Assembly (NCBI RefSeq): GCF_013201725.1
Contig: NZ_CP053835.1
Location: forward strand, 1,922,001 to 1,986,000
Source of the DNA: Arcobacter defluvii
GTDB lineage: Bacteria; Campylobacterota; Campylobacteria; Campylobacterales; Arcobacteraceae
Direction: 5' to 3'
Length of the DNA stretch: 64,000 nucleotides
Below the pieces are notes generated by a model. That model ran no database searches. It saw nothing but the letters and a program-made list of their open reading frames with translations, and was not told the DNA's origin. Shown here one piece after another: positions 1 to 64,000 of the stretch (position 1 is the first letter of the stretch; each line of letters starts with the position of its first letter). The position numbers and the translations under genes are program-made.

Positions 1-7
1 AAAATAG

Positions 8-472
8 ATGTTTTTTTCAAAAGGTTTTTTGGGAACATCTGCTCCATTTTATTTAGATTTAGCAACAATTTATTTTGCAATATTACCTTTTTTATTAGCT
101 ATTAGTATCTATTTTGCTATTAAAAAAGAGTATAACAAACACTTTCTTTCACAAGCAATAATATTAGGTATCACTTTATTTATTGTTGTTATTTTTGAAA
201 TAGGTGTTAGAATAACTGGTGGATTTATTGAATATTCAAAATATAGCAATATCTCTTTTGATTTTATGGTAATCTTTTTAGTAATTCATATTTTAATAGC
301 AATTGCAGCTGTTGGTGGTTGGCTATATTTATTTATCTCTTCATATAAAGATTATGTTCATCGAAAACTTAATCCTAAAAAACATAAAAAAATGGGTAAA
401 GCTATTTTCTTAGCATTAACTGTAAGTTCTATTATGGGAATTTTTATCTATTTATTTTTATTTGTATTTTAA
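8..472 (+). CDS. DUF420-like membrane protein
   Basis: A 154-residue integral membrane protein of unknown function. Four hydrophobic segments are visible at about residues 15-37, 48-70, 84-109 and 130-153, with a basic loop rich in Lys and His before the last one. Size and layout fit the DUF420 (YozB-like) family, whose members often sit near heme or cytochrome oxidase genes; that context lies outside the window. An in-frame TAG at 5-7 means the ATG at 8 is the first possible start, although no ribosome site can be judged so near the edge. It is convergent with the next gene and ends in a shared hairpin. Confidence 0.65.
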   Translation: MFFSKGFLGTSAPFYLDLATIYFAILPFLLAISIYFAIKKEYNKHFLSQAIILGITLFIVVIFEIGVRITGGFIEYSKYSNISFDFMVIFLVIHILIAIAAVGGWLYLFISSYKDYVHRKLNPKKHKKMGKAIFLALTVSSIMGIFIYLFLFVF

Positions 473-500
473 ATATTAAGGTTTTAAACCTTAATATTTT
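471..500. terminator. Bidirectional hairpin terminator
   Basis: Inverted repeat AAATATTAAGG (471-481) and CCTTAATATTT (489-499) lies between convergent genes. Its short loop and A/T-rich flanks on both sides allow it to terminate transcription in both directions. Confidence 0.65.
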
Positions 501-506
501 TTCTTT

Positions 507-2348
507 TTAGTGTGTAACTATTTCAATATCAGCTATTTCTATTGGATAGTTTTGTTGATCTAAATCACCTGTCTCAGGAACTATTTCATAAGCTTTTGCT
601 TTAATATCAACATCATTTAAAGCACCTGCTCTTAAATTTATTTCTAAAACATCTAAATCTTTTACATCTATTACTAAACTGAACTCTTTTTCGATAGCTG
701 TATCTGTCCAGTTTTCATCCCATCCTTCAACTAATAAATATGATGAGATTACATTTTTTTGTAATCCACCATTCCAGATTTCACTTCCTGCATTGTAAAA
801 ATTAATTTTGTCAAAACTTTTTGTTGAATGTTTTTTAATTCTTGTTGCATCTGTAAGTTGAGGGAAAGAAACAGATATTCCTCCACTTGAAATTACTTCT
901 AAATTAGTTAAATATTTAAAATTTACTTTTAAAAGATTATTGCCAATAAACTCATAATCATAAAATACACCTTTTCCTGTATCATTTTGTCCTAATGTTG
1001 TATCATTAAAACTCTTTTTTTCAGGAAAAACTAATTCTTTTTCATCTAATACTTTTTTATTATTTACATAAACACCATCATTTTTCAATTCTGCTTCAAA
1101 TCTTTTTAAATTATTAGGAGCATCCATAAAATCTACTTTTGAATCTGGTTGTTTTAGATTTAGTAAATTTTTTACATTTAGTGCTGTATCATTATCTAAA
1201 TCTATTGCCAATTTTATAGTTTCAAAAATATCTTTTATATTTTTTGCATCTTCAATAGAACCATTTTTATTTAATCCTAAAGATAATTCATATTTTAAAG
1301 TATCAAAAATCTTTTGATTTTTTATCATATAATTAGTTGCACTTCCATTTGATGATACAGAAATTCCGCTTTGAAATAAAGATTTTAAATACTCTTGATA
1401 ATTTTCATCTTCTAAATATTTTGTTATTTCATCTAATTTTTTTATTGGTAATTTATCAACTACAAAATTTAAAGATGTTTTTTTCAAATTAGCAATTTCT
1501 TCATCATATTTTTTTGCATGAATTTCATCAAATGATATTTCACTTTTTCCTGAAACATTAAGTTCATCTTTTTCTGTATTTGATTTTATTACTACATTTT
1601 TGATATTAAATGATAAATCAGAACTTTGAAACTCAAAATTTTGAATAGTCAAATCTGAAACTTCTTTTTTATCATCAAAAATATAATCCAAATTTAAATT
1701 ATCTAATTGAAGAAAATCTTTTGCAGAATTATCTGTACTTGATAATTTTACTAAAGGTAATTTCATATTTTTACTATTTCCTTCTAAACCACGAATAGTT
1801 AAAAACATTAAATTTGGAATAACTGTATCAATATCTGCCAATTTATAATTTGCATTTCTATCAATTGTTACTTTTAGTTTTTTATCTTTTACAAAATTTA
1901 ATAACCAAGTATCAGCTTGACTATTTGGATTATTAGCAAGTAAATACATATTTTTTTTAGATAATTTAGATAAATAGATATTTGTATTTACATCCATACT
2001 TAAATTATTAATTAAAAAATCATAATCAAAAGTAATACCTTCAAAAAATTTCTCTTTTTCATATAAAGAAACTGAATTAAACTCTTTTTCTAAAGCTTTT
2101 TTTATTTCTTCATTTTTTATTTTACTAAAAATATATAAAGCTACTTTTTCAGGATAAATAACTTCAATTTGTCCATTTCCATTTGTTTTTAAATAATTTG
2201 ATGTTTGTTTATGAGTTACTAAAAATCCATTATTATTTAGCTCTTCAATTTTTGCTTTTATCAAACTATCAGATTTTATTTTAAAACCTACAACTACAGC
2301 TATTATAACTACTAAAATAGCTATTATTCCTAAAATAATTTTTTTCAT
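507..2348 (-). CDS. DUF945-like (YdgA-type) protein
   Basis: A 613-residue protein with one N-terminal membrane segment (about residues 3-22) and a long, mostly beta-rich remainder with many charged and Asn residues, presumably in the periplasm. Length and layout resemble the DUF945/YdgA family, in which a signal anchor precedes a repetitive lipid-transport-like beta region; this is a fold-level impression with no catalytic motif. It follows the DUF3465 gene with a 16-bp gap, so it is probably the last gene of a thiI-DUF3465-DUF945 transcription unit. The ATG at 2348 has a GGGGGA-type ribosome site just upstream. Confidence 0.6.
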   Translation of the reverse strand: MKKIILGIIAILVVIIAVVVGFKIKSDSLIKAKIEELNNNGFLVTHKQTSNYLKTNGNGQIEVIYPEKVALYIFSKIKNEEIKKALEKEFNSVSLYEKEKFFEGITFDYDFLINNLSMDVNTNIYLSKLSKKNMYLLANNPNSQADTWLLNFVKDKKLKVTIDRNANYKLADIDTVIPNLMFLTIRGLEGNSKNMKLPLVKLSSTDNSAKDFLQLDNLNLDYIFDDKKEVSDLTIQNFEFQSSDLSFNIKNVVIKSNTEKDELNVSGKSEISFDEIHAKKYDEEIANLKKTSLNFVVDKLPIKKLDEITKYLEDENYQEYLKSLFQSGISVSSNGSATNYMIKNQKIFDTLKYELSLGLNKNGSIEDAKNIKDIFETIKLAIDLDNDTALNVKNLLNLKQPDSKVDFMDAPNNLKRFEAELKNDGVYVNNKKVLDEKELVFPEKKSFNDTTLGQNDTGKGVFYDYEFIGNNLLKVNFKYLTNLEVISSGGISVSFPQLTDATRIKKHSTKSFDKINFYNAGSEIWNGGLQKNVISSYLLVEGWDENWTDTAIEKEFSLVIDVKDLDVLEINLRAGALNDVDIKAKAYEIVPETGDLDQQNYPIEIADIEIVTH

Positions 2349-2364
2349 ACTTCCCCCTTTTTTC

Positions 2365-2757
2365 TTATTGATAAATTGTTCCTTTGTGTTTTAACCAGCC
2401 ATCTTTATGTTTTTTTCTTGGATCATGGTGAGTCCAATGAATTACTCCACCTTTATTATTCCACTCATATTCTCCATAAAATTCGACAGTATCACCAACT
2501 TGTAAATCATCTATTCTTTTAGCTAAATCTATATTATGAGCAACTAAAATTGATAATTTTGTTGGTAATTTTAATATAAATCTTTGATGTTTTGAACCTT
2601 TTGTATCATCTTTTAAAATTTTAATAACTTTTCCACTTCCTTGAACTTGAATATCACTTTGTTTGTTATGATATGCTTTATCTATAATTGGATTTGCAAA
2701 AACTAAACTTGTTGATAAACAAAATGCTGTAAAAAGTGCTAATAAAAACTTTTTCAT
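2365..2757 (-). CDS. DUF3465 exported protein
   Basis: A 130-residue exported protein. A signal peptide covers residues 1-21 with a likely cut after SLVFA. The mature part is a small beta-barrel-like domain with the family's C-terminal signature IHWTHHDPRKKHKDGW, which matches DUF3465. The OB-fold-like pattern (VQGSGKVIKIL, VGDTVEFYGEYEWN) suggests binding of a ligand or nucleic acid, but no function is known. Its ATG overlaps the last base of the thiI stop codon, so the two are translationally coupled. Confidence 0.75.
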   Translation of the reverse strand: MKKFLLALFTAFCLSTSLVFANPIIDKAYHNKQSDIQVQGSGKVIKILKDDTKGSKHQRFILKLPTKLSILVAHNIDLAKRIDDLQVGDTVEFYGEYEWNNKGGVIHWTHHDPRKKHKDGWLKHKGTIYQ

Positions 2758-4229
2758 TATTTAATCTCTGGTCTATAAACTTTTATATTTGTATAACCTT
2801 CACTATCTCTTAAATATTGGGCATGTAATTGACTCATTATTCCTTTATCACAATAGAATAAATAAGTTTTATCTTGAGGTAGTTTTTTTAATTCATTTTT
2901 TAACTCATAAAATGGAATTTTTAAAGTCTCACAAGAAGTTTCTATACAATCAGGAGTTTGTCTAATATCTATAACTGTGTAATCTCCACTATTTAAATCA
3001 GTAATTATCTCCATTTGCCCTATTTCATTTACATCTTGATCTATTTCATCTACATTTACAAATACAGATTTTTTAACAGATTCATCTAAAATAGAATAAT
3101 CAAAAGCTTTTGCTTCTTTTTCCATTCTTTCATAACTTCCATGAGTTACTGGATTTTTTGAAATTACTCCACAATACTCAGGCATAGATTCTGCAAATCT
3201 TCTTGTTCCAATTTTATAAGCAATATCAATAATATCTGGTTTACTCATCATTGCAAGTGGTCGTAAAACAAGTTTATTTGTACATTGGTCAATTAATGCT
3301 AGATTTCTTAATGTTTGACTTGAAACTTGTGCAACACTTTCACCAGTTACTAAAGCATCTATTCCCATACTATTTGCTATTTTTTCACTTGCTGTTAGCA
3401 TCAACCTTTTTAACATAACTCCCATATAAGGTTGACTCACACTTTTAAAAATTTCAGTTACAACATCATCAAAAGGTACACTAATAAATGAAACCCTATG
3501 AGAACTTCCAAATTTATTCCAAAGATAATAAGCTACTTGTTTTACTCCAATTTCATGCGCTATTCCACCAAGATTAAAAAAAATAAAGTGAGTTTTTATT
3601 CCTCTTTTCATTGTAAGATATGAAGCAACTGTTGAGTCAAATCCACCTGACATCAAAGATATTATACTTCCTTGAGTTCCAATAGGAAAACCTCTAAGTC
3701 CCATATGTTTTTTTGTAATAATATTTAACTTTGTATGTTCAAGCTCTATGTTTATAGTTACCTCAGCATTTTTTAAAGCAACACCTTTTGTTTCTGGGTT
3801 CATTGCTAACATATAACCACCAACAGTTTGTTCTATATTTGTAGATTTAAAATCTTGTGTTCCAGTTCTTTTTGCTCTTATAACAAAAGTTTTACCTTTT
3901 ATTTCATCTGCCATCATTTCATTTACTTTTACTTTAATATCATCTAAAGTATTCATATTATCAAATTGCAATGCTTCTAATATTTGTTCTATTCCTGGAG
4001 TATCAAGTAGTTTTGTTCGAACTTGGTCAACTACTTCTATAGGACAAACTATTTCTACTTTGTCAAAAAATTTTTTGATTTGTATATCACTTGAAATTCT
4101 TGATAAAAGATTTACAAGATTATTATAAACTTGGGCTATCATCTGTCTTTTTGCAGTTGTGCCTTTTATCATAATTTCTGTGAAATATTTTATTATGAAT
4201 TTTTGTGTTTTGATTTGTGATTTATCCAT
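2757..4229 (-). CDS. thiI: tRNA 4-thiouridine synthetase ThiI
   Basis: ThiI adenylates U8 of tRNA and transfers sulfur to make 4-thiouridine; it can also supply sulfur for thiamine thiazole. The 490 residues show the expected order: an N-terminal ferredoxin-like plus THUMP region (about 10-175), a PP-loop ATP pyrophosphatase motif MSGGFDST (193-200), a conserved Cys353 in EYCGV, and a C-terminal rhodanese domain with its persulfide Cys460 in FYCDKG. Both cysteines used by the long, E. coli-type ThiI are therefore present. An extended -10 promoter lies upstream at 4265-4272. It heads a small operon with the DUF3465 gene. Confidence 0.95.
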   Translation of the reverse strand: MDKSQIKTQKFIIKYFTEIMIKGTTAKRQMIAQVYNNLVNLLSRISSDIQIKKFFDKVEIVCPIEVVDQVRTKLLDTPGIEQILEALQFDNMNTLDDIKVKVNEMMADEIKGKTFVIRAKRTGTQDFKSTNIEQTVGGYMLAMNPETKGVALKNAEVTINIELEHTKLNIITKKHMGLRGFPIGTQGSIISLMSGGFDSTVASYLTMKRGIKTHFIFFNLGGIAHEIGVKQVAYYLWNKFGSSHRVSFISVPFDDVVTEIFKSVSQPYMGVMLKRLMLTASEKIANSMGIDALVTGESVAQVSSQTLRNLALIDQCTNKLVLRPLAMMSKPDIIDIAYKIGTRRFAESMPEYCGVISKNPVTHGSYERMEKEAKAFDYSILDESVKKSVFVNVDEIDQDVNEIGQMEIITDLNSGDYTVIDIRQTPDCIETSCETLKIPFYELKNELKKLPQDKTYLFYCDKGIMSQLHAQYLRDSEGYTNIKVYRPEIK

Positions 4230-4264
4230 GTATTTGAAAGACCTTCTATTTTTTATTGGTGCGA

Positions 4265-4272
4265 ATTATAAC
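4265..4272 (-). promoter_or_regulatory. Extended -10 promoter of thiI
   Basis: On the minus strand the sequence reads TGTTATAAT. This is a perfect -10 hexamer with an upstream TG, about 36 bases before the thiI start. No good -35 is visible, as is usual for sigma-70 promoters in Campylobacterota. Confidence 0.5.
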
Positions 4273-4356
4273 ATAACAGTTGTAAAGGTAAGTATTTTTA
4301 TTTTTTTCTATAATTTTTTTTGACATAATACCCGTTTGTAAAAAAAGGAATAAAGT

Positions 4357-4548
4357 ATGCAAGAAAACCAATATGAAAAAATTAGATTATTATTTTTTAA
4401 ACTAATTGCTGAAACTAAAGAGTTAACAACTAATGAATTTGAAAATATAATAAATCAAGTTTTTGAAGCAAATCCATCAATAACAAAAGAGATGAAAGAA
4501 AGACTGGTTATTGATATTACAAAAATGAGAGAAGATTTATTAAAATAA
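4357..4548 (+). CDS. Small hypothetical protein
   Basis: A 63-residue, probably all-helical protein with no recognisable domain, signal peptide or membrane segment. It has a good AAGGAA ribosome site about 6 bases before the ATG and is followed 10 bp later by another small gene on the same strand, so the two look like one transcript. It starts divergently from thiI. Composition and codon use match the neighbours. Function unknown. Confidence 0.55.
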   Translation: MQENQYEKIRLLFFKLIAETKELTTNEFENIINQVFEANPSITKEMKERLVIDITKMREDLLK

Positions 4549-4558
4549 AGAGGAAAAT

Positions 4559-4813
4559 ATGGATATAGATACTTTAGAAGATTTAGCTAAAGAGTTAAAA
4601 TCTGATGAAAATGAAAATGCACTAGAACTTTTTAAAGAGTATGCAAAAATCAACAAAATTGATGAAGAAGAATTAGAACAAATTCTTTCAAAAAAATATG
4701 ATTGTTTCAAATGTGAAAGTTGTGATAAATTTTATTGTTATGATGAGTATTCATTTTTTGATGAAAAATGTATTTATTGTTGTGATACAGATACAGAAGA
4801 TGAGGATTATTAA
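4559..4813 (+). CDS. Small acidic cysteine-rich protein
   Basis: An 84-residue acidic protein. The first half is helical. The second half has seven cysteines, CFKCESC, FYC and KCIYCC, set like a zinc ribbon or other metal site, followed by an acidic tail (DTDTEDEDY). An AGAGGAAA ribosome site lies just upstream. It is the second gene of a two-gene unit and ends directly in a strong hairpin terminator. I do not recognise the family; metal binding is inferred from the cysteine spacing only. Confidence 0.55.
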   Translation: MDIDTLEDLAKELKSDENENALELFKEYAKINKIDEEELEQILSKKYDCFKCESCDKFYCYDEYSFFDEKCIYCCDTDTEDEDY

Positions 4814-4846
4814 AACAAGCTCAGAATATAGAGCTTGTTTTCTTTT
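4813..4846. terminator. Bidirectional hairpin terminator
   Basis: AAACAAGCTC (4813-4822) and GAGCTTGTTT (4831-4840) form a 10-bp stem with an 8-base loop followed by TCTTTT. It begins at the stop codon of the small cysteine-rich gene and ends next to the stop of the convergent antiporter gene. Confidence 0.8.
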
Positions 4847-6299
4847 ATGGTTTAAATCTTTTTAGAACTTTTTTATATCTATTTTCACTATTACATTGGA
4901 TTAATAACATATCATTTTCTTCTAAGATTGTAGAACCAGTTGGTTTTAAATAATCATTTTCTCTTTTTATTAGAAGAATCAAAAAATCAGCAGGAAGATT
5001 TAATTCCACTATACTTAAGCCAATAACTTTCGAATTTTCTTCAATATAAAATTGTTTTAAAGTATGATAAAAAAGTGGTGAAGCTATAACATTATCTGGT
5101 TTAAAATCTTTACTTTTTGATTCAACATTTAACCATTTTGCCATAAGAGGAAGAGTTGTTCCTTGAATCAAAATTGAAAATAAAACAATAAAAAATACTA
5201 TATTAAAAATCAAATTTGATTTATCAAATCCTTGTAAATATGGGTATGTTGCCAAAATAATTGGAACAGCTCCTCTTAAACCAACCCAAGAAATAAAAGC
5301 TTTTTCTTTTATGGTAAAAGAACTGAAAATCGTACTTATAAAAACCCCTGCTGGTCTTGCTATAAACATTAAACAAAAAGCAATAAGTAAGCCAGATAAA
5401 GCAATATCAGGAAGTTCAGATGGGAAAACTAAAAGTCCAAGAGCTAAAAAGACTGTTATTTGCATAATCCAAGATAAACCTTCATGGAAACCAATTAGAT
5501 TTTTTTTATGTACAAACTCTTTTGTATTTGCAACAATACCTGCTAAATAAACAGCTAAAAAACCATTTCCTTCTAATAGTGATGTACTTGAAAATAAAAA
5601 TAGAATCCAACCAATAGTAAATACAGGATATAATCCATAAAAACTCAAATGTATTCTATTTAATATGGGAGGTAATAATATTCCAAAAATATAACCTAAA
5701 GCTCCACCTATTATAAATTGTAAAAAAAATCTCAAAATCCATTCTGTTATACTTGAGCTTTCAGGTAACATCAAAATTTGTAATATAGCAACTGTTAAAA
5801 AGATTGCCATTGGATCATTACTTCCTGATTCAAGTTCTAAAAGTGGAGTAAGTTTCTTTTTTAAAGAAATACCTTTTGCTCTTAATATTGCAAAAACTGC
5901 AGCTGCATCTGTTGAAGAGATAATCGCTCCAACAAGTAAAGATTCCAAAAAAGTAAATCCAAGTATATAATAAACACAAATTGCAACAAAAAAAGCTGTT
6001 AAAAATACTCCAACTGTTGCTAAAATCAATCCATCTTTTAAAACAGGTTTTATTGATTTCCAAGCTGTATCTAAACCACCACCAAATAAGATAAAAATAA
6101 GAGCTAAAGTTCCAATATGTTGAGCAAGTTCTACATTGTCAAAATGTATGCCTAAAATTCCATCTGAACCAGCTAACATTCCAAGCCCTAAAAATATAAA
6201 TAAAGAAGGTATTCCAAAATTACTAGATAGCTTACTAGCTACAACACTTAAAAGCATCAAAAAAGCAGTAATTAATAAATAAAATTCAATAGATGCCAT
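4845..6299 (-). CDS. K+/H+ antiporter, NhaP2/CvrA-like
   Basis: A 484-residue inner-membrane cation/proton antiporter of the CPA1 type. About a dozen hydrophobic segments fill residues 1-385 and include the ion-site helix ISSTDAAAVFAIL (about 127-139) with its conserved Asp. Residues about 400-484 form a soluble TrkA-C-like domain (VIGLSIVELNLP, EENDMLLIQC), as in NhaP2/CvrA, which exports K+ to balance cell volume. Substrate choice between K+ and Na+ cannot be settled from sequence alone. The gene stands alone between a terminator and a short intergenic region. Confidence 0.85.
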   Translation of the reverse strand: MASIEFYLLITAFLMLLSVVASKLSSNFGIPSLFIFLGLGMLAGSDGILGIHFDNVELAQHIGTLALIFILFGGGLDTAWKSIKPVLKDGLILATVGVFLTAFFVAICVYYILGFTFLESLLVGAIISSTDAAAVFAILRAKGISLKKKLTPLLELESGSNDPMAIFLTVAILQILMLPESSSITEWILRFFLQFIIGGALGYIFGILLPPILNRIHLSFYGLYPVFTIGWILFLFSSTSLLEGNGFLAVYLAGIVANTKEFVHKKNLIGFHEGLSWIMQITVFLALGLLVFPSELPDIALSGLLIAFCLMFIARPAGVFISTIFSSFTIKEKAFISWVGLRGAVPIILATYPYLQGFDKSNLIFNIVFFIVLFSILIQGTTLPLMAKWLNVESKSKDFKPDNVIASPLFYHTLKQFYIEENSKVIGLSIVELNLPADFLILLIKRENDYLKPTGSTILEENDMLLIQCNSENRYKKVLKRFKP

Positions 6300-6389
6300 A
6301 AAACTCCTCTTTTATAAATAATAAAAATTATATCTTAAAAAAATTAAATTATTATAGTCACTATTGATTAATAAAAAGTACGAAATAGA

Positions 6390-6421
6390 AGTATAAAAGC
6401 TTTCTATGTAGCTTTTATACT
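6390..6421 (-). terminator. Hairpin terminator of the DUF1538 operon
   Basis: AGTATAAAAGCT (6390-6401) and AGCTTTTATACT (6410-6421) form a perfect 12-bp stem. The TAG stop codon of the DUF1538 gene (6404-6406) sits inside the 8-base loop. The T-rich tract on the minus strand is imperfect and begins several bases later. Confidence 0.55.
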
Positions 6422-7900
6422 ATTTATTAAATTTATGATTATACTATAAGTCATAACTGTAATCATTGGAAAAACTGAAGCAAAAGCAATAAGACCAAAT
6501 CCATCCATTAAAACATTTCTTCCTTCTATATTTGAAGCTAAAAATATTCCAAAAGCAGTTACAATGGGAACAGTAATTTCAGAAGTTGTAACTCCTCCTA
6601 AATCAAAAGCAAAAGCAACTATTTGTTTTGGTGCAAATATAGTTAAAATTACAACTATACTATAAAGAATAGTTATCAATAACCAAATATTATATCCATT
6701 TACTATTTTATAAGCTCCAAATAAAATACCACTTCCGACTCCTATGGCAACTAATAATCTGATAATTGTTACATTCAATCGAATACTTGACATTTTATCA
6801 GCTTGTTTTATAACTGCAATCAAAGCTGGTTCTGCCATTGTTGTTCCAAATCCAATTAGAAATGCGAACAAATATATAAAAAATACATTATTCATTTGTA
6901 CTAGATTATTTGCTATTGATTCACCAATAGGGAAAAGTCCTAGTTTTATTCCAACGATAAAACCATATAAACCAATAATTAAAAAAATAAAACCAAATAT
7001 CACACCTGAAAGATTTGCTAAAGGCTTTTTAATAACTAAATATTGAAATATTAAAATCGTAGCAATTATTGGAACCAAATTTAGAAAAGTTTTAAATAAA
7101 TCTATAACTATTCCAAATAGAGTAAAACCCTTGTCATAGTGTGCTTCATCTTCAACATTTGATATAAATTCTATAGTTTCACTTCCAAAATCGCTTCCTA
7201 AAGCAAATATTCCATAAAGTTGAATACTAATCATAGGAGTAATAGCTGCAAGTGCAACAAAACCAAAACCATCTTTTAAAACACTTCTTCCTTGTAAAGC
7301 AGAAGCAATACCAACACCTAAAGCGACGATTAAAGGAACTGTTGCTACATTTGTAGCAACTCCACCAGAATCATAAGCTAAGCCTATGATTGCAGTTGGT
7401 GTAAAATAAGTCACTATTAAAACTATTAAATATCCAATTATTATAATAACTGCTATATTCCAACCTATAATTGTTCTTATTATTCCAAAAGCAGTAATTA
7501 ATCCTACACTTATAGCAATTATTATTCTTAAAGTTAAAGGATTTAAGGCTCCTTGAGTAATCTCTCCTGCTTGAGAAGCTACAGCAATAATTGCAGGTTC
7601 TGCAATAGATGCACTAAAACCTAAAGAAAATCCAAAAAGTGCAAATAATAGTATAGATTTTCTTTCTAAAAATTCACTAGATAAATTATTGCCTAAAGGG
7701 AAAATTCCTATTTCTAGCCCCATTAAAAAAAATGTAACTCCGACTATTACAATTATAAAACCTATACAAATTGAAATTACATCTTGTGGTAAACTTTGAA
7801 AAACAAAAAGTTGAAATCCTATGATTATTAATAAAATTGGAATTAAATTTACAGCTGATTCTACTAAAGTATATCTAAACTGTTTTATTAACTCATGCAC
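6404..7900 (-). CDS. Duplicated DUF1538 membrane transporter-like protein
   Basis: A 498-residue polytopic membrane protein made of two homologous halves (about residues 10-240 and 255-495). Each half carries the same motif set: AEPAIIAV/AEPALIAV, then DSGGVAT/DLGGVTT, then GRSVLKDGFG/GRNVLMDGFG and a PMI. This is the DUF1538 family in its double-domain form. Paired inverted halves are typical of secondary transporters, but the substrate is unknown. It is the last gene of an operon behind Usp, P-II-like and CBS genes, which suggests transport controlled by nucleotide or energy state. The gap to the CBS gene is 3 bp. Confidence 0.8.
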   Translation of the reverse strand: MHELIKQFRYTLVESAVNLIPILLIIIGFQLFVFQSLPQDVISICIGFIIVIVGVTFFLMGLEIGIFPLGNNLSSEFLERKSILLFALFGFSLGFSASIAEPAIIAVASQAGEITQGALNPLTLRIIIAISVGLITAFGIIRTIIGWNIAVIIIIGYLIVLIVTYFTPTAIIGLAYDSGGVATNVATVPLIVALGVGIASALQGRSVLKDGFGFVALAAITPMISIQLYGIFALGSDFGSETIEFISNVEDEAHYDKGFTLFGIVIDLFKTFLNLVPIIATILIFQYLVIKKPLANLSGVIFGFIFLIIGLYGFIVGIKLGLFPIGESIANNLVQMNNVFFIYLFAFLIGFGTTMAEPALIAVIKQADKMSSIRLNVTIIRLLVAIGVGSGILFGAYKIVNGYNIWLLITILYSIVVILTIFAPKQIVAFAFDLGGVTTSEITVPIVTAFGIFLASNIEGRNVLMDGFGLIAFASVFPMITVMTYSIIINLINSIKAT

Positions 7901-7903
7901 ATT

Positions 7904-8290
7904 TTACTCCACCCAAGTCATCAAATAGTTAGTTAAATCTGTAATTGACAAAACACCTTCAAGTTCATTATTATCTGTAACAACAACTCTTTTAATATTA
8001 TGTTCTATCATTATTTTAGCAGCATATTTAACATCAATTTTTGAAGATACACTAAATGCAGGCTTTTTATATAAATCATAAACATTTAATAAATCAATAT
8101 CACCATCTTCAGCTACAATTGCTTTTAAAATTTGTGTATTTGTGATAATTCCATAAGCATCAGATGGAGAATTTTTTTCAACAACCAATACTTTTAAATT
8201 TTTTTCTTTCATAAGTTGTAATGCTTCTTTTAAAGTTGCATAAGGCTTAATAGTCGTAACATCTTTTTTCATCAAATTTTCAACTAACAT
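7904..8290 (-). CDS. CBS-domain pair protein
   Basis: A 128-residue protein that is essentially one Bateman module: CBS1 at about 1-60 (MKKDVTTIKPYATLKEALQLM) and CBS2 at about 68-127 (VSSKIDVKYAAKIMIEHN, ending in VVTDNNELEGVLSITDL). Such pairs bind AMP, ATP or similar ligands and act as regulatory subunits. No enzyme domain is attached. Its place between a P-II-like protein and the DUF1538 transporter, with gaps of 9 and 3 bp, suggests it senses adenylates for that transporter. This role is inference. Confidence 0.85.
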   Translation of the reverse strand: MLVENLMKKDVTTIKPYATLKEALQLMKEKNLKVLVVEKNSPSDAYGIITNTQILKAIVAEDGDIDLLNVYDLYKKPAFSVSSKIDVKYAAKIMIEHNIKRVVVTDNNELEGVLSITDLTNYLMTWVE

Positions 8291-8299
8291 ACTTTTCCC

Positions 8300-8650
8300 T
8301 TATAAATCATCTTCATTTTTTATTGTATCTTCAAATTTTTTTAAAACTTCTCTATCTAAACCAATGATATGAGATATTGGCATTGTAAAAGCAACACAAT
8401 TTGTACCTTTGTTCAAAATCTCATTATTTATTGCTTTAAGCACCTTTTTTGATAATCTTTCTTCAAGTACATAAAGAATAACTGTTTGATTTCCATCAAA
8501 AGTTAAGGAAAAAAAACTCTTTTTATTCCCCGAACTACTTCCTCTTGCTTGTACAATAGTTGCTCCATCAGCACCATATTCTTTAGCTACTAATTTAATT
8601 TTATCTTCATGTTCAGAAGATGCTATAACAACTAATGTAACAAATTTCAT
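8300..8650 (-). CDS. P-II-like signalling protein
   Basis: A 116-residue protein with the ferredoxin-like fold pattern of the GlnB/P-II superfamily: a beta strand MKFVTLVVIAS, a central GADGATIVQARGSSSG loop in the T-loop position, and a LEERLSKKVLKAINNEIL helix. It lacks the Tyr51-type uridylylation motif of GlnB, so it belongs to the P-II-like group of transporter-linked sensors rather than nitrogen regulators. Its start overlaps the Usp stop by 4 bases, giving translational coupling. Partner and ligand are not known; the nearby DUF1538 protein is the obvious candidate. Confidence 0.7.
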   Translation of the reverse strand: MKFVTLVVIASSEHEDKIKLVAKEYGADGATIVQARGSSSGNKKSFFSLTFDGNQTVILYVLEERLSKKVLKAINNEILNKGTNCVAFTMPISHIIGLDREVLKKFEDTIKNEDDL

Positions 8651-9492
8651 ACTATATCATCCTCTAATATTTTATAAATAATTACATCTTTTGTTGAGTG
8701 TTCTAATAAATCAAATGAAAAAATACTCAAACTACTTCCAACAGACAAACTTAATAAATCAATTGTTTTATATTCAATTGACTCATCAACCATTGTTTTT
8801 ATATCTATAAATTTTTTTGCTTTTGTAAATAGTTTTATATCTTTTGGAATATCTAAATTATTTATAAATTTATTCAAATCATGTTCTGCTTCTGTTGCAT
8901 AAAAATCCACAAAGTCATGAATTTCATCTTCATCAAAACCATATAATTTAACTCTATCTTCAAAAAATGTTTTATAATAATGCTCTATATGAAAATTTGC
9001 TTCAGGAAATAAATTCACTAAATACTCTATATTTTTTTTTGAAGATTTAGATAAATCTGTTGGGATTAATATATTTTTATACTCTGGTTTTTCTTCTGTT
9101 TTTACCACAAGAACTGGAATATCAAGCTTTCTTATTATTGAACTTAGATTTGAACCATTAAAAATATCTTCAAAAAAAGTTCTTTCTCTTTTAAATCCAG
9201 CAATTACAGTTGAGATATTATGTATTTTTATATGTTTTTTTACAATCTCTATAAAATCTCCACACTCACAATAAACATCTGCTTTATCTTTATAAATATC
9301 TTTTAATATAGATTTACTTTTTTCCAAAGAACCTTCTGTTTTTTCTTTAAAGAATTTCAAAAATGATTCATCTTCTACGTGAAGTACATTTAACTCTTTG
9401 TTATATTTATCTGCTAAAAATATTGCTTTTTTTGCAACAATTTCAGTAAATTCTCTTAGATCACTTAAAACTAAAACTTTGTCTTTTTTCAT
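8647..9492 (-). CDS. Tandem universal stress protein
   Basis: A 281-residue soluble protein made of two UspA-like domains. The first (about 1-133) begins KVLVLSDLREFTEIVAKKA and ends GSNLSSIIRKLDIPVLVVK. The second (about 138-278) begins KNILIPTDLSKSSKKNIEYL and ends GSSLSIFSFDLLEHSTKDVIIYKI. The glycine-serine elements match the nucleotide-binding end of Usp domains, although the second copy is degenerate. It is the first gene of the Usp/P-II-like/CBS/DUF1538 operon. A Fur-box-like inverted repeat lies just upstream of its ribosome site. Confidence 0.85.
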   Translation of the reverse strand: MKKDKVLVLSDLREFTEIVAKKAIFLADKYNKELNVLHVEDESFLKFFKEKTEGSLEKSKSILKDIYKDKADVYCECGDFIEIVKKHIKIHNISTVIAGFKRERTFFEDIFNGSNLSSIIRKLDIPVLVVKTEEKPEYKNILIPTDLSKSSKKNIEYLVNLFPEANFHIEHYYKTFFEDRVKLYGFDEDEIHDFVDFYATEAEHDLNKFINNLDIPKDIKLFTKAKKFIDIKTMVDESIEYKTIDLLSLSVGSSLSIFSFDLLEHSTKDVIIYKILEDDIV

Positions 9493-9508
9493 AATGTACT
9501 CCTTTTTT

Positions 9509-9528
9509 ACAATTGATAATTGTTATTA
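9509..9528. promoter_or_regulatory. Fur-box-like inverted repeat upstream of the usp operon
   Basis: ACAATT-GAT-AATTGT (9509-9523) overlaps TGATAATTGTTATTA (9514-9528), which agrees with the 7-1-7 Fur consensus at about 12 of 14 positions. It lies about 17-36 bases upstream of the start, a position suited to repression. AT-rich DNA produces such matches by chance, so this is tentative. Confidence 0.3.
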
Positions 9529-9668
9529 TTTTGATTGTACTTACTCTATACTTAATATCATTTGAAAATTTTAATTATTTAATTATTTTATTGCATTTTG
9601 TAATAAAATCAATTCAAAATAAAATAGTTCACTATAATTTGATTAATTTCTAATAATAAAGGGAAAAT

Positions 9669-10067
9669 ATGAATATTTGTGGTATAGAATTAAAATCTAA
9701 TAATCTTATTTTAGTAATTCTAAATGATAAAAAATATCAAGATAATAAAATAAAAAAAATTATATTTGAAGATGATGAGAAACAAGAAAATATCAGAAAA
9801 TTTTGTAATGAATTTTTAGATTTTTTACAAAAAAATCAAATTGAAAAAATTTACATAAAAAAAAGAGCAAAAAAAGGAAGTTTTTCAGGTGGAGCAGTAA
9901 CCTTTAAAATGGAAGGACTAATACAATTAAATCCTATTTGTTCTGTTGATTTAATCTCAACTCAAACTATAAGTTCTTTTGAAAAGAAAAATCAAATAGT
10001 ATTTCCAAAAGAGTTAAAAAAATATCAAGAACAAGCTTTTTTAACTGCACTTTGTATTAGCAACTAA
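9669..10067 (+). CDS. DUF3010 family protein
   Basis: A 132-residue cytosolic protein that starts NICGIELKSNNLILVIL and carries KRAKKGSFSGGAVTFKMEGL at about 73-92, the hallmark of the DUF3010 family. The fold pattern resembles a small RNase H-like domain (a first strand with a GIE motif), but no catalytic role is known. An AAGGGAAA ribosome site lies close upstream. It is monocistronic and convergent with the next gene. A hairpin overlaps its stop codon. Confidence 0.75.
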   Translation: MNICGIELKSNNLILVILNDKKYQDNKIKKIIFEDDEKQENIRKFCNEFLDFLQKNQIEKIYIKKRAKKGSFSGGAVTFKMEGLIQLNPICSVDLISTQTISSFEKKNQIVFPKELKKYQEQAFLTALCISN

Positions 10068-10080
10068 TAATTGCTAATAC
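10054..10080. terminator. Possible hairpin terminator
   Basis: GTATTAGCAA (10054-10063) and TTGCTAATAC (10071-10080) form a perfect 10-bp stem over the DUF3010 stop codon, between convergent genes. No T-run follows directly, so it may protect the mRNA end rather than terminate transcription. Confidence 0.4.
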
Positions 10081-10101
10081 GACAAAAATATCTTTATTTT
10101 T

Positions 10102-10518
10102 CTAAAATACAAAAGCAATCTCTTTTATACTAATATTATAAATATTCACTTTCACTCCGTCACTATCAACAACACTATAAGAAATAATCAAATCATTTGG
10201 ATTTTCAATTGTTTCATTTTCTTCAACAAATTTTACATATTTATCATAATCAATTATGCTATAAATAAATTTTGCTTTTTCAATAAATTTTTCATTGTTT
10301 ATATATTTTTCATAAATTTCTTGATAAGTATCTTTATCATATTTATTATGAAAATTGTTTTTATACATCAGTTCACAATAAGCAGTTTTTTTGAAATCTT
10401 TCGAAGAATACAAAAGATAATCACCAGCAATTATTGGTTCTAAATCTTCATGAATTTCAAAAAGATTATATTTTTTATATCCATTTTCATCTGATATTAA
10501 AGAAGTGGTTTTAATCAT
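10102..10518 (-). CDS. Hypothetical protein
   Basis: A 138-residue acidic, Tyr- and Asn-rich soluble protein. There is no signal peptide, membrane segment or motif I recognise. It starts with an ATG at 10518 preceded by an AGGAAAGC ribosome site. It stands alone: DUF3010 is convergent on one side, and a 313-bp AT-rich gap precedes it on the other. The pattern of alternating strand and helix with many aromatic residues would fit a small immunity- or SMI1-like protein, but this is only an impression. Confidence 0.55.
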   Translation of the reverse strand: MIKTTSLISDENGYKKYNLFEIHEDLEPIIAGDYLLYSSKDFKKTAYCELMYKNNFHNKYDKDTYQEIYEKYINNEKFIEKAKFIYSIIDYDKYVKFVEENETIENPNDLIISYSVVDSDGVKVNIYNISIKEIAFVF

Positions 10519-10831
10519 AACAAGCTTTCCTATTTTTATTTTTATTCTATCATACTCTAAATTTATATTTACTATTTATCTTTTTATGTATAACATATAA
10601 GATATAATTATTTATATACTATGTATAAATATTTTTTGATTTATTTTATATTTATTTAAAATATTTTTTATTGATTTTTTTGAAAAAATTATTTTTTCTA
10701 CAAAAGCCTATCTTATAGCATATTTAAATATTTTTATTACATTTTATATCTATCTTATAGAATATTAAATATTTATATTATGTATAATTTATATGTTTTA
10801 TATAAAGAAGATTTTTCTTGATATTTATACT
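10519..10831. other. AT-rich intergenic region with two direct repeats
   Basis: A 313-bp gap with almost no G or C. It contains two copies of CTATCTTATAG at 10708-10718 and 10750-10760, each followed by a similar ATATT-AAATATTT stretch. The copies are 42 bp apart, about four helical turns. Each element is itself a partial palindrome (CTAT-n3-ATAG). The region holds the promoter of the 10102-10518 gene and follows the hypF stop codon. I see no gene in it. Confidence 0.45.
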
Positions 10832-13078
10832 TTATTCAAATTGATGGTAAATTTGACCAATACTGATACCGCCATCATTTGATGGGATATCAATATTAAA
10901 GTAAAATTCCCTACCCTCTTTTTCAAATTCATCAAGTAAAATTTCAAGTAAAAGTTTATTTTGAAAAACTCCTCCACTTAAAACAACTGGAAAATTTTTA
11001 TAAATATTTGAGATTTCTAAAATAAGATTTACAAGAGTATTTATAAATTTTGTACAGATAAGCTTTTTATCTTTTTCATTTATAATTTCTTTGATCATAG
11101 GTCTTAAATCAATTTCTTCTTCAAAAATTTCATAAGTGTATGAAGAAATAATTGATTTATCATAATTTTGCTCTATTTGTAATCCAGTTTCACCCTCATA
11201 AGTTTGAACTTGTAGAATATCTGCAAATGATGAAATAGCATCAAATAAACGACCTATAGAACTACATAAAGGGCTATTTAAACCTTTTTGCCACATTGTA
11301 TAAAACATTTTTATCTCTGTATCTTTAAATGCTTTTACTGTTGGAATATCCATAGCAAAAACTTCATCTAAAGAAAAAGTATCAAACAACAGACTTAAAG
11401 CCACTCTTTTGGGTTCTTTTACAGCAATTTCACCACCAATTAGCCTAAAATATTTGATATGTTTTACTCTTTTAAACTCTTTTCTAGAACTAAGTAATAC
11501 CTCTCCACCCCAAATATTTCCATCATCTCCATAGCCAGTACCATCAAAAGCAAATCCTAAAACTTCTTTTTCGATATTTTCTTGTGCCATAACAGATAAT
11601 ATATGTGCATAGTGATGCTGAACTTGTACAAGCTTAATATTTGGATTTTTTTCTTTTATTTTCATTGCAAATTTTGTAGATTCATAATTTGGATGTTTAT
11701 CACAGATTATAACATCTGGTTCAAAATCATAAAATCTTTTAAATGTATTTATAGTTCTTTCAAAATATTCAGATGATTCAATAGAATTTAAATCTCCAAT
11801 ATGAGGTGATAAAATTAAATTATTTTTAAAAGCAATCGAGATAGTTGATTTTTGATTTGCACCAAGAGATAAAATCTTTTTTTGAAGTTCTTTTTTCAAT
11901 TTTATAGAAGTTGGAGCATAACCTCTAGCATTTCTCAGTTTGATATTATATTTTCTAACATTTTGTATAATAGAATCATCACAAGTGTTTATAATTTCTC
12001 TATTATAATCTAATACAAAATCTATTACATCTTCTAGTTTGTCTGTTATCTCTTCTTTTGTTCTTATTATTGGTTCATCTTTAAGATTTGCACTTGTTGC
12101 AACAAGTGGTTTATTTATATATCTAAATAATAAATAATGCAATGGTGTATAAGCGATAAAACATCCTAATTTATTAACATTCGGAGCAACGAATTTTGAA
12201 ATAATAGTATTTTCTTTTTTATTAACAAGAACTATTGGTCTCTCTTTTGAAGTTAATATTTGTTCTTCAATGATATTTATTTTTGTATATCTTTTAATAG
12301 TATTTATATTATTAAACATAAGAGCATATGGTTTCATTGGTCTATTCTTAACTACTCTTAATTTATTAACAATATTATCATTTGTTGCATCACACATCAA
12401 ATGAAAACCACCTAATCCTTTGATTGCAATTATATATCCTTTATCTAATAATTCTGCTGTTTTTTTAATAGCTTCTATATTGTTAGATATTACAATATTA
12501 TTTTTATTATACAAAGTTACATTTGGGCCACAAACTTCACAAGAAACAGGTTGTGCGTGGTATCTTCTATTTGCTGGATTTTCATACTCTTCTTGACAAT
12601 TTTGACATAATTTAAACTCTTTCATAGAGGTATTACATCTATCATAAGGAATTGTTTCTATTATAGAATATCTTGGACCACAATTTGTACAATTTGTTAA
12701 ACTATAATTGTATCTAAGATTATTAATATCATTTATATCTTTGATACATTCCTCACAAATTGATATATCAGGAGAGATAATTGTAGTTTTATTTTTTGAT
12801 GTTGAACTATCTATTATTTCAAAGCTTTTATATTCTTGTTTTTTAGTTATTTTTCTTATTCTTATAGAATCAATTTTTGCCAAGATAGGAGAATTTGATT
12901 TTAATTCTAATATAAAATTTTCAATACTCTCTTCTTGTGCATATAATAAAATATTTACACCTTTTTCATCATTATTAACCCAACCTTTTATATCATGTTT
13001 AATTGCTAAATTATATACAAAAGGACGAAACCCTACTCCTTGAACAATGCCTTTTACTTTTATAAAAAAAGTTACCAT
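10832..13078 (-). CDS. hypF: Hydrogenase maturation carbamoyltransferase HypF
   Basis: HypF converts carbamoyl phosphate to a carbamoyl adenylate and transfers the carbamoyl group to HypE, the source of the cyanide ligands of [NiFe]-hydrogenase. All domains are present in 748 residues: acylphosphatase (about 1-90, KGIVQGVGFRPFVYNLA), two zinc-finger-like segments with CEEC, CTNC, CQNC and CEVC pairs (about 105-185), a YrdC-like domain (about 195-385), and a Kae1-like C-terminal domain with VQHHYAHILSVMA and VVLSGGVFQNKLLLE. No other hyp gene is in the window. It serves the hydrogenases encoded at 28822-35005. Confidence 0.95.
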   Translation of the reverse strand: MVTFFIKVKGIVQGVGFRPFVYNLAIKHDIKGWVNNDEKGVNILLYAQEESIENFILELKSNSPILAKIDSIRIRKITKKQEYKSFEIIDSSTSKNKTTIISPDISICEECIKDINDINNLRYNYSLTNCTNCGPRYSIIETIPYDRCNTSMKEFKLCQNCQEEYENPANRRYHAQPVSCEVCGPNVTLYNKNNIVISNNIEAIKKTAELLDKGYIIAIKGLGGFHLMCDATNDNIVNKLRVVKNRPMKPYALMFNNINTIKRYTKINIIEEQILTSKERPIVLVNKKENTIISKFVAPNVNKLGCFIAYTPLHYLLFRYINKPLVATSANLKDEPIIRTKEEITDKLEDVIDFVLDYNREIINTCDDSIIQNVRKYNIKLRNARGYAPTSIKLKKELQKKILSLGANQKSTISIAFKNNLILSPHIGDLNSIESSEYFERTINTFKRFYDFEPDVIICDKHPNYESTKFAMKIKEKNPNIKLVQVQHHYAHILSVMAQENIEKEVLGFAFDGTGYGDDGNIWGGEVLLSSRKEFKRVKHIKYFRLIGGEIAVKEPKRVALSLLFDTFSLDEVFAMDIPTVKAFKDTEIKMFYTMWQKGLNSPLCSSIGRLFDAISSFADILQVQTYEGETGLQIEQNYDKSIISSYTYEIFEEEIDLRPMIKEIINEKDKKLICTKFINTLVNLILEISNIYKNFPVVLSGGVFQNKLLLEILLDEFEKEGREFYFNIDIPSNDGGISIGQIYHQFE

Positions 13079-13444
13079 TAAATCCTCAATTTTTAATATT
13101 TTTGATTATAAAAAATTATAGCTTTATAACATATTGTGATAATTTTGTTTTTATATGAATCTGTGTAAAATCCACTTTTTATAAGTAAAATAAAGAAATA
13201 AATTTTTATGTTTACAAGTGCTATAAAAGAAGAACTTTTCCTAAAACTAACATATCATATAAAAAAAGCTTATGAAGAGAGTTATTATATTCTTTAAGAT
13301 TCAAAGATTGATACTTTACAATCTTTATTAAATTTTTTGACACTTGAATATAATATTGTATGTTTGCATTCAAGTTTTAAAGCTTTTTATTTTATTAAAC
13401 ATTGTTCAAGTAAGAAATGGTTTTGAACCTAATGAAATTTTGAG
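13079..13444. other. Gap between hypF and the CRISPR array
   Basis: This 366-bp stretch holds the hypF promoter side, a possible gene remnant (13208-13426) and repeat-like fragments at the trailing end of the CRISPR array. The fragment at 13355-13374 matches the last 20 bases of the repeat at 16 of 20 positions. GTTCAAG recurs at 13404-13410, exactly 34 bases before the first intact repeat. No functional gene is evident. Confidence 0.45.
13208..13426 (+). pseudogene. Possible gene remnant with one in-frame stop
   Basis: From the ATG at 13208 a 29-codon frame (MFTSAIKEELFLKLTYHIKK and on) ends at a TAA (13295-13297). The same frame then continues for another 42 codons to a TGA at 13424-13426. 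The combined 71 residues look protein-like but match nothing I recognise. This could be a decayed gene, a short peptide gene or chance in AT-rich DNA, and its 3' part overlaps the decayed CRISPR repeats. Confidence 0.22.
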
Positions 13445-16400
13445 GTTTCAATACATTATATGTTTAAGTTCAAGAGGCATTAATAGCTGCATCACTAAGA
13501 GGTAAATCCTGTTTCAATACATTATATGTTTAAGTTCAAGTATCTACTTTATCTCTTCGTTTTTTTTCTTCTTCCGTTTCAATACATTATATGTTTAAGT
13601 TCAAGGATTTCTAGCATCAACAATAATATTTATTATTTGTGTTTCAATACATTATATGTTTAAGTTCAAGTAAATACAGCAACAACTACCACTGTAAAAG
13701 ATACTAGTTTCAATACATTATATGTTTAAGTTCAAGAATTAGAGGATGAATTAAAAACTTTAACTGATACGTTTCAATACATTATATGTTTAAGTTCAAG
13801 GAGAGCTCTTAGCCGAAAGAGAACAGCCTGAGATGGTTTCAATACATTATATGTTTAAGTTCAAGATTAGGAGGAGCGTCAGGAACACAAGTTTCACCAT
13901 TGTTTCAATACATTATATGTTTAAGTTCAAGATTATCCCTGCTACTTTTGCAGAAGGACTAAGAAAGTTTCAATACATTATATGTTTAAGTTCAAAGCAA
14001 CTAATTCACCTAAACCAGAAGCTTCAGATTAGTTTCAATACATTATATGTTTAAGTTCAAATAATCCATCTGGCAAACTAAATTATAATGGTCAAGTTTC
14101 AATACATTATATGTTTAAGTTCAAAAATTTTCCATAACGACATCTCTTCTGAGTATTATTTGTTTCAATACATTATATGTTTAAGTTCAAAACAACTCAA
14201 AAGGGATTTGCTGTAACTATAAAAAAGTTTCAATACATTATATGTTTAAGTTCAAATTTAAACAATTTCCAAAAGTATCATCAATACATCCGTTTCAATA
14301 CATTATATGTTTAAGTTCAAATAACTCCCCTTGAATATATCGGGCATATGTTTGATAGTTTCAATACATTATATGTTTAAGTTCAAGTTAAGACAAATTG
14401 GAGCAGCTCTACAAATTCCTTAGTTTCAATACATTATATGTTTAAGTTCAAGTCTTAATCTATTTACATCCTCATACCAAGATTGATGTTTCAATACATT
14501 ATATGTTTAAGTTCAAGCCAAAACGAAAGAATAGCTATTGCAAAAATGGGAAAGTTTCAATACATTATATGTTTAAGTTCAAGCTTTAGTTTTAGATTAT
14601 GTAAATGAAATAGTTTAGTTTCAATACATTATATGTTTAAGTTCAAGTTGAAAGATATTGCAACTTCATTTATAAATAGCTTGTTTCAATACATTATATG
14701 TTTAAGTTCAAGAATTTCATATCGTCAAATTCAGCCGTGTTATAGCGGTTTCAATACATTATATGTTTAAGTTCAAGGAAAATGAAGGTGAAAGATATGA
14801 CTGGTGGGCTGAGTTTCAATACATTATATGTTTAAGTTCAAGACATTTACCAAAATTTAATAAAACTCCTATTTTTATGTTTCAATACATTATATGTTTA
14901 AGTTCAAGTTAATTCCTTCAACTTTTAAAAAGTCATTTATTTCGTTTCAATACATTATATGTTTAAGTTCAAGTTATTACTAGTTGGATAAAGTGCTTTT
15001 TCTACGCCTGTTTCAATACATTATATGTTTAAGTTCAAGTAGTGGTACAATATAAGGCAAATTATTAGATAGCGGTTTCAATACATTATATGTTTAAGTT
15101 CAAGTTTTGTTTATTTAATTGTTTAAATTGTTCATTAATGTTTCAATACATTATATGTTTAAGTTCAAGAAAACCCAGCTAATTATGTAATTATCCCAAA
15201 GTTGTTTCAATACATTATATGTTTAAGTTCAAGTTTTTTTATCAATCTTCTAAATTCAATATTTCTGCGTTTCAATACATTATATGTTTAAGTTCAAGTT
15301 TAGAGATTTACTAGATGGTATTGATTTAACAACGTTTCAATACATTATATGTTTAAGTTCAAGTAACTCTGGTTTTGTTTTTTTCCATTTGAAATAAGTG
15401 TTTCAATACATTATATGTTTAAGTTCAAGTAATGCGTCCGAACTATCAATTTTTATTTTTAATGAGTTTCAATACATTATATGTTTAAGTTCAAGAAAAA
15501 ATGCTTATTGGTTTTACATTTGTTCATATGTTTCAATACATTATATGTTTAAGTTCAAGAAGCGTAAACAATAGCGCAAAATTTAAAGTTGATTTGTTTC
15601 AATACATTATATGTTTAAGTTCAAGGACTTGCCGTTAAGCGAACTTAGTGAAGTTATTAAGTTTCAATACATTATATGTTTAAGTTCAAGAATTTTTCAT
15701 TTTCTTTTATGTTATTAGATACGCTGTTTCAATACATTATATGTTTAAGTTCAAGCAGCTCTTAATTCAGCGTTTAATTTTCCTTGTGATGTTTCAATAC
15801 ATTATATGTTTAAGTTCAAGAATTTAAATCAATAAATGTTATCGAATCTGAAGAGTTTCAATACATTATATGTTTAAGTTCAAGTATGCTCAATCACATC
15901 TAGTCTTTGATTTACTTCTGTTTCAATACATTATATGTTTAAGTTCAAGATACTTCAACTTTAAAAAACATAAAGACTCGTTAGTTTCAATACATTATAT
16001 GTTTAAGTTCAAGCTCATTATGGTGATTTTGAAGCAAATAATTATAAGTTTCAATACATTATATGTTTAAGTTCAAGAATGTCAAATGGTTCTATCATTA
16101 TATCAATTCTCGTTTCAATACATTATATGTTTAAGTTCAAGCTCAATTCATCTAACATATCATCTTTAATTGTTACTGTTTCAATACATTATATGTTTAA
16201 GTTCAAGTCAATACTAAATCACACCATTTATTCTGAATTTGGTTTCAATACATTATATGTTTAAGTTCAAGCTATGGAAGAGGTAGAGCCTATCGTTTCT
16301 AGTCAGTTTCAATACATTATATGTTTAAGTTCAAGAAATGCGGTTACTTTTTATAGTCAAACTTATATTAAAGTTTCAATACATTATATGTTTAAGTTCA

Positions 16401-17193
16401 AGTGAAAACATTAATGAGTAAAAGACTTGTAATAGCGTTTCAATACATTATATGTTTAAGTTCAAGTATAGTGATATATTAAATTTTTTTGATAAAATTG
16501 TGTTTCAATACATTATATGTTTAAGTTCAAGGTTGAATTAGATATGCAAGACGGTAAAAAAAACAAGTTTCAATACATTATATGTTTAAGTTCAAGTTAA
16601 TGATAGTAAGTTATATCACAGCAGTTACACTAGAGTTTCAATACATTATATGTTTAAGTTCAAGTTGTTCTAAAAGAACTTTCATCAAGTCCTATTACAA
16701 CGTTTCAATACATTATATGTTTAAGTTCAAGAATGGAAAATTTAAAGCCTATTGATTATTTAGTTAGGTTTCAATACATTATATGTTTAAGTTCAAGTTT
16801 TATGATAAGTTGATTTTTTAGGTTTTGTATTTCTGTTTCAATACATTATATGTTTAAGTTCAAGTATTTTCCATGACCAATACAATCACAAATTTTAGGT
16901 TTCAATACATTATATGTTTAAGTTCAAGTCTCTATGTTTCATACTTCTTTTTTTTAAATCATTAAAGTTTCAATACATTATATGTTTAAGTTCAAGTTAC
17001 AGCTGATAGGTTAATTGGAGGTTTTCATTAGTTTCAATACATTATATGTTTAAGTTCAAGATTTTCTTCTATGTTTATGAAACTAAAGTTTAGTAAGGTT
17101 TCAATACATTATATGTTTAAGTTCAAGCTTGTATTTAATTACTTCTTTGTACTTAATATCAGGGTTTCAATACATTATATGTTTAAGTTCAAG
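13445..17193 (-). CRISPR. Type I-B CRISPR array, 58 repeats and 57 spacers
   Basis: I count 58 copies of a 30-bp repeat that begins GTTTCAATAC and ends TTAAGTTCAAG on the plus strand, from 13445-13474 to 17164-17193, with spacers of 34-38 bp. Read on the minus strand the repeat ends in ATTGAAAC, the usual 5' tag of type I-B crRNAs. Transcription therefore runs from the leader at 17194-17358 toward lower coordinates, and the newest spacers are near 17160. All repeats look identical except six consecutive ones (starting 13967, 14032, 14096, 14162, 14227 and 14292) whose plus-strand last base is A instead of G. No two spacers appeared identical. Confidence 0.98.
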
Positions 17194-17358
17194 GAAGAAA
17201 AAATCGACATACTACACATCAATTATCCCTAAAAATCGGTTTTAAAACTAATTTTTCCAATCAAAAGTTCAATTAACAATAAGTTGTAAAAGAACTCTTC
17301 AAATTGTCGATATTATAGCAGTTTGATTATTAATTTCATTTATAAATAGTTGGAAAAA
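17194..17358 (-). promoter_or_regulatory. CRISPR leader with pre-crRNA promoter
   Basis: This AT-rich 165-bp region lies between cas2 and the first repeat. On the minus strand it has an extended -10 TGCTATAAT (17312-17320), which would start pre-crRNA about 110 bases before the first repeat. A match to the repeat edge (AAGTTCAA) lies inside it near 17265. A perfect 13-bp inverted repeat, CTAATTTTTCCAA (17248-17260) and TTGGAAAAATTAG (17350-17362), spans most of it and reaches the cas2 stop codon. Confidence 0.75.
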
Positions 17359-18671
<1,313 letters not shown>

Positions 18672-18680
18672 TATTTACTC

Positions 18681-19181
18681 CTATATAAAACAGTATTCAA
18701 AATAAGCACATTTTTTACACTTATTCTCAAATTTTGGTTTTGGTGGAATTGATTGATTTATAAGATTTTCGATGTTTGTTAAAACTTCTAAAAGTTCTTT
18801 TTCATTTACTTCATCAAGTTCGATAAATTCTATCTTTTTATCGCCTCTTTTTTCTATGTATTCAATTTTGCCTTTTTTCTCTACACCTTTTTGTTTTAGT
18901 TTGTAAAGATAGAGTAAAACTTGCCATTTTACAGCTTGCGGGTCACTATCTGATTTTTTAACTTCGATAAGATAATCTCGTGTGATTTTGTCAATTTTGA
19001 TATTGTCAATGCTAATTTCAGTTTGTTTGCTTTTTTCTTCATTTATCTCATGTAAAACTTTTCCTATTCGAACATCTTCACTGTTGTCTTCTAAGTTTAT
19101 ACGGTTTGCGTGGAGCCATAGTTTTGTTTTACAAATAAAATAGTACGAGATGAGTGTTCCATTAACAGATAAATTCTTCAC
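18681..19181 (-). CDS. cas4: CRISPR-associated exonuclease Cas4
   Basis: Cas4 trims prespacers and selects those with a correct PAM. The 166-residue protein has the RecB-like nuclease elements: His in GKVLHEINEEK, the Asp and EVK motif around KITRDYLIEVKKSDSD, and a QVLLYLYKLKQKG helix. It also has four iron-sulfur cysteines, one near the N-terminus (YFICKTKLW) and three at the end (CKKCAYFEYC). Translation starts at a GTG preceded by AAAGG at 7-base spacing. It is separated from cas3 by 118 bp, the largest gap in the operon, so it may have its own promoter or RNA processing site. Confidence 0.93.
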   Translation of the reverse strand: MKNLSVNGTLISYYFICKTKLWLHANRINLEDNSEDVRIGKVLHEINEEKSKQTEISIDNIKIDKITRDYLIEVKKSDSDPQAVKWQVLLYLYKLKQKGVEKKGKIEYIEKRGDKKIEFIELDEVNEKELLEVLTNIENLINQSIPPKPKFENKCKKCAYFEYCFI

Positions 19182-19299
19182 TATACAACCTTTTTTACTA
19201 GCTAAAATAAATAACTTTTTTTATCATACTTCCGAAAAAACATAAAATATTTAAAACTGTACCTCTGAATATTACAAAGATGAAAATAATTCATCAGTA
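19182..19299 (-). other. Cas3-cas4 intergenic gap with small palindrome
   Basis: This 118-bp gap lies within an otherwise tightly packed operon. GATGAA-AATAA-TTCATC (19279-19295) lies directly after the cas3 stop and could form a weak hairpin. It divides the interference genes (cas6-cas3) from the adaptation genes (cas4-cas1-cas2). I see no clear promoter. Confidence 0.35.
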
Positions 19300-21492
19300 T
19301 TATTCTCCTAATTCATTTAAACCATTATTTTCATCAATATATATAATTCCTTCTTGAAAAGAGTATTTTAAATTTATGATTTCATAGTTTAATTTTTCTT
19401 GCGTTTGATACAAATATTCCTTTTCAAAATAAGTTGGTAGAGATATAGTATATTCATATTTAATTTTGTCATTCATATAATCATCATAAAGTAAATAATC
19501 ATTTTTTTGAAGTTTTTTATCTATATCTCTTAAATCATAATCATCTGGAGATTTGTTTATTCCTGATAATTTTTTTATTGTTTCATCATATTTTAAATAA
19601 GCAGAATCAAAAAGTCTTGAAACTTCATTATTGACGCTTTTATCCATTTCAAAAAGTTTATCATACACAGTATTTAGCCATTGTACATATTCTCCCAACT
19701 CAAAATATCCATCTTGAACAACATCAAAAGTTAAATCCAAAAGATATGAGTTTGTATATGGGGATACTTTAGAATATTTATAGATATAAATTTCACCTTT
19801 GTTATTTTCATCTTTTTTACGATTAACTCTTCCAAATCTTTGAATTAAACTATCGATTGGAGCATTATCAGTAAACATCACATCAAAATCAATATCAAGT
19901 GAAACTTCTACGATTTGTGTTGCAACAAGAATAAAAGGTTTGTCAGAACCTAATTTTTCAAAAATTAATTCTTCTTTTTTTTGCTTATCCATCTTTTTAA
20001 ATGTTGAGTGATATAGTACAATTTCTTCATCATCCAAAGAAAACATATCTTTTAAATATTTATATGTATCAGTCGCACTTTTAACGGTATTTCTAATGAT
20101 TAATATGTTTTTTGATTTTTCAAATTTTTCAAAAATGAAATTGGAATCATCATCTAGTTCATAATCTCTTTTTATAATTTCATTTGCTTTTTTCTTAAAT
20201 AAATTATTTTCCGTAATAACGGGATAATCTTTTATATTTAGTAACTCTTTTATTTTATTTGGTATGGATGCACTCATCAAACATACTCTTACATCATGCT
20301 CACAGCAAAGTTCTAAAAATCTTTTTAAAAACCCCATCAACTTAAAATCATAAGAATGCACTTCATCAATGATAATTACTGAATTTAGAAAGTTTTTAGT
20401 TGCGATATTGAATCTTCCAATATTGATGAAATATTTGAGTAATGAATCTATCGTAGAAACAGTTACTGGTTTATTAAAGCTTTTACTAACCAAAAAATTA
20501 CTATCAAACTGTTTATCGACAATTCCATTATCTTTTTCGTACTCTTTTTCTAAAAATATTTTTGCATTTGAATGAATCAAGCCACACTCGTTTTTATCAA
20601 AAAAGTTTTGAACTCTTTCATAGAGTTTATTAGATGTAGTTTGCGTTGGCAATGTATAAATTATTTTTGTATTTTCGTTGTATATATTTTTAATTGCCCA
20701 AAATAAAGAACCTTCTGTTTTTCCCTCACCGGTAGGAATCTCAACTAAAACACTTTGTGTACAATCTGCTAATTCATCTTGAAAATCTCTTAACTTATCA
20801 AAAGTTAAATGGCTCATAAAATCATCTTTTGAAGGTATAAAGCCAAATATTGTAATCGGTGTAGTTTGACTAAATCTTGCACTAGCAATCCAATCAGCCA
20901 AATTTAAAATACCTGATACATAGGTATATAAAATTCTTAATTTATGAGTTTGTTGAATTAGTTTTAAATCATTTTCTATATTTTCAATTTCAAATTTAAT
21001 ATCATCTGAAATATGAAAATTGAAAGAGTAACTACATTCTTTTTCAAGCATTTCTTTATATAAAGTTTTGTAGTTTTGAAAAAAATTTTTTGCTTTATCA
21101 AGAAAAATAAATTTTGAAGAATTGGCTGTATAAGGCATTAAAGAATGATGAGTAAGTGTAATTATCAATAAAAGATTAATATAAATATCATCTTCTAAAA
21201 ATTCGAAATCACCAATTGATTCTAACACACTTGCTGAATACATAGCATGATAAGATTGTGTTCCAGTTGTGATTGTATTTTGAAATTCTTTAGTTGCTTT
21301 ACCAACATCATGAAAGTAAGCACTAAAAAATATCAAATCTTTGATTTTATCTGTACTCCAACCAGAGATATTGGCTACCTTTTGAAGTGTTTTATTATCA
21401 ACTTGTTTTAAAGCTTCCTCAATAACCCATAAAGTATGCTCTTCTAAAGTTTGATACTCATCATTTAACTTTTTAGCCCAAATATCCATCAA
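19300..21492 (-). CDS. cas3: CRISPR-associated helicase/nuclease Cas3
   Basis: Cas3 is recruited by target-bound Cascade to unwind and degrade DNA. The 730 residues join an N-terminal HD nuclease (about 1-200; FFSAYFHDVGKATKEFQ gives the HD pair, with a further His in the LTHHSLMPY segment) to a superfamily 2 helicase with Walker A EIPTGEGKTEGSLF (about 260), DEVH box IIIDEVHSYD (about 385), motif III MSASIPNK and motif VI QRFGRVNRKK (about 578). All catalytic motifs are intact, so interference is probably functional. Its start overlaps the cas5 stop by 4 bases; the second Met is an alternative start. Confidence 0.96.
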   Translation of the reverse strand: MMDIWAKKLNDEYQTLEEHTLWVIEEALKQVDNKTLQKVANISGWSTDKIKDLIFFSAYFHDVGKATKEFQNTITTGTQSYHAMYSASVLESIGDFEFLEDDIYINLLLIITLTHHSLMPYTANSSKFIFLDKAKNFFQNYKTLYKEMLEKECSYSFNFHISDDIKFEIENIENDLKLIQQTHKLRILYTYVSGILNLADWIASARFSQTTPITIFGFIPSKDDFMSHLTFDKLRDFQDELADCTQSVLVEIPTGEGKTEGSLFWAIKNIYNENTKIIYTLPTQTTSNKLYERVQNFFDKNECGLIHSNAKIFLEKEYEKDNGIVDKQFDSNFLVSKSFNKPVTVSTIDSLLKYFINIGRFNIATKNFLNSVIIIDEVHSYDFKLMGFLKRFLELCCEHDVRVCLMSASIPNKIKELLNIKDYPVITENNLFKKKANEIIKRDYELDDDSNFIFEKFEKSKNILIIRNTVKSATDTYKYLKDMFSLDDEEIVLYHSTFKKMDKQKKEELIFEKLGSDKPFILVATQIVEVSLDIDFDVMFTDNAPIDSLIQRFGRVNRKKDENNKGEIYIYKYSKVSPYTNSYLLDLTFDVVQDGYFELGEYVQWLNTVYDKLFEMDKSVNNEVSRLFDSAYLKYDETIKKLSGINKSPDDYDLRDIDKKLQKNDYLLYDDYMNDKIKYEYTISLPTYFEKEYLYQTQEKLNYEIINLKYSFQEGIIYIDENNGLNELGE

Positions 21493-22205
21493 TAAAATAC
21501 CAATCTATTGTTATTTTCTACATCCACATAACTGATAACTCCATCAATCTGCATATTGCAATTAATGTATTCAACTTGTGGATATTCTTCAACAACCTCT
21601 TTTGAGATTCTATTTCCTTTTTTATCAAATGCAATAAATTTAATAGGTATCAAATTAGGTGTCGGTAACTCTATTGGTTTATTTTGCGCTTTTATAAATG
21701 TTTTGTAGGTGTAGCCTTTATTTAAAAATACAGAATTAACCCTGTTTGTATCGTTTGGTTTAATAGATTCACTTACATCTTCTACATTTTTGATAATCAC
21801 AAGCTCATCATCAAGCCCTAGGGACGGAGTATTTTTCGGATTTTTTAGAGATTCAAAAATATCATCAAAAAGTGTTTGCTCTTTTATGTAAACATAAATA
21901 GTGTATTTTGACAAAAATAGCTTATCTCTCCTGATAACACTTTTCCCCATATTTCCTTTTTCTAAAGTTTTATAACTCCATAAATCTTTAGTTTTCCCAC
22001 TAATTTCATCTATAACAACCGACACATCAATTAGCTCTTTATCCAGTATTTCAAAAAAATCTTTTTGTGGTCTTAAAGAGATATTACATAACATCCCTAT
22101 AACTGTTGTTTTCGGTGGAGCTAAAAAAGTTTTATGATATGTTCTGAAAAAAGGGATTCTAAATGAATTTAATAATCCCTCCAATTCAAATCTAATTACT
22201 TTCAT
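21489..22205 (-). CDS. cas5: Cascade subunit Cas5 (type I-B)
   Basis: Cas5 caps the 5' tag of the crRNA in Cascade. The 238-residue protein begins with the family motif RFELEGLLNSFRIPFFRTYHKTFLAPPKTTVIGML, in which the Ser-Phe-Arg and PPKTTVIGML elements are typical of Cas5 of types I-A and I-B. The rest is a divergent beta domain. It lies one base after the cas7 stop and is coupled to cas3 by a 4-base overlap. Confidence 0.9.
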   Translation of the reverse strand: MKVIRFELEGLLNSFRIPFFRTYHKTFLAPPKTTVIGMLCNISLRPQKDFFEILDKELIDVSVVIDEISGKTKDLWSYKTLEKGNMGKSVIRRDKLFLSKYTIYVYIKEQTLFDDIFESLKNPKNTPSLGLDDELVIIKNVEDVSESIKPNDTNRVNSVFLNKGYTYKTFIKAQNKPIELPTPNLIPIKFIAFDKKGNRISKEVVEEYPQVEYINCNMQIDGVISYVDVENNNRLVFY

Positions 22206-22206
22206 T

Positions 22207-23142
22207 TTAAGCTTCTATACAATTTTTGTACATTTCAATAGCTTGTGCAACAGTTACAACATTTGGAAATATATCTCTTATCTCTTGTTCATTTGCAAAA
22301 ATTCCTTTTGCAATTCCTATCGTATATTGTTCTGTTGTGTTATCTGCCAAAGCTTCTTTGATATTTTCAATATTAATATTGTCATTATTATCCACACTAA
22401 GAGCATTTAGTAAAAATGGGTTTCCTGTTTTTTGTTTAGAGATAATTATAAACTTCGGTGCAATATCCTCAAGATTTCTAGCTTGTTTTGCTCCACCGTT
22501 AAATGATTTGATTGCATCAAGAAGAACATTTAATCTTTTATTTTTTTCTTTATCGTCCAAAATAGCTTTTGATTCATAAGTATATTCATTGATTTCATTT
22601 CCAATATGAGAAGTATTTATCATGATATTTCCTCTCATAAAATTCTTTGTGTCTATTTCTACTTGAACAATATTCCCACTTTTCTTACTTTCATCTTCCA
22701 TTTTTTGTTTTCTTGTAAGATAATCGTATTCACCTTTGTAAGGTAATAATGAAACTAATGGGCTGACTTTTACAGGTGACCATCTTCTACCACCTTGTGG
22801 TAACATGTACCCAAATAAATCTAAGTCACAAACTGACTTATACATTTTATTTAATATATCAGCATCTATTTTTTTATTTAAATCAAGAAAGGTTTCTTTG
22901 CCATTTTTATCTTTATCTAAAAAGGTTGGATTCCCTTTTTCATCAACACTACTGATTTTTTCTTCAAGTTGCATAAGTGTCTCTTTTAGGTATCTTCGCA
23001 AAGCCTGACCTGAAACATAAGCAAATTCATCACCATTGGCATTTGAGATTTTTTTCATTACCGTGACATTTCCACCACTACCCTCGCCACCATTAAGTGA
23101 AGCTACATTTACTTTTGTGATATATGCGATATTTAAAAACAT
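22207..23142 (-). CDS. cas7: Cascade backbone Cas7 (Cst2/DevR type)
   Basis: Cas7 forms the helical backbone that holds the crRNA spacer. The 311 residues begin MFLNIAYITKVNVASLNGGE with the GGNVTVMKKIS and YVSGQALRRYLKETL motifs of the Cst2/DevR branch, and MLPQGGRRWSPVKVSPLVSLLPY at about 112-134. Members of this branch belong to type I-B (Tneap-like) systems. A GGAGAAAT ribosome site precedes the start, 14 bp after cas8b. The gene is full length with no anomaly. Confidence 0.92.
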   Translation of the reverse strand: MFLNIAYITKVNVASLNGGEGSGGNVTVMKKISNANGDEFAYVSGQALRRYLKETLMQLEEKISSVDEKGNPTFLDKDKNGKETFLDLNKKIDADILNKMYKSVCDLDLFGYMLPQGGRRWSPVKVSPLVSLLPYKGEYDYLTRKQKMEDESKKSGNIVQVEIDTKNFMRGNIMINTSHIGNEINEYTYESKAILDDKEKNKRLNVLLDAIKSFNGGAKQARNLEDIAPKFIIISKQKTGNPFLLNALSVDNNDNINIENIKEALADNTTEQYTIGIAKGIFANEQEIRDIFPNVVTVAQAIEMYKNCIEA

Positions 23143-23156
23143 TTTATTTCTCCTTT

Positions 23157-25669
<2,513 letters not shown>

Positions 25670-25734
25670 CTAAAGATTATTTTTTTATTAATATTTAACT
25701 TATTTTTTATTATTTAATAATTATTTTTAGTTAT

Positions 25735-26616
25735 TTATATTTCTATCCCAAAATAATATTTTACTAAATATCCAATCAAAAATGAGATTATCGCAACTCC
25801 AAAAGTGATAGCTGACATTTGTAAAACTCTTTTTGTAAAGCTCAAATCTTTTGCAACACTTATATAAAAGTTATAAGAAACTATTGCCAAAAATGCACAA
25901 ACAAACATCAAAATCAAAGCTTCAATAATAGAATCAAATATAAAAAATGGTACAACTAAAATTGCAGTTGTTAAGATATATGAAACTCCCGTATACAAAG
26001 AATATACCAAAGGATTTATCTCTTCACTTGGATTCTCTTTTGCTTCAAAATATGCAGACCCTGCCATTGATAAAGATGCTGCAATTCCCATAATAAGACC
26101 AGTAAGTCCAACAACCAAACTTTTATCAAAAGCAAAAGCTATACCACTTAAAGTTCCTGTTAATTCAACTAAAGCATCATTCATTCCTAAAACAATTGCA
26201 CCTGCGTATAAAAGTTTTTTATCATTTAACATATCAATAAGTTCTAGTTCGTGTTGAGTTTCTTGTTCATATATTTTTTTTGATTCTGGATAAATTTCAA
26301 AAAGTTCTTTATAAAACTCTTCTGCTCCTGATTCTCTTTTTTCTAAAGATTTTAATGTAAAAGATGTTCCAAAAATTTTCACAAGAAAAACATACCACCA
26401 AACGATTAGATTTTGTGCATGAAGTTGTTTTTTTGTTATTTTTACCCAAAAATCATAATGACTTTTTTCTTCTTTCGCAATTTTTTCAAATATTTTTTTA
26501 TTATTTTCATCTTTTTGAAAAAGTGCTAAAGCTTTATAAATAGTATAATCATTTATTTCATTTTGTTGTTGTAGTAAAGCTTTTTTGAGATTTTTTTTAT
26601 CAGATACAATATTCAT
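25735..26616 (-). CDS. Ferritin-like/VIT1 iron transporter, MbfA-like
   Basis: A 293-residue fusion. Residues about 1-135 are a rubrerythrin/ferritin-like four-helix domain with metal ligands in ENNKKIFEKIAKEEKSHYDFW (EExxH-type) and EQETQHELELI. Residues about 140-290 are a VIT1/CCC1 transporter domain with five membrane helices and the GMNDALVELTGTLSG motif. This is the MbfA/Er-VIT architecture; characterised members export Fe2+ and protect against iron and peroxide stress. It follows hydE by 13 bp on the same strand, so it may be the distal gene of the hydrogenase operon. Confidence 0.88.
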   Translation of the reverse strand: MNIVSDKKNLKKALLQQQNEINDYTIYKALALFQKDENNKKIFEKIAKEEKSHYDFWVKITKKQLHAQNLIVWWYVFLVKIFGTSFTLKSLEKRESGAEEFYKELFEIYPESKKIYEQETQHELELIDMLNDKKLLYAGAIVLGMNDALVELTGTLSGIAFAFDKSLVVGLTGLIMGIAASLSMAGSAYFEAKENPSEEINPLVYSLYTGVSYILTTAILVVPFFIFDSIIEALILMFVCAFLAIVSYNFYISVAKDLSFTKRVLQMSAITFGVAIISFLIGYLVKYYFGIEI

Positions 26617-26629
26617 TTAATTTCCTTTC

Positions 26630-28162
26630 TTAATAGTCTAAAGGATACTCTTTAGGTAAGATTGTATTATAATTTTTACTTAAAGTTTTTATTGCTTTTG
26701 ATAATAAAATAGAATTAGCAAACATATTTCCACACAAAACAACATCTGTTGCTTTTGTCTCTTTTGCAATTTCATTTACATAATTACTTATAAACTCACT
26801 CAAGCTTTCATAAAATGAATAAACCAATGTAATATTATCAACATCTGCCATTTTATAAGCCATTATTGATTGAACTATTCTTCTATAATCTAAATAATTT
26901 ATTCCATCAAAATTTATAAGTTTCATATCAATCTGAATACCACTTGATAAATTTGCACTCAAAGCAGTATCTTCAAACTCTTTAGCACTATTTATTCCTA
27001 AAACTTTTGCACATAAATTAATAATAGACTCAAAACCATTTGCATTTGCTGGAACATCACTTTCTAAAACAAATGGAAATTTTTTACTAAAATTTGTAAT
27101 TAATCTTGCACAATGTTCATCAATATCAGCTATTTCTTCAAAACAATTTTTTATATTATTATGAATGTTTGGAATAACTATAATTTGTTTTATACCTTTT
27201 GTAGGAAGATTTATAGATATTGAACTTTTTTGATTATTTTGAGAAAAATAAACTCCAATACTTGGAACTAATCTTTTTGCTACTTGAGCTAAAATAGCTT
27301 TATAAACACCACCATTTTCATCAAAATACTCTTTTGAACTATTAAACTTTTTTCTCGCAATAAAATCATATTTAGGGAATAATCCTTTATCACCACTTAC
27401 TATGATATTTTGTTCTTTATTATATGTAACTTTTAGGCCATCTTGATAAACTTCATCATTTGCATATAAAACATAATCTATTCCATTTTCTTTTAAAGAT
27501 TTGGCAAATAAAACAACTTCTTTATCATCAGGAATTTTTGCATAAATAAAGTTTGTTGAACTAAACTCTTTATTTGCATTTTTTAAAAGTTTAAATTTCA
27601 ACTTTACAAGTGGTCGTTCTATTGAACATAAAAGTTGAAAATCTTTCATATTTAAATCAAAAATTTCATCAAGTTTAGTAGTATTTGTAATAAGAAGTTT
27701 TACTTCATAACCTCTTTTTTCAAAGTCTTCTCTTATATTCTTATTTGGTAAAAAGTAATCTTTTAAACCATTATGTGTTTCAAATCTTGAAATCTCACCT
27801 TTTGAAATTTTTACAATATCGTTTAAAAAATCGATATTATTCTCTTCAATTATCTGTTTTATTGCATCGTTTGTTAGAAGAGTCAGATTTTGTTTTATAT
27901 CAAAATCTTCAATTTCTTCTAAATTTTCATCATAACTCTCAACAACATAAGAGTTTCCTATAAATATTGACATTGGCAATTTTTTTTCAAGTAGTGCAAA
28001 AAAACTCTCAATATTTGAAGCTTCTTCCTCTAGTATAATTAAAATAAATCCTTGATATTGTTTGCAAATAGCATTTACTTTTGCTTCTTTTATAAGTTTT
28101 TCTATAATATATTTAAAATATAAATTCGTTGTATTAAATTCTATTTTATAGATTAATTGCAT
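26630..28162 (-). CDS. hydE: Hydrogenase accessory protein HydE
   Basis: HydE is found with the membrane-bound hydrogenase of Campylobacterota (Wolinella and Helicobacter hydABCDE operons), where it is needed for active enzyme. The 510-residue protein looks like a divergent HypF relative: an acylphosphatase-like start (YKIEFNTTNLYFKYIIEKL) and a C-terminal VVLCGNMFANSILLSKAI that parallels VVLSGGVFQNKLLLE of HypF at 10832-13078. It lacks the zinc-finger cysteines. I place the start at 28162, which has GAGGAAG at proper spacing; the upstream ATG at 28180 has none. It overlaps hydD. Confidence 0.85.
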   Translation of the reverse strand: MQLIYKIEFNTTNLYFKYIIEKLIKEAKVNAICKQYQGFILIILEEEASNIESFFALLEKKLPMSIFIGNSYVVESYDENLEEIEDFDIKQNLTLLTNDAIKQIIEENNIDFLNDIVKISKGEISRFETHNGLKDYFLPNKNIREDFEKRGYEVKLLITNTTKLDEIFDLNMKDFQLLCSIERPLVKLKFKLLKNANKEFSSTNFIYAKIPDDKEVVLFAKSLKENGIDYVLYANDEVYQDGLKVTYNKEQNIIVSGDKGLFPKYDFIARKKFNSSKEYFDENGGVYKAILAQVAKRLVPSIGVYFSQNNQKSSISINLPTKGIKQIIVIPNIHNNIKNCFEEIADIDEHCARLITNFSKKFPFVLESDVPANANGFESIINLCAKVLGINSAKEFEDTALSANLSSGIQIDMKLINFDGINYLDYRRIVQSIMAYKMADVDNITLVYSFYESLSEFISNYVNEIAKETKATDVVLCGNMFANSILLSKAIKTLSKNYNTILPKEYPLDY

Positions 28163-28736
28163 GTGTAAAATCTTCCTCATTTGGTATTCTATTTAAGTGC
28201 TCGCCATTATAACTTCCTATCATACTTTTTACGACATCACTTATTGCAATATTATCTACTTTAGTAGCTTTTATACCTAAAGATTCTATCTCTTTTATAC
28301 CATTTAAAATAAACTCTTCAAACTTATCTTCCATTTTTTGTGTTAATCCAATTTCAACACTTATTATATCTTCTGGAATAATTCCTATAATTGTTACATT
28401 TGCATGAGAATCTAAAACAGAAACTATCTCTAACATCTCAACAATTTCAACTTCGTGAGCTGTTTTTCTATAGTTCCCAAGTCCCAAAAGAACATCACTT
28501 GGAAGTCTATAAATTCCTCCAACTTCATCCTCAATAGAAACTGTATCTAAAATAATTACATTGTCATATTCTTGAAAATATGCCATTAGTTTAAAACCTA
28601 ATGTTCCACCATCAATAATTTCTAAGTCTTCATCATCAAACTTATAATTTTGTTTGATATATTCACTTGCATAAATTCCTATACCTTCATCTTTGAAAAG
28701 CATATTTCCAACGCCAATAACAATATTTTTTTTCAT
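28146..28736 (-). CDS. hydD: Hydrogenase maturation protease HydD
   Basis: HydD removes the C-terminal peptide of the large subunit after nickel insertion. The 196 residues show the HyaD/HybD fold with its nickel-sensing residues: Glu in GVGNMLFKDEGIG (about 17), Asp in VIILDTVSI (about 60) and His in KTAHEVEIVEML (about 93). Its substrate is HydB, which keeps a C-terminal extension; the second large subunit at 32754 has none. It is separated from hydC by an 85-bp gap that contains a hairpin, and overlaps hydE by 17 bases. Confidence 0.93.
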   Translation of the reverse strand: MKKNIVIGVGNMLFKDEGIGIYASEYIKQNYKFDDEDLEIIDGGTLGFKLMAYFQEYDNVIILDTVSIEDEVGGIYRLPSDVLLGLGNYRKTAHEVEIVEMLEIVSVLDSHANVTIIGIIPEDIISVEIGLTQKMEDKFEEFILNGIKEIESLGIKATKVDNIAISDVVKSMIGSYNGEHLNRIPNEEDFTHAINL

Positions 28737-28784
28737 TAAATTACACCCTTTATAACTCTTTTATAAATTTAGTAATTAAACTTA

Positions 28785-28821
28785 TAAAAAAGTTAATAAG
28801 GTTAAGCCTTTATGCTTAACC
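28785..28821 (-). terminator. Hairpin between hydC and hydD
   Basis: GGTTAAGC (28800-28807) and GCTTAACC (28814-28821) form a perfect 8-bp stem directly after the hydC stop codon. On the minus strand it is followed by TTATTAACTTTTTT, so it may act as a partial terminator that lowers hydDE expression relative to hydABC. Confidence 0.6.
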
Positions 28822-29526
28822 CTATTTTTCTTCTTTTTCTCTTACGAATTTACTTCCACCAATAACAATAGCAATATCTCCCTCTTTCCAGAAGATTGTT
28901 CGCCAAATTTGGTAATAAATATGACACATTACCCAAACTAAGATTAAATACATTGATGTATGATGAGCAATTCTTACTCCCATATTTCCACCAAATACAT
29001 TTAATGTCCAATCTGTTGCAATATGAAGCATTGCTGGCCACCAAGCTCCAATAGAACTTTCACCTGAAGCTAATCCGTGAACATATAATTGAAGACCAGT
29101 AAATAACATAAATATTAATAATAGGTGAAATATCGTAAAAAATACAATATTATAACTATCACTATGAGAAGAATCAAAATTTTTTCTTCTATTAAATGTT
29201 ATTAAATTTAAAAATACCTCAAAAAACTCTTTTATATTTTTTCCTGTTGGAATCAATTTTTTATATGGTTTTTCAAATCTTGAAAAGAAATATAAATAAC
29301 CAATTAATACAGCAGTTACATCAAATATAATTGCGACAATAAAATGTCCCCATCTATTCCAAGCCATTACATACTTATCCACTGCTGGATCAGCAATAAA
29401 GCTTTGATAATATGGATGACCTATATATAAACCGGTTATAACAGCAACAACCATACATATAGCATTTGCCCAATGTACGATTCTCATAGTTGCTGTCATT
29501 CTTTTAACCTCTTTTATTTTAGGCAC
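28822..29526 (-). CDS. hydC: Ni/Fe-hydrogenase cytochrome b subunit HydC
   Basis: HydC anchors the hydrogenase in the inner membrane and passes electrons from the small subunit to quinone via two b hemes. About four to five membrane segments are visible, with candidate heme histidines in MRIVHWANAI, RWGHFIVAIIFD, LLHIATDWTL and RIAHHTSMYLILVWVMCHI. I place the start at the GTG at 29526, which has GGAGG at 8-base spacing and overlaps the hydB stop by 8 bases; a TTG 15 bases upstream is the alternative. This gives 234 residues, normal for the family. Confidence 0.92.
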   Translation of the reverse strand: MPKIKEVKRMTATMRIVHWANAICMVVAVITGLYIGHPYYQSFIADPAVDKYVMAWNRWGHFIVAIIFDVTAVLIGYLYFFSRFEKPYKKLIPTGKNIKEFFEVFLNLITFNRRKNFDSSHSDSYNIVFFTIFHLLLIFMLFTGLQLYVHGLASGESSIGAWWPAMLHIATDWTLNVFGGNMGVRIAHHTSMYLILVWVMCHIYYQIWRTIFWKEGDIAIVIGGSKFVREKEEK

Positions 29527-31261
29527 GGCTTGTTCCTCCAATTGGATCTACTTTATAAACTCCTAACTCTTTACCGTTAGTATCAATAATATGTACAGCA
29601 CAAGCAATACATGGATCAAAACTATGAACTGTTCTTAAAATCTCAAGCGGTTGATCTGGATTTGCTACTTTTGTACCAACTAAAGATGATTCATAAGCTC
29701 CCATTCTTCCTTTATAGTCTCTTGGAGCTGCATTCCAAGTTGATGGAACAACAGCTTGATAATTTACTACTTTACCATCTTTGATTTTTATCCAGTGACC
29801 TAAACCACCTCTTGGAGCTTCAGCCATTCCATAACCTTGTGCTTCTTTTGAAACATTATCAAAGTTAAATTCTGTCCAAGTTGATAAATCACCATGTGCA
29901 ACATTTGAAGCTAATTCATCAACCCATTCCATCATAACATCTGCCATAAGTTCAGTTTCTATTGCACGTGCTGCTGTTCTACCAACTGTTGAGAATAAAA
30001 CTTTTGTTGGTAAATTTCCATTTTTTAAGAAAGTTGTTACATACTTAGAAATTCTTTCATCACCTCGTGCAACACCAACTATCATTCTTGCAAGTGGACC
30101 TACTTCCATTCTTTCATCATTATATAATGGTGATTTAATCCAAGAATATTTTTTTGTTGTATCTAAATAAGCAACATTATCTTCTTTTTTACCAAACCCT
30201 GTATAATTAGGTTTTGTTACTCCATCAAATGGATGTAAATTTGTAGCACCTTCATACCAAGAGTGAGTTACATCTTCTGTAATTTTTGTTTGGTCAATAT
30301 CAAAAACTTTTGATAAATCTCTATTTTTTACAATACCTGAAGGGAAAAGTTTAGCTGATTCATAAAAAGGTGTATCATCAAGTCTAAAATCACCATACGA
30401 CATATAGTTTCCTATACCTCCACCAATTCCTTCAAGAGCTTCATCAGCATACATTGTTCCAGCCATATAAACATCTGGTAAATATGCCTCTTTTGTGAAT
30501 TTTTGACCTCTTTTTAAGATTTGTTTAAATTCTGCAATTCTTGCAGGATTTTTAATATCTTGAACACAAGTTACTCCACCAACAACAAAAGATTGTGGAT
30601 GTGGATTTTTTCCACCAAAAATAGCCATCATTTTTGCTAAATCTCTTTGTAATTCAAGTGCATCTAAATAGTGAGAAAGTCCTATCAAATTTTGTTCAGG
30701 AGTAAGTTTAAATCCTTTACTTCCCCAATATGCATTTCCAAAAATTCCAAGTCTTCCTTGTTTTACATATTTTGTAACTCTTTCTTGAACAGCTGCATAA
30801 ACATCTTCATTTGCATTCCATGGTCTATGACCTGACACACTTGCCCATTTTTGAGCTTCTGCAACTGTTGCTTTTGGATCAGCTTTAAGTGCTTCAGTGA
30901 TATCAACCCAGTCAAGTGCATGTAAATGATAGAAGTGAACAATATGGTCATGTAAATATAAAGCACCTTGAATAAGGTTTCTTACTAATCTTGCATTTTT
31001 AGGAATAGTAATATTAAAAGCATGTTCAACAGCTTCAATACTTCTTTGATAGTGAGTTCCTGTACAAACTCCACAAATTCTCATCGCTAATAAACCACAA
31101 TCTCTTGGATCTCTTCCTTTTAAAATCTCTTCAATTCCTCTAAACATAGTTGAAGAAGAGTAAGCATCTGTTACAACATTGTTTTCATCAATGATTGCCT
31201 CAATTCTAAGATGTCCTTCTATTCTTGTAATTGGGTCAATTACTAAATGTTTTTGTGCCAT
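29519..31261 (-). CDS. hydB: [NiFe]-hydrogenase large subunit HydB
   Basis: HydB carries the NiFe active site of a respiratory, periplasm-facing H2-uptake enzyme (group 1 type). The 580-residue protein has the N-terminal nickel motif RICGVCTGTH (about 62) and the C-terminal motif DPCIACAVH, followed by about 23 residues (IIDTNGKELG and on) that HydD would remove after the His. Its ATG shares a base with the hydA stop (TAATG), so expression of the subunits is coupled. Length and motifs are normal. Confidence 0.97.
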   Translation of the reverse strand: MAQKHLVIDPITRIEGHLRIEAIIDENNVVTDAYSSSTMFRGIEEILKGRDPRDCGLLAMRICGVCTGTHYQRSIEAVEHAFNITIPKNARLVRNLIQGALYLHDHIVHFYHLHALDWVDITEALKADPKATVAEAQKWASVSGHRPWNANEDVYAAVQERVTKYVKQGRLGIFGNAYWGSKGFKLTPEQNLIGLSHYLDALELQRDLAKMMAIFGGKNPHPQSFVVGGVTCVQDIKNPARIAEFKQILKRGQKFTKEAYLPDVYMAGTMYADEALEGIGGGIGNYMSYGDFRLDDTPFYESAKLFPSGIVKNRDLSKVFDIDQTKITEDVTHSWYEGATNLHPFDGVTKPNYTGFGKKEDNVAYLDTTKKYSWIKSPLYNDERMEVGPLARMIVGVARGDERISKYVTTFLKNGNLPTKVLFSTVGRTAARAIETELMADVMMEWVDELASNVAHGDLSTWTEFNFDNVSKEAQGYGMAEAPRGGLGHWIKIKDGKVVNYQAVVPSTWNAAPRDYKGRMGAYESSLVGTKVANPDQPLEILRTVHSFDPCIACAVHIIDTNGKELGVYKVDPIGGTSRA

Positions 31262-32496
31262 TATTTTTCTTCTCCTTCATTTGATTTTTTACCAGCAACA
31301 ATAGATGCTACGGCATGAACTCCAATTCCAACTGCAGTTGCTGTTAATAATCCAAGTCCAAATTCATCAACAGTTTTTTCAACTCCACCAGTAGGAGCTT
31401 TTATTTTTGCATTTGCCATTGGTCTTTCATATGCATATTTATCCCAGAAATCTGGCTCAGAACATCCAATACACCCTCTTCCTACCCCAATTGGCCAGTT
31501 TGTACCTTCGTTATATCGAACAATTGAACAGTTATTAAATGTCATTGGTCCTTTACAACCAACTTTATATAAACAGAAGTTATTTTTAGCTCCTTCATCT
31601 CCCCACTCTTCAACAAATTCACCAGCATCAAAGTGAGCTCTTCTTTCACAATTATCATGGATTCTATAACCAAATGCAAATTTTGGTCTTAATAATGAAT
31701 CAAGTTCTGGAATTTGTCCTGTTAAAACAAAATGTAAAATAACTCCTACCATATTTGCTGGATTTGCAGGACAAGCTGGAATATTTACAACTGGTTTTCC
31801 TTTTACTAAATCCATAACTCCAACTGCACCTGTTGGATTTGGTGCAGCTGCTGGGATTCCACCAAATGTAGCACAAGTTCCTACTGCAACAACAGCTGCT
31901 GCATCTTTTGACATTCTCATTAAATGTTCATGAAAAGTCTCACCACTAGCACCTATTGTTCCATATTGACCATTCATTCCCATAGGAATTGCACCTTCAA
32001 CAAATAATAAATATTTACCTTTAAAATGCTCAACTGCCTCTTCAAGTTGTTTATCAGCATCAAATCCTGCACAAGCTTGTAAAGTTTCATGAAATTCTAA
32101 ACTTAATACATCAAATAATAAATCATCAACAGTCGGAGCACTACTTCTTAGTAATGCTTCAGAATTTCCAGCACAGTCTTGTAACTCAATCCAAATAACT
32201 GGCACTCTATTCATAAGTTCAGTTGCCTCTGCAACAAGCGGAGCAAACATAGGAGGAAGCATAAGTGTAGCAGTTGTTGCACTAACCCACTTCATAAAAT
32301 CTCTTCTATTTATTCCTTCACTATCAATTATATCCATCATATCAATATCTTTAAGTGGCTCTTGAGCTCTTAAAGTTTTTAATCTTTGTTTAGCTTTTGC
32401 AAATAAAGTGTTATAATATACTTCACCTTTATTTGTTTCAACTCGCCCTGATTTTTGGGTAAAAACTTTTTTTACCATCTGTGTTGAATCAATCAT
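31261..32496 (-). CDS. hydA: [NiFe]-hydrogenase small subunit HydA
   Basis: HydA holds the three iron-sulfur clusters that carry electrons from the NiFe site to HydC. A Tat motif RRDFMKW lies at about residues 64-70, behind a long N-region as in other Campylobacterota, followed by a hydrophobic stretch ending near VAEA. Cluster cysteines appear in ELQDCAGNSEA, VGTCATF, IPACPANPAN, HDNCERRAHF, CLYKVGCKGPMTFNNCS and CIGCSEPDFW. A C-terminal membrane helix anchors it. The start at 32496 has an AAGGAG ribosome site; the upstream ATG at 32526 has none and would lie across a palindrome. Confidence 0.95.
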   Translation of the reverse strand: MIDSTQMVKKVFTQKSGRVETNKGEVYYNTLFAKAKQRLKTLRAQEPLKDIDMMDIIDSEGINRRDFMKWVSATTATLMLPPMFAPLVAEATELMNRVPVIWIELQDCAGNSEALLRSSAPTVDDLLFDVLSLEFHETLQACAGFDADKQLEEAVEHFKGKYLLFVEGAIPMGMNGQYGTIGASGETFHEHLMRMSKDAAAVVAVGTCATFGGIPAAAPNPTGAVGVMDLVKGKPVVNIPACPANPANMVGVILHFVLTGQIPELDSLLRPKFAFGYRIHDNCERRAHFDAGEFVEEWGDEGAKNNFCLYKVGCKGPMTFNNCSIVRYNEGTNWPIGVGRGCIGCSEPDFWDKYAYERPMANAKIKAPTGGVEKTVDEFGLGLLTATAVGIGVHAVASIVAGKKSNEGEEK

Positions 32497-32512
32497 AATC
32501 TCACTCCTTAAA

Positions 32513-32528
32513 AAATGAATATTCATTT
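32513..32528. promoter_or_regulatory. Palindromic operator-like site before hydA
   Basis: AAATGAATATTCATTT is a perfect 16-bp palindrome placed just upstream of the hydA ribosome site. A related site (TGAAT-n4-ATTCA) lies at 32740-32753 at the other end of the intergenic region. The shape suits a TetR-type dimer, and a TetR gene is encoded at 34995-35585. Confidence 0.45.
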
Positions 32529-32739
32529 ACTTTATTGTAAAATAACAATAAGAAACTTATGTCTCTCTTAATAATAATTTACAAAAAGTAGCTTAAAAAT
32601 AGCAAAAAAATATTTATTAGTATAAAAGAAGTTAATAATTATGATTTTGTGGGGTTTATTTTTCTTATTTGTTCTATTTTTATATAAGAGTTAATCTGTT
32701 TCAGTTTTTTTTAACTTTGTTACTAATATACACTTTTTT

Positions 32740-32753
32740 TGAATGATTATTCA
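32740..32753. promoter_or_regulatory. Second TGAAT/ATTCA inverted repeat upstream of hydA
   Basis: TGAATGATTATTCA has 5-bp arms around a 4-base centre and the same half-site as the palindrome at 32513-32528. It lies against the stop codon of the sensor-type large subunit gene, at the far end of the hydA upstream region. It could be an upstream operator or activator site; chance is possible in AT-rich DNA. Confidence 0.35.
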
Positions 32754-34109
32754 CTAATGTGTTGTACAAACTGAACACACGTCAAAACTTCTCAAAACAA
32801 TTTTTGCAATTTCAATAGAAGGCAATCCTATCATAGCATTTTGAGCTATTCCTTTTTGTTTTTTATAAACAGGACCTAAATTCCAAACAGTTGGAGTTAT
32901 TACATCATAAGATTTTATTTTGCCTTTTTCTATATTTATTTTATGATATAAAGAACCTCTTGTTGCTTCAACTACTGAAATTGCACTAGCTTTTTCAATT
33001 TCACTTAGAATTATTTTAGGTTTAATAAAAGAATCTTCTTTTATATTTATTTTTGAGATTAATGATTTTGTATCATCGATTAAATATGCAAGTTCATCAA
33101 GTCTTGACATTACTCTTGTAAAAACAGAATCTGCATAATTTTTATGAATATCTTTTATAAATTTTCTATTTGAAGTTATTGCTCTTGCAAGTGGACCTGT
33201 TTCATAAATATTGTCATTATAAGAAACCGATTTACTCCAAGTATGCTTTTTATCATTGTATTCTTTTTCATTCATTGAAAAAGTAAAATCACTATTTTCT
33301 GAAACTTTTGTCAAATCAATTTTATTTACTAACTTTATTTTTATTTTTCCATTCTTGAAAAGATTTGTTTCTCCTAAAGTTATAAATCTATTATATGATT
33401 TACCAAAATTTTGTAAATTATGTTTAAAACATAAATCTTTGAAACATTTCATATCTGAGTTTAATTTTTCAATATTATTTACACTATCAAAAGATAAATA
33501 ATTTTCTAAAGAGATTCCAGCAATAGATTTTTCAAAAAAAACAAGTGCAGAATGAAGATAGTTTTGAATATTTACTAAATCCATTAAAGTTGGATCACTT
33601 ACAACTCCACCAGGAAGCATATAAGAACTATGAGGCCATTGACCACCAATAATTGCTAAAGATTTTATTGTTTCACTTGCTGTTTTACAAGCTTCAAGCC
33701 ATCTTTGTCCTTTTAAAGGTTCATAAATTCCTAAATCATTGCTATCAAGTTTTATAATATCTGGCATAATAAACAGATAAAACCATTTTATATGAGAATC
33801 AATAATTTCAATATTTAAACCAATTTGTCTTAAAAGCTTTGCTTTTTGTGTAACTTCAAGTTTTTCACCAATGTTTTCATATACATTTTCTAAAGCATCA
33901 ACAGTAGCTTTAAGATGAGCTTGACCACAGATTCCACAAATTCTGGGAGTATATATCAATGCATCTAAAGGTGATTTTCCTTCTAAGATATATTCAAAAC
34001 CTCTAAAATTCAAAAAATCTATTCTTGCATCACTTATTATTCCATCTTTCCACGTACAGTTAAGTTTAGCTTCACCTTCAATTCTTTCTACTATATCTAC
34101 TGTCTTCAC
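32754..34109 (-). CDS. H2-sensor-type [NiFe]-hydrogenase large subunit (HupV/HoxC-like)
   Basis: The 451-residue protein has both nickel-binding motifs, RICGICGQAH (about 57) and DVCSVCTTH, but it ends exactly at this last His. The maturation peptide is therefore absent, as in regulatory H2-sensing hydrogenases (HupV, HoxC), which need no endopeptidase. The usual Pro of DPC is replaced by Val. It follows the small subunit gene by 2 bp and has no signal peptide, so the complex is cytosolic. Low H2 turnover linked to sensing is inferred. A soluble group 2 uptake enzyme is the alternative. Confidence 0.85.
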   Translation of the reverse strand: MKTVDIVERIEGEAKLNCTWKDGIISDARIDFLNFRGFEYILEGKSPLDALIYTPRICGICGQAHLKATVDALENVYENIGEKLEVTQKAKLLRQIGLNIEIIDSHIKWFYLFIMPDIIKLDSNDLGIYEPLKGQRWLEACKTASETIKSLAIIGGQWPHSSYMLPGGVVSDPTLMDLVNIQNYLHSALVFFEKSIAGISLENYLSFDSVNNIEKLNSDMKCFKDLCFKHNLQNFGKSYNRFITLGETNLFKNGKIKIKLVNKIDLTKVSENSDFTFSMNEKEYNDKKHTWSKSVSYNDNIYETGPLARAITSNRKFIKDIHKNYADSVFTRVMSRLDELAYLIDDTKSLISKINIKEDSFIKPKIILSEIEKASAISVVEATRGSLYHKINIEKGKIKSYDVITPTVWNLGPVYKKQKGIAQNAMIGLPSIEIAKIVLRSFDVCSVCTTH

Positions 34110-34111
34110 TT

Positions 34112-35005
34112 TTATTCCATTAGTTTTTTATGTAATCTATCTATTTTAAAAGTTTTAGCAACACCACTTATACTTAAATATGCTCGTTTTGAAATTCCTA
34201 AAGGAACTTCTTGAGGTATTCCCATATTTTTTTTTGTTTCTAACATATTATTTCTTGGAAAATCTGTTTCTGTACAACCAATACAAGGCATTCCAACTCT
34301 TGTTTTAGAACTTATTTCATTCCATAAAATTTTATTGCAAGAACTATGAGTCATAGGACCTCTACATCCTTGATTATAAAATAAACATCCTTCTTTTTGT
34401 CCAAAATTTCCTTCTACTTTCCACTCAAAATATTCATTTCTGGTACAACCATGATGAGCTAAAGTACTATAAAGTTCTTTTGGTCGTCCAACTTCATCTA
34501 AATCTATTTTGCCAAAAGTTTTTAAACTAAAAAGTGTTTGAAAAATCCATTCTGGATGAACAGGACACCCTGAGAGATTTATTATTGGATGAATAAGAGT
34601 TTGAAGATTATTATTTTCTAAAGCCTCTTTTATTCCACAAATATCATCATTTTGAGTAAATTTTGCATGAATTCCACCAAATGAGGCACATGAACCTACT
34701 GCAATAATGTACTTTGATCTTAAAGCTAATTTTTCTAATAAGTTTTTTGATGAATCATTTGAAATTGAAAAAATAAATTCATTTGAAGATATTGAACCTT
34801 CAACTAATAAAAAATCTATCTCTTTTTGATTTTCTAAAATATATTCAAGTGAATTATTTATAGTTAAACTAGGATGATATATAAGATTAAAACTATTTAA
34901 AAAAAGTTCAAACCTATTTGAGTTTGAACTTAATAGTGAGTGTGTATTTCCATTACAAGTAATTGCTTGAAACCAGACTATAGTCGGTTTAAACTCATGC
35001 ATCAT
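34112..35005 (-). CDS. H2-sensor-type [NiFe]-hydrogenase small subunit (HupU/HoxB-like)
   Basis: The 297-residue small subunit lacks a Tat signal and a C-terminal membrane anchor, both of which HydA has, so it stays in the cytosol. Cluster ligands are visible in AITCNGNTHS, VGSCASFGG, LSGCPVHPEW, HHGCTRNEYFEW, CLFYNQGCRGPMTHSSC and CIGCTETDFP. This matches HupU/HoxB small subunits of H2 sensors. Its start overlaps the TetR stop by 11 bases (8 if the second Met is used), so sensor and regulator are translated together. Confidence 0.85.
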   Translation of the reverse strand: MMHEFKPTIVWFQAITCNGNTHSLLSSNSNRFELFLNSFNLIYHPSLTINNSLEYILENQKEIDFLLVEGSISSNEFIFSISNDSSKNLLEKLALRSKYIIAVGSCASFGGIHAKFTQNDDICGIKEALENNNLQTLIHPIINLSGCPVHPEWIFQTLFSLKTFGKIDLDEVGRPKELYSTLAHHGCTRNEYFEWKVEGNFGQKEGCLFYNQGCRGPMTHSSCNKILWNEISSKTRVGMPCIGCTETDFPRNNMLETKKNMGIPQEVPLGISKRAYLSISGVAKTFKIDRLHKKLME

Positions 35006-35585
35006 ACTTTAATGCTCGATAAATATTTTCTGCTACTGCATCTGAATAACTTAATAAATCTTTATCTAAAACATTTTCTCCACTTAAAAATGCGAATCCA
35101 CCTAAACATCCCATAATCATTCCAAATGCAGGGAAAAATTCTTGTTCTCTAAACTCTTTTTTTTGTGCACCATCATCAAGTAAAATCATAACTTCTGTTA
35201 CAAACTCTCCTACACATAAAAAGCCTTCACAACCTTGTTTAAAAACTTCTCTATTTGATAAGTAAACTCTTAAAAAATATTCAACAATTTCAGGAGATTT
35301 TTGAACATTTTCTAAATATTTTTTAACAAATAAATAAATCTTCTTTTTTGAAGTTATATCCATATTGTTAACTTCTCTTAACTCTTCTGCTAAAATATTT
35401 GTAGAATATTTAATTGCAAATTTGGCTAATTCTTCTTTTGAAGAGAAGTAATTATACATATTACCCACACTCATTTTCATAGCTTTTGCAATATCTGGAA
35501 TTGTAGTATTATAAAAACCTTTTTGAGAAAAAAGTTTTAAAGCATTTTCTATAATTGAATTCTTTTTGTTTTCTTTATTATTAAT
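34995..35585 (-). CDS. TetR-family regulator, apparent AUU start
   Basis: A TetR-type repressor of 196 residues if started at an ATT codon at 35585. The frame from there reads NSIIENALKLFSQKGFYNT, then TIPDIAKAMKMSVGNMYNYF and SSKEELAKFAI, a complete TetR HTH. The first ATG in frame (35480) would cut off most of that HTH. No ATG, GTG, TTG or CTG exists between the upstream TAG and 35480. An AAAGG site lies 7 bases before the ATT. A one-base deletion after an out-of-frame ATG at 35590 is the alternative. It is the first gene of the sensor-hydrogenase operon. Residues beyond about 60 form the ligand and dimer domain. Confidence 0.75.
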   Translation of the reverse strand: MNNKENKKNSIIENALKLFSQKGFYNTTIPDIAKAMKMSVGNMYNYFSSKEELAKFAIKYSTNILAEELREVNNMDITSKKKIYLFVKKYLENVQKSPEIVEYFLRVYLSNREVFKQGCEGFLCVGEFVTEVMILLDDGAQKKEFREQEFFPAFGMIMGCLGGFAFLSGENVLDKDLLSYSDAVAENIYRALKYDA

Positions 35586-35661
35586 AACATATCCTTTAAA
35601 GAATTTTGACTATGATATTATATTTATTATTAATAAAATATGAAGTAAAAAAGTAAGAAAT

Positions 35662-35690
35662 AAAATAAAAGGTTTTAACCTTTTATTTTG
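35662..35690 (-). terminator. Hairpin terminator of the lipoprotein gene
   Basis: AAAATAAAAGGTT (35662-35674) and AACCTTTTATTTT (35677-35689) form a 13-bp stem overlapping the stop codon of the lipoprotein gene, with T-rich sequence after it on the minus strand. Confidence 0.65.
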
Positions 35691-36411
35691 TTAAGAGTAC
35701 ATGAGAATCTACAACTAAAAAACGTTCTTCTTTAACACCAGTGGTTAAAGTTTCAGTATTTAGTTGAAATATTAATCCAATATCTTTTGCCAAAAAACTA
35801 TGTAATACTTCATCACTAACACTGTCTACACATATTTCTTCTATTACATCATTGTAAGTTTTTGTTGAAGTAGAATATTCTTTTCCAAAAAAACTATTTA
35901 TTGTATCTTTTACATTAATAGTGTCATAATGTTTATTTAAATTACAAGTCCAAACGCTACCATCTGTATCTGTTTCACTAATAATCTTTTCTCCTATAGC
36001 CACATTTCTGGTAATTACTTCTACACTATTATCATAAAAATATGTGTACTTTATCACGTCAGTTAATATTTCAAACTCTGCAAAAACTGTTTTTGAAGCA
36101 ATTAGTTGGTTATATTGATCAATTGTTGAAATAGTATTATTGTGAAATTCATATTCATTTATTTTATTACTACTATTTTTATTATAAACTGTAGCATCAA
36201 CATACTTAATAGTTTGAACATTATCTGCATATATTGTAAATGTATTATTTTCAACTGAAATTTTATCTTCACTTAAAACACTTGGATTAATCGAATAACT
36301 ATACAAATCATATTTTTGTATAGTTGGAGTTGAAGAGCTACCACCTCCACCACCACAACCAACAAATAATAAAACACTACATGAAAGCATTAAAAATTCT
36401 TTTTTAAACAT
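35683..36411 (-). CDS. Hypothetical lipoprotein
   Basis: A 242-residue lipoprotein of unknown function. The N-terminus is a signal sequence with lipobox LLFVGC (Cys about residue 19), followed by a flexible GGGGGSSSTPT linker. The rest is beta-rich with many Thr, Ser, Tyr and Asn, as in surface or periplasmic lipoproteins; no domain is recognised. The gene is monocistronic, with its own hairpin terminator and an AT-rich upstream region that follows the acnB terminator. Poly-Gly lipoproteins of this type are common in Arcobacter-like genomes. Confidence 0.7.
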   Translation of the reverse strand: MFKKEFLMLSCSVLLFVGCGGGGGSSSTPTIQKYDLYSYSINPSVLSEDKISVENNTFTIYADNVQTIKYVDATVYNKNSSNKINEYEFHNNTISTIDQYNQLIASKTVFAEFEILTDVIKYTYFYDNSVEVITRNVAIGEKIISETDTDGSVWTCNLNKHYDTINVKDTINSFFGKEYSTSTKTYNDVIEEICVDSVSDEVLHSFLAKDIGLIFQLNTETLTTGVKEERFLVVDSHVLLTK

Positions 36412-36457
36412 TAAATTCCTTTTTTATAAGTTATTATATTATTAAATATAGTAAATA

Positions 36458-36488
36458 AAAAAACCAAGGATTAAATCCTTGGTTTTTT
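36458..36488 (-). terminator. Hairpin terminator of acnB
   Basis: AAACCAAGGATT (36461-36472) and AATCCTTGGTTT (36474-36485), extended by flanking A and T runs, form a strong stem followed by Ts on the minus strand, 9 bases after the acnB stop codon. Confidence 0.85.
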
Positions 36489-36496
36489 AGAATTAA

Positions 36497-39073
36497 TTAT
36501 CTTGAAGAAACAAGAGTAGTTAATTGTTCAGGTGAAACTTTATGGAAGTTTAAGTATTTGTAAACACCATCTTTATTTTTTTCAGTAATTTTTTTAGAAA
36601 CAATTTCCATATATTCAGAAACAGATGGTAATCTTCCTAAAAGTGCAGCAACAGCAGCAACTTCAGCAGAACCTAAATAAACTTTAGAGTTTTTACCAAG
36701 TCTGTTATCAAAGTTTCTTGTTGATGTAGAGAATACAATTGAACCTTCACCAACTTGTGCTTGGTTACCCATACATAATGAACAACCTGGAATTTCTATT
36801 CTAGCACCAGCAGCAGCAAATGCAGCATAATATCCTTCTTCAGTTAATTGAGCTTCATCCATTTTAGTTGGAGGTGCAACCCATAATTTTGCTTTAGCAA
36901 CACCTTCACCTTTTAATACTTCTCCTAAAGCTCTGAATAATCCGATATTTGTCATACAAGAACCAACAAATACTTCTTCAATTTTTTTAGGTCTGTTATC
37001 ATCAGCTAAGATTTCAGATAAAGTAGCAACATCATCTGGATCATTAGGACAAGCTAAGATTGGTTCTTTGATATCATCTAAATTGATTTCGATTGTAGCT
37101 AAATATTCAGCATCTGCATCTGGCTCTAATAATTGTGGATTTTTAATCCATTCTTTCATTTTATCAGCTCTTCTTTGAAGAGTTTTTTTATCTTCGTAAC
37201 CTTCTTCAATCATTTTTTCAATTAAAGCAATGTTTGAAGATAAATATTCAATAATTGGCTCTTTATTTAATTGAACAGAACAAGCAGCAGCACTTCTTTC
37301 AGCAGATGCATCAGATAATTCAAATGCTTGCTCAACTTTTAAGTCTGGTAAACCTTGAATTTCAATAATTGTTCCAGCAAAAATATTCTTTTTATTTTTT
37401 TTAGGAACTGTTAATAATCCTTGTTTAATCGCATAATAAGGAATAGCATTTACTAAATCTCTTAAAGTAATACCTGGTTGCATTTTTCCAGAGAATTTAA
37501 CTAAAACAGATTCTGGCATAGTTAAAGGCATCATACCTGTAACACCTGCGAATGCGATAAGTCCTGATCCAGCTGGGAATGAAATACCAATTGGGAATCT
37601 TGTATGAGAATCTCCACCAGTTCCTACTGTATCTGGTAAACATAATCTATTTAACCATGAGTGAATAACACCATCACCTGGCTTAAGTGTAACTCCACCT
37701 CTTGAGTTGATGAAATCTGGTAAAGTGTGTCTTAATTTAATATCAGCTGGTTTTGGATAAGCAGCTGTATGACAGAATGATTGCATAACCATATCAGCAC
37801 CAAAAGATAATGCAGCAAGTTCTTTAATCTCATCTCTTGTCATAGGTCCAGTTGTATCTTGTGATCCAACAGTTGTAGCGATTGGCTCAACATACATACC
37901 TGGTTTAACACCAGCAATACCACAAGCTTTTCCAACCATTTTTTGTGCTTGAGTAAATCCTTTACCGTTATCAGCTGGTTGCTCAGGAGCAATAAACATA
38001 TCAGAAGCATCTAATTTTAATGCAGCTCTAGCTTTTGCAGTTAAACCTTTTCCAATAATTAATGGAATTCTTCCTCCTGCTCTCATTTCATCTGTTAATG
38101 TATTTGGAGCTAATTTAAATTCAGAAACAACTTTTCCATCTTTTTCAATAACACCATCATATGGTTTTAATACGATAACATCACCAGTTTCTATAGCATC
38201 AACGCTAGCTTGAATTGGTAAACATCCTGAATCTTCTGCAGTATTGAAGAAAATTGGAGCAATAATAGAACCAATAACAACCCCACCTGTTCTTTTATTA
38301 GGAACACCTGGAATATCTCTACCCATATGCCATTGAACAGAGTTGATTCCTGATTTTCTTGATGAACCAGTTCCAACAACATCTCCAACGTATGCTAAAG
38401 GGTGACCTTTTTCTTTTAATTCAGCCATTTTTTCTAATGGTTTTTCCATTCTTGATTGTAACATTGCAGTTGCATGTAATGGAATATCAGATCTTGTAAA
38501 TGCAACAGTTGCAGGAGATAAATCATCTGTATTTGTTTCACCTGGGATTTTATATACAGTTAATGTAATTTCTTCTTCTAAAGCTGGTTTATTTGTAAAC
38601 CATTCAGCATTTGCCCAAGACTCAATAACTTCTTTTGCTTTTGCATTTCCAGCATCCATTAACTCTTTTACATCATTAAATGAATTATAAACTAAAATAG
38701 TGTTTTTTAATTGAGTTGCAGCAGCATCAGCTACTTCTGCAATTTTTAATGCTTCAACTAATGGAGAAACATTATATCCACCCATCATTGTTCCTAAAAT
38801 TTCAATAGCTTCAACTTTTGAAATAACTGAACAAGAAACTTTTCCTTGAACAATATCATTTAAAAATGCAGCTTTTACGTAAGCAGCATCATCAACACCT
38901 GGGTTAATTTTATTTTTAAATAAATCTAATACATATTCAGCTTCAACAACTGGATTAGCTTTTAATAATTCTACTAACTCAACAGTTTGCTCAGCAGTTA
39001 GAGGTAATGCAGGTAATCCACCTTCATTAAGTCTTTCTTGCGAATGTGCTTTATAGTTTGCTAATAAACTCAT
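36497..39073 (-). CDS. acnB: Aconitate hydratase B
   Basis: AcnB interconverts citrate and isocitrate in the TCA cycle and in related organisms can bind mRNA as an iron-responsive apo-protein. The 858 residues show the AcnB order: N-terminal HEAT-like helices (about 1-155), a swivel domain (about 165-375, with [10 protein letters not shown]) and the catalytic core. Iron-sulfur cysteines are in GSCMTNIG (about 711) and [11 protein letters not shown] (about 770-780). Length equals the family norm. It is monocistronic, with a strong terminator and two TGTACAA palindromes upstream that may control it. Confidence 0.97.
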
Positions 39074-39380
39074 ATATAATCTCCTCTTGATTTTAGAAAG
39101 TTCAACTATTATATCACAAAGAAAAAAATAAGTATGTACAATTTTTGTAAAGAATTGTACAAGTTTTTATTTATGTAAATAAAAGTTACACTAAATCTTT
39201 GTATTAATTTTAAATTAATTTTAGCCATACAAGAAATCAATATTTTCAAGATTTTTATTAAATTTACTTTAAGTTAAATAGTTTTTTGTATGTACAACTT
39301 TTGTACATTGTTTTTATTATTTGTTCAATTATTTTTTTGTATATTTTCATAATTAATAAAATGAAAAATAAGAGAAAATT
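39074..39380. promoter_or_regulatory. acnB upstream region with two TGTACAA palindromes
   Basis: This 307-bp divergent intergenic region has two inverted repeats with the same half-site. TGTACAATT-n9-AATTGTACA spans 39135-39161 and TGTACAA-CTT-TTGTACA spans 39291-39307. The first lies about 60-90 bases upstream of acnB; the second lies about 75-90 bases upstream of the thioesterase gene. The shared GTAC-centred half-sites suggest binding by one dimeric regulator. No gene is seen here. Confidence 0.5.
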
Positions 39381-39821
39381 ATGATAAAAGAATTAGAAAA
39401 AAAACTACACAATGAGATTCCTTTAACTAAATTTATGAATTTAAAAATTTTAAATTATAATGAAAAAGAATTAATAACAACCATACCATTAGATGTAAAT
39501 ATAAATGATAAAGGAACAGCTTTTGGAGGAAGTTTAGCAACATTAACTATAATTTCTGGATGGAGTTTATGTTGGTTGATTTCAAAAGAATTAGGTTTCA
39601 ATAGTAATAATATTGTAATTATAAAAAATGAAAATTCATATAAAAAACCCGTTACAAAAGATATAATTTGTCATACTTTTAAACCAAACAATGAAGAAAT
39701 AAATATTTTAAAAGAAAAACTTTTATCAAAACAAAGTGCTTCAGTAAAAATAACATCTCAGATAGTTGAAAATAATGAAATTTGCGTGGATTTTGTAGGA
39801 TATTATGTTATAAAAATATAA
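39381..39821 (+). CDS. YiiD C-terminal-type thioesterase
   Basis: A 146-residue protein with the hot-dog thioesterase pattern of the YiiD C-terminal domain: IPLTKFMNLKILNYNEKELITTIPL at the start, then the NINDKGTAFGGSLATLTIISGW helix (about 54-75) and a KPVTKDIICHTF strand. In related proteins the acetyltransferase half precedes this domain; here it stands alone. The acyl substrate is unknown. AGAGAAA serves as ribosome site. It is encoded near peptide deformylase and a beta-oxidation operon but is separated from them by a PAS gene on the other strand. Confidence 0.75.
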   Translation: MIKELEKKLHNEIPLTKFMNLKILNYNEKELITTIPLDVNINDKGTAFGGSLATLTIISGWSLCWLISKELGFNSNNIVIIKNENSYKKPVTKDIICHTFKPNNEEINILKEKLLSKQSASVKITSQIVENNEICVDFVGYYVIKI

Positions 39822-39856
39822 TATCCTCTATTAAAAGTTTATCTAATATTTAAAAA

Positions 39857-40348
39857 TTAATTATAGCCTAAGTCTTCTAGTTGTTTTGTTTTTTTATCAA
39901 GTTCTTCTAAAGCTTTTTTATAATCACTTACATCAAGCATAATACCAACAAGACCTAAAATTTCTCCATCCATGATAAATGATGATTTATAAAAATGATA
40001 ATCTCTTGTTATATCATCAGCACACTTCACTTTTCCCTCATAAAATTGTTCTTTTGAAGTCAAAAAAAGTTCTTTATCTTTTTCATAATATAAATCAGCA
40101 TTTTCTTTTGGAATAACATGACCTAAATCATAAAGAGTTTTTCCTATAATTTCCTCTTTTGGGATTCCTAATATAATTTTTGAAAAAGCATCATTACAAT
40201 GCTGATAAACTCCGTCTTTATCTTTATAAAACATAGGACTTGGAATAATATCAAATAGTTTTTTTAAAAAAAAATTATTAAATTTTGCTTCTTTTTCTAA
40301 AAATGCAATTTTTAAAGTTAACTCTTCATAACTCAATCTTTGTTTCAT
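39857..40348 (-). CDS. Stand-alone PAS-domain protein
   Basis: A 163-residue soluble protein with a short N-terminal helix (LTLKIAFLEKEAKF), one PAS domain (about 30-145; PSPMFYKDKDGVYQHCNDAFSKI and GEILGLVGIMLDVSDY) and a C-terminal coiled coil. It has no output domain, so it may act by binding a partner histidine kinase or cyclase, or be the sensor half of a split system. The ligand is unknown. The gene is monocistronic and divergent from def. Confidence 0.8.
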   Translation of the reverse strand: MKQRLSYEELTLKIAFLEKEAKFNNFFLKKLFDIIPSPMFYKDKDGVYQHCNDAFSKIILGIPKEEIIGKTLYDLGHVIPKENADLYYEKDKELFLTSKEQFYEGKVKCADDITRDYHFYKSSFIMDGEILGLVGIMLDVSDYKKALEELDKKTKQLEDLGYN

Positions 40349-40460
40349 TTTCTACCTTTTATAATTTATGAAAATATCAATTTTATGTAATTTAAAATGT
40401 ATTTATAATATTATAATTTTTATTAATAAAATATTATTTTATTAAATTTAAAGGTTCATA

Positions 40461-40982
40461 ATGTCAAATGAAATACAAATAGCAAAACTAGGTGAAAAAG
40501 TTTTAAGAAAAAAAGCAAAAAAAGTTAAAGATATAAAAAGTGAAGAAATAAAAAACATCGTTTCACTTATGATTGAAACCCTTAAAAAATCAAATGGTGT
40601 TGGTCTTGCTGCTCCTCAAATATTTATTTCAAAACAGATTATGATTATCTCATCAAAACCAAATGAAAGATATCCGAACGCTCCACTTTTGGAAGATTTA
40701 GTTTTAATAAATCCAAAAATAATAAAAACTTCAAAAGGTAAAAACAAAGATTGGGAAGGATGTTTAAGTATCCCAGGAATTAGAGCAAAAGTTCCAAGAT
40801 ATAATAAAATTGTAGTAAAGTATAAAACTTTAGAAAATGAGAAAAAAACTATTGTTTTCAAAGACTTTATAGCAAGAATTTTTCAACATGAATATGACCA
40901 TTTAATAGGACATGTTTATATTGATAGAGTTGAAACAAATAAAGATATCATAAGTGAAGAGATTTATCGTTCTTTAATTTAA
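40461..40982 (+). CDS. def: Peptide deformylase
   Basis: Def removes the formyl group from N-terminal Met of new proteins. The 173 residues have all three catalytic motifs: GVGLAAPQ (46-53), EGCLSIPG (99-106, metal ligand Cys101) and QHEYDHL (142-148, ligands His143 and His147 with Glu144). Length is normal. An AAAGG ribosome site precedes the ATG. The beta-oxidation operon begins about 80 bp downstream on the same strand, so partial read-through is possible. A second def copy elsewhere cannot be excluded. Confidence 0.95.
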   Translation: MSNEIQIAKLGEKVLRKKAKKVKDIKSEEIKNIVSLMIETLKKSNGVGLAAPQIFISKQIMIISSKPNERYPNAPLLEDLVLINPKIIKTSKGKNKDWEGCLSIPGIRAKVPRYNKIVVKYKTLENEKKTIVFKDFIARIFQHEYDHLIGHVYIDRVETNKDIISEEIYRSLI

Positions 40983-41065
40983 TTCTTTTATAAAAAATTA
41001 TTTTTTAAGCTATTATTATAATAAACATTATAGAATAAACTGTATATTTGAATAAAGGATATACA

Positions 41066-42808
41066 GTGGAAAATTACAACTTTAAAACCTACAATGAACT
41101 TTTCACTCATATTTGTAATTTAGATAATGAATATTTTTTAAACTATCTTTCAAATGGAACTTATAAAAACATCTCAACTACTACTTTTAAAAACAAAGTT
41201 ATTTGTTTATCTCTTGCTTTAAAAGATATGGGAATACAAAAAGGTGATACAGTTGGTATTTTTGCCTCAAGTTCTCCTTTTTGGCTTATTTTTGATTTTG
41301 CAATTCATGAAGTAGGAGCTATAAGTGTGCCTATTTTTGCAAATATTTCAACTGAAAATTTAAACTATGAAATAAACGATTCAGCTATGAAATATATGTT
41401 TATTGATTCACTTGAAAGATTAAAAGATATTGAAGAAAAAAATTCACATTTAACTTTTATAACTCATAATTTTTGTATAAAAGAGCCAAATTTTTATAAT
41501 TATGATGAAATATTAGTTATTGGGCAACAAATTTGTGATTCAAAAGGATTTATTCCTCATAAAGCAGAAGAAGATGAAATATTTTCTATTATCTATACAA
41601 GTGGAAATACAGGAACTCCAAAGGGAGTGATGCTTACACATAAAAATATAGTTTCACAACTTCAAGATATAAATAAACTAATAGATTTACCACAAAGTGA
41701 AGTTGCCCTATCACTTCTTCCTTTAGCACATATTTTTGAGCGAACTGTTATGAGTTATTATCTAAGTCGTGGAATTAGTATTTATTTTGTAGATGATATT
41801 TTAAATGTAGCAAATCTTATGAAAGTTGTAAAACCAACAATTATGACAGTTGTTCCAAGACTTCTTGAAAAAATATTTAACAAAATAAAAACTCAAATTT
41901 TAGAAAAACCATTTTTTAGTAAAATAATTGCTTCATTAGCCTTTTCTTATTCTTTAAAAGAGAACTTAGATAAAAGTTCTCTTTTATTTAAAATTTATGA
42001 CAAACTTGTTTACTCAAAATTTAGAGAAATATTTGGTTCAAGAGTTCAAAAACTTGTAAGTGGAGGTGCACCTTTATCAAAAGAGATAGCACAATTTTTT
42101 GTAAATATTGGCGTTCCCGTTTATCAAGGTTATGGTTTAACAGAATTTTCACCAGTTATTTCTACAAACTATCCATCTGCCAACAAAGTAGGTTCTTGTG
42201 GAAAAGTAATCCCAAGTGCAAAAATAAAAATAGCTCAAAACAAAGAACTTCTAGTATCTGGATCATCTTTAATGAAAGGATATTTAAATCAAGAAGAATT
42301 AACAGCAAAAACCATAGATAAAGATGGTTGGCTTCATACAGGAGATATTGCCTATCTTGATGAAGAGGGTTATTTATTTATAACAAGTAGATTAAAAGAG
42401 ATATTTAAAACTTCCACTGGTGAATATGTAAATGCAGTTGCAATTGAACAAAAACTATCAAAAGATAGATATATCGAGTTTGCTGTAGTTATTTCAGAAA
42501 ATAAAAAATTCACTACTGCCCTACTTTTTGTAGATAAAGAGAAATATCAATTAGCAAAAAAAATAAATAATAACTTAACAATAGAAGAGTATTATAAGCA
42601 ACCAGAAATTTTAGATAACATTTCTAAACACATATCAAATATCAATAAAGACTTGAATCAATGGGAAAAAATTGTTGATTTTAGAATTATAACAAACGAT
42701 ATTTCTATTGAAAGTGGAGAATTAACTCCATCAATGAAAATTGCTAGAAGTAAAATTGAACAAAAATATGCTAGTTTTATAAATAGCATGTATGAGGAGC
42801 AAAAATGA
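41066..42808 (+). CDS. Long-chain acyl-CoA synthetase (FadD-like)
   Basis: This enzyme activates fatty acids to acyl-CoA with ATP. The 580-residue AMP-binding protein has P-loop motif YTSGNTGTPKGVMLTH (about 181-196), a QGYGLTEFSPV substrate/adenylate motif (about 358) and WLHTGDIAYLDEEGYLFITSR (about 422-442), as in AMP-dependent long-chain synthetases. I place the start at a GTG (41066) with AAGGA at good spacing; a TTG 18 bases upstream has none. It is the first gene of a five-gene operon for fatty-acid degradation and overlaps the thiolase start by 4 bases. Confidence 0.92.
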   Translation: MENYNFKTYNELFTHICNLDNEYFLNYLSNGTYKNISTTTFKNKVICLSLALKDMGIQKGDTVGIFASSSPFWLIFDFAIHEVGAISVPIFANISTENLNYEINDSAMKYMFIDSLERLKDIEEKNSHLTFITHNFCIKEPNFYNYDEILVIGQQICDSKGFIPHKAEEDEIFSIIYTSGNTGTPKGVMLTHKNIVSQLQDINKLIDLPQSEVALSLLPLAHIFERTVMSYYLSRGISIYFVDDILNVANLMKVVKPTIMTVVPRLLEKIFNKIKTQILEKPFFSKIIASLAFSYSLKENLDKSSLLFKIYDKLVYSKFREIFGSRVQKLVSGGAPLSKEIAQFFVNIGVPVYQGYGLTEFSPVISTNYPSANKVGSCGKVIPSAKIKIAQNKELLVSGSSLMKGYLNQEELTAKTIDKDGWLHTGDIAYLDEEGYLFITSRLKEIFKTSTGEYVNAVAIEQKLSKDRYIEFAVVISENKKFTTALLFVDKEKYQLAKKINNNLTIEEYYKQPEILDNISKHISNINKDLNQWEKIVDFRIITNDISIESGELTPSMKIARSKIEQKYASFINSMYEEQK

Positions 42809-44079
42809 AAGAGAGAATTGCCATAATTGATGGATTAAGAAGTCCAATAGCTAAAGCAAATGGTAAATTAAATGATGTAAGTGCTGATATTTTAGGAAGT
42901 ATTATTACAAAAGAGTTAGTTCTTAGAAATAATTTAGAATATGAACAATTTGATGAAGTAATTATGGGAAATGTTGCAAATCCTGCAAATGCTACAAATA
43001 TCGCAAGAGTTATGGCTAGCCGTGCTGGTTTTCCTTCACAAACTCCTGCTTATACAGTTCATAGAAATTGTGCTTCAGGAATGCAAGCAATATCAAGTGC
43101 TATTGAAAAAATTCATTCAAATCAAGGGGATTTATACCTTGTTGGAGGAATTGAATCTATGAGTAATCTTCCTTTATATTATAGTGATGAGTTAAAAAAT
43201 CTAATAACAAAATTTACATATTCAAAATCATTTATTGAAAAAATTCAACTTTTAAGCTCTTTTAGACCAAGTTTTTTAAAACCTACTATTGGTTTACTAA
43301 CTGGTCTAACTGACCCAATTTCAGGAAAAATCATGGGATTAACAGCTGAAAATCTAGCAAATGAGTTTAAAATAAGTAGAGATACTCAAGATGAATATGC
43401 TTTAAAATCTCATCAAAAAGCTCAAAAAGCAATAGAAACTGGGATTTTTAAAGATGAAATTCATCAAATTATGACAAGTAATGCTTCAATTACACAAGAT
43501 GATGGAGTAAGATTTAATCAAACTATTGAAGCCTTAAATAAGTTAAAACCTATTTTTGATAGGTTAAGTGGAACAGTAACAGCTGGTAATTCTTCACAAG
43601 TTTCAGATGGAGCTTGTAGTTTGATAGTTTGTAGTGAATCAAAAGCAAAAGAATTAAATCTTGAACCACTTGGATTTATAAAAGATTATGCTTATGCTGG
43701 ACTTGATGCAAATAGAATGGGATTAGGTCCAATCTATGCAACAAAAAAACTTTTTGATAAAACTAATCTTACTTTAAAAGATATAGATTTAATTGAGATG
43801 AATGAAGCTTTTGCTGCTCAAATGATTGCAAATCAAAAAGCTTTTGCTTCAAATGATTTTTGTAAAAAAACTTTTAATTCAAATGCTCTTGGTGAAATTG
43901 ACGAATCAATTTTAAATGTAAATGGTGGAGCAATTGCCCTTGGTCATCCAGTTGGAATGAGTGGAGCTAGAATTGTTTTAACAGCCCTTAAAGAACTAAG
44001 AAGAAGAAAAGACAAATTGGCACTTGCAACACTTTGTATTGGTGGTGGACAAGGTGCATCTTTCTTATTGGAGATATAA
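42805..44079 (+). CDS. 3-ketoacyl-CoA thiolase (FadA/FadI-like)
   Basis: The thiolase cleaves 3-ketoacyl-CoA in the last step of beta-oxidation. The 424 residues have the nucleophilic Cys in TVHRNCASGMQAISSAI (about 90), the His in GGAIALGHPVGMSGARI (about 380) and the second Cys in ATLCIGGGQGASF. It has an insertion around residues 120-170 (TKFTYSKSFIEK and on) of the type seen in FadI-like long-chain thiolases. Its start overlaps the synthetase stop by 4 bases, and it ends 1 base before the hydratase/dehydrogenase start. Confidence 0.93.
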   Translation: MKERIAIIDGLRSPIAKANGKLNDVSADILGSIITKELVLRNNLEYEQFDEVIMGNVANPANATNIARVMASRAGFPSQTPAYTVHRNCASGMQAISSAIEKIHSNQGDLYLVGGIESMSNLPLYYSDELKNLITKFTYSKSFIEKIQLLSSFRPSFLKPTIGLLTGLTDPISGKIMGLTAENLANEFKISRDTQDEYALKSHQKAQKAIETGIFKDEIHQIMTSNASITQDDGVRFNQTIEALNKLKPIFDRLSGTVTAGNSSQVSDGACSLIVCSESKAKELNLEPLGFIKDYAYAGLDANRMGLGPIYATKKLFDKTNLTLKDIDLIEMNEAFAAQMIANQKAFASNDFCKKTFNSNALGEIDESILNVNGGAIALGHPVGMSGARIVLTALKELRRRKDKLALATLCIGGGQGASFLLEI

Positions 44080-44080
44080 T

Positions 44081-46186
44081 ATGAGTAACATTATTTTAGA
44101 AATTAAACAAAATATAGCAACACTAACTTTTGATTTAAAAGATGAAAAAATAAATAAATTATCATTTGAAATTTTAAAAGAGTTTGATGAAAAACTAAAT
44201 CTTATTAAAAATGATATTTCAATAAAAGCATTAGTAATTGATAGTGCAAAAAAAGATATTTTTATTGCAGGGGCTGATATAAAAGAGATTGAAAAATTAA
44301 AAGATGAAAAAGAAGTTTATGAAGCTTTGATGGAAGTTCATGAGATATTTAATAAACTAGAAAATTTACCAATCCCAACAATTGCTTATATAAATGGTGC
44401 TTGTATGGGTGGAGGACTTGAACTTGCTCTTGCTTGTAAATATAGAGTAATGAGTACAAATCCAAAAACAAAAATAGCATTTCCAGAGATAAAACTAGGA
44501 ATTTTCCCAGGTTTTGCTGGAACCATAAGAGCTCCAAAAATCATAGGTTTATTAAATGCCTTAGATTTGATTTTAAGTGGAAAAACAATAGATGCTAAAA
44601 AAGCATATAAAATCAAACTTGCTGATATAATTTTTGATGATGCTCAAAAAGAGTTTATGTTAGATGATTTTGTAAAAAAAGCTATTTATGGAACACTAAA
44701 AGATAGATTTACTTTCAACCTTTTAAATTATGCTCCTTTAAATGAACTTGTATTTAAAAAAGCATATAAAAACTTAGAATCAAAAGTAAACAAAGATTTT
44801 AAAGCTCCTTATGTTGCTTTAGAAGTAATAAAAAAGACTATAAATAAAGAGTTTGATGATTCTATAAAAATTGAAGCAAAAGAGTTCTCAGCACTTGCTG
44901 TTTCAAAAGAATCAAAAAATATGATAAAACTATTTTTCTTATTTGAGAAATTAAATAAAAGTTATGAAAAAACATCTAATCCTATTTCAAATGCTGTAGT
45001 TCTTGGAAACGGAGTAATGGGAAAAGGAATTATTTATTTATTCTCAAAATATTTAAAAGATGTAAGAATAAAACTAAGAGATTTAACTCAAGCCCATGAG
45101 ATTTTAAAAGATGTAGCAAAAATCTATGACCACTCTATAAAATCAAGAAGCATGAGTAAAAATCAAGTGGATTTTAAACTAAATAAAATCTCTTATACAG
45201 ATAAATTTCTAGGATTTAAAAATTTTGATTTTGTTATTGAAGCAATTATTGAAGATGAAAAAGTAAAAAAAGAAACTTATAAAGAACTTGAAAATGTTAT
45301 AGGTGAAAATACAATAATCGCCACAAACACTTCATCTATTTCAATAGAAAAACTAGGAAGTGAAATCAAAAATAAAGAGAATTTCTTAGGAGTTCACTTT
45401 TTCAATCCAGTAAATTTAATGCCTCTTGTTGAAATAATTCCAACAGAACAGACTTCAAAAGAGAGTATAAATAAAGTTTGTGAAATGCTTATTTCAAGTG
45501 GTAAAACACCGATTGTTGTAAAAGATTGTGCGGGATTTATAGTAAATAGAATTTTACTTCCATATCTAAATGAAGCAGCATTTATACTTGAAGAAGGCTC
45601 AAGAATTGAAAGAATTGATTCAATTATAAAAGATTTTGGAATGCCTATGGGTCCATTTACACTTGCTGATACAGTTGGAATTGATATAGGTTATAAAGTT
45701 GCTAGTATTTTAAACGAGTCTTATGGAAGTAGAATGCCAATAGCTTCTTTGATAGAAAAAATGTATAACGCAAAACTTTTAGGAGCAAAAACAAAAGCTG
45801 GATTTTATGAATATGCAGGTCGGGATAAATATCCAAACTCACATGTTACGTCTATGCTAGAGAACAATGGTAGAATTTTTGATGATGAAGAGATAGTTCA
45901 AAGATGTATATATATTATGATAAATGAAGCTAGTAGATGTTTAGAAGAAAACATCGTAACAGACGCTTCTATCATTGATTTTGCAATGATTGCAGGAACT
46001 GGTTTCCCAGCTTACAAAGGTGGATTATTAAGTTATGCAAATGAAATTGGACTAAAAAACATCTTAGAATCTTTAAGAAAATTTGAAAAAGAGTATGGAG
46101 AAAGATTTAAACCTTCTAATCTTTTAGTTAAATTGGTTGAAGAGTATGAAGATTTTGAAACAGGAGAAGCTTTATGGAAACATTGA
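44081..46186 (+). CDS. Bifunctional enoyl-CoA hydratase/3-hydroxyacyl-CoA dehydrogenase (FadB/FadJ-like)
   Basis: This protein performs the hydration and second oxidation of beta-oxidation. The crotonase domain (about 1-180) has IAGADIKEI and GACMGGGLELALACKYRV with an FPEIKLGIFPGFAGT catalytic loop. The dehydrogenase domain (about 300-600) has the NAD motif VVLGNGVMGKGI, IATNTSSISIEKL and HFFNPVNLMPLVEI. The ATG at 44081, one base after the thiolase stop, gives 701 residues, the normal size. An upstream frame start inside the thiolase gene is a shadow. It overlaps the next gene by 13 bases. Confidence 0.95.
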   Translation: MSNIILEIKQNIATLTFDLKDEKINKLSFEILKEFDEKLNLIKNDISIKALVIDSAKKDIFIAGADIKEIEKLKDEKEVYEALMEVHEIFNKLENLPIPTIAYINGACMGGGLELALACKYRVMSTNPKTKIAFPEIKLGIFPGFAGTIRAPKIIGLLNALDLILSGKTIDAKKAYKIKLADIIFDDAQKEFMLDDFVKKAIYGTLKDRFTFNLLNYAPLNELVFKKAYKNLESKVNKDFKAPYVALEVIKKTINKEFDDSIKIEAKEFSALAVSKESKNMIKLFFLFEKLNKSYEKTSNPISNAVVLGNGVMGKGIIYLFSKYLKDVRIKLRDLTQAHEILKDVAKIYDHSIKSRSMSKNQVDFKLNKISYTDKFLGFKNFDFVIEAIIEDEKVKKETYKELENVIGENTIIATNTSSISIEKLGSEIKNKENFLGVHFFNPVNLMPLVEIIPTEQTSKESINKVCEMLISSGKTPIVVKDCAGFIVNRILLPYLNEAAFILEEGSRIERIDSIIKDFGMPMGPFTLADTVGIDIGYKVASILNESYGSRMPIASLIEKMYNAKLLGAKTKAGFYEYAGRDKYPNSHVTSMLENNGRIFDDEEIVQRCIYIMINEASRCLEENIVTDASIIDFAMIAGTGFPAYKGGLLSYANEIGLKNILESLRKFEKEYGERFKPSNLLVKLVEEYEDFETGEALWKH

Positions 46187-48534
46187 TTTTAATACTACTT
46201 ATTTTAGCTTTTGGATTTTTTTCATTTCCACTTTACAGCTATTTTGCCTTAATAGGAATTTATAGTGCAATTTTTTTTGATGTTGGAACAGTTTTTTGGG
46301 CTATTTTTATAGTACTTGCTGCTATATTATTAATCCCTACTTTTAGAATAAAATTTATTACTTCAAAAATAGTAAATTTTATAAATAAAAATGGTCTATT
46401 ACCAAAAATATCAAAAACAGAAGAAGCAGCACTTCAAGCTGGAACAAACTGGGTAGAAGCTGATTTTTTCAAAGCCCAAGTTAATTTCAAAGAGATAAAT
46501 GCCCAAAAAGTTACAACACTTACAGCTGAAGAACAATCATTTTTAGATGATGTTGTTGATGAACTTTGTGAAAAAACAACAGACTGGGAAATTTTCCAAA
46601 ATAGAGATTTATCTGATGAAGTTTGGCAGTTTATAAAAGATAAAAAGTTTTTTGGAATGATTATTCCAAAAGAGTATGGAGGTCTTGGATTTAGTGCAAC
46701 TGCTCACTCAAAAGTGATTGAAAAATTAGTATCAAGATCTCAAGTTTTAGCAATAACTGTAATGGTTCCAAACTCACTAGGTCCTGCTGAACTTATTTTA
46801 AAACATGGAAGTCAGACTCAAAAAGATAAATACTTAAGCGATTTAGCAATAGGAAAACTTGTTCCTTGTTTTGGATTAACAGAACCAAATGCAGGAAGTG
46901 ATGCAACATCAATAACTTCAAATGGAGTTTTATTTAAAGATGAAAATGGTGAAATAAAAATCAAATTAAATTTTGAAAAAAGATATATCACTCTAGGAAA
47001 TATCGCAACTTTAATTGGACTTGCTTTTGTTTTAAAAGACCCAGAACATTTACTTGGTGAAAATGAAGATTTAGGTATTACTTTTGCTGTAATTGATTCA
47101 AATACAAAAGGTATTGATAACTCAAAACGACATGACCCACTTGGAATTCCTTTTGTAAACTCTCCTCTTTATGGAAAAGATGTAATTATTGGTTTAGAAA
47201 ATATTATAGGTGAAAGTGAAGGTATTGGAAAAGGTTGGCAAATGCTTGTTGAATCTTTATCTATAGGACGGGGAATTTCACTTCCTAGTGTTAGTCTTGG
47301 TGGAAGTAAATTAGCTTTAAATGTTGTAGCTTCATATTCACAACTTAGAGAGCAATTTGGATTAAGTATCAATCATTTTGAAGGTATTGAAGAAAAAATT
47401 GCAAAAATTGCAGCACTTACATATATGTTAAATGCTTCTAGAAACTATACTTTAGATGCAATTGATGATGGAGTAAAACCAGGAGTTATAAACTCTATTA
47501 TGAAATACCATGCAACAGAAAAATTTAGAACAGTTATAAATGATTCTATGGATGTTTTAGGAGGAAGTGCGATTATTAGAGGAGAAAACAACCTTCTAGC
47601 TCATGCTTATTTTGCCTTACCTATTTCAATAACTGTTGAAGGTGCAAATATTTTAACTAGAAATTTGATGCAATTTGGACAAGGATTAATAAAATCTCAT
47701 CCTTATATTTATAAACAAATTACAGCATTAAATAGTAACAATGTAGAAAATTTTGATAAAGCATTTTTCTCTCATATTGGTTTAGTATTTTCATCTTTTT
47801 GTAAATCTTTTATTTTCTATATTACAAGAGCAAATATCTCTTGTCAAAAAGGAAACTTCCAAAGATATAAACAAAAACTAACTTGGGTTAGTGCTGAATT
47901 TACTCTTTTAACAAATGTTGCTTTAGGAATTTTAGGACCAAGTCTAAAAAAAAGAGAAAATATAAGTGCTAGATTTGGAGATATTTTATCAAACTGTTAT
48001 TTGATAACTGCAACATTAAGAGAATTTGAAAATAATCCAAATGAAGAAGATGAACTTTTAGTTGATTATATTTGTAACTATTGTTTTAATGAAATTCAAA
48101 TAGCAAGAGAAGAGATAATCACAAATATTGGTTATTTAGACTATTTACTTCCGATTTTTAAAATCAATCCTTTTTCAGTTAAAGCAAAAGATAAATTAAA
48201 TGCAAAAATAGTAAAAAATCTATCAAATCAAGATTATTTACAAAAATTAACATCAGCTTTATTTATTTCAAAAAATGAAAAAGATAGATTAACAAAACTT
48301 CAACTAGCTGTCAAATTAAATAAAGAGTGTGAGAGTTCATTTAAAATTTTAAAAGATGCTATTAAAAATGGAACTATAAAAAAAGATAGTCCAGAAAATA
48401 TGACTAAAGAGCTTTTAGAAAAAAATCTTTTATCAAAAGAAGAGATAGAAAAAATGCTTGAAGCTCATGCACTAAAACAAGAAGTAATAAGTGTTGATTC
48501 ATTTGATGCAAAGGAATATAAGGCTCAAAAATGA
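46174..48534 (+). CDS. Acyl-CoA dehydrogenase (FadE-like)
   Basis: This enzyme catalyses the first, FAD-dependent oxidation of acyl-CoA. The 786-residue protein has the large FadE form: two N-terminal membrane segments (about 3-50), an acyl-CoA dehydrogenase core with FGLTEPNAGSDATS (about 232) and VEGANILTRNLMQFGQG (about 489), and a C-terminal extension of about 280 residues like DUF1974 of E. coli FadE. Membrane attachment suggests electron transfer to the quinone pool. It overlaps the preceding gene by 13 bases and the following gene by 4 bases. Confidence 0.93.
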   Translation: METLILILLILAFGFFSFPLYSYFALIGIYSAIFFDVGTVFWAIFIVLAAILLIPTFRIKFITSKIVNFINKNGLLPKISKTEEAALQAGTNWVEADFFKAQVNFKEINAQKVTTLTAEEQSFLDDVVDELCEKTTDWEIFQNRDLSDEVWQFIKDKKFFGMIIPKEYGGLGFSATAHSKVIEKLVSRSQVLAITVMVPNSLGPAELILKHGSQTQKDKYLSDLAIGKLVPCFGLTEPNAGSDATSITSNGVLFKDENGEIKIKLNFEKRYITLGNIATLIGLAFVLKDPEHLLGENEDLGITFAVIDSNTKGIDNSKRHDPLGIPFVNSPLYGKDVIIGLENIIGESEGIGKGWQMLVESLSIGRGISLPSVSLGGSKLALNVVASYSQLREQFGLSINHFEGIEEKIAKIAALTYMLNASRNYTLDAIDDGVKPGVINSIMKYHATEKFRTVINDSMDVLGGSAIIRGENNLLAHAYFALPISITVEGANILTRNLMQFGQGLIKSHPYIYKQITALNSNNVENFDKAFFSHIGLVFSSFCKSFIFYITRANISCQKGNFQRYKQKLTWVSAEFTLLTNVALGILGPSLKKRENISARFGDILSNCYLITATLREFENNPNEEDELLVDYICNYCFNEIQIAREEIITNIGYLDYLLPIFKINPFSVKAKDKLNAKIVKNLSNQDYLQKLTSALFISKNEKDRLTKLQLAVKLNKECESSFKILKDAIKNGTIKKDSPENMTKELLEKNLLSKEEIEKMLEAHALKQEVISVDSFDAKEYKAQK

Positions 48535-50654
48535 TTGATAAAAATGATTTGCTAATAAACACAAATGGTTATGTTTTAAGTCTACTTCAAAAAATTCTTG
48601 ATGCAAATATTGAAGTAATTGGAGTTGAAAATATTCCAAAAGAGAATCCAAAAATGTTTGTTGCAAATCATTTTACAAGAACAGAAGCGATGCTTGTTCC
48701 TTATACTTTATATAACATAACAAATAAAAAAGTTGGAGTTATCGCTGCTGATTCTTTATTTAAAAGTTTTTTAGGAGATTTTTTAGAAAATCTTGGTGCT
48801 TTAAAAACAACTGCTCCAAATAGAAATGAACATATTATTGGTGATTTAATAACTTCTTGTAAAGATTGGATGATTTTTCCTGAAGGTATGATGATTAAAG
48901 GAAAAGATATTTCAAAAATAGATAAAAATTTTTGTGTAAAAGTTGATGGAGCATGTCAAAGAGTTCATACAGGAGCTGCTGTTTTTGCCCTACTTTCTCA
49001 GATTTTTAGACAAAAATATTTTGATAAAACATTGGAAAACTATGAAGAATTTAGTAATAAATATTTTATAAATAAATGCACTGATATAAATAAAAATGAA
49101 ACTATGATTATTCCTATAAATATCAGTTATTCAAAACTAAGAAATGGGAAAAATTTTTTAGTTGATATGGCTAGTAAACTTATTCATGATATGGGAGTTA
49201 ATTTTAAAGAAGAGCTTGAAATAGAGGGTAATATTGTTTTAAACTCAAAAATTACAATAAGAATTTTAGAGCCAATTTCAACTAAAAATTTATTAGATAA
49301 ACTTTATAAAAAAGATTTGCACTATGAAAAAATCATAAACTCTTTAAGATATGAAGTAACTCATAATTTTATGGATAAAATTTATGAATCACTAACTATA
49401 AATTTTGATCATATTTTCGTTTTAGTTTTATTTTTATTTCCTAAAAAAGAGATAGAAATTGAATATTTTAAAAGACTAATTTACATAACTATTTTTAAAA
49501 TAAAAGAAAAAAATATTTTCTATGATGAAGATATAAATAAAGATTTGATTTATCTAATATCTTATGAAAAATTCAAACCTTTTAATGATATTTTAGAAGT
49601 TGCCATCAAAAATAAGATTTTACAAACGGATGAAATAAACTGTTATAAATATCTAATTAATAAAAAAAATCTACTTGATACTTTTACTCATCATACTATT
49701 CGTTTAAAAAATATTTTAAGAGTAATTTTAAATGAAATTTTGATTCAAGAAGAGAGTGTAAATATAGTAAAAAATCTAGTTTCAAATAACGAAGAGTTAA
49801 ATACTAAAATTCTACTAGAAATTTTAAAATATGAGGAAGATATTGAATTTGAAAATAGTTATAAAAAATTTGAAAACCATAAAGAAATAAAAGATATAGA
49901 AATAGGTAAACATAAATATTTTGAAAATAAAAACTCTAATAGTTGTGTTATAGCTATTCATGGTTTTTCCTCTGCTCCAAAAGAGATGGAAAAACTAGCT
50001 ATATTTTTAAATAAAAATGGTTTCAATGTTCAAACTCCAAGATTAGATGGACATGGAACTGTATGTGAAGATTTAAAAAATAAAATTTGGCAAGATTGGT
50101 ATAAATCAGTTTCAAGGTCTATAATCATTGCTTCTTTACAATATAAAAAAGTTTTTATTATTGGCTTTTCAACTGGAGGATTACTTGCACTTTTAAGTAC
50201 AAAAAAACAATATAAAGAGTTTGTTTCTCTTATTTGTATAAATGCAGCACTTCATTTAAATGATATGAGAATAAAAACTCTGCTTCCTGCTATTTCATTT
50301 TGGAATGATATTGTAAAAGTTTTTCATGAAGATAAATATGCAAAAGAGTATATTGATAATACACCTGAAAATCCAGAAATAAATTATCATAAGCACTATG
50401 TAGATTCAATAGAACAATTAAATTTGTTAATGAATAAAACAAAAAAGACTCTTCCTAAAATCAAAAAACCTATTTTAATAATTCAAGGAAAAGATGACCC
50501 TGTTGTAAATCCAAGTTCTGCTCACGAAATTTTTGAAAGAATTAGTTCAAGATATAAAACACTAAAAATTATAGATTCAAAAAAACATGTAATAGTCACA
50601 GAATACAATGAAGAATTATTTTATTTAATTTTAAATTTTATAAAATCTGAATGA
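48531..50654 (+). CDS. PlsC-type acyltransferase fused to alpha/beta hydrolase
   Basis: A 707-residue two-domain protein closing the beta-oxidation operon. The N-terminal part (about 1-290) is a glycerophosphate-type acyltransferase with VANHFTRTEAMLVPY, in which the usual HX4D is NHFTRTE, and FPEGMMIKGKD. A helical linker covers about 290-460. The C-terminal part (about 470-705) is an alpha/beta hydrolase with AIHGFSSAPKEMEKLA, the nucleophile elbow GFSTGGLLAL, an acid GKDDPVV and a terminal His in KKHVIVTE. A complete catalytic triad is visible. It may shuttle acyl chains between lipids and the pathway; its role is inferred from context. Confidence 0.82.
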   Translation: MIDKNDLLINTNGYVLSLLQKILDANIEVIGVENIPKENPKMFVANHFTRTEAMLVPYTLYNITNKKVGVIAADSLFKSFLGDFLENLGALKTTAPNRNEHIIGDLITSCKDWMIFPEGMMIKGKDISKIDKNFCVKVDGACQRVHTGAAVFALLSQIFRQKYFDKTLENYEEFSNKYFINKCTDINKNETMIIPINISYSKLRNGKNFLVDMASKLIHDMGVNFKEELEIEGNIVLNSKITIRILEPISTKNLLDKLYKKDLHYEKIINSLRYEVTHNFMDKIYESLTINFDHIFVLVLFLFPKKEIEIEYFKRLIYITIFKIKEKNIFYDEDINKDLIYLISYEKFKPFNDILEVAIKNKILQTDEINCYKYLINKKNLLDTFTHHTIRLKNILRVILNEILIQEESVNIVKNLVSNNEELNTKILLEILKYEEDIEFENSYKKFENHKEIKDIEIGKHKYFENKNSNSCVIAIHGFSSAPKEMEKLAIFLNKNGFNVQTPRLDGHGTVCEDLKNKIWQDWYKSVSRSIIIASLQYKKVFIIGFSTGGLLALLSTKKQYKEFVSLICINAALHLNDMRIKTLLPAISFWNDIVKVFHEDKYAKEYIDNTPENPEINYHKHYVDSIEQLNLLMNKTKKTLPKIKKPILIIQGKDDPVVNPSSAHEIFERISSRYKTLKIIDSKKHVIVTEYNEELFYLILNFIKSE

Positions 50655-50715
50655 CAAACTTTGTTATAATGAAAAATATTATAAAATTAATTCATAACAA
50701 TGAAAAGGATTTAAA

Positions 50716-51474
50716 ATGAAACTTTTAAGAAATTTATTATTTGTCAATTTAACATTAATTGTAATTGCTGGATGTACACATAAAACACCTTATACAAATA
50801 GATCTCAAATGATTTTTGTATCACAAAAAGAAGAATTAGCACTAGGTGAAGAGTCATATAAACAAACTTTATCTGAATCAAAAGTTATTGTTGGAACAAA
50901 AGATGCTAATAGAATTAAAAATATTGGTTCAAAAATAGCAAAAGTTGCAAATAGAAATGATTTCAATTGGGAATTTAATCTTGTTCAAAATGATGAAATG
51001 AATGCTTTTTGTTTACCAGGAGGAAAAGTTGTAGTTTATACGGGAATTCTAAAAGCAGCACATAATGATGACCAATTAGCTACTGTAATTTCACATGAAA
51101 TTGCTCATGCTCTTGCACGTCATGGAGCAGAAAGAATGAGTGCATCAATGGTTCAGCAAGGTTTACAAGTTGTAGGAAATTTAGCTATAGGAGCAGCAGC
51201 CCCTCAATATCAAAATCTTTTTAATCAAACGTATGGAATTGGTTCTCAAGTTGGAGTAATGCTTCCTTATGGAAGAATACAAGAAACAGAAGCTGATGAA
51301 ATAGGTATTTATTTGATGTACAAAGCTGGATACAATGTAAATGAAGCATTAAAATTTTGGGAAAATATGAGTGAAGGTAAAAAAGAAGGAAGTGATTTTT
51401 TCTCAACTCATCCAAGCTCAACTAATAGAATAAATGATATCCAAAAAGTTATTGTAAAACTACCAAAATCTTAA
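50716..51474 (+). CDS. M48-family lipoprotein metalloprotease (LoiP/YggG-like)
   Basis: A 252-residue outer-membrane-type lipoprotease. The signal sequence has lipobox VIAGC (Cys about 20). The peptidase domain has HEIAHALARHGAE (about 131-143, HExxH zinc site) and the third ligand in ETEADEIGIYLM (about 193). This matches LoiP/YggG and BepA-like M48 peptidases, which degrade misfolded outer-membrane proteins, but the short size and lack of TPR domains favour LoiP. It is the next gene after the beta-oxidation operon but has a 61-bp gap and its own AAAAGG ribosome site. Confidence 0.9.
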   Translation: MKLLRNLLFVNLTLIVIAGCTHKTPYTNRSQMIFVSQKEELALGEESYKQTLSESKVIVGTKDANRIKNIGSKIAKVANRNDFNWEFNLVQNDEMNAFCLPGGKVVVYTGILKAAHNDDQLATVISHEIAHALARHGAERMSASMVQQGLQVVGNLAIGAAAPQYQNLFNQTYGIGSQVGVMLPYGRIQETEADEIGIYLMYKAGYNVNEALKFWENMSEGKKEGSDFFSTHPSSTNRINDIQKVIVKLPKS

Positions 51475-51498
51475 GAATATAGTTTAAAACTATATTCT
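51474..51498. terminator. Possible hairpin terminator after the M48 gene
   Basis: AGAATATAGTTT (51474-51485) and AAACTATATTCT (51487-51498) form a 12-bp AT-rich stem at the stop codon. No T-run follows directly, so termination efficiency is uncertain. Confidence 0.45.
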
Positions 51499-51575
51499 AA
51501 CTGCTAAACTAAAAGATAATGAAATTGTTAGATTTTCATTGTAAAACAGAGTTTTTTCAAATTTCTTCTATTCTT

Positions 51576-52085
51576 TCAACTAATTTTAAATTTTTTGTCA
51601 AAACTTAAACAATATAAACTAACATAATATGGCTTATCTGATATAACTTTGAAACTCTTTGGTAAATTTACAATATAGCTTTCTACAAAACTAATAGCTT
51701 CTTCTGAGCTTTTATATTTAAGTATTCTATTTACTCTTTGTTCTTCTTTAGTTATATCACAATTAGATTTATCAAATTTTATATATGGTGTAAAATCTAA
51801 TATTCGAAAGTTCTCTTGTGAAATCAATTCAAACTTATTAGAAAGATAATAGCTCTTTTCACTTATTGAAACTACAAAAATTGTATTTTGAGTGATGACA
51901 TTATTTTCATCTTCAATAGTTTTAATTATCTCAATTACTTTTTCTATATCTTCTAACTCTTTAATTTCATTTTGAACTTTTACTACAAATTCATTTCTCA
52001 AAGCTTCTTTTCCAAGAGCATTAAAAAAGCCATTATTTACAGTATCAACTTTACTTCCTAAATATCTTATCTCAATAATTGTCAT
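51576..52085 (-). CDS. Hypothetical protein in the nuclease cluster
   Basis: A 169-residue soluble protein, mixed alpha/beta, with no signal peptide, membrane segment or recognised motif. The middle (IEKVIEIIKTIEDENNVITQNTIFVVSI) looks like a helix-strand pair. It lies 2 bases after the stop of the next unknown gene on the same strand, so the two are cotranscribed and may interact. They follow a nuclease gene by 61 bases. The function is not recognised. Confidence 0.55.
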   Translation of the reverse strand: MTIIEIRYLGSKVDTVNNGFFNALGKEALRNEFVVKVQNEIKELEDIEKVIEIIKTIEDENNVITQNTIFVVSISEKSYYLSNKFELISQENFRILDFTPYIKFDKSNCDITKEEQRVNRILKYKSSEEAISFVESYIVNLPKSFKVISDKPYYVSLYCLSFDKKFKIS

Positions 52086-52087
52086 AT

Positions 52088-52516
52088 TTATTCCCTATTA
52101 TTTAATTTATAATGGATTAATCCATTTAAATCAATATGTTTAATTTGACTAAAATCCAACCATCCATTTTCAATATATTTCAATTTTGTTTTTATAGATT
52201 TCAACTCATTTTTACCTATCACTTTTATTGCTTCATTCATAATAAAAAGTTCATTATATAGCTCATACTTAAAATCAAAAGATTCAAGAGCTTTTTTATA
52301 ATCTTTTGAACAATCATTATAAATTGATATTACAGTTTGATAGATAGTGAAGTTTTTTAAGATTTTTTTAATCTCTTTTTGTGGTTTAGATTTTGATATA
52401 AAACTATTGATAATGTGTACTTCATTTATAAAAATATCATTATTCTTATCTATTTGAAAAACAGCAATTTTAGTCTTTTTTTCTTTGATACTAATTGCTA
52501 AAAAGATTTTTTCCAT
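52088..52516 (-). CDS. Hypothetical protein, weak RNase H-like start
   Basis: A 142-residue protein beginning MEKIFLAISIKEKKTKIAVFQI, a strand-turn-strand pattern that resembles the first hairpin of RNase H or actin-like folds, but the acidic catalytic residues expected of a nuclease are not evident. The rest is Lys- and Ile-rich with no known motif. It is followed 2 bases later by another unknown gene and lies 61 bases after the EVE-like nuclease gene, all on the minus strand. I assign no function. Confidence 0.5.
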   Translation of the reverse strand: MEKIFLAISIKEKKTKIAVFQIDKNNDIFINEVHIINSFISKSKPQKEIKKILKNFTIYQTVISIYNDCSKDYKKALESFDFKYELYNELFIMNEAIKVIGKNELKSIKTKLKYIENGWLDFSQIKHIDLNGLIHYKLNNRE

Positions 52517-52577
52517 AAAGTTACTCCTAAATGTATATTTAGAAGTATAACTTTAGTAGATTACATAAGTTTGTAGT

Positions 52578-54224
52578 TTAGTTAAATTCTAAAAAGTTTA
52601 ATATTAAACTTTCACGATATTTTTTATTTAATAGGTTAATTATATAAGAAGACTTAAATATATCAGGTTCTATTTTATTTGCACCGTATTCTAAGAGACT
52701 TAGTGTATCTATATTTATGTGGATTTCATTTTTAAATACTCCAAGATAATCACTTCTTATACTAAAGAAAAAATCTCCATCTAAATCAAAAGGAAATTCA
52801 ATTAAACTATTATGTAATATTTTTGGTTGTAGCCTTGATTCTCTAACTTTTAAAATTTTGTATAAATCCTTTGCTATAGAGGTTTTATCTTCTCGTAAAC
52901 TTACTTCACTATCATCTTTTAACATATAATCATTTTCAAAAGCTTTATCTCTTAAATTTACATAAAACAATCTTTCAATATATGCTTTTGCATACTCAAA
53001 ACATTGAGCAATATCTTCAATAACTGTATTTTTGTATTTATTTTTATTTTGAAAAAATATATCTTTTATCTTCTCAGATTCTAAAAAGTTAAATTCTGAT
53101 TTAGTAATAAAATCAATTAATGATAAAGAATATTCAAAGCTTAAATGATAATCATACATATATTTTAATAGAGCATCTTTGTAGTCAATTAATGTATTTT
53201 GAATATTATCAGTAATAGTGTTATCTTTAATTGAGTCATCAATAAAATCTATAATATCTTCTTCAAAATTAATTAAGTGAAACTTTTTTGATTCTTTTAA
53301 ATCACTATTATTAAGATTTTTTGGCTCTTCATTCTTTCTAAGTGTCAAGTATAAAAGAATAAATTCTTTTTTTGATTTATTTAAATAATCATTATATTTA
53401 TCTAACTGTCCTAAACTGTCTTTTGCTTCAATTTTCCCTTCAATAGCAATGATATATTCATCATTCTCTAACCATAAATCAATTCTTGCTTTATCTCCAT
53501 TATTAAGTACAATTTGTTTTTCAATTTCTATAAATGGATTTTTATCAGTGAATTTTTGTAAAAACTTGTTATCTTTTAAATCAATGTATCCTAATAAACT
53601 ATTTATAAAATGTTTTAAAAAAACATTTCCTTTAAAGTGATTTCCCATAGGATTTAGTAAATTTCCCAAAAAAGATAAGTGTTTAACTTCCCCTCTAATT
53701 AAATTTAAATTATGAAATGGGTTAAATAGAAAGCCTTGTTGTATATGTTCTTCCCTAATATTATTAAAATCATTAATAATTTCAGAGTTTATATCTATTT
53801 GAATAATGTCATTATATACATTTCCTTTCATCAGAAAATCAAATAGTTTTTTGCCCTCATCTTCATCTTTTAACAAGTATTTTGAAGCACCTTGTCCCAT
53901 TGGTTTTAATTTGCTTTGCAAACGATTATAAATTAGAAAATTAGTATCATTAAAGGGTTGTTTTAATCGTCTAAGTACTTTTAGTTTTATTACATACCCT
54001 GTACTTGATTCATCTTTATGAGGAGCTGAAATTATTTCTGTAATAAAGTGAATGCCAACTTGATATTTTTTATCTGTTTGATAATAAAAGACAATATCTC
54101 CTTCACTTCCTTCCATTCTTTTATATGCAGTAATTTCTTGATAAAACTCTTCTCCACTGGAAATAGTTTCAAATTCTTTCCAGTTTCCTTTTTGTATATT
54201 AAATTTAAATTGCCAAAAGTTCAT
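52578..54224 (-). CDS. EVE-like domain fused to PD-(D/E)XK nuclease
   Basis: A 548-residue protein. Residues about 1-110 look like an EVE/PUA-type reader of modified bases: MNFWQFKFNIQKGNWKEF, EGDIVFYYQT and VGIHFITEI match the expected strands. Residues about 205-300 hold a PD-(D/E)XK nuclease of the PF14281 type, with RIDLW (Asp249), IAIEGKIEA (Glu262, Lys264), QLDKYNDYL (Gln273) and LLYLTLR. The C-terminal part is unassigned. A base-sensing domain joined to a nuclease suggests modification-dependent restriction. This function is inferred. An AGGATAAAG ribosome site precedes the ATG. Confidence 0.75.
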   Translation of the reverse strand: MNFWQFKFNIQKGNWKEFETISSGEEFYQEITAYKRMEGSEGDIVFYYQTDKKYQVGIHFITEIISAPHKDESSTGYVIKLKVLRRLKQPFNDTNFLIYNRLQSKLKPMGQGASKYLLKDEDEGKKLFDFLMKGNVYNDIIQIDINSEIINDFNNIREEHIQQGFLFNPFHNLNLIRGEVKHLSFLGNLLNPMGNHFKGNVFLKHFINSLLGYIDLKDNKFLQKFTDKNPFIEIEKQIVLNNGDKARIDLWLENDEYIIAIEGKIEAKDSLGQLDKYNDYLNKSKKEFILLYLTLRKNEEPKNLNNSDLKESKKFHLINFEEDIIDFIDDSIKDNTITDNIQNTLIDYKDALLKYMYDYHLSFEYSLSLIDFITKSEFNFLESEKIKDIFFQNKNKYKNTVIEDIAQCFEYAKAYIERLFYVNLRDKAFENDYMLKDDSEVSLREDKTSIAKDLYKILKVRESRLQPKILHNSLIEFPFDLDGDFFFSIRSDYLGVFKNEIHINIDTLSLLEYGANKIEPDIFKSSYIINLLNKKYRESLILNFLEFN

Positions 54225-54278
54225 TTTTCTTTATCCTTAAAGTTGGGATATTGTACTATTTTATCTTAAATAACAATC

Positions 54279-54665
54279 TTATTTATTAGCATATATTCCT
54301 TTAAATATCTGTAATGGAGTCATTCTTCTTTCTAATATTTTTCCGTTTTTATTTTCTGTAATCTTTGCATAAATCACTTCTGCCGTATCATCAAGATTGA
54401 TAAGCCATTGAACCGTGCAGTCCATTCCATTTACTACTTTACAATTAAATTCTACTATTCTCTTTTTATTATTGGTTTGAAATTCAGTCCATTTTTTATC
54501 TTTACAGTTTTCCCAGTTATCAAATGCTTGTCCAACTGTTATCGATTTGTCAAACCTCATAATACTTTCTTTTACTAAGTCAATATTATCAGCATAAGAG
54601 TAGCTTGTAAATAAAGCTAAAGATAATAAAACTTTACTTGTGATTGATTTTATATTTTTGCACAT
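54279..54665 (-). CDS. Small exported protein
   Basis: A 128-residue protein with a signal peptide (MCKNIKSITSKVLLSLALFT and on, likely cut after SYSYA). The mature part has a conserved-looking segment TVGQAFDNWENCKDKKWTEF and an EFNCKVVNGMDCTVQW pattern, whose cysteines could form disulfides in the periplasm. I place the start at 54665; an upstream in-frame ATG at 54713 would add a charged leader before the signal peptide. Function unknown. It lies between the nuclease and the WYL regulator and need not belong with either. Confidence 0.6.
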   Translation of the reverse strand: MCKNIKSITSKVLLSLALFTSYSYADNIDLVKESIMRFDKSITVGQAFDNWENCKDKKWTEFQTNNKKRIVEFNCKVVNGMDCTVQWLINLDDTAEVIYAKITENKNGKILERRMTPLQIFKGIYANK

Positions 54666-54715
54666 TGTTTTTCCTTTATTCGTTTTGGAAATTTTACACT
54701 GCACAAACAACACAG

Positions 54716-55636
54716 TTATGTAGTCTTTGAAAAATACTCTTCTAAATTTGATTTTATAATTTTATTAAGTTCATCAGGAGATATAATCATAATATGAGGT
54801 AAGTAACTTTGTATCAAAGGTATTATTTCCATAAAGTCAGTAATAAAAACTTCTATATCTATACTTTCATCTTCATAAGTTTTTAAAACTCTTTGAGTCT
54901 GGTTGATAGGTTTTCGTAAAAAATATTTTGAAACTTTTTTATCTAAAAATAGTTCTATCGCAAAAGGTTTTACATGTGGTTCAAAATAAGCATTTATAGC
55001 ATTATCAAAACCACTTATAATTTCTTCATCAAATTCAAACTCAATATCTTGTAGCTCTACTTCTTTGATACTGTTTAAATGGTATCTTCTAATCTCATTA
55101 TATTCTAAATCATAATTTATAAGATACCAAAAGCTATCAAGATTAAGTATTTTCAGAGGATAGAGTTCTCTTTTTTTGTCATTGTATATACATTCTATTT
55201 TTGTTTTAGTTTTTATAGCATTTTTTACTTTTATTATGTCTGTTTGATTTTCTTCTATACTTTCAATAGATGGCAATTTATAAATACTATTTTTTAAACT
55301 ATCTTCTAACTTTTCAAAAAGTTTTTCAGTATTAAAAGAAAGTTCTTCATCAGTAAATTTATCTTTACTTTTATTTTTCAATATCGCTATTGTTGCCAAT
55401 TCTTCACTATTTAATAAACTGCTTTGCAAAAAGGGATATTTTGCACTAAAACACTTTTCACTATGATTATAATAAATTGTATCATCATTAAACAAGGGAA
55501 TAATATATTCTTTAAAATCAAGCTGTATAATTCTATCCGTAGTGTCAAATTGTTCAACCAATTTTTTTGTAGTAAGATTTTCTCCCTTTGAAAGTAATTC
55601 AAAAATATTTTTTATTCTATATGTTCTACTAATAAT
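54716..55636 (-). CDS. WYL-domain regulator, apparent AUU start
   Basis: A 306-residue transcription regulator if started at an ATT at 55636. From there the frame reads SRTYRIKNIFELLSKGENLT then TKKLVEQFDTTDRIIQLDFK, an N-terminal winged HTH, followed by a WYL ligand-sensing domain (about 135-210; KIECIYNDKKRELYPLKI, DSFWYLINYD, RRYHLNSI) and a C-terminal extension. No ATG, GTG, TTG or CTG lies between the upstream stop and a TTG at 55561 that would remove the first HTH helix. AAGGGG lies 7 bases before the ATT. WYL regulators often control defence or DNA-damage genes; the downstream nuclease is a possible target. Confidence 0.75.
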   Translation of the reverse strand: MISRTYRIKNIFELLSKGENLTTKKLVEQFDTTDRIIQLDFKEYIIPLFNDDTIYYNHSEKCFSAKYPFLQSSLLNSEELATIAILKNKSKDKFTDEELSFNTEKLFEKLEDSLKNSIYKLPSIESIEENQTDIIKVKNAIKTKTKIECIYNDKKRELYPLKILNLDSFWYLINYDLEYNEIRRYHLNSIKEVELQDIEFEFDEEIISGFDNAINAYFEPHVKPFAIELFLDKKVSKYFLRKPINQTQRVLKTYEDESIDIEVFITDFMEIIPLIQSYLPHIMIISPDELNKIIKSNLEEYFSKTT

Positions 55637-55682
55637 GGTATATCCCCTTACTTTTAATAATTAAAATAAGTATAATTTAAAA

Positions 55683-56921
55683 CTATATTCTTATCCCCTT
55701 ATTTTTGTACATTTTTTCATCTGCATGATTTAATAAAGATTCAATATCTTCACCATCATTTGGATAAATACTAACACCTAAACTAAATGTTAAAGGTATT
55801 ATCAAATCTTCTGAATAGTATAAAGGATTCTTTTTTGATATTGAATCTATTCTTTTTAAAGTTAAATCTAAATACTGTGTTGATTCAATATGATCAAAAA
55901 GTATTACAAATTCATCTCCTCCAATTCTCGCAATAATATCACCTTCTCTTATGATACTTGAAAGAACTTCTCCTATATGTTTTAATAACATATCTCCAAC
56001 ATGATGTCCATATTCATCATTTACACTTTTAAATTTATTTAAATCAATAAAACATAAAGCAAATGATTCTTTTGTATCTTTACTTTTTAAAATACACTCT
56101 TCAATTCTTTTTCTTAACATCAACCTATTTGGAAGCCCTGTCAAACTATCATGATTTACAGCATATTCTAACTCTGATTCAATCTTTTTCAAATAAGTTA
56201 TATCTTGACAAATAATGATATTTTGAGAACTGTTTTTTTCAGATTTAACAGGAATAATATCTGTATGGAAAAAAACATCTATTCCATTTAAATTTGTAGC
56301 TCTTAAAATATTACTTACTTCAGTTGAAGATACTTTAACTTCTCTTGAAAAAAAGAAATTAGAAAAATGTTTTCCTATCATTATACTTTTTTCTAAACCA
56401 AAAAATGAGAGACAAGCTTTGTTTACTTCTGTTATTATTCCCTTTTGATTTATATGAAAACTAATCAATTTTTGATTTATTAAATTATAATAATTTTGAC
56501 TATTTTCAATATTTTCTTTTTCATATTCATATTTTAAATTTTCATGATTTACTTTTTGTATGATATTTAAATAACTCATTGAAAGATTTGATTGTCTTGT
56601 AAACATCGCAATAAAAAGTTTTTCATTTTTTTCAGTTTTACAAGTTTCTATATTTATATCATAAAAAACATCTTTTTTTAAAAGCATCGGAATATGTAAA
56701 TAATTTTTTTTACCATTATATAATTCTTGAAGTTTTTCTTCAAAACCTACAAGTTCCCATAAAGAATCTCTTATATCACCATCAACAAAAAGTTTTTTTG
56801 TATCACTTACAAAATCTTTTAAATTATCTGTAAATTCGACAATTTTATAATCTTTTGAAAACAAAATACAAGAGATATTATATTTCTTACATATAATTGG
56901 TAAAATCAATCCTGTTATCAT
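55683..56921 (-). CDS. PAS-GGDEF diguanylate cyclase
   Basis: This enzyme makes the second messenger c-di-GMP from two GTP. In 412 residues there are two sensor-like regions (a PAS-like segment about 15-130 and a PAS domain about 145-245 with ISFHINQKGIITEVNKACLSFFGLEKS), then a GGDEF domain (about 255-412) with DSLTGLPNRLMLRKRI and an intact active site ARIGGDEFVILFD. The product-inhibition site RxxD (REGD) lies five residues before GGDEF. Its start overlaps the small GTPase stop by 4 bases, so the two are coupled. It closes the GTPase operon. Confidence 0.93.
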   Translation of the reverse strand: MITGLILPIICKKYNISCILFSKDYKIVEFTDNLKDFVSDTKKLFVDGDIRDSLWELVGFEEKLQELYNGKKNYLHIPMLLKKDVFYDINIETCKTEKNEKLFIAMFTRQSNLSMSYLNIIQKVNHENLKYEYEKENIENSQNYYNLINQKLISFHINQKGIITEVNKACLSFFGLEKSIMIGKHFSNFFFSREVKVSSTEVSNILRATNLNGIDVFFHTDIIPVKSEKNSSQNIIICQDITYLKKIESELEYAVNHDSLTGLPNRLMLRKRIEECILKSKDTKESFALCFIDLNKFKSVNDEYGHHVGDMLLKHIGEVLSSIIREGDIIARIGGDEFVILFDHIESTQYLDLTLKRIDSISKKNPLYYSEDLIIPLTFSLGVSIYPNDGEDIESLLNHADEKMYKNKGIRI

Positions 56922-57436
56922 TGTACTAATCTCTTTACTATTTCATTATTTAAAAGTTCAAACAATTCTTTTACACAATTATCATCTTTTGCTGAAGTTC
57001 TAAAAATTCCTACAATATTTGAATCTATATTTTTATAATTTTCTATTTCTATTTCATCATGATTTAAATCACTTTTATTAAATGCAATACAAATAGGTAA
57101 ATTTGGTATCGTTTTTTGACATAATTCAATATGTCCTTTAATTGATTCAATTGTTTTTTCTCTTGTTAAATCTGCAACTATTACAAATCCTTTTGCTCCA
57201 TTTAGATAATGAGTTAAAATTGGTTTAAAATCCGTTTGCCCCTCAATATCCCAAATCATCATAGTTGAATCATATTTTTGTTCATTTATATTTGCAATTA
57301 AACTTTTTTTTGAAATAGATACACCAATACTACTTATGTACTCTTCACTAAAACTATTATCAACATATCTTCTAATCAAACTTGTTTTACCAGTTCCAAA
57401 ATCTCCTATTAAAACAATTTTATAATTAAACATCAT
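56918..57436 (-). CDS. Ras/Rab-like small GTPase
   Basis: A 172-residue stand-alone GTPase domain with all G motifs: GDFGTGKTS (G1, about 12), the conserved Thr/Ser region ISSIGVSISKKS (G2), WDIEGQTDF (G3, about 63), FNKSD (G4, about 119) and TSAKDD (G5, about 150). Layout and length match bacterial Ras/Rab-like GTPases rather than Era or Obg types. There is no lipid-attachment cysteine at the end, so membrane binding must come from partners. The gene lies between a roadblock-like OmpA protein (7-bp gap) and a GGDEF enzyme (4-base overlap). Confidence 0.9.
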   Translation of the reverse strand: MMFNYKIVLIGDFGTGKTSLIRRYVDNSFSEEYISSIGVSISKKSLIANINEQKYDSTMMIWDIEGQTDFKPILTHYLNGAKGFVIVADLTREKTIESIKGHIELCQKTIPNLPICIAFNKSDLNHDEIEIENYKNIDSNIVGIFRTSAKDDNCVKELFELLNNEIVKRLVQ

Positions 57437-57442
57437 AAACCT

Positions 57443-59206
57443 TTATTTTTTCCATGTAAAGACTACTCGTCTTCCTTGTTCAGGATAGTTTTCTTTATCT
57501 ATATTTGTTGGAATATCATTGATTCCAATATTGACTAATTTTTGAGAAACATTACCTTTAACTTTTAAATATTTCATTATATTTTCTGCTCTTTCTTTTA
57601 CTAAAATAGCATTTCTTTCTAATGTTCCTGTAAAATCTCTAAAACCTCGTATTTCTAGAACTAAATCTTCATCTAAGTTATGTAATAAATTTATAATTTT
57701 TATTAATTTATATTCTTGATTTGGTAAAATTTCTGAAGAATTTTGTTCAAAATAAATTATATCTTCTATATTAGGAGGAACAATTCCAACTTCGAAATCA
57801 ATATTTTCTAAACCTTTTATCAATTTAAATTGTTCTTCTACATATTTTTTTTCTTTTTTACTAAAAACATTACCAAAAACTTTAACATTAGGATAATTAT
57901 AAGAATATTCTATTCTATTTCCTTCTTTTAAGTTTAATGCCAAAGTCAAATAAGTTATTTTATCATAAATATCTTTTGGATTATCAAAAGAATCGATAAT
58001 CTGAATATTATTTTGAATTGATTTTATATTATCAATTTTTTGTAAATCTTTATATGCTAAATCTTTATAAAAAGAAAAAGGAACCATACCATTTATAATC
58101 ATATTTTTATTTTTTACTTCAACCTCTAATCTATAAATAGTCAAAGCTGAATCTTTATATAAAATTTCATTTGCTTTTTTTGCTAAATTGTTATCAATTA
58201 TATTATTATAAATAGTATAACTTATCCAAGAAACTAAAATTAAAGGTAATATATAAACTAAAGGATGTAAAGATTTATTATTAACCTCTTCTTCTTCATT
58301 AATTAGTTGAGATATAATTGATAAAAATTCTTCTTTTGGAAGATTTTCCATATTTCCATCAAAATTTTTTATTTCATCTGAATATTTTGCAACTAACTGA
58401 GAAAGAACTTCTCTTATACTATTTATAGTAATATTTGTTACAGCACCATCAATAATAACAGCTAAATAACTATACCCACTAGCTTCTAAAACTATTTTAC
58501 TTCCACCATATTCAATTGTATTAATTTCTTGATGTTTTTCATTTTTATCAATCCAATCATTAACAAAACTACGAATTGCTGTCATCATTGAAGCAATCAT
58601 TTCAGGTTCATTGATTGGATTATTTATATTTTGAGTATGAGATAAAACTATTCCTGTTTCTTTATGTATAAAAAAAACTGCTTTTACATTTGTTAAAGCA
58701 TGTTCTTTCAATAAAAGTTCTGTTTCACTAATACCATGAATTTTTGCGTTAATTTTTCTTTTTAATGTCTTAAATGTAAGTCCATTTTTTATTTGATCAT
58801 TAATCGAAAATAACATATCTTCAAAAGTTTTAGAAACATATCGAGTAATCATATTTCCAATTACAGGATACAAGGCATCAACAACTTCATCTTTGTGAGA
58901 TTTTATCTGTTCTTTTATTGCTGTTGTGATAAGTGGAGCTAATTGTTTAACAACTTTATCTTTTGATTCTTCATAATTTCTATCAATTAACTCTAAAACA
59001 ATTGGAGATAATGCTTCAAGTAATAATTTTTTATCACTACTATAACTTTTTTCTAAAATCGAAGAAATAAAAGGAGATATTTTCTCTATTATTATCTGTG
59101 GAGTGTGAGACTCTACAGTTAACTTTTCAAGTTGAATTTTGAGTTCTAATAAACTTTCTTGTTCTTCTTTTAAAAGAAGATTACGAAGTTTTCCTAAATC
59201 ATCCAT
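57443..59206 (-). CDS. Roadblock-like/TM/OmpA envelope-spanning protein
   Basis: A 587-residue protein that spans the envelope. Residues about 40-130 hold four degenerate 23-residue helical repeats (ISPFISSILEKSYSSDKKLL, SPIVLELIDRNYEESKDKVV and on). Residues about 170-265 resemble a roadblock/LC7 domain (NVKAVFFIHKETGIVLSH, EYGGSKIVLEASGYSYLAVI). A membrane helix lies at 315-334. BON-like repeats follow (about 350-405 and 425-475). An OmpA peptidoglycan-binding domain ends it (about 485-585; GFRDFTGTLERNAILVKERA). The roadblock part would face the cytosol and the OmpA part the cell wall. The neighbouring GTPase is the likely partner. Confidence 0.8.
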   Translation of the reverse strand: MDDLGKLRNLLLKEEQESLLELKIQLEKLTVESHTPQIIIEKISPFISSILEKSYSSDKKLLLEALSPIVLELIDRNYEESKDKVVKQLAPLITTAIKEQIKSHKDEVVDALYPVIGNMITRYVSKTFEDMLFSINDQIKNGLTFKTLKRKINAKIHGISETELLLKEHALTNVKAVFFIHKETGIVLSHTQNINNPINEPEMIASMMTAIRSFVNDWIDKNEKHQEINTIEYGGSKIVLEASGYSYLAVIIDGAVTNITINSIREVLSQLVAKYSDEIKNFDGNMENLPKEEFLSIISQLINEEEEVNNKSLHPLVYILPLILVSWISYTIYNNIIDNNLAKKANEILYKDSALTIYRLEVEVKNKNMIINGMVPFSFYKDLAYKDLQKIDNIKSIQNNIQIIDSFDNPKDIYDKITYLTLALNLKEGNRIEYSYNYPNVKVFGNVFSKKEKKYVEEQFKLIKGLENIDFEVGIVPPNIEDIIYFEQNSSEILPNQEYKLIKIINLLHNLDEDLVLEIRGFRDFTGTLERNAILVKERAENIMKYLKVKGNVSQKLVNIGINDIPTNIDKENYPEQGRRVVFTWKK

Positions 59207-59226
59207 TTTATAAAATCAAACTAAAA

Positions 59227-59796
59227 TTAATCATTTTGTACAGATACAATCTGCTTTTCTAACTGATTACCTTTTAATCTCATTGCTGTTTCCATCATGA
59301 TTTCAGCAGCATCATCTCTTGATAATTTTAAATCACTTAATTCTTGAAGTTTTATTTCCATAATATCAAAAAGTTCATTTTTTAAATTATTCATCTCTTC
59401 TTGTAAATTATTTCTATTTTCAAGTTGTTCTTTATATAATTGTTCGTGTTTCGCACTCAACTCATCATTTAAAATATCCATAGAATTTTGTATTCTTTTT
59501 TCTTGTTTAAGTTCATTATCTCTTATATCTGATATTTCTTCTTGTTGTTGAGTCGTTAAATTTTTGATTTTTTTAGATATTAATTCTACTTCATTATCTA
59601 ATCTTAAATTAAAATCTTTTTGATTTTGTTCAATTTTATTTTTTACTTCATCAAAAGAACGTTTAAAATCACTTTCAAGTTTTTCAAATCTTTTATTTAG
59701 TTCTCTTGTTTGAGAACCAAATAATATTTCTCTGATTTGATCAACATTTCCTAACTGGCTTATTTCATTTCCTGTATTTTGAGTATTATCTTTCAT
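59227..59796 (-). CDS. Coiled-coil protein of the GTPase operon
   Basis: A 189-residue, highly charged protein that is almost wholly coiled coil from about residue 30 to 165, after a conserved-looking DQIREILFGSQTRELNKRFE start. There is no signal peptide or membrane segment. It is the first gene of the GTPase operon, 20 bp before the OmpA-domain protein. It may act as a scaffold or effector that links the GTPase to other partners; this is inference from position and structure. Confidence 0.75.
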   Translation of the reverse strand: MKDNTQNTGNEISQLGNVDQIREILFGSQTRELNKRFEKLESDFKRSFDEVKNKIEQNQKDFNLRLDNEVELISKKIKNLTTQQQEEISDIRDNELKQEKRIQNSMDILNDELSAKHEQLYKEQLENRNNLQEEMNNLKNELFDIMEIKLQELSDLKLSRDDAAEIMMETAMRLKGNQLEKQIVSVQND

Positions 59797-59841
59797 CTAA
59801 GTCCTTTTAAGAAAAATTATAGATAATTTAAATGTTCTAAA

Positions 59842-60552
59842 TTAAGCTATATTTGTATAAACAGCTTGAACATCATCATCATCTTCAAGTTTTTCAATTA
59901 ATTTTCCAATATCTTCTTGTTGTGCTTCACTAAATTCTTGTGGATTATTTGGAATTCTTTTTAACTCAGCTTTTGTTAAAGCTATTCCTAACTCTTCAAA
60001 TTTATTATTCATATTTCCAAAATCTGTATAATTTGCATATGCTAAACATAAACCATCTTCTTCTTCAAGTTCTTCAAGTCCAGCATCTATTAATTCCATT
60101 TCTAAATCTTCAAGTTCATAATTACTTGGTTTATTAAATTCAAAAATTGCTTTTCTATCAAAGAAAAATTCTAAAGATCCAGTTGGAACTACTTGACCAT
60201 TTGTTTTATTAAAATACATTTTGATATTTGCAACAGTTCTTGTATTATTATCCGTTGCAGTTTCAACAAATATTAAAACCCCATGAGGTCCTTTTCCTTC
60301 AAAATTTACTTCAGAAAAGTTTGCAGAATCTTTTCCTGTTGCTCTTTTTATAGCTGCATCAATATTTGCTTTTGGCATATTTTCAGCTTTTGCATTTAAA
60401 ATAGCAGTTCTTAATGCTGAATTCATTTCTGGATCTGGAACTCCTGATTTTGCTGCTACTTCAATAGCACGTGCAAGTTTTGGGAAAACTCTAGACATAT
60501 TTCCCCATCTTTTCATTTTAGCCGCTTTTCTATATTCAAAGGCTCTTCCCAT
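59842..60552 (-). CDS. YebC/PmpR-family protein
   Basis: A YebC-family protein, known as a DNA-binding regulator in some bacteria and recently linked to relief of ribosome stalling at proline stretches. From the ATG at 60552, preceded by GGGAG, it has 236 residues and starts MGRAFEYRKAAKMKRWGNMS, with PEMNSALRTAILNAKAENMP and YEGKGPHGV-like FEGKGPHGVLIFVE motifs. An in-frame ATG 24 bases upstream lacks a ribosome site. Length is normal. The gene is divergent from mlaA. Confidence 0.93.
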   Translation of the reverse strand: MGRAFEYRKAAKMKRWGNMSRVFPKLARAIEVAAKSGVPDPEMNSALRTAILNAKAENMPKANIDAAIKRATGKDSANFSEVNFEGKGPHGVLIFVETATDNNTRTVANIKMYFNKTNGQVVPTGSLEFFFDRKAIFEFNKPSNYELEDLEMELIDAGLEELEEEDGLCLAYANYTDFGNMNNKFEELGIALTKAELKRIPNNPQEFSEAQQEDIGKLIEKLEDDDDVQAVYTNIA

Positions 60553-60717
60553 AATCACTCCCAATTTATTTTTCAAAATTTTTCGCTGATTATAGCAAGT
60601 TTGTAATAATATATATATAAATATAAAGCTTGTTTGTAAAATAATTTAAAAATAAGACTTAATACTTCTTTTCATAAACTTTCAATATAATACAAATTTA
60701 CTATAAAAGGATTAAAT

Positions 60718-61461
60718 TTGAAAAAAATTATTTTTATTTTAATATTTGCCATTTTTAGTTTTGCTAACGAGACTAATAACGATAATTTTTCTGAAGAATT
60801 TGACTCAGAATTTACATCAAATACAAAAGAAGTTTTTGACCCATTAAGTGGCTACAATAGAATTATGACAACTTTTAATGACAAAGTTTACTTAAATGTT
60901 TTAGTACCTGTTTCAAAAGGTTACGCTTATGTTGTTCCTGAAACTGCAAGAACAGGTGTAAATAACTTTTTCAATAATATTATGTTTCCTGTTAGATTTG
61001 TAAATAATTTATTACAATTAAAATTTAAAAATTCTAGTGAAGAATTAGGCAGATTTTTGATAAATTCACTCTGGGGACTTGGTGGATTTATGGATTTAGC
61101 AACCACGGAATTACACATGAAAGAACATAAAGAAGATTTTGGACAAACACTTGGTTTTTATGGTGTAGGTGAAGGTTTTCATGTTGTTTTACCATTACTA
61201 GGACCATCTAATTTAAGAGATATTGTTGGATTAACAGCTGATAATGTAGTTTCACCATTAAGTAGATTAGGAGAAGATGGAATTGATTACAAAATTCCAA
61301 ATACAGTTTTAGAAGAGTATGGTATCAAAACATTTGATGTAGTAAATTATACTTCATTAAATCCAGATCAATATGAAACAATAAAAAAAGATGCTTTAGA
61401 CTTATATCCATTTTTAAGAGATATTTATACACAAGCAAGAAAAAGACAAATTGAGGAGTAA
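60718..61461 (+). CDS. mlaA: MlaA/VacJ-like phospholipid transport protein
   Basis: MlaA removes stray phospholipid from the outer leaflet of the outer membrane. The 247-residue protein has the family core DPLSGYNRIMTTFNDKVYLNVL, NNFFNNIMFPVRFVNNLLQ, GRFLINSLWGLGGFMD and FGQTLGFYGVGEGFHVVLPLLGPS. Translation starts at a TTG (60718) with AAAAGG at 7-base spacing. Its signal sequence (MKKIIFILIFAIFSFA) has no lipobox Cys, so unlike E. coli MlaA it is not a lipoprotein. mlaC and an RND exporter gene follow at 5- and 1-bp gaps. Confidence 0.92.
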   Translation: MKKIIFILIFAIFSFANETNNDNFSEEFDSEFTSNTKEVFDPLSGYNRIMTTFNDKVYLNVLVPVSKGYAYVVPETARTGVNNFFNNIMFPVRFVNNLLQLKFKNSSEELGRFLINSLWGLGGFMDLATTELHMKEHKEDFGQTLGFYGVGEGFHVVLPLLGPSNLRDIVGLTADNVVSPLSRLGEDGIDYKIPNTVLEEYGIKTFDVVNYTSLNPDQYETIKKDALDLYPFLRDIYTQARKRQIEE

Positions 61462-61466
61462 TAATA

Positions 61467-62054
61467 ATGCTTAAAAAGAATTTTGTTAGATTTGTTTTGT
61501 TAATGGCATTTACGTTTTCTTATGCAAATGCTTTAAAACAAGATGAAATTCAACAAGAAATGACAAAAAAAATAGATAATGTTTTATCAATTTTAGAAAA
61601 AAAAGATAAAACTTTTGCTCAAAAAGGTGATGAAATCATCAAAGTTATTGATGATGTTTTTGATTATGAACTAATGGCAAAAATTGCTTTGGGAAAAGAA
61701 ACATGGAACACATTAACACCTGAAAAACAAAAAGAATTTACAAAAATTTTTGAAAATAAATTAAAAAAATCTTATATAGAAAAACTTCAACTTTATAATG
61801 ACCAAAAAGTAAAAGTTATTGGTTTAAAACCATATAATAATACTAGATTACAATTAGAAACTGAATTATTAGGTAAAGATGGAACTTATAAAATAAATTA
61901 TAACTTTTATAATAAATCAAAAGAAAATGAACAGTGGCTTATTTATGATGTTGACTTAGTTGGAGTAAGTATCATTCAAACATATAGACAACAATTTGCA
62001 GGGCTTTTAAAAGAAAAAACATTTGATGAAATGTTAGCTTTATTAGAACAATAA
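61467..62054 (+). CDS. mlaC: MlaC/Ttg2D-like lipid carrier
   Basis: MlaC carries phospholipid across the periplasm. The 195-residue protein has a signal peptide (LLMAFTFSYANA) and the Ttg2/MlaC pattern: VIDDVFDYELMAKIALGKETWNTLTPEKQKEFTKIFENKL, then TRLQLETELLGKDGTYKINY and WLIYDVDLVGVSIIQTYRQQF near the end. Length is normal. It lies 5 bp after mlaA and 1 bp before the RND exporter gene. The usual MlaFEDB ABC transporter is not next to it, so the RND protein may be the inner-membrane partner. Confidence 0.92.
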   Translation: MLKKNFVRFVLLMAFTFSYANALKQDEIQQEMTKKIDNVLSILEKKDKTFAQKGDEIIKVIDDVFDYELMAKIALGKETWNTLTPEKQKEFTKIFENKLKKSYIEKLQLYNDQKVKVIGLKPYNNTRLQLETELLGKDGTYKINYNFYNKSKENEQWLIYDVDLVGVSIIQTYRQQFAGLLKEKTFDEMLALLEQ

Positions 62055-62055
62055 A

Positions 62056-64000
62056 ATGATAAAAAAAATTTATGATACTTTTATTTTAAAGTATCCCTTA
62101 ATTATTTTAACTCTTTTGATGTTATTTGTTTCAGTTTTGGGTTATTATGCTACAAAGCTTGAAATAGATGCATCTGCTGAAACTTTACTTTTAGAAGATG
62201 ATAAAGATTTACAATTTTTTAGAGAAGTAAATAAAACTTATAATAATTCAGATTTTTTAGTAGTTACTTTTTCTCCTAAAAATGATGAACTATTATCTCA
62301 AAAAAGTTTAGAAACTATAAAAAATATGTCTAATGATTTTTTAAAAGTAAAAAATGTTGAAAGTATTACTTCTATTTTAAATGTACCTTTACTTCAATCT
62401 CCAATAAGACCTATTTCTGATTTAGTTGAAGGAGTTGATTCACTTGAAACAAAAAAGTTTGATAATAAACTTGTAAAAAATGAATTACTTCATTCACCAT
62501 TGTACTCAAATGCTTTAGTAAGTAGTGATTTTAAAACAACAGCTATTATTTTAAATTTAAAAACAGATACAAAATATTTTGAACTTTTAGAAAAAAGAAA
62601 TGCTTTATTAAAAAAAGAGAAAGATAAAACTATTTCAAATGAAGAAAAAATAGAATTAAAAGATACTATTTTAGAATTTAAAAAATATAGGGATTTTTTG
62701 AGAATCCAAGAAGCACAAGAAATTGAAAATATAAGAGATATTATCAAAAAATATCAAAGTGAAGCTAAAATATTTCTTGGTGGAGTAAATATGATAGCTA
62801 GCGATATTGTTGGCTATGTAAAAAATGATTTAATTATCTACGGTTCTGGGTTATTAGCAATTTTAATATTTGTTCTTTGGTATATTTTTAGACATATTAG
62901 ATGGATTATTTTACCTTTATTTATTTGTTTAATTTCAGTTATTTCAACAGCAGGTATTTTAGGACTATTTGGTTGGGAAGTGACAGTTATATCTTCAAAT
63001 TTTATTGCTTTACAATTAATCATAACAATTTCAATTGTTCTACACTTAATTGTAAGATATAGAGAATTAAATGTAAAATATAAAAATGCAAGTCAGTATA
63101 AACTGATAATAAATACAATTTTATCAAAATTCAACCCATCTTTTTTTGCAATTATTACAACCATAGTTGGTTTTGGTTCTCTTGTATTTTCAAATATAGA
63201 ACCTGTAATTAATCTTGGTTTGATGATGAGTACAGGAATTGCTATTTCGTTATTTTTAGCATTTATTACTTTTCCTGCTTTATTAATTTTAATGAAGAAA
63301 AAAGATGAACATGAACAAAAAAATAAAAAATTCTCATTTATAGCAAAATCATCAAATATTGTTGAACATCAAGGTAAAACAATAATAATTGTAACTATTT
63401 TAATAATTATTTTTTCAGTAACAGGAGCATTAAAACTTTTAGTTGAAAATAGTTTTATTAGCTATTTTAAACAATCAACTGATATTTATAAAGGAATGAA
63501 AGTTATTGATGAAAATTTAGGTGGAACTACTCCACTTGATATTATCATCAAATTTAAAGATGAACCGAAACCTCAAATAAAGAAAAATCCAACTGATGAT
63601 TTTGATGATTTTGAAAATGAATATGCTAAAAGTGCAGATGATAAACAATATTGGTTTAGTCAAGATAAAATGGATACAATCACAGCTGTTCATAACTATT
63701 TAGAAACTATTCCTGAAATTGGAAAAGTTCAATCTTTAGCAACTCTATTAAAAATTGGAGAATCTTTAAATGATGGAAAACCTCTTGATGGTATAACATT
63801 AGCTGTATTATATAATCAATTACCAGAAAGATATAAAAATCTAATTCTTTCACCTTTTATTAATATTGATAAAAATGAAGCTAGAATCACTATGAGAATT
63901 ATGGACTCAAATCCTGATTTAAGAAGAAATGATTTAATAAATAAAATAAATCATGATTTAAAAGATGTTATTAAAAATAAAGAGACAACATTTAGACTTT
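62056..64000 (+). CDS. RND/MMPL-family lipid exporter, partial
   Basis: An open frame from the ATG at 62056 runs 648 codons to the window edge without a stop. It starts MIKKIYDTFILKYPLIILTL with a first membrane helix, followed by a periplasmic loop, a cluster of membrane helices at about 255-420 (YGSGLLAILIFVLWYIF, ITTIVGFGSLVFS, GIAISLFLAFITFPALLIL), another helix near 440-460 and a second periplasmic region. This is the MMPL/HpnN-like RND family. It is joined to mlaA and mlaC as in other Campylobacterota and probably moves lipids between membranes. The C-terminal part lies outside the window. Confidence 0.9.
   Translation, partial: MIKKIYDTFILKYPLIILTLLMLFVSVLGYYATKLEIDASAETLLLEDDKDLQFFREVNKTYNNSDFLVVTFSPKNDELLSQKSLETIKNMSNDFLKVKNVESITSILNVPLLQSPIRPISDLVEGVDSLETKKFDNKLVKNELLHSPLYSNALVSSDFKTTAIILNLKTDTKYFELLEKRNALLKKEKDKTISNEEKIELKDTILEFKKYRDFLRIQEAQEIENIRDIIKKYQSEAKIFLGGVNMIASDIVGYVKNDLIIYGSGLLAILIFVLWYIFRHIRWIILPLFICLISVISTAGILGLFGWEVTVISSNFIALQLIITISIVLHLIVRYRELNVKYKNASQYKLIINTILSKFNPSFFAIITTIVGFGSLVFSNIEPVINLGLMMSTGIAISLFLAFITFPALLILMKKKDEHEQKNKKFSFIAKSSNIVEHQGKTIIIVTILIIIFSVTGALKLLVENSFISYFKQSTDIYKGMKVIDENLGGTTPLDIIIKFKDEPKPQIKKNPTDDFDDFENEYAKSADDKQYWFSQDKMDTITAVHNYLETIPEIGKVQSLATLLKIGESLNDGKPLDGITLAVLYNQLPERYKNLILSPFINIDKNEARITMRIMDSNPDLRRNDLINKINHDLKDVIKNKETTFRL

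Follow-up and report, generated by a model that had tools for sequence, protein, structure and literature searches.

The genes tetR, hupU and hupV of the window, a stretch of 64,000 nucleotides from Arcobacter defluvii, probably constitute a hydrogen switch that operates without a kinase. TetR follows HupUV, not HydAB, in 104 genomes of the window's family (Arcobacteraceae), and the comparison of genomes with and without the module predicts that TetR very probably regulates the hyd and hyp genes through a palindrome. We infer the binding of TetR to DNA, the response to H2 and the step from HupUV to TetR from sequence. The genes concerned are as follows.

34995..35585, minus strand: tetR, TetR/AcrR-family regulator, 196 aa (PF00440, E 2.4e-15)
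34112..35005, minus strand: hupU, cytoplasmic [NiFe] hydrogenase small subunit, 297 aa (PF01058/PF14720)
32754..34109, minus strand: hupV, [NiFe] hydrogenase large subunit (PF00374)
31261..32496, minus strand: hydA, uptake hydrogenase small subunit with a Tat leader, the proposed target gene (TIGR00391)
26630..31261, minus strand: hydB, hydC, hydD and hydE, the remaining genes of the uptake hydrogenase cluster, with hydD encoding its maturation protease

On the minus strand the genes are arranged in the order acnB, a small lipoprotein-like gene, tetR, hupU, hupV and hydABCDE, in agreement with the first-pass annotation, which had placed the operon directly 5' of hydABCDE. The overlap of genes that it had reported is present as well: the frames of tetR and hupU share 11 nt (hupU starts at 35005 and the tetR frame ends at 34995), and hupU is separated from hupV by 2 nt (34112 and 34109). 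The ATG of hydA, located at 32496, is preceded by AAGGAG (32509-32504), and an alternative, longer hydA open reading frame starts at 32526, within the candidate operator O1 described below. The only [NiFe] large subunits found by a genome-wide PF00374 search are HydB and HupV.

The tetR frame contains no ATG, GTG or TTG, and its start is ATT at 35585, in line with the coordinates given in the first-pass annotation, with AAGGA 6 nt before it. Since ATT or ATA serves as the tetR start in 24 of the 60 family loci, with AAGGA located 6 nt upstream in 22 of them and 7 or 10 nt upstream in the other two, the reading of tetR as a pseudogene, raised by the missing usual start codon, was dropped. The AlphaFold2 model of the protein (pLDDT 89.9) has a TetR fold, and the nearest folds are those of FadR-type acyl-CoA regulators (PDB 3whb and 5gp9, TM about 0.77-0.78). 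The likeness is one of fold, with an identity to the window TetR of just 20-22%, and the TetR family of the window is set apart by its hydrogenase context and by a conserved C-x4-C pair. This pair, Cys119-x4-Cys124 in the window, is positioned in the model in a loop ahead of helix 126-141. Of 100 aligned TetRs, 99 have it, the remaining row being a gap, and it is also found in 69/69 TetRs from titled contigs (the best 80 of 278, all Campylobacterota), these two sets overlapping in part. We regard the pair as no more than a hint that the protein senses redox state or a metal.

Both hydrogenase subunits carry the sensor-type features ascribed to them earlier. HupU has no Tat leader, and in 17 aligned HupU sequences only a few residues precede the first cluster motif; HydA starts with a long leader of the Tat type (RRDFMKW). 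HupV of the window ends with ...FDVCSVCTTH and has no maturation peptide, and the C terminus, C..C..[H/Q/K] (CTTH in the window), is free of an extension in 100/100 HupV from related loci. The expected cluster ligands are retained in HupU with the exception of one Cys. Where the proximal cluster usually has CxxC, HupU of the window has CNGN, and the aligned HupU have CxGN or a similar motif at this place, two loci (L146 and L147) excepted. In HupV, the position equivalent to HoxC residue 62 (CGIC) is occupied by Ile in 100/100 sequences, as it also is in 2a-like sequences, and the position equivalent to HoxC residue 110 by Phe in the window and in 48/100; Ile62 and Phe110 are presumably the narrow gas channel residues of H2-sensing hydrogenases. 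The best PDB matches of both subunits are the 'Hydrogenase-2' entries 7uur/7utd, which we take to be Huc.

In a tree built with few references, those of groups 2c-2e being absent, HupV forms a clade of its own (support 100/100) outside the group 1 uptake and 2a-like sequences, away from the uptake group in which the first-pass annotation had considered that the pair might fall. The 2b sequences (HoxC, as well as HupV of Azospirillum and Bradyrhizobium) form a separate clade (100/100), which rules out strict membership of group 2b, so that the identification of the pair with HoxBC/HupUV does not hold in the sense of strict orthology. Very probably, the window pair belongs to the same enzyme group as group 2d HuaSL/HupSL, a name borrowed from PMC12286921, the tree itself having no 2d references.

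Of the 62 family loci read, two are cut off by the end of a contig; in those that can be assessed, TetR comes before HupU without exception (60/60). HupV is present in 104/397 genomes drawn from the phylum, and its carriers outside the family are all labelled as members of the same order. In 40 loci fetched from the 76 HupV-bearing genomes outside the window's family, representing nine other families, TetR precedes hupU in 40/40; identity to the window outside the family is 50-61% for TetR and 32-44% for HupV. The synteny tetR-hupU-hupV, for which a search of other Campylobacterota had been suggested, was found in all ten families sampled. Among the titled genome contigs (best 80 of 278), TetR adjoins HupU in 69/75 loci with enough upstream sequence. 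One of the six loci that are not adjacent (L249) has a short insertion between tetR and hupU, and in the genomes of the other five and of a cut contig (L253), TetR is located elsewhere in 5/6; in genome G462, HupUV is present without a close TetR. The displaced TetR is found directly before hypF (TIGR00143) in L304, L305 and L306, directly before a HypX-like formyltransferase/crotonase fusion in L302, and with no hydrogenase gene beside it in L303. To judge from gene order, the tetR-hupU-hupV arrangement is beyond chance and represents an old, tight unit.

The distribution of these genes among the 104 family genomes separates TetR from HydAB. HydB is present in 85 genomes, TetR in 67, HupV in 65, and TetR together with HupV in 64. 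TetR without HupV was found in three genomes, in two of which (G048 and G103) the contigs end inside hupU, and in the third, a draft (G073), the palindrome and then hypF come after TetR. HupV without TetR was found in G095 only, at a contig end. In turn, 18 of the 104 genomes keep HydB with neither TetR nor HupV, which rules out that TetR tracks HydAB rather than HupUV.

A blind search found an 18-bp palindrome, TGAATGAATATTCATTCA, positioned just 5' of the hydA ribosome site. The sites in this part of the window, as well as upstream of tetR, are listed below.

32512..32529: candidate operator O1, TAAATGAATATTCATTTT on the minus strand, a palindrome match just upstream of the hydA AAGGAG
32740..32757: operator-like site O2, TTAGTGAATAATCATTCA on the minus strand, a palindrome match overlapping the hupV stop
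32534..32539, minus strand: putative hydA -10 box TACAAT, upstream of O1, a consensus match
32556..32571, minus strand: direct repeat TTAAG/ATAAG, spacing 11 bp, located 5' of the hydA -10 box
35617..35644, minus strand: promoter-like site TTCATA-16-TATAAT upstream of tetR, a consensus match in a region whose site count equals that of shuffles

In a blind count of gapped palindromes, AATGAN4TCATT occurs in 49/56 family hydA upstream regions, where shuffles predict 0.1, and TGAATN4ATTCA in 19/29 hydA upstream regions outside the family, where they predict 0.0; the two patterns are parts of the one palindrome. When the motif is scored as present if the best 18-mer reaches 13/18 or better, it is found at orthologous hydA in 58/58 loci with the module and in 0/11 without it, where the maximum score is 12. 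Before hypB it is found in 24/32 with the module, the other 8/32 scoring under 13/18, and in 0/17 without, and in the control region upstream of hydB in 0/62. Upstream of tetR it is present in 27/60 loci, with 33/60 under 13/18. By the strict patterns, the counts at hydA are 54/58 with the module and 0/11 without, and the four that fail these patterns all pass the score of 13/18. The same strict patterns give 14/16 with and 0/8 without the module at hydA within the window's genus, and 12/12 and 0/8, respectively, for a second hydA type (51-53% identical); among other hydA genes (42-49% identity) in module-bearing genomes, the motif is found in 1/8. The module-negative genomes used for hydA span five genera, some of them being incomplete drafts; L169 was excluded from these controls, its genome (G103) having TetR, and L371 is absent from the hypB scoring, having no HypB match. 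Fisher p values (7e-10, 6e-5 and 2e-7) serve as guides, with drafts among the module-negatives, and they overstate independence because the genomes are related.

At hydA and hypB, sites that resemble operators are present or absent together with the TetR-HupUV module, so that regulation of hydrogenase genes by TetR is very probable. To this extent the interpretation in the first-pass annotation is partly supported; its term 'one-component' is loose, because the sensing and the regulating parts would be separate proteins. In the window genome (3.02 Mb), six sites occur at ≤3 mismatches, compared with two for the reversed control, and two of the six are located between hupV and hydA. Among the best 80 of 278 titled contigs, the motif is present at 43 of 53 adjacent hydA (HydA identity at least 45%, same strand, after HupV, rows counted by eye). 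Eight of the ten without it belong to a Nautiliaceae-like clade, in which the hupV-hydA distance is about 30-120 bases in 7/8 loci and 1.3 kb in one. Given this short distance and the TGAAnATTCATGCA word that stands before tetR in the related L146 and L147, one promoter may serve both in the Nautiliaceae-like loci. A -10 box before the operator was found in 69/81 cases, modestly above shuffles (mean 55.4, maximum 66); in a promoter and terminator scan of the region, promoters were at shuffle level.

In the mechanism that we propose, a dimer of TetR would bind the 18-bp palindrome and would, when bound, repress hydABCDE, hypB and whatever is co-transcribed with them. At hydA the effect would be repression because the palindrome is located downstream of the putative -10 box and ahead of the ribosome site. 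The overlap of the genes would couple the synthesis of HupUV to that of TetR, and HupUV would oxidise H2 and in that state relieve TetR, with the result that the uptake hydrogenase and its maturation would be made when H2 is present. That HupUV informs TetR of H2 is suggested by their close linkage, by the sensor-type traits and by one transcriptome. The least certain step is the crossing of the signal, for which our best guess would be direct contact, with electrons passing from the iron-sulfur chain of HupU to the Cys-x4-Cys of TetR. We can speculate that HupUV is a hydrogenase with a transcription regulator as its electron acceptor, in which the electrons of H2 would run through the HupU clusters to the Cys pair and switch DNA binding, although we regard this reading as rather doubtful. 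If it were true, a DNA-binding protein would receive the H2 signal directly in the form of electrons, in families throughout the order; if the switch as such is real, it would represent H2 sensing that dispenses with a histidine kinase. The module, the operator and the regulon make the sensor reading of the Campylobacterota group 2 hydrogenase directly testable, and provide a candidate H2 response system for widespread vent, sediment and animal-associated bacteria.

Comparison with the HoxBC-HoxJ-HoxA system of C. necator (group 2b, HupUV-HupT-HupR type) reveals a similar cytoplasmic two-subunit hydrogenase without a maturation peptide, with Ile in CGIC, with the Phe of the window at HoxC 110, and with adjoining uptake hydrogenase genes. 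However, that system includes a kinase and an NtrC-type regulator, whereas the window pair has TetR beside it; HoxBC belongs to a different clade from the window HupV, and the tail of the small subunit after the last cluster Cys comprises 70 residues in HoxB and 53-58 in HupU. The open-licence literature searched yielded no account of a TetR-HupUV sensor system or its operator. A TetR-like gene upstream of S. multivorans hupSL, adjacent as in the window and proposed in one sentence as a possible hupSL repressor, is already in print (PMC5357620); the order-wide linkage, the hydA and hypB sites and the Cys pair are added here. In the accessible parts of the papers cited, group 2d HuaSL/HupSL of Campylobacterota is not presented as a sensor that acts with TetR on hyd and hyp genes. 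The role of hupSL is called unclear or speculative there (PMC5357620, PMC4584964), whether the cytoplasmic group 2 enzyme of Campylobacterota serves as a sensor or as a catalyst is debated (PMC4584964), and the Nautilia enzyme is labelled H2-sensing and numbered next to the uptake operon (PMC2628731). The pair is named group 2d huaSL in A. butzleri and Sulfurospirillum genomes with hynAB sets (PMC12286921), and distribution, clusters or general regulation are covered in PMC10470523, PMC7952632, PMC6682613 and PMC4584990.

The published expression data include points that do not fit the switch easily. In A. butzleri, expression of both hynAB sets is 2.3- to 6.2-fold higher, and that of huaSL lower, in the presence of H2, in a comparison that also changes the electron donor and in which 1191/2260 genes differ (PMC12286921); a fall of huaSL while hynAB rises is a poor fit to plain shared repression. 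In S. multivorans, hydB is not significantly raised by H2 and is called constitutive, without an H2 sensor (PMC5357620), and in a Sulfurospirillum hynAB is no different between H2 and formate (PMC12286921). The falling huaSL and the flat hydB are real difficulties for the switch model. Also counting against it are the ten of 53 adjacent hydA of titled contigs and the seven of eight other hydA genes that have no motif, the hypB and tetR promoters scoring under 13/18, the presence of Phe at the HoxC 110 position in just 48/100 HupV, and G462 with its HupUV but no close TetR. An alternative, argued for this enzyme group in PMC4584964 and PMC5357620, is that HupUV is a working cytoplasmic hydrogenase, serving for instance the reduction of ferredoxin for CO2 fixation, with TetR an ordinary ligand-responsive regulator that has HupUV in its regulon. 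The retention of the HupU cluster ligands other than one Cys and the FadR-type folds closest to TetR are consistent with it. On this alternative, however, TetR and its operators might be expected to survive in some HydB-only genomes, and TetR is missing in 18/18 of these and the motif in 19/19 hydA promoters read there; furthermore, no H2 uptake was found in soluble fractions of S. denitrificans, as cited in PMC4584964, and the drop of A. butzleri huaSL with H2 also argues against it. We consider this alternative unlikely. The palindrome could also be bound by a different regulator, lost together with the module, with TetR controlling its own operon only, in line with the proposal of the S. 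multivorans authors that TetR represses hupSL itself (PMC5357620). However, the palindrome also precedes tetR in some loci, a TetR encoded away from HupU is found at hypF or the hypX-like gene in 4/5 cases, the gene order in G073 places the palindrome between TetR and hypF, and the absence of yet another gene from just these genomes is less likely; we give this explanation very little weight.

Among known alternatives to a kinase-free switch, HupUV might signal, like HoxBC, through a histidine kinase encoded elsewhere, with TetR as a separate modulator. A search of the whole genome with C. necator HoxJ gave 37 kinase matches (E up to 1e-5), so that kinases are many, and none of them lies in the window range, in keeping with the earlier remark that no kinase is near. 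All 37 cover HoxJ from residue 169 onward, the best at 58 bits, and none matches its first 168 residues; therefore no HoxJ ortholog is seen in the genome, which argues against a remote kinase. Direct repeats with 11-bp spacing are typical of OmpR-type response regulators, and the repeat upstream of hydA, present in 38/58 module-positive family hydA promoters, speaks for such a route. However, it is also present in 4/11 module-negative promoters, and in 0/23 outside the family, and signalling through a remote kinase appears quite improbable to us. The repeat points to a possible further input at hydA of the window's family, independent of the first.

The start codon of tetR in the tetR-hupU-hupV module is non-standard in 24 of the 60 assessable loci of the Arcobacteraceae, being ATT in 18 of them and ATA in six, and TTG is the most frequent among the remaining starts. 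Two features of the window, both on the minus strand, are considered first.

35585: ATT start of tetR; ATT or ATA is found also in loci L045, L046, L066-L085 and L087

32556-32571: [TA]TAAG direct repeat, spaced by 11 bp and located ahead of the putative -10 box of hydA

The motif AAGGA is positioned 6 nt upstream of the ATT/ATA start in 22 of the 24 loci, and 7 or 10 nt upstream in two. This weak, conserved start codon, which recalls the AUU start of infC, may be a way to keep the level of TetR low.

The direct repeat, which looks like a response-regulator box, is found at 38 of the 58 hydA promoters of the family that accompany the module, as well as at four of the 11 that do not, and at none of 23 hydA promoters outside the family.

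Diverged relatives of TetR (identity 46-53%) are present in L300, L307 and L308, with CDNENC or CEHEDC at the place where the others carry a CEGFLC-like C-x4-C pair. The relative in L300 is followed downstream by the 18-bp operator-like palindrome and then by hypF.

In L249, a pair of small genes (4141-4621), toxin-antitoxin-like as read from their sequence, separates tetR from hupU. The distance from the hupU stop to the nearest detected hupV start is 0.4-1.9 kb in L038, L056, L086, L088, L090 and L093, and hupU of L092 is split into two pieces as read.

Elsewhere in the window, positions 13444-17193 and 17359-25630 comprise a CRISPR array (30-nt repeat, GTTTCAATACATTATATGTTTAAGTTCAAG) and adjoining cas genes, which include a type I-B Cas1 and Cas3. 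Beyond the aconitase gene, positions 39857-40348 encode a 163-residue protein consisting of a PAS domain alone, without a kinase part.
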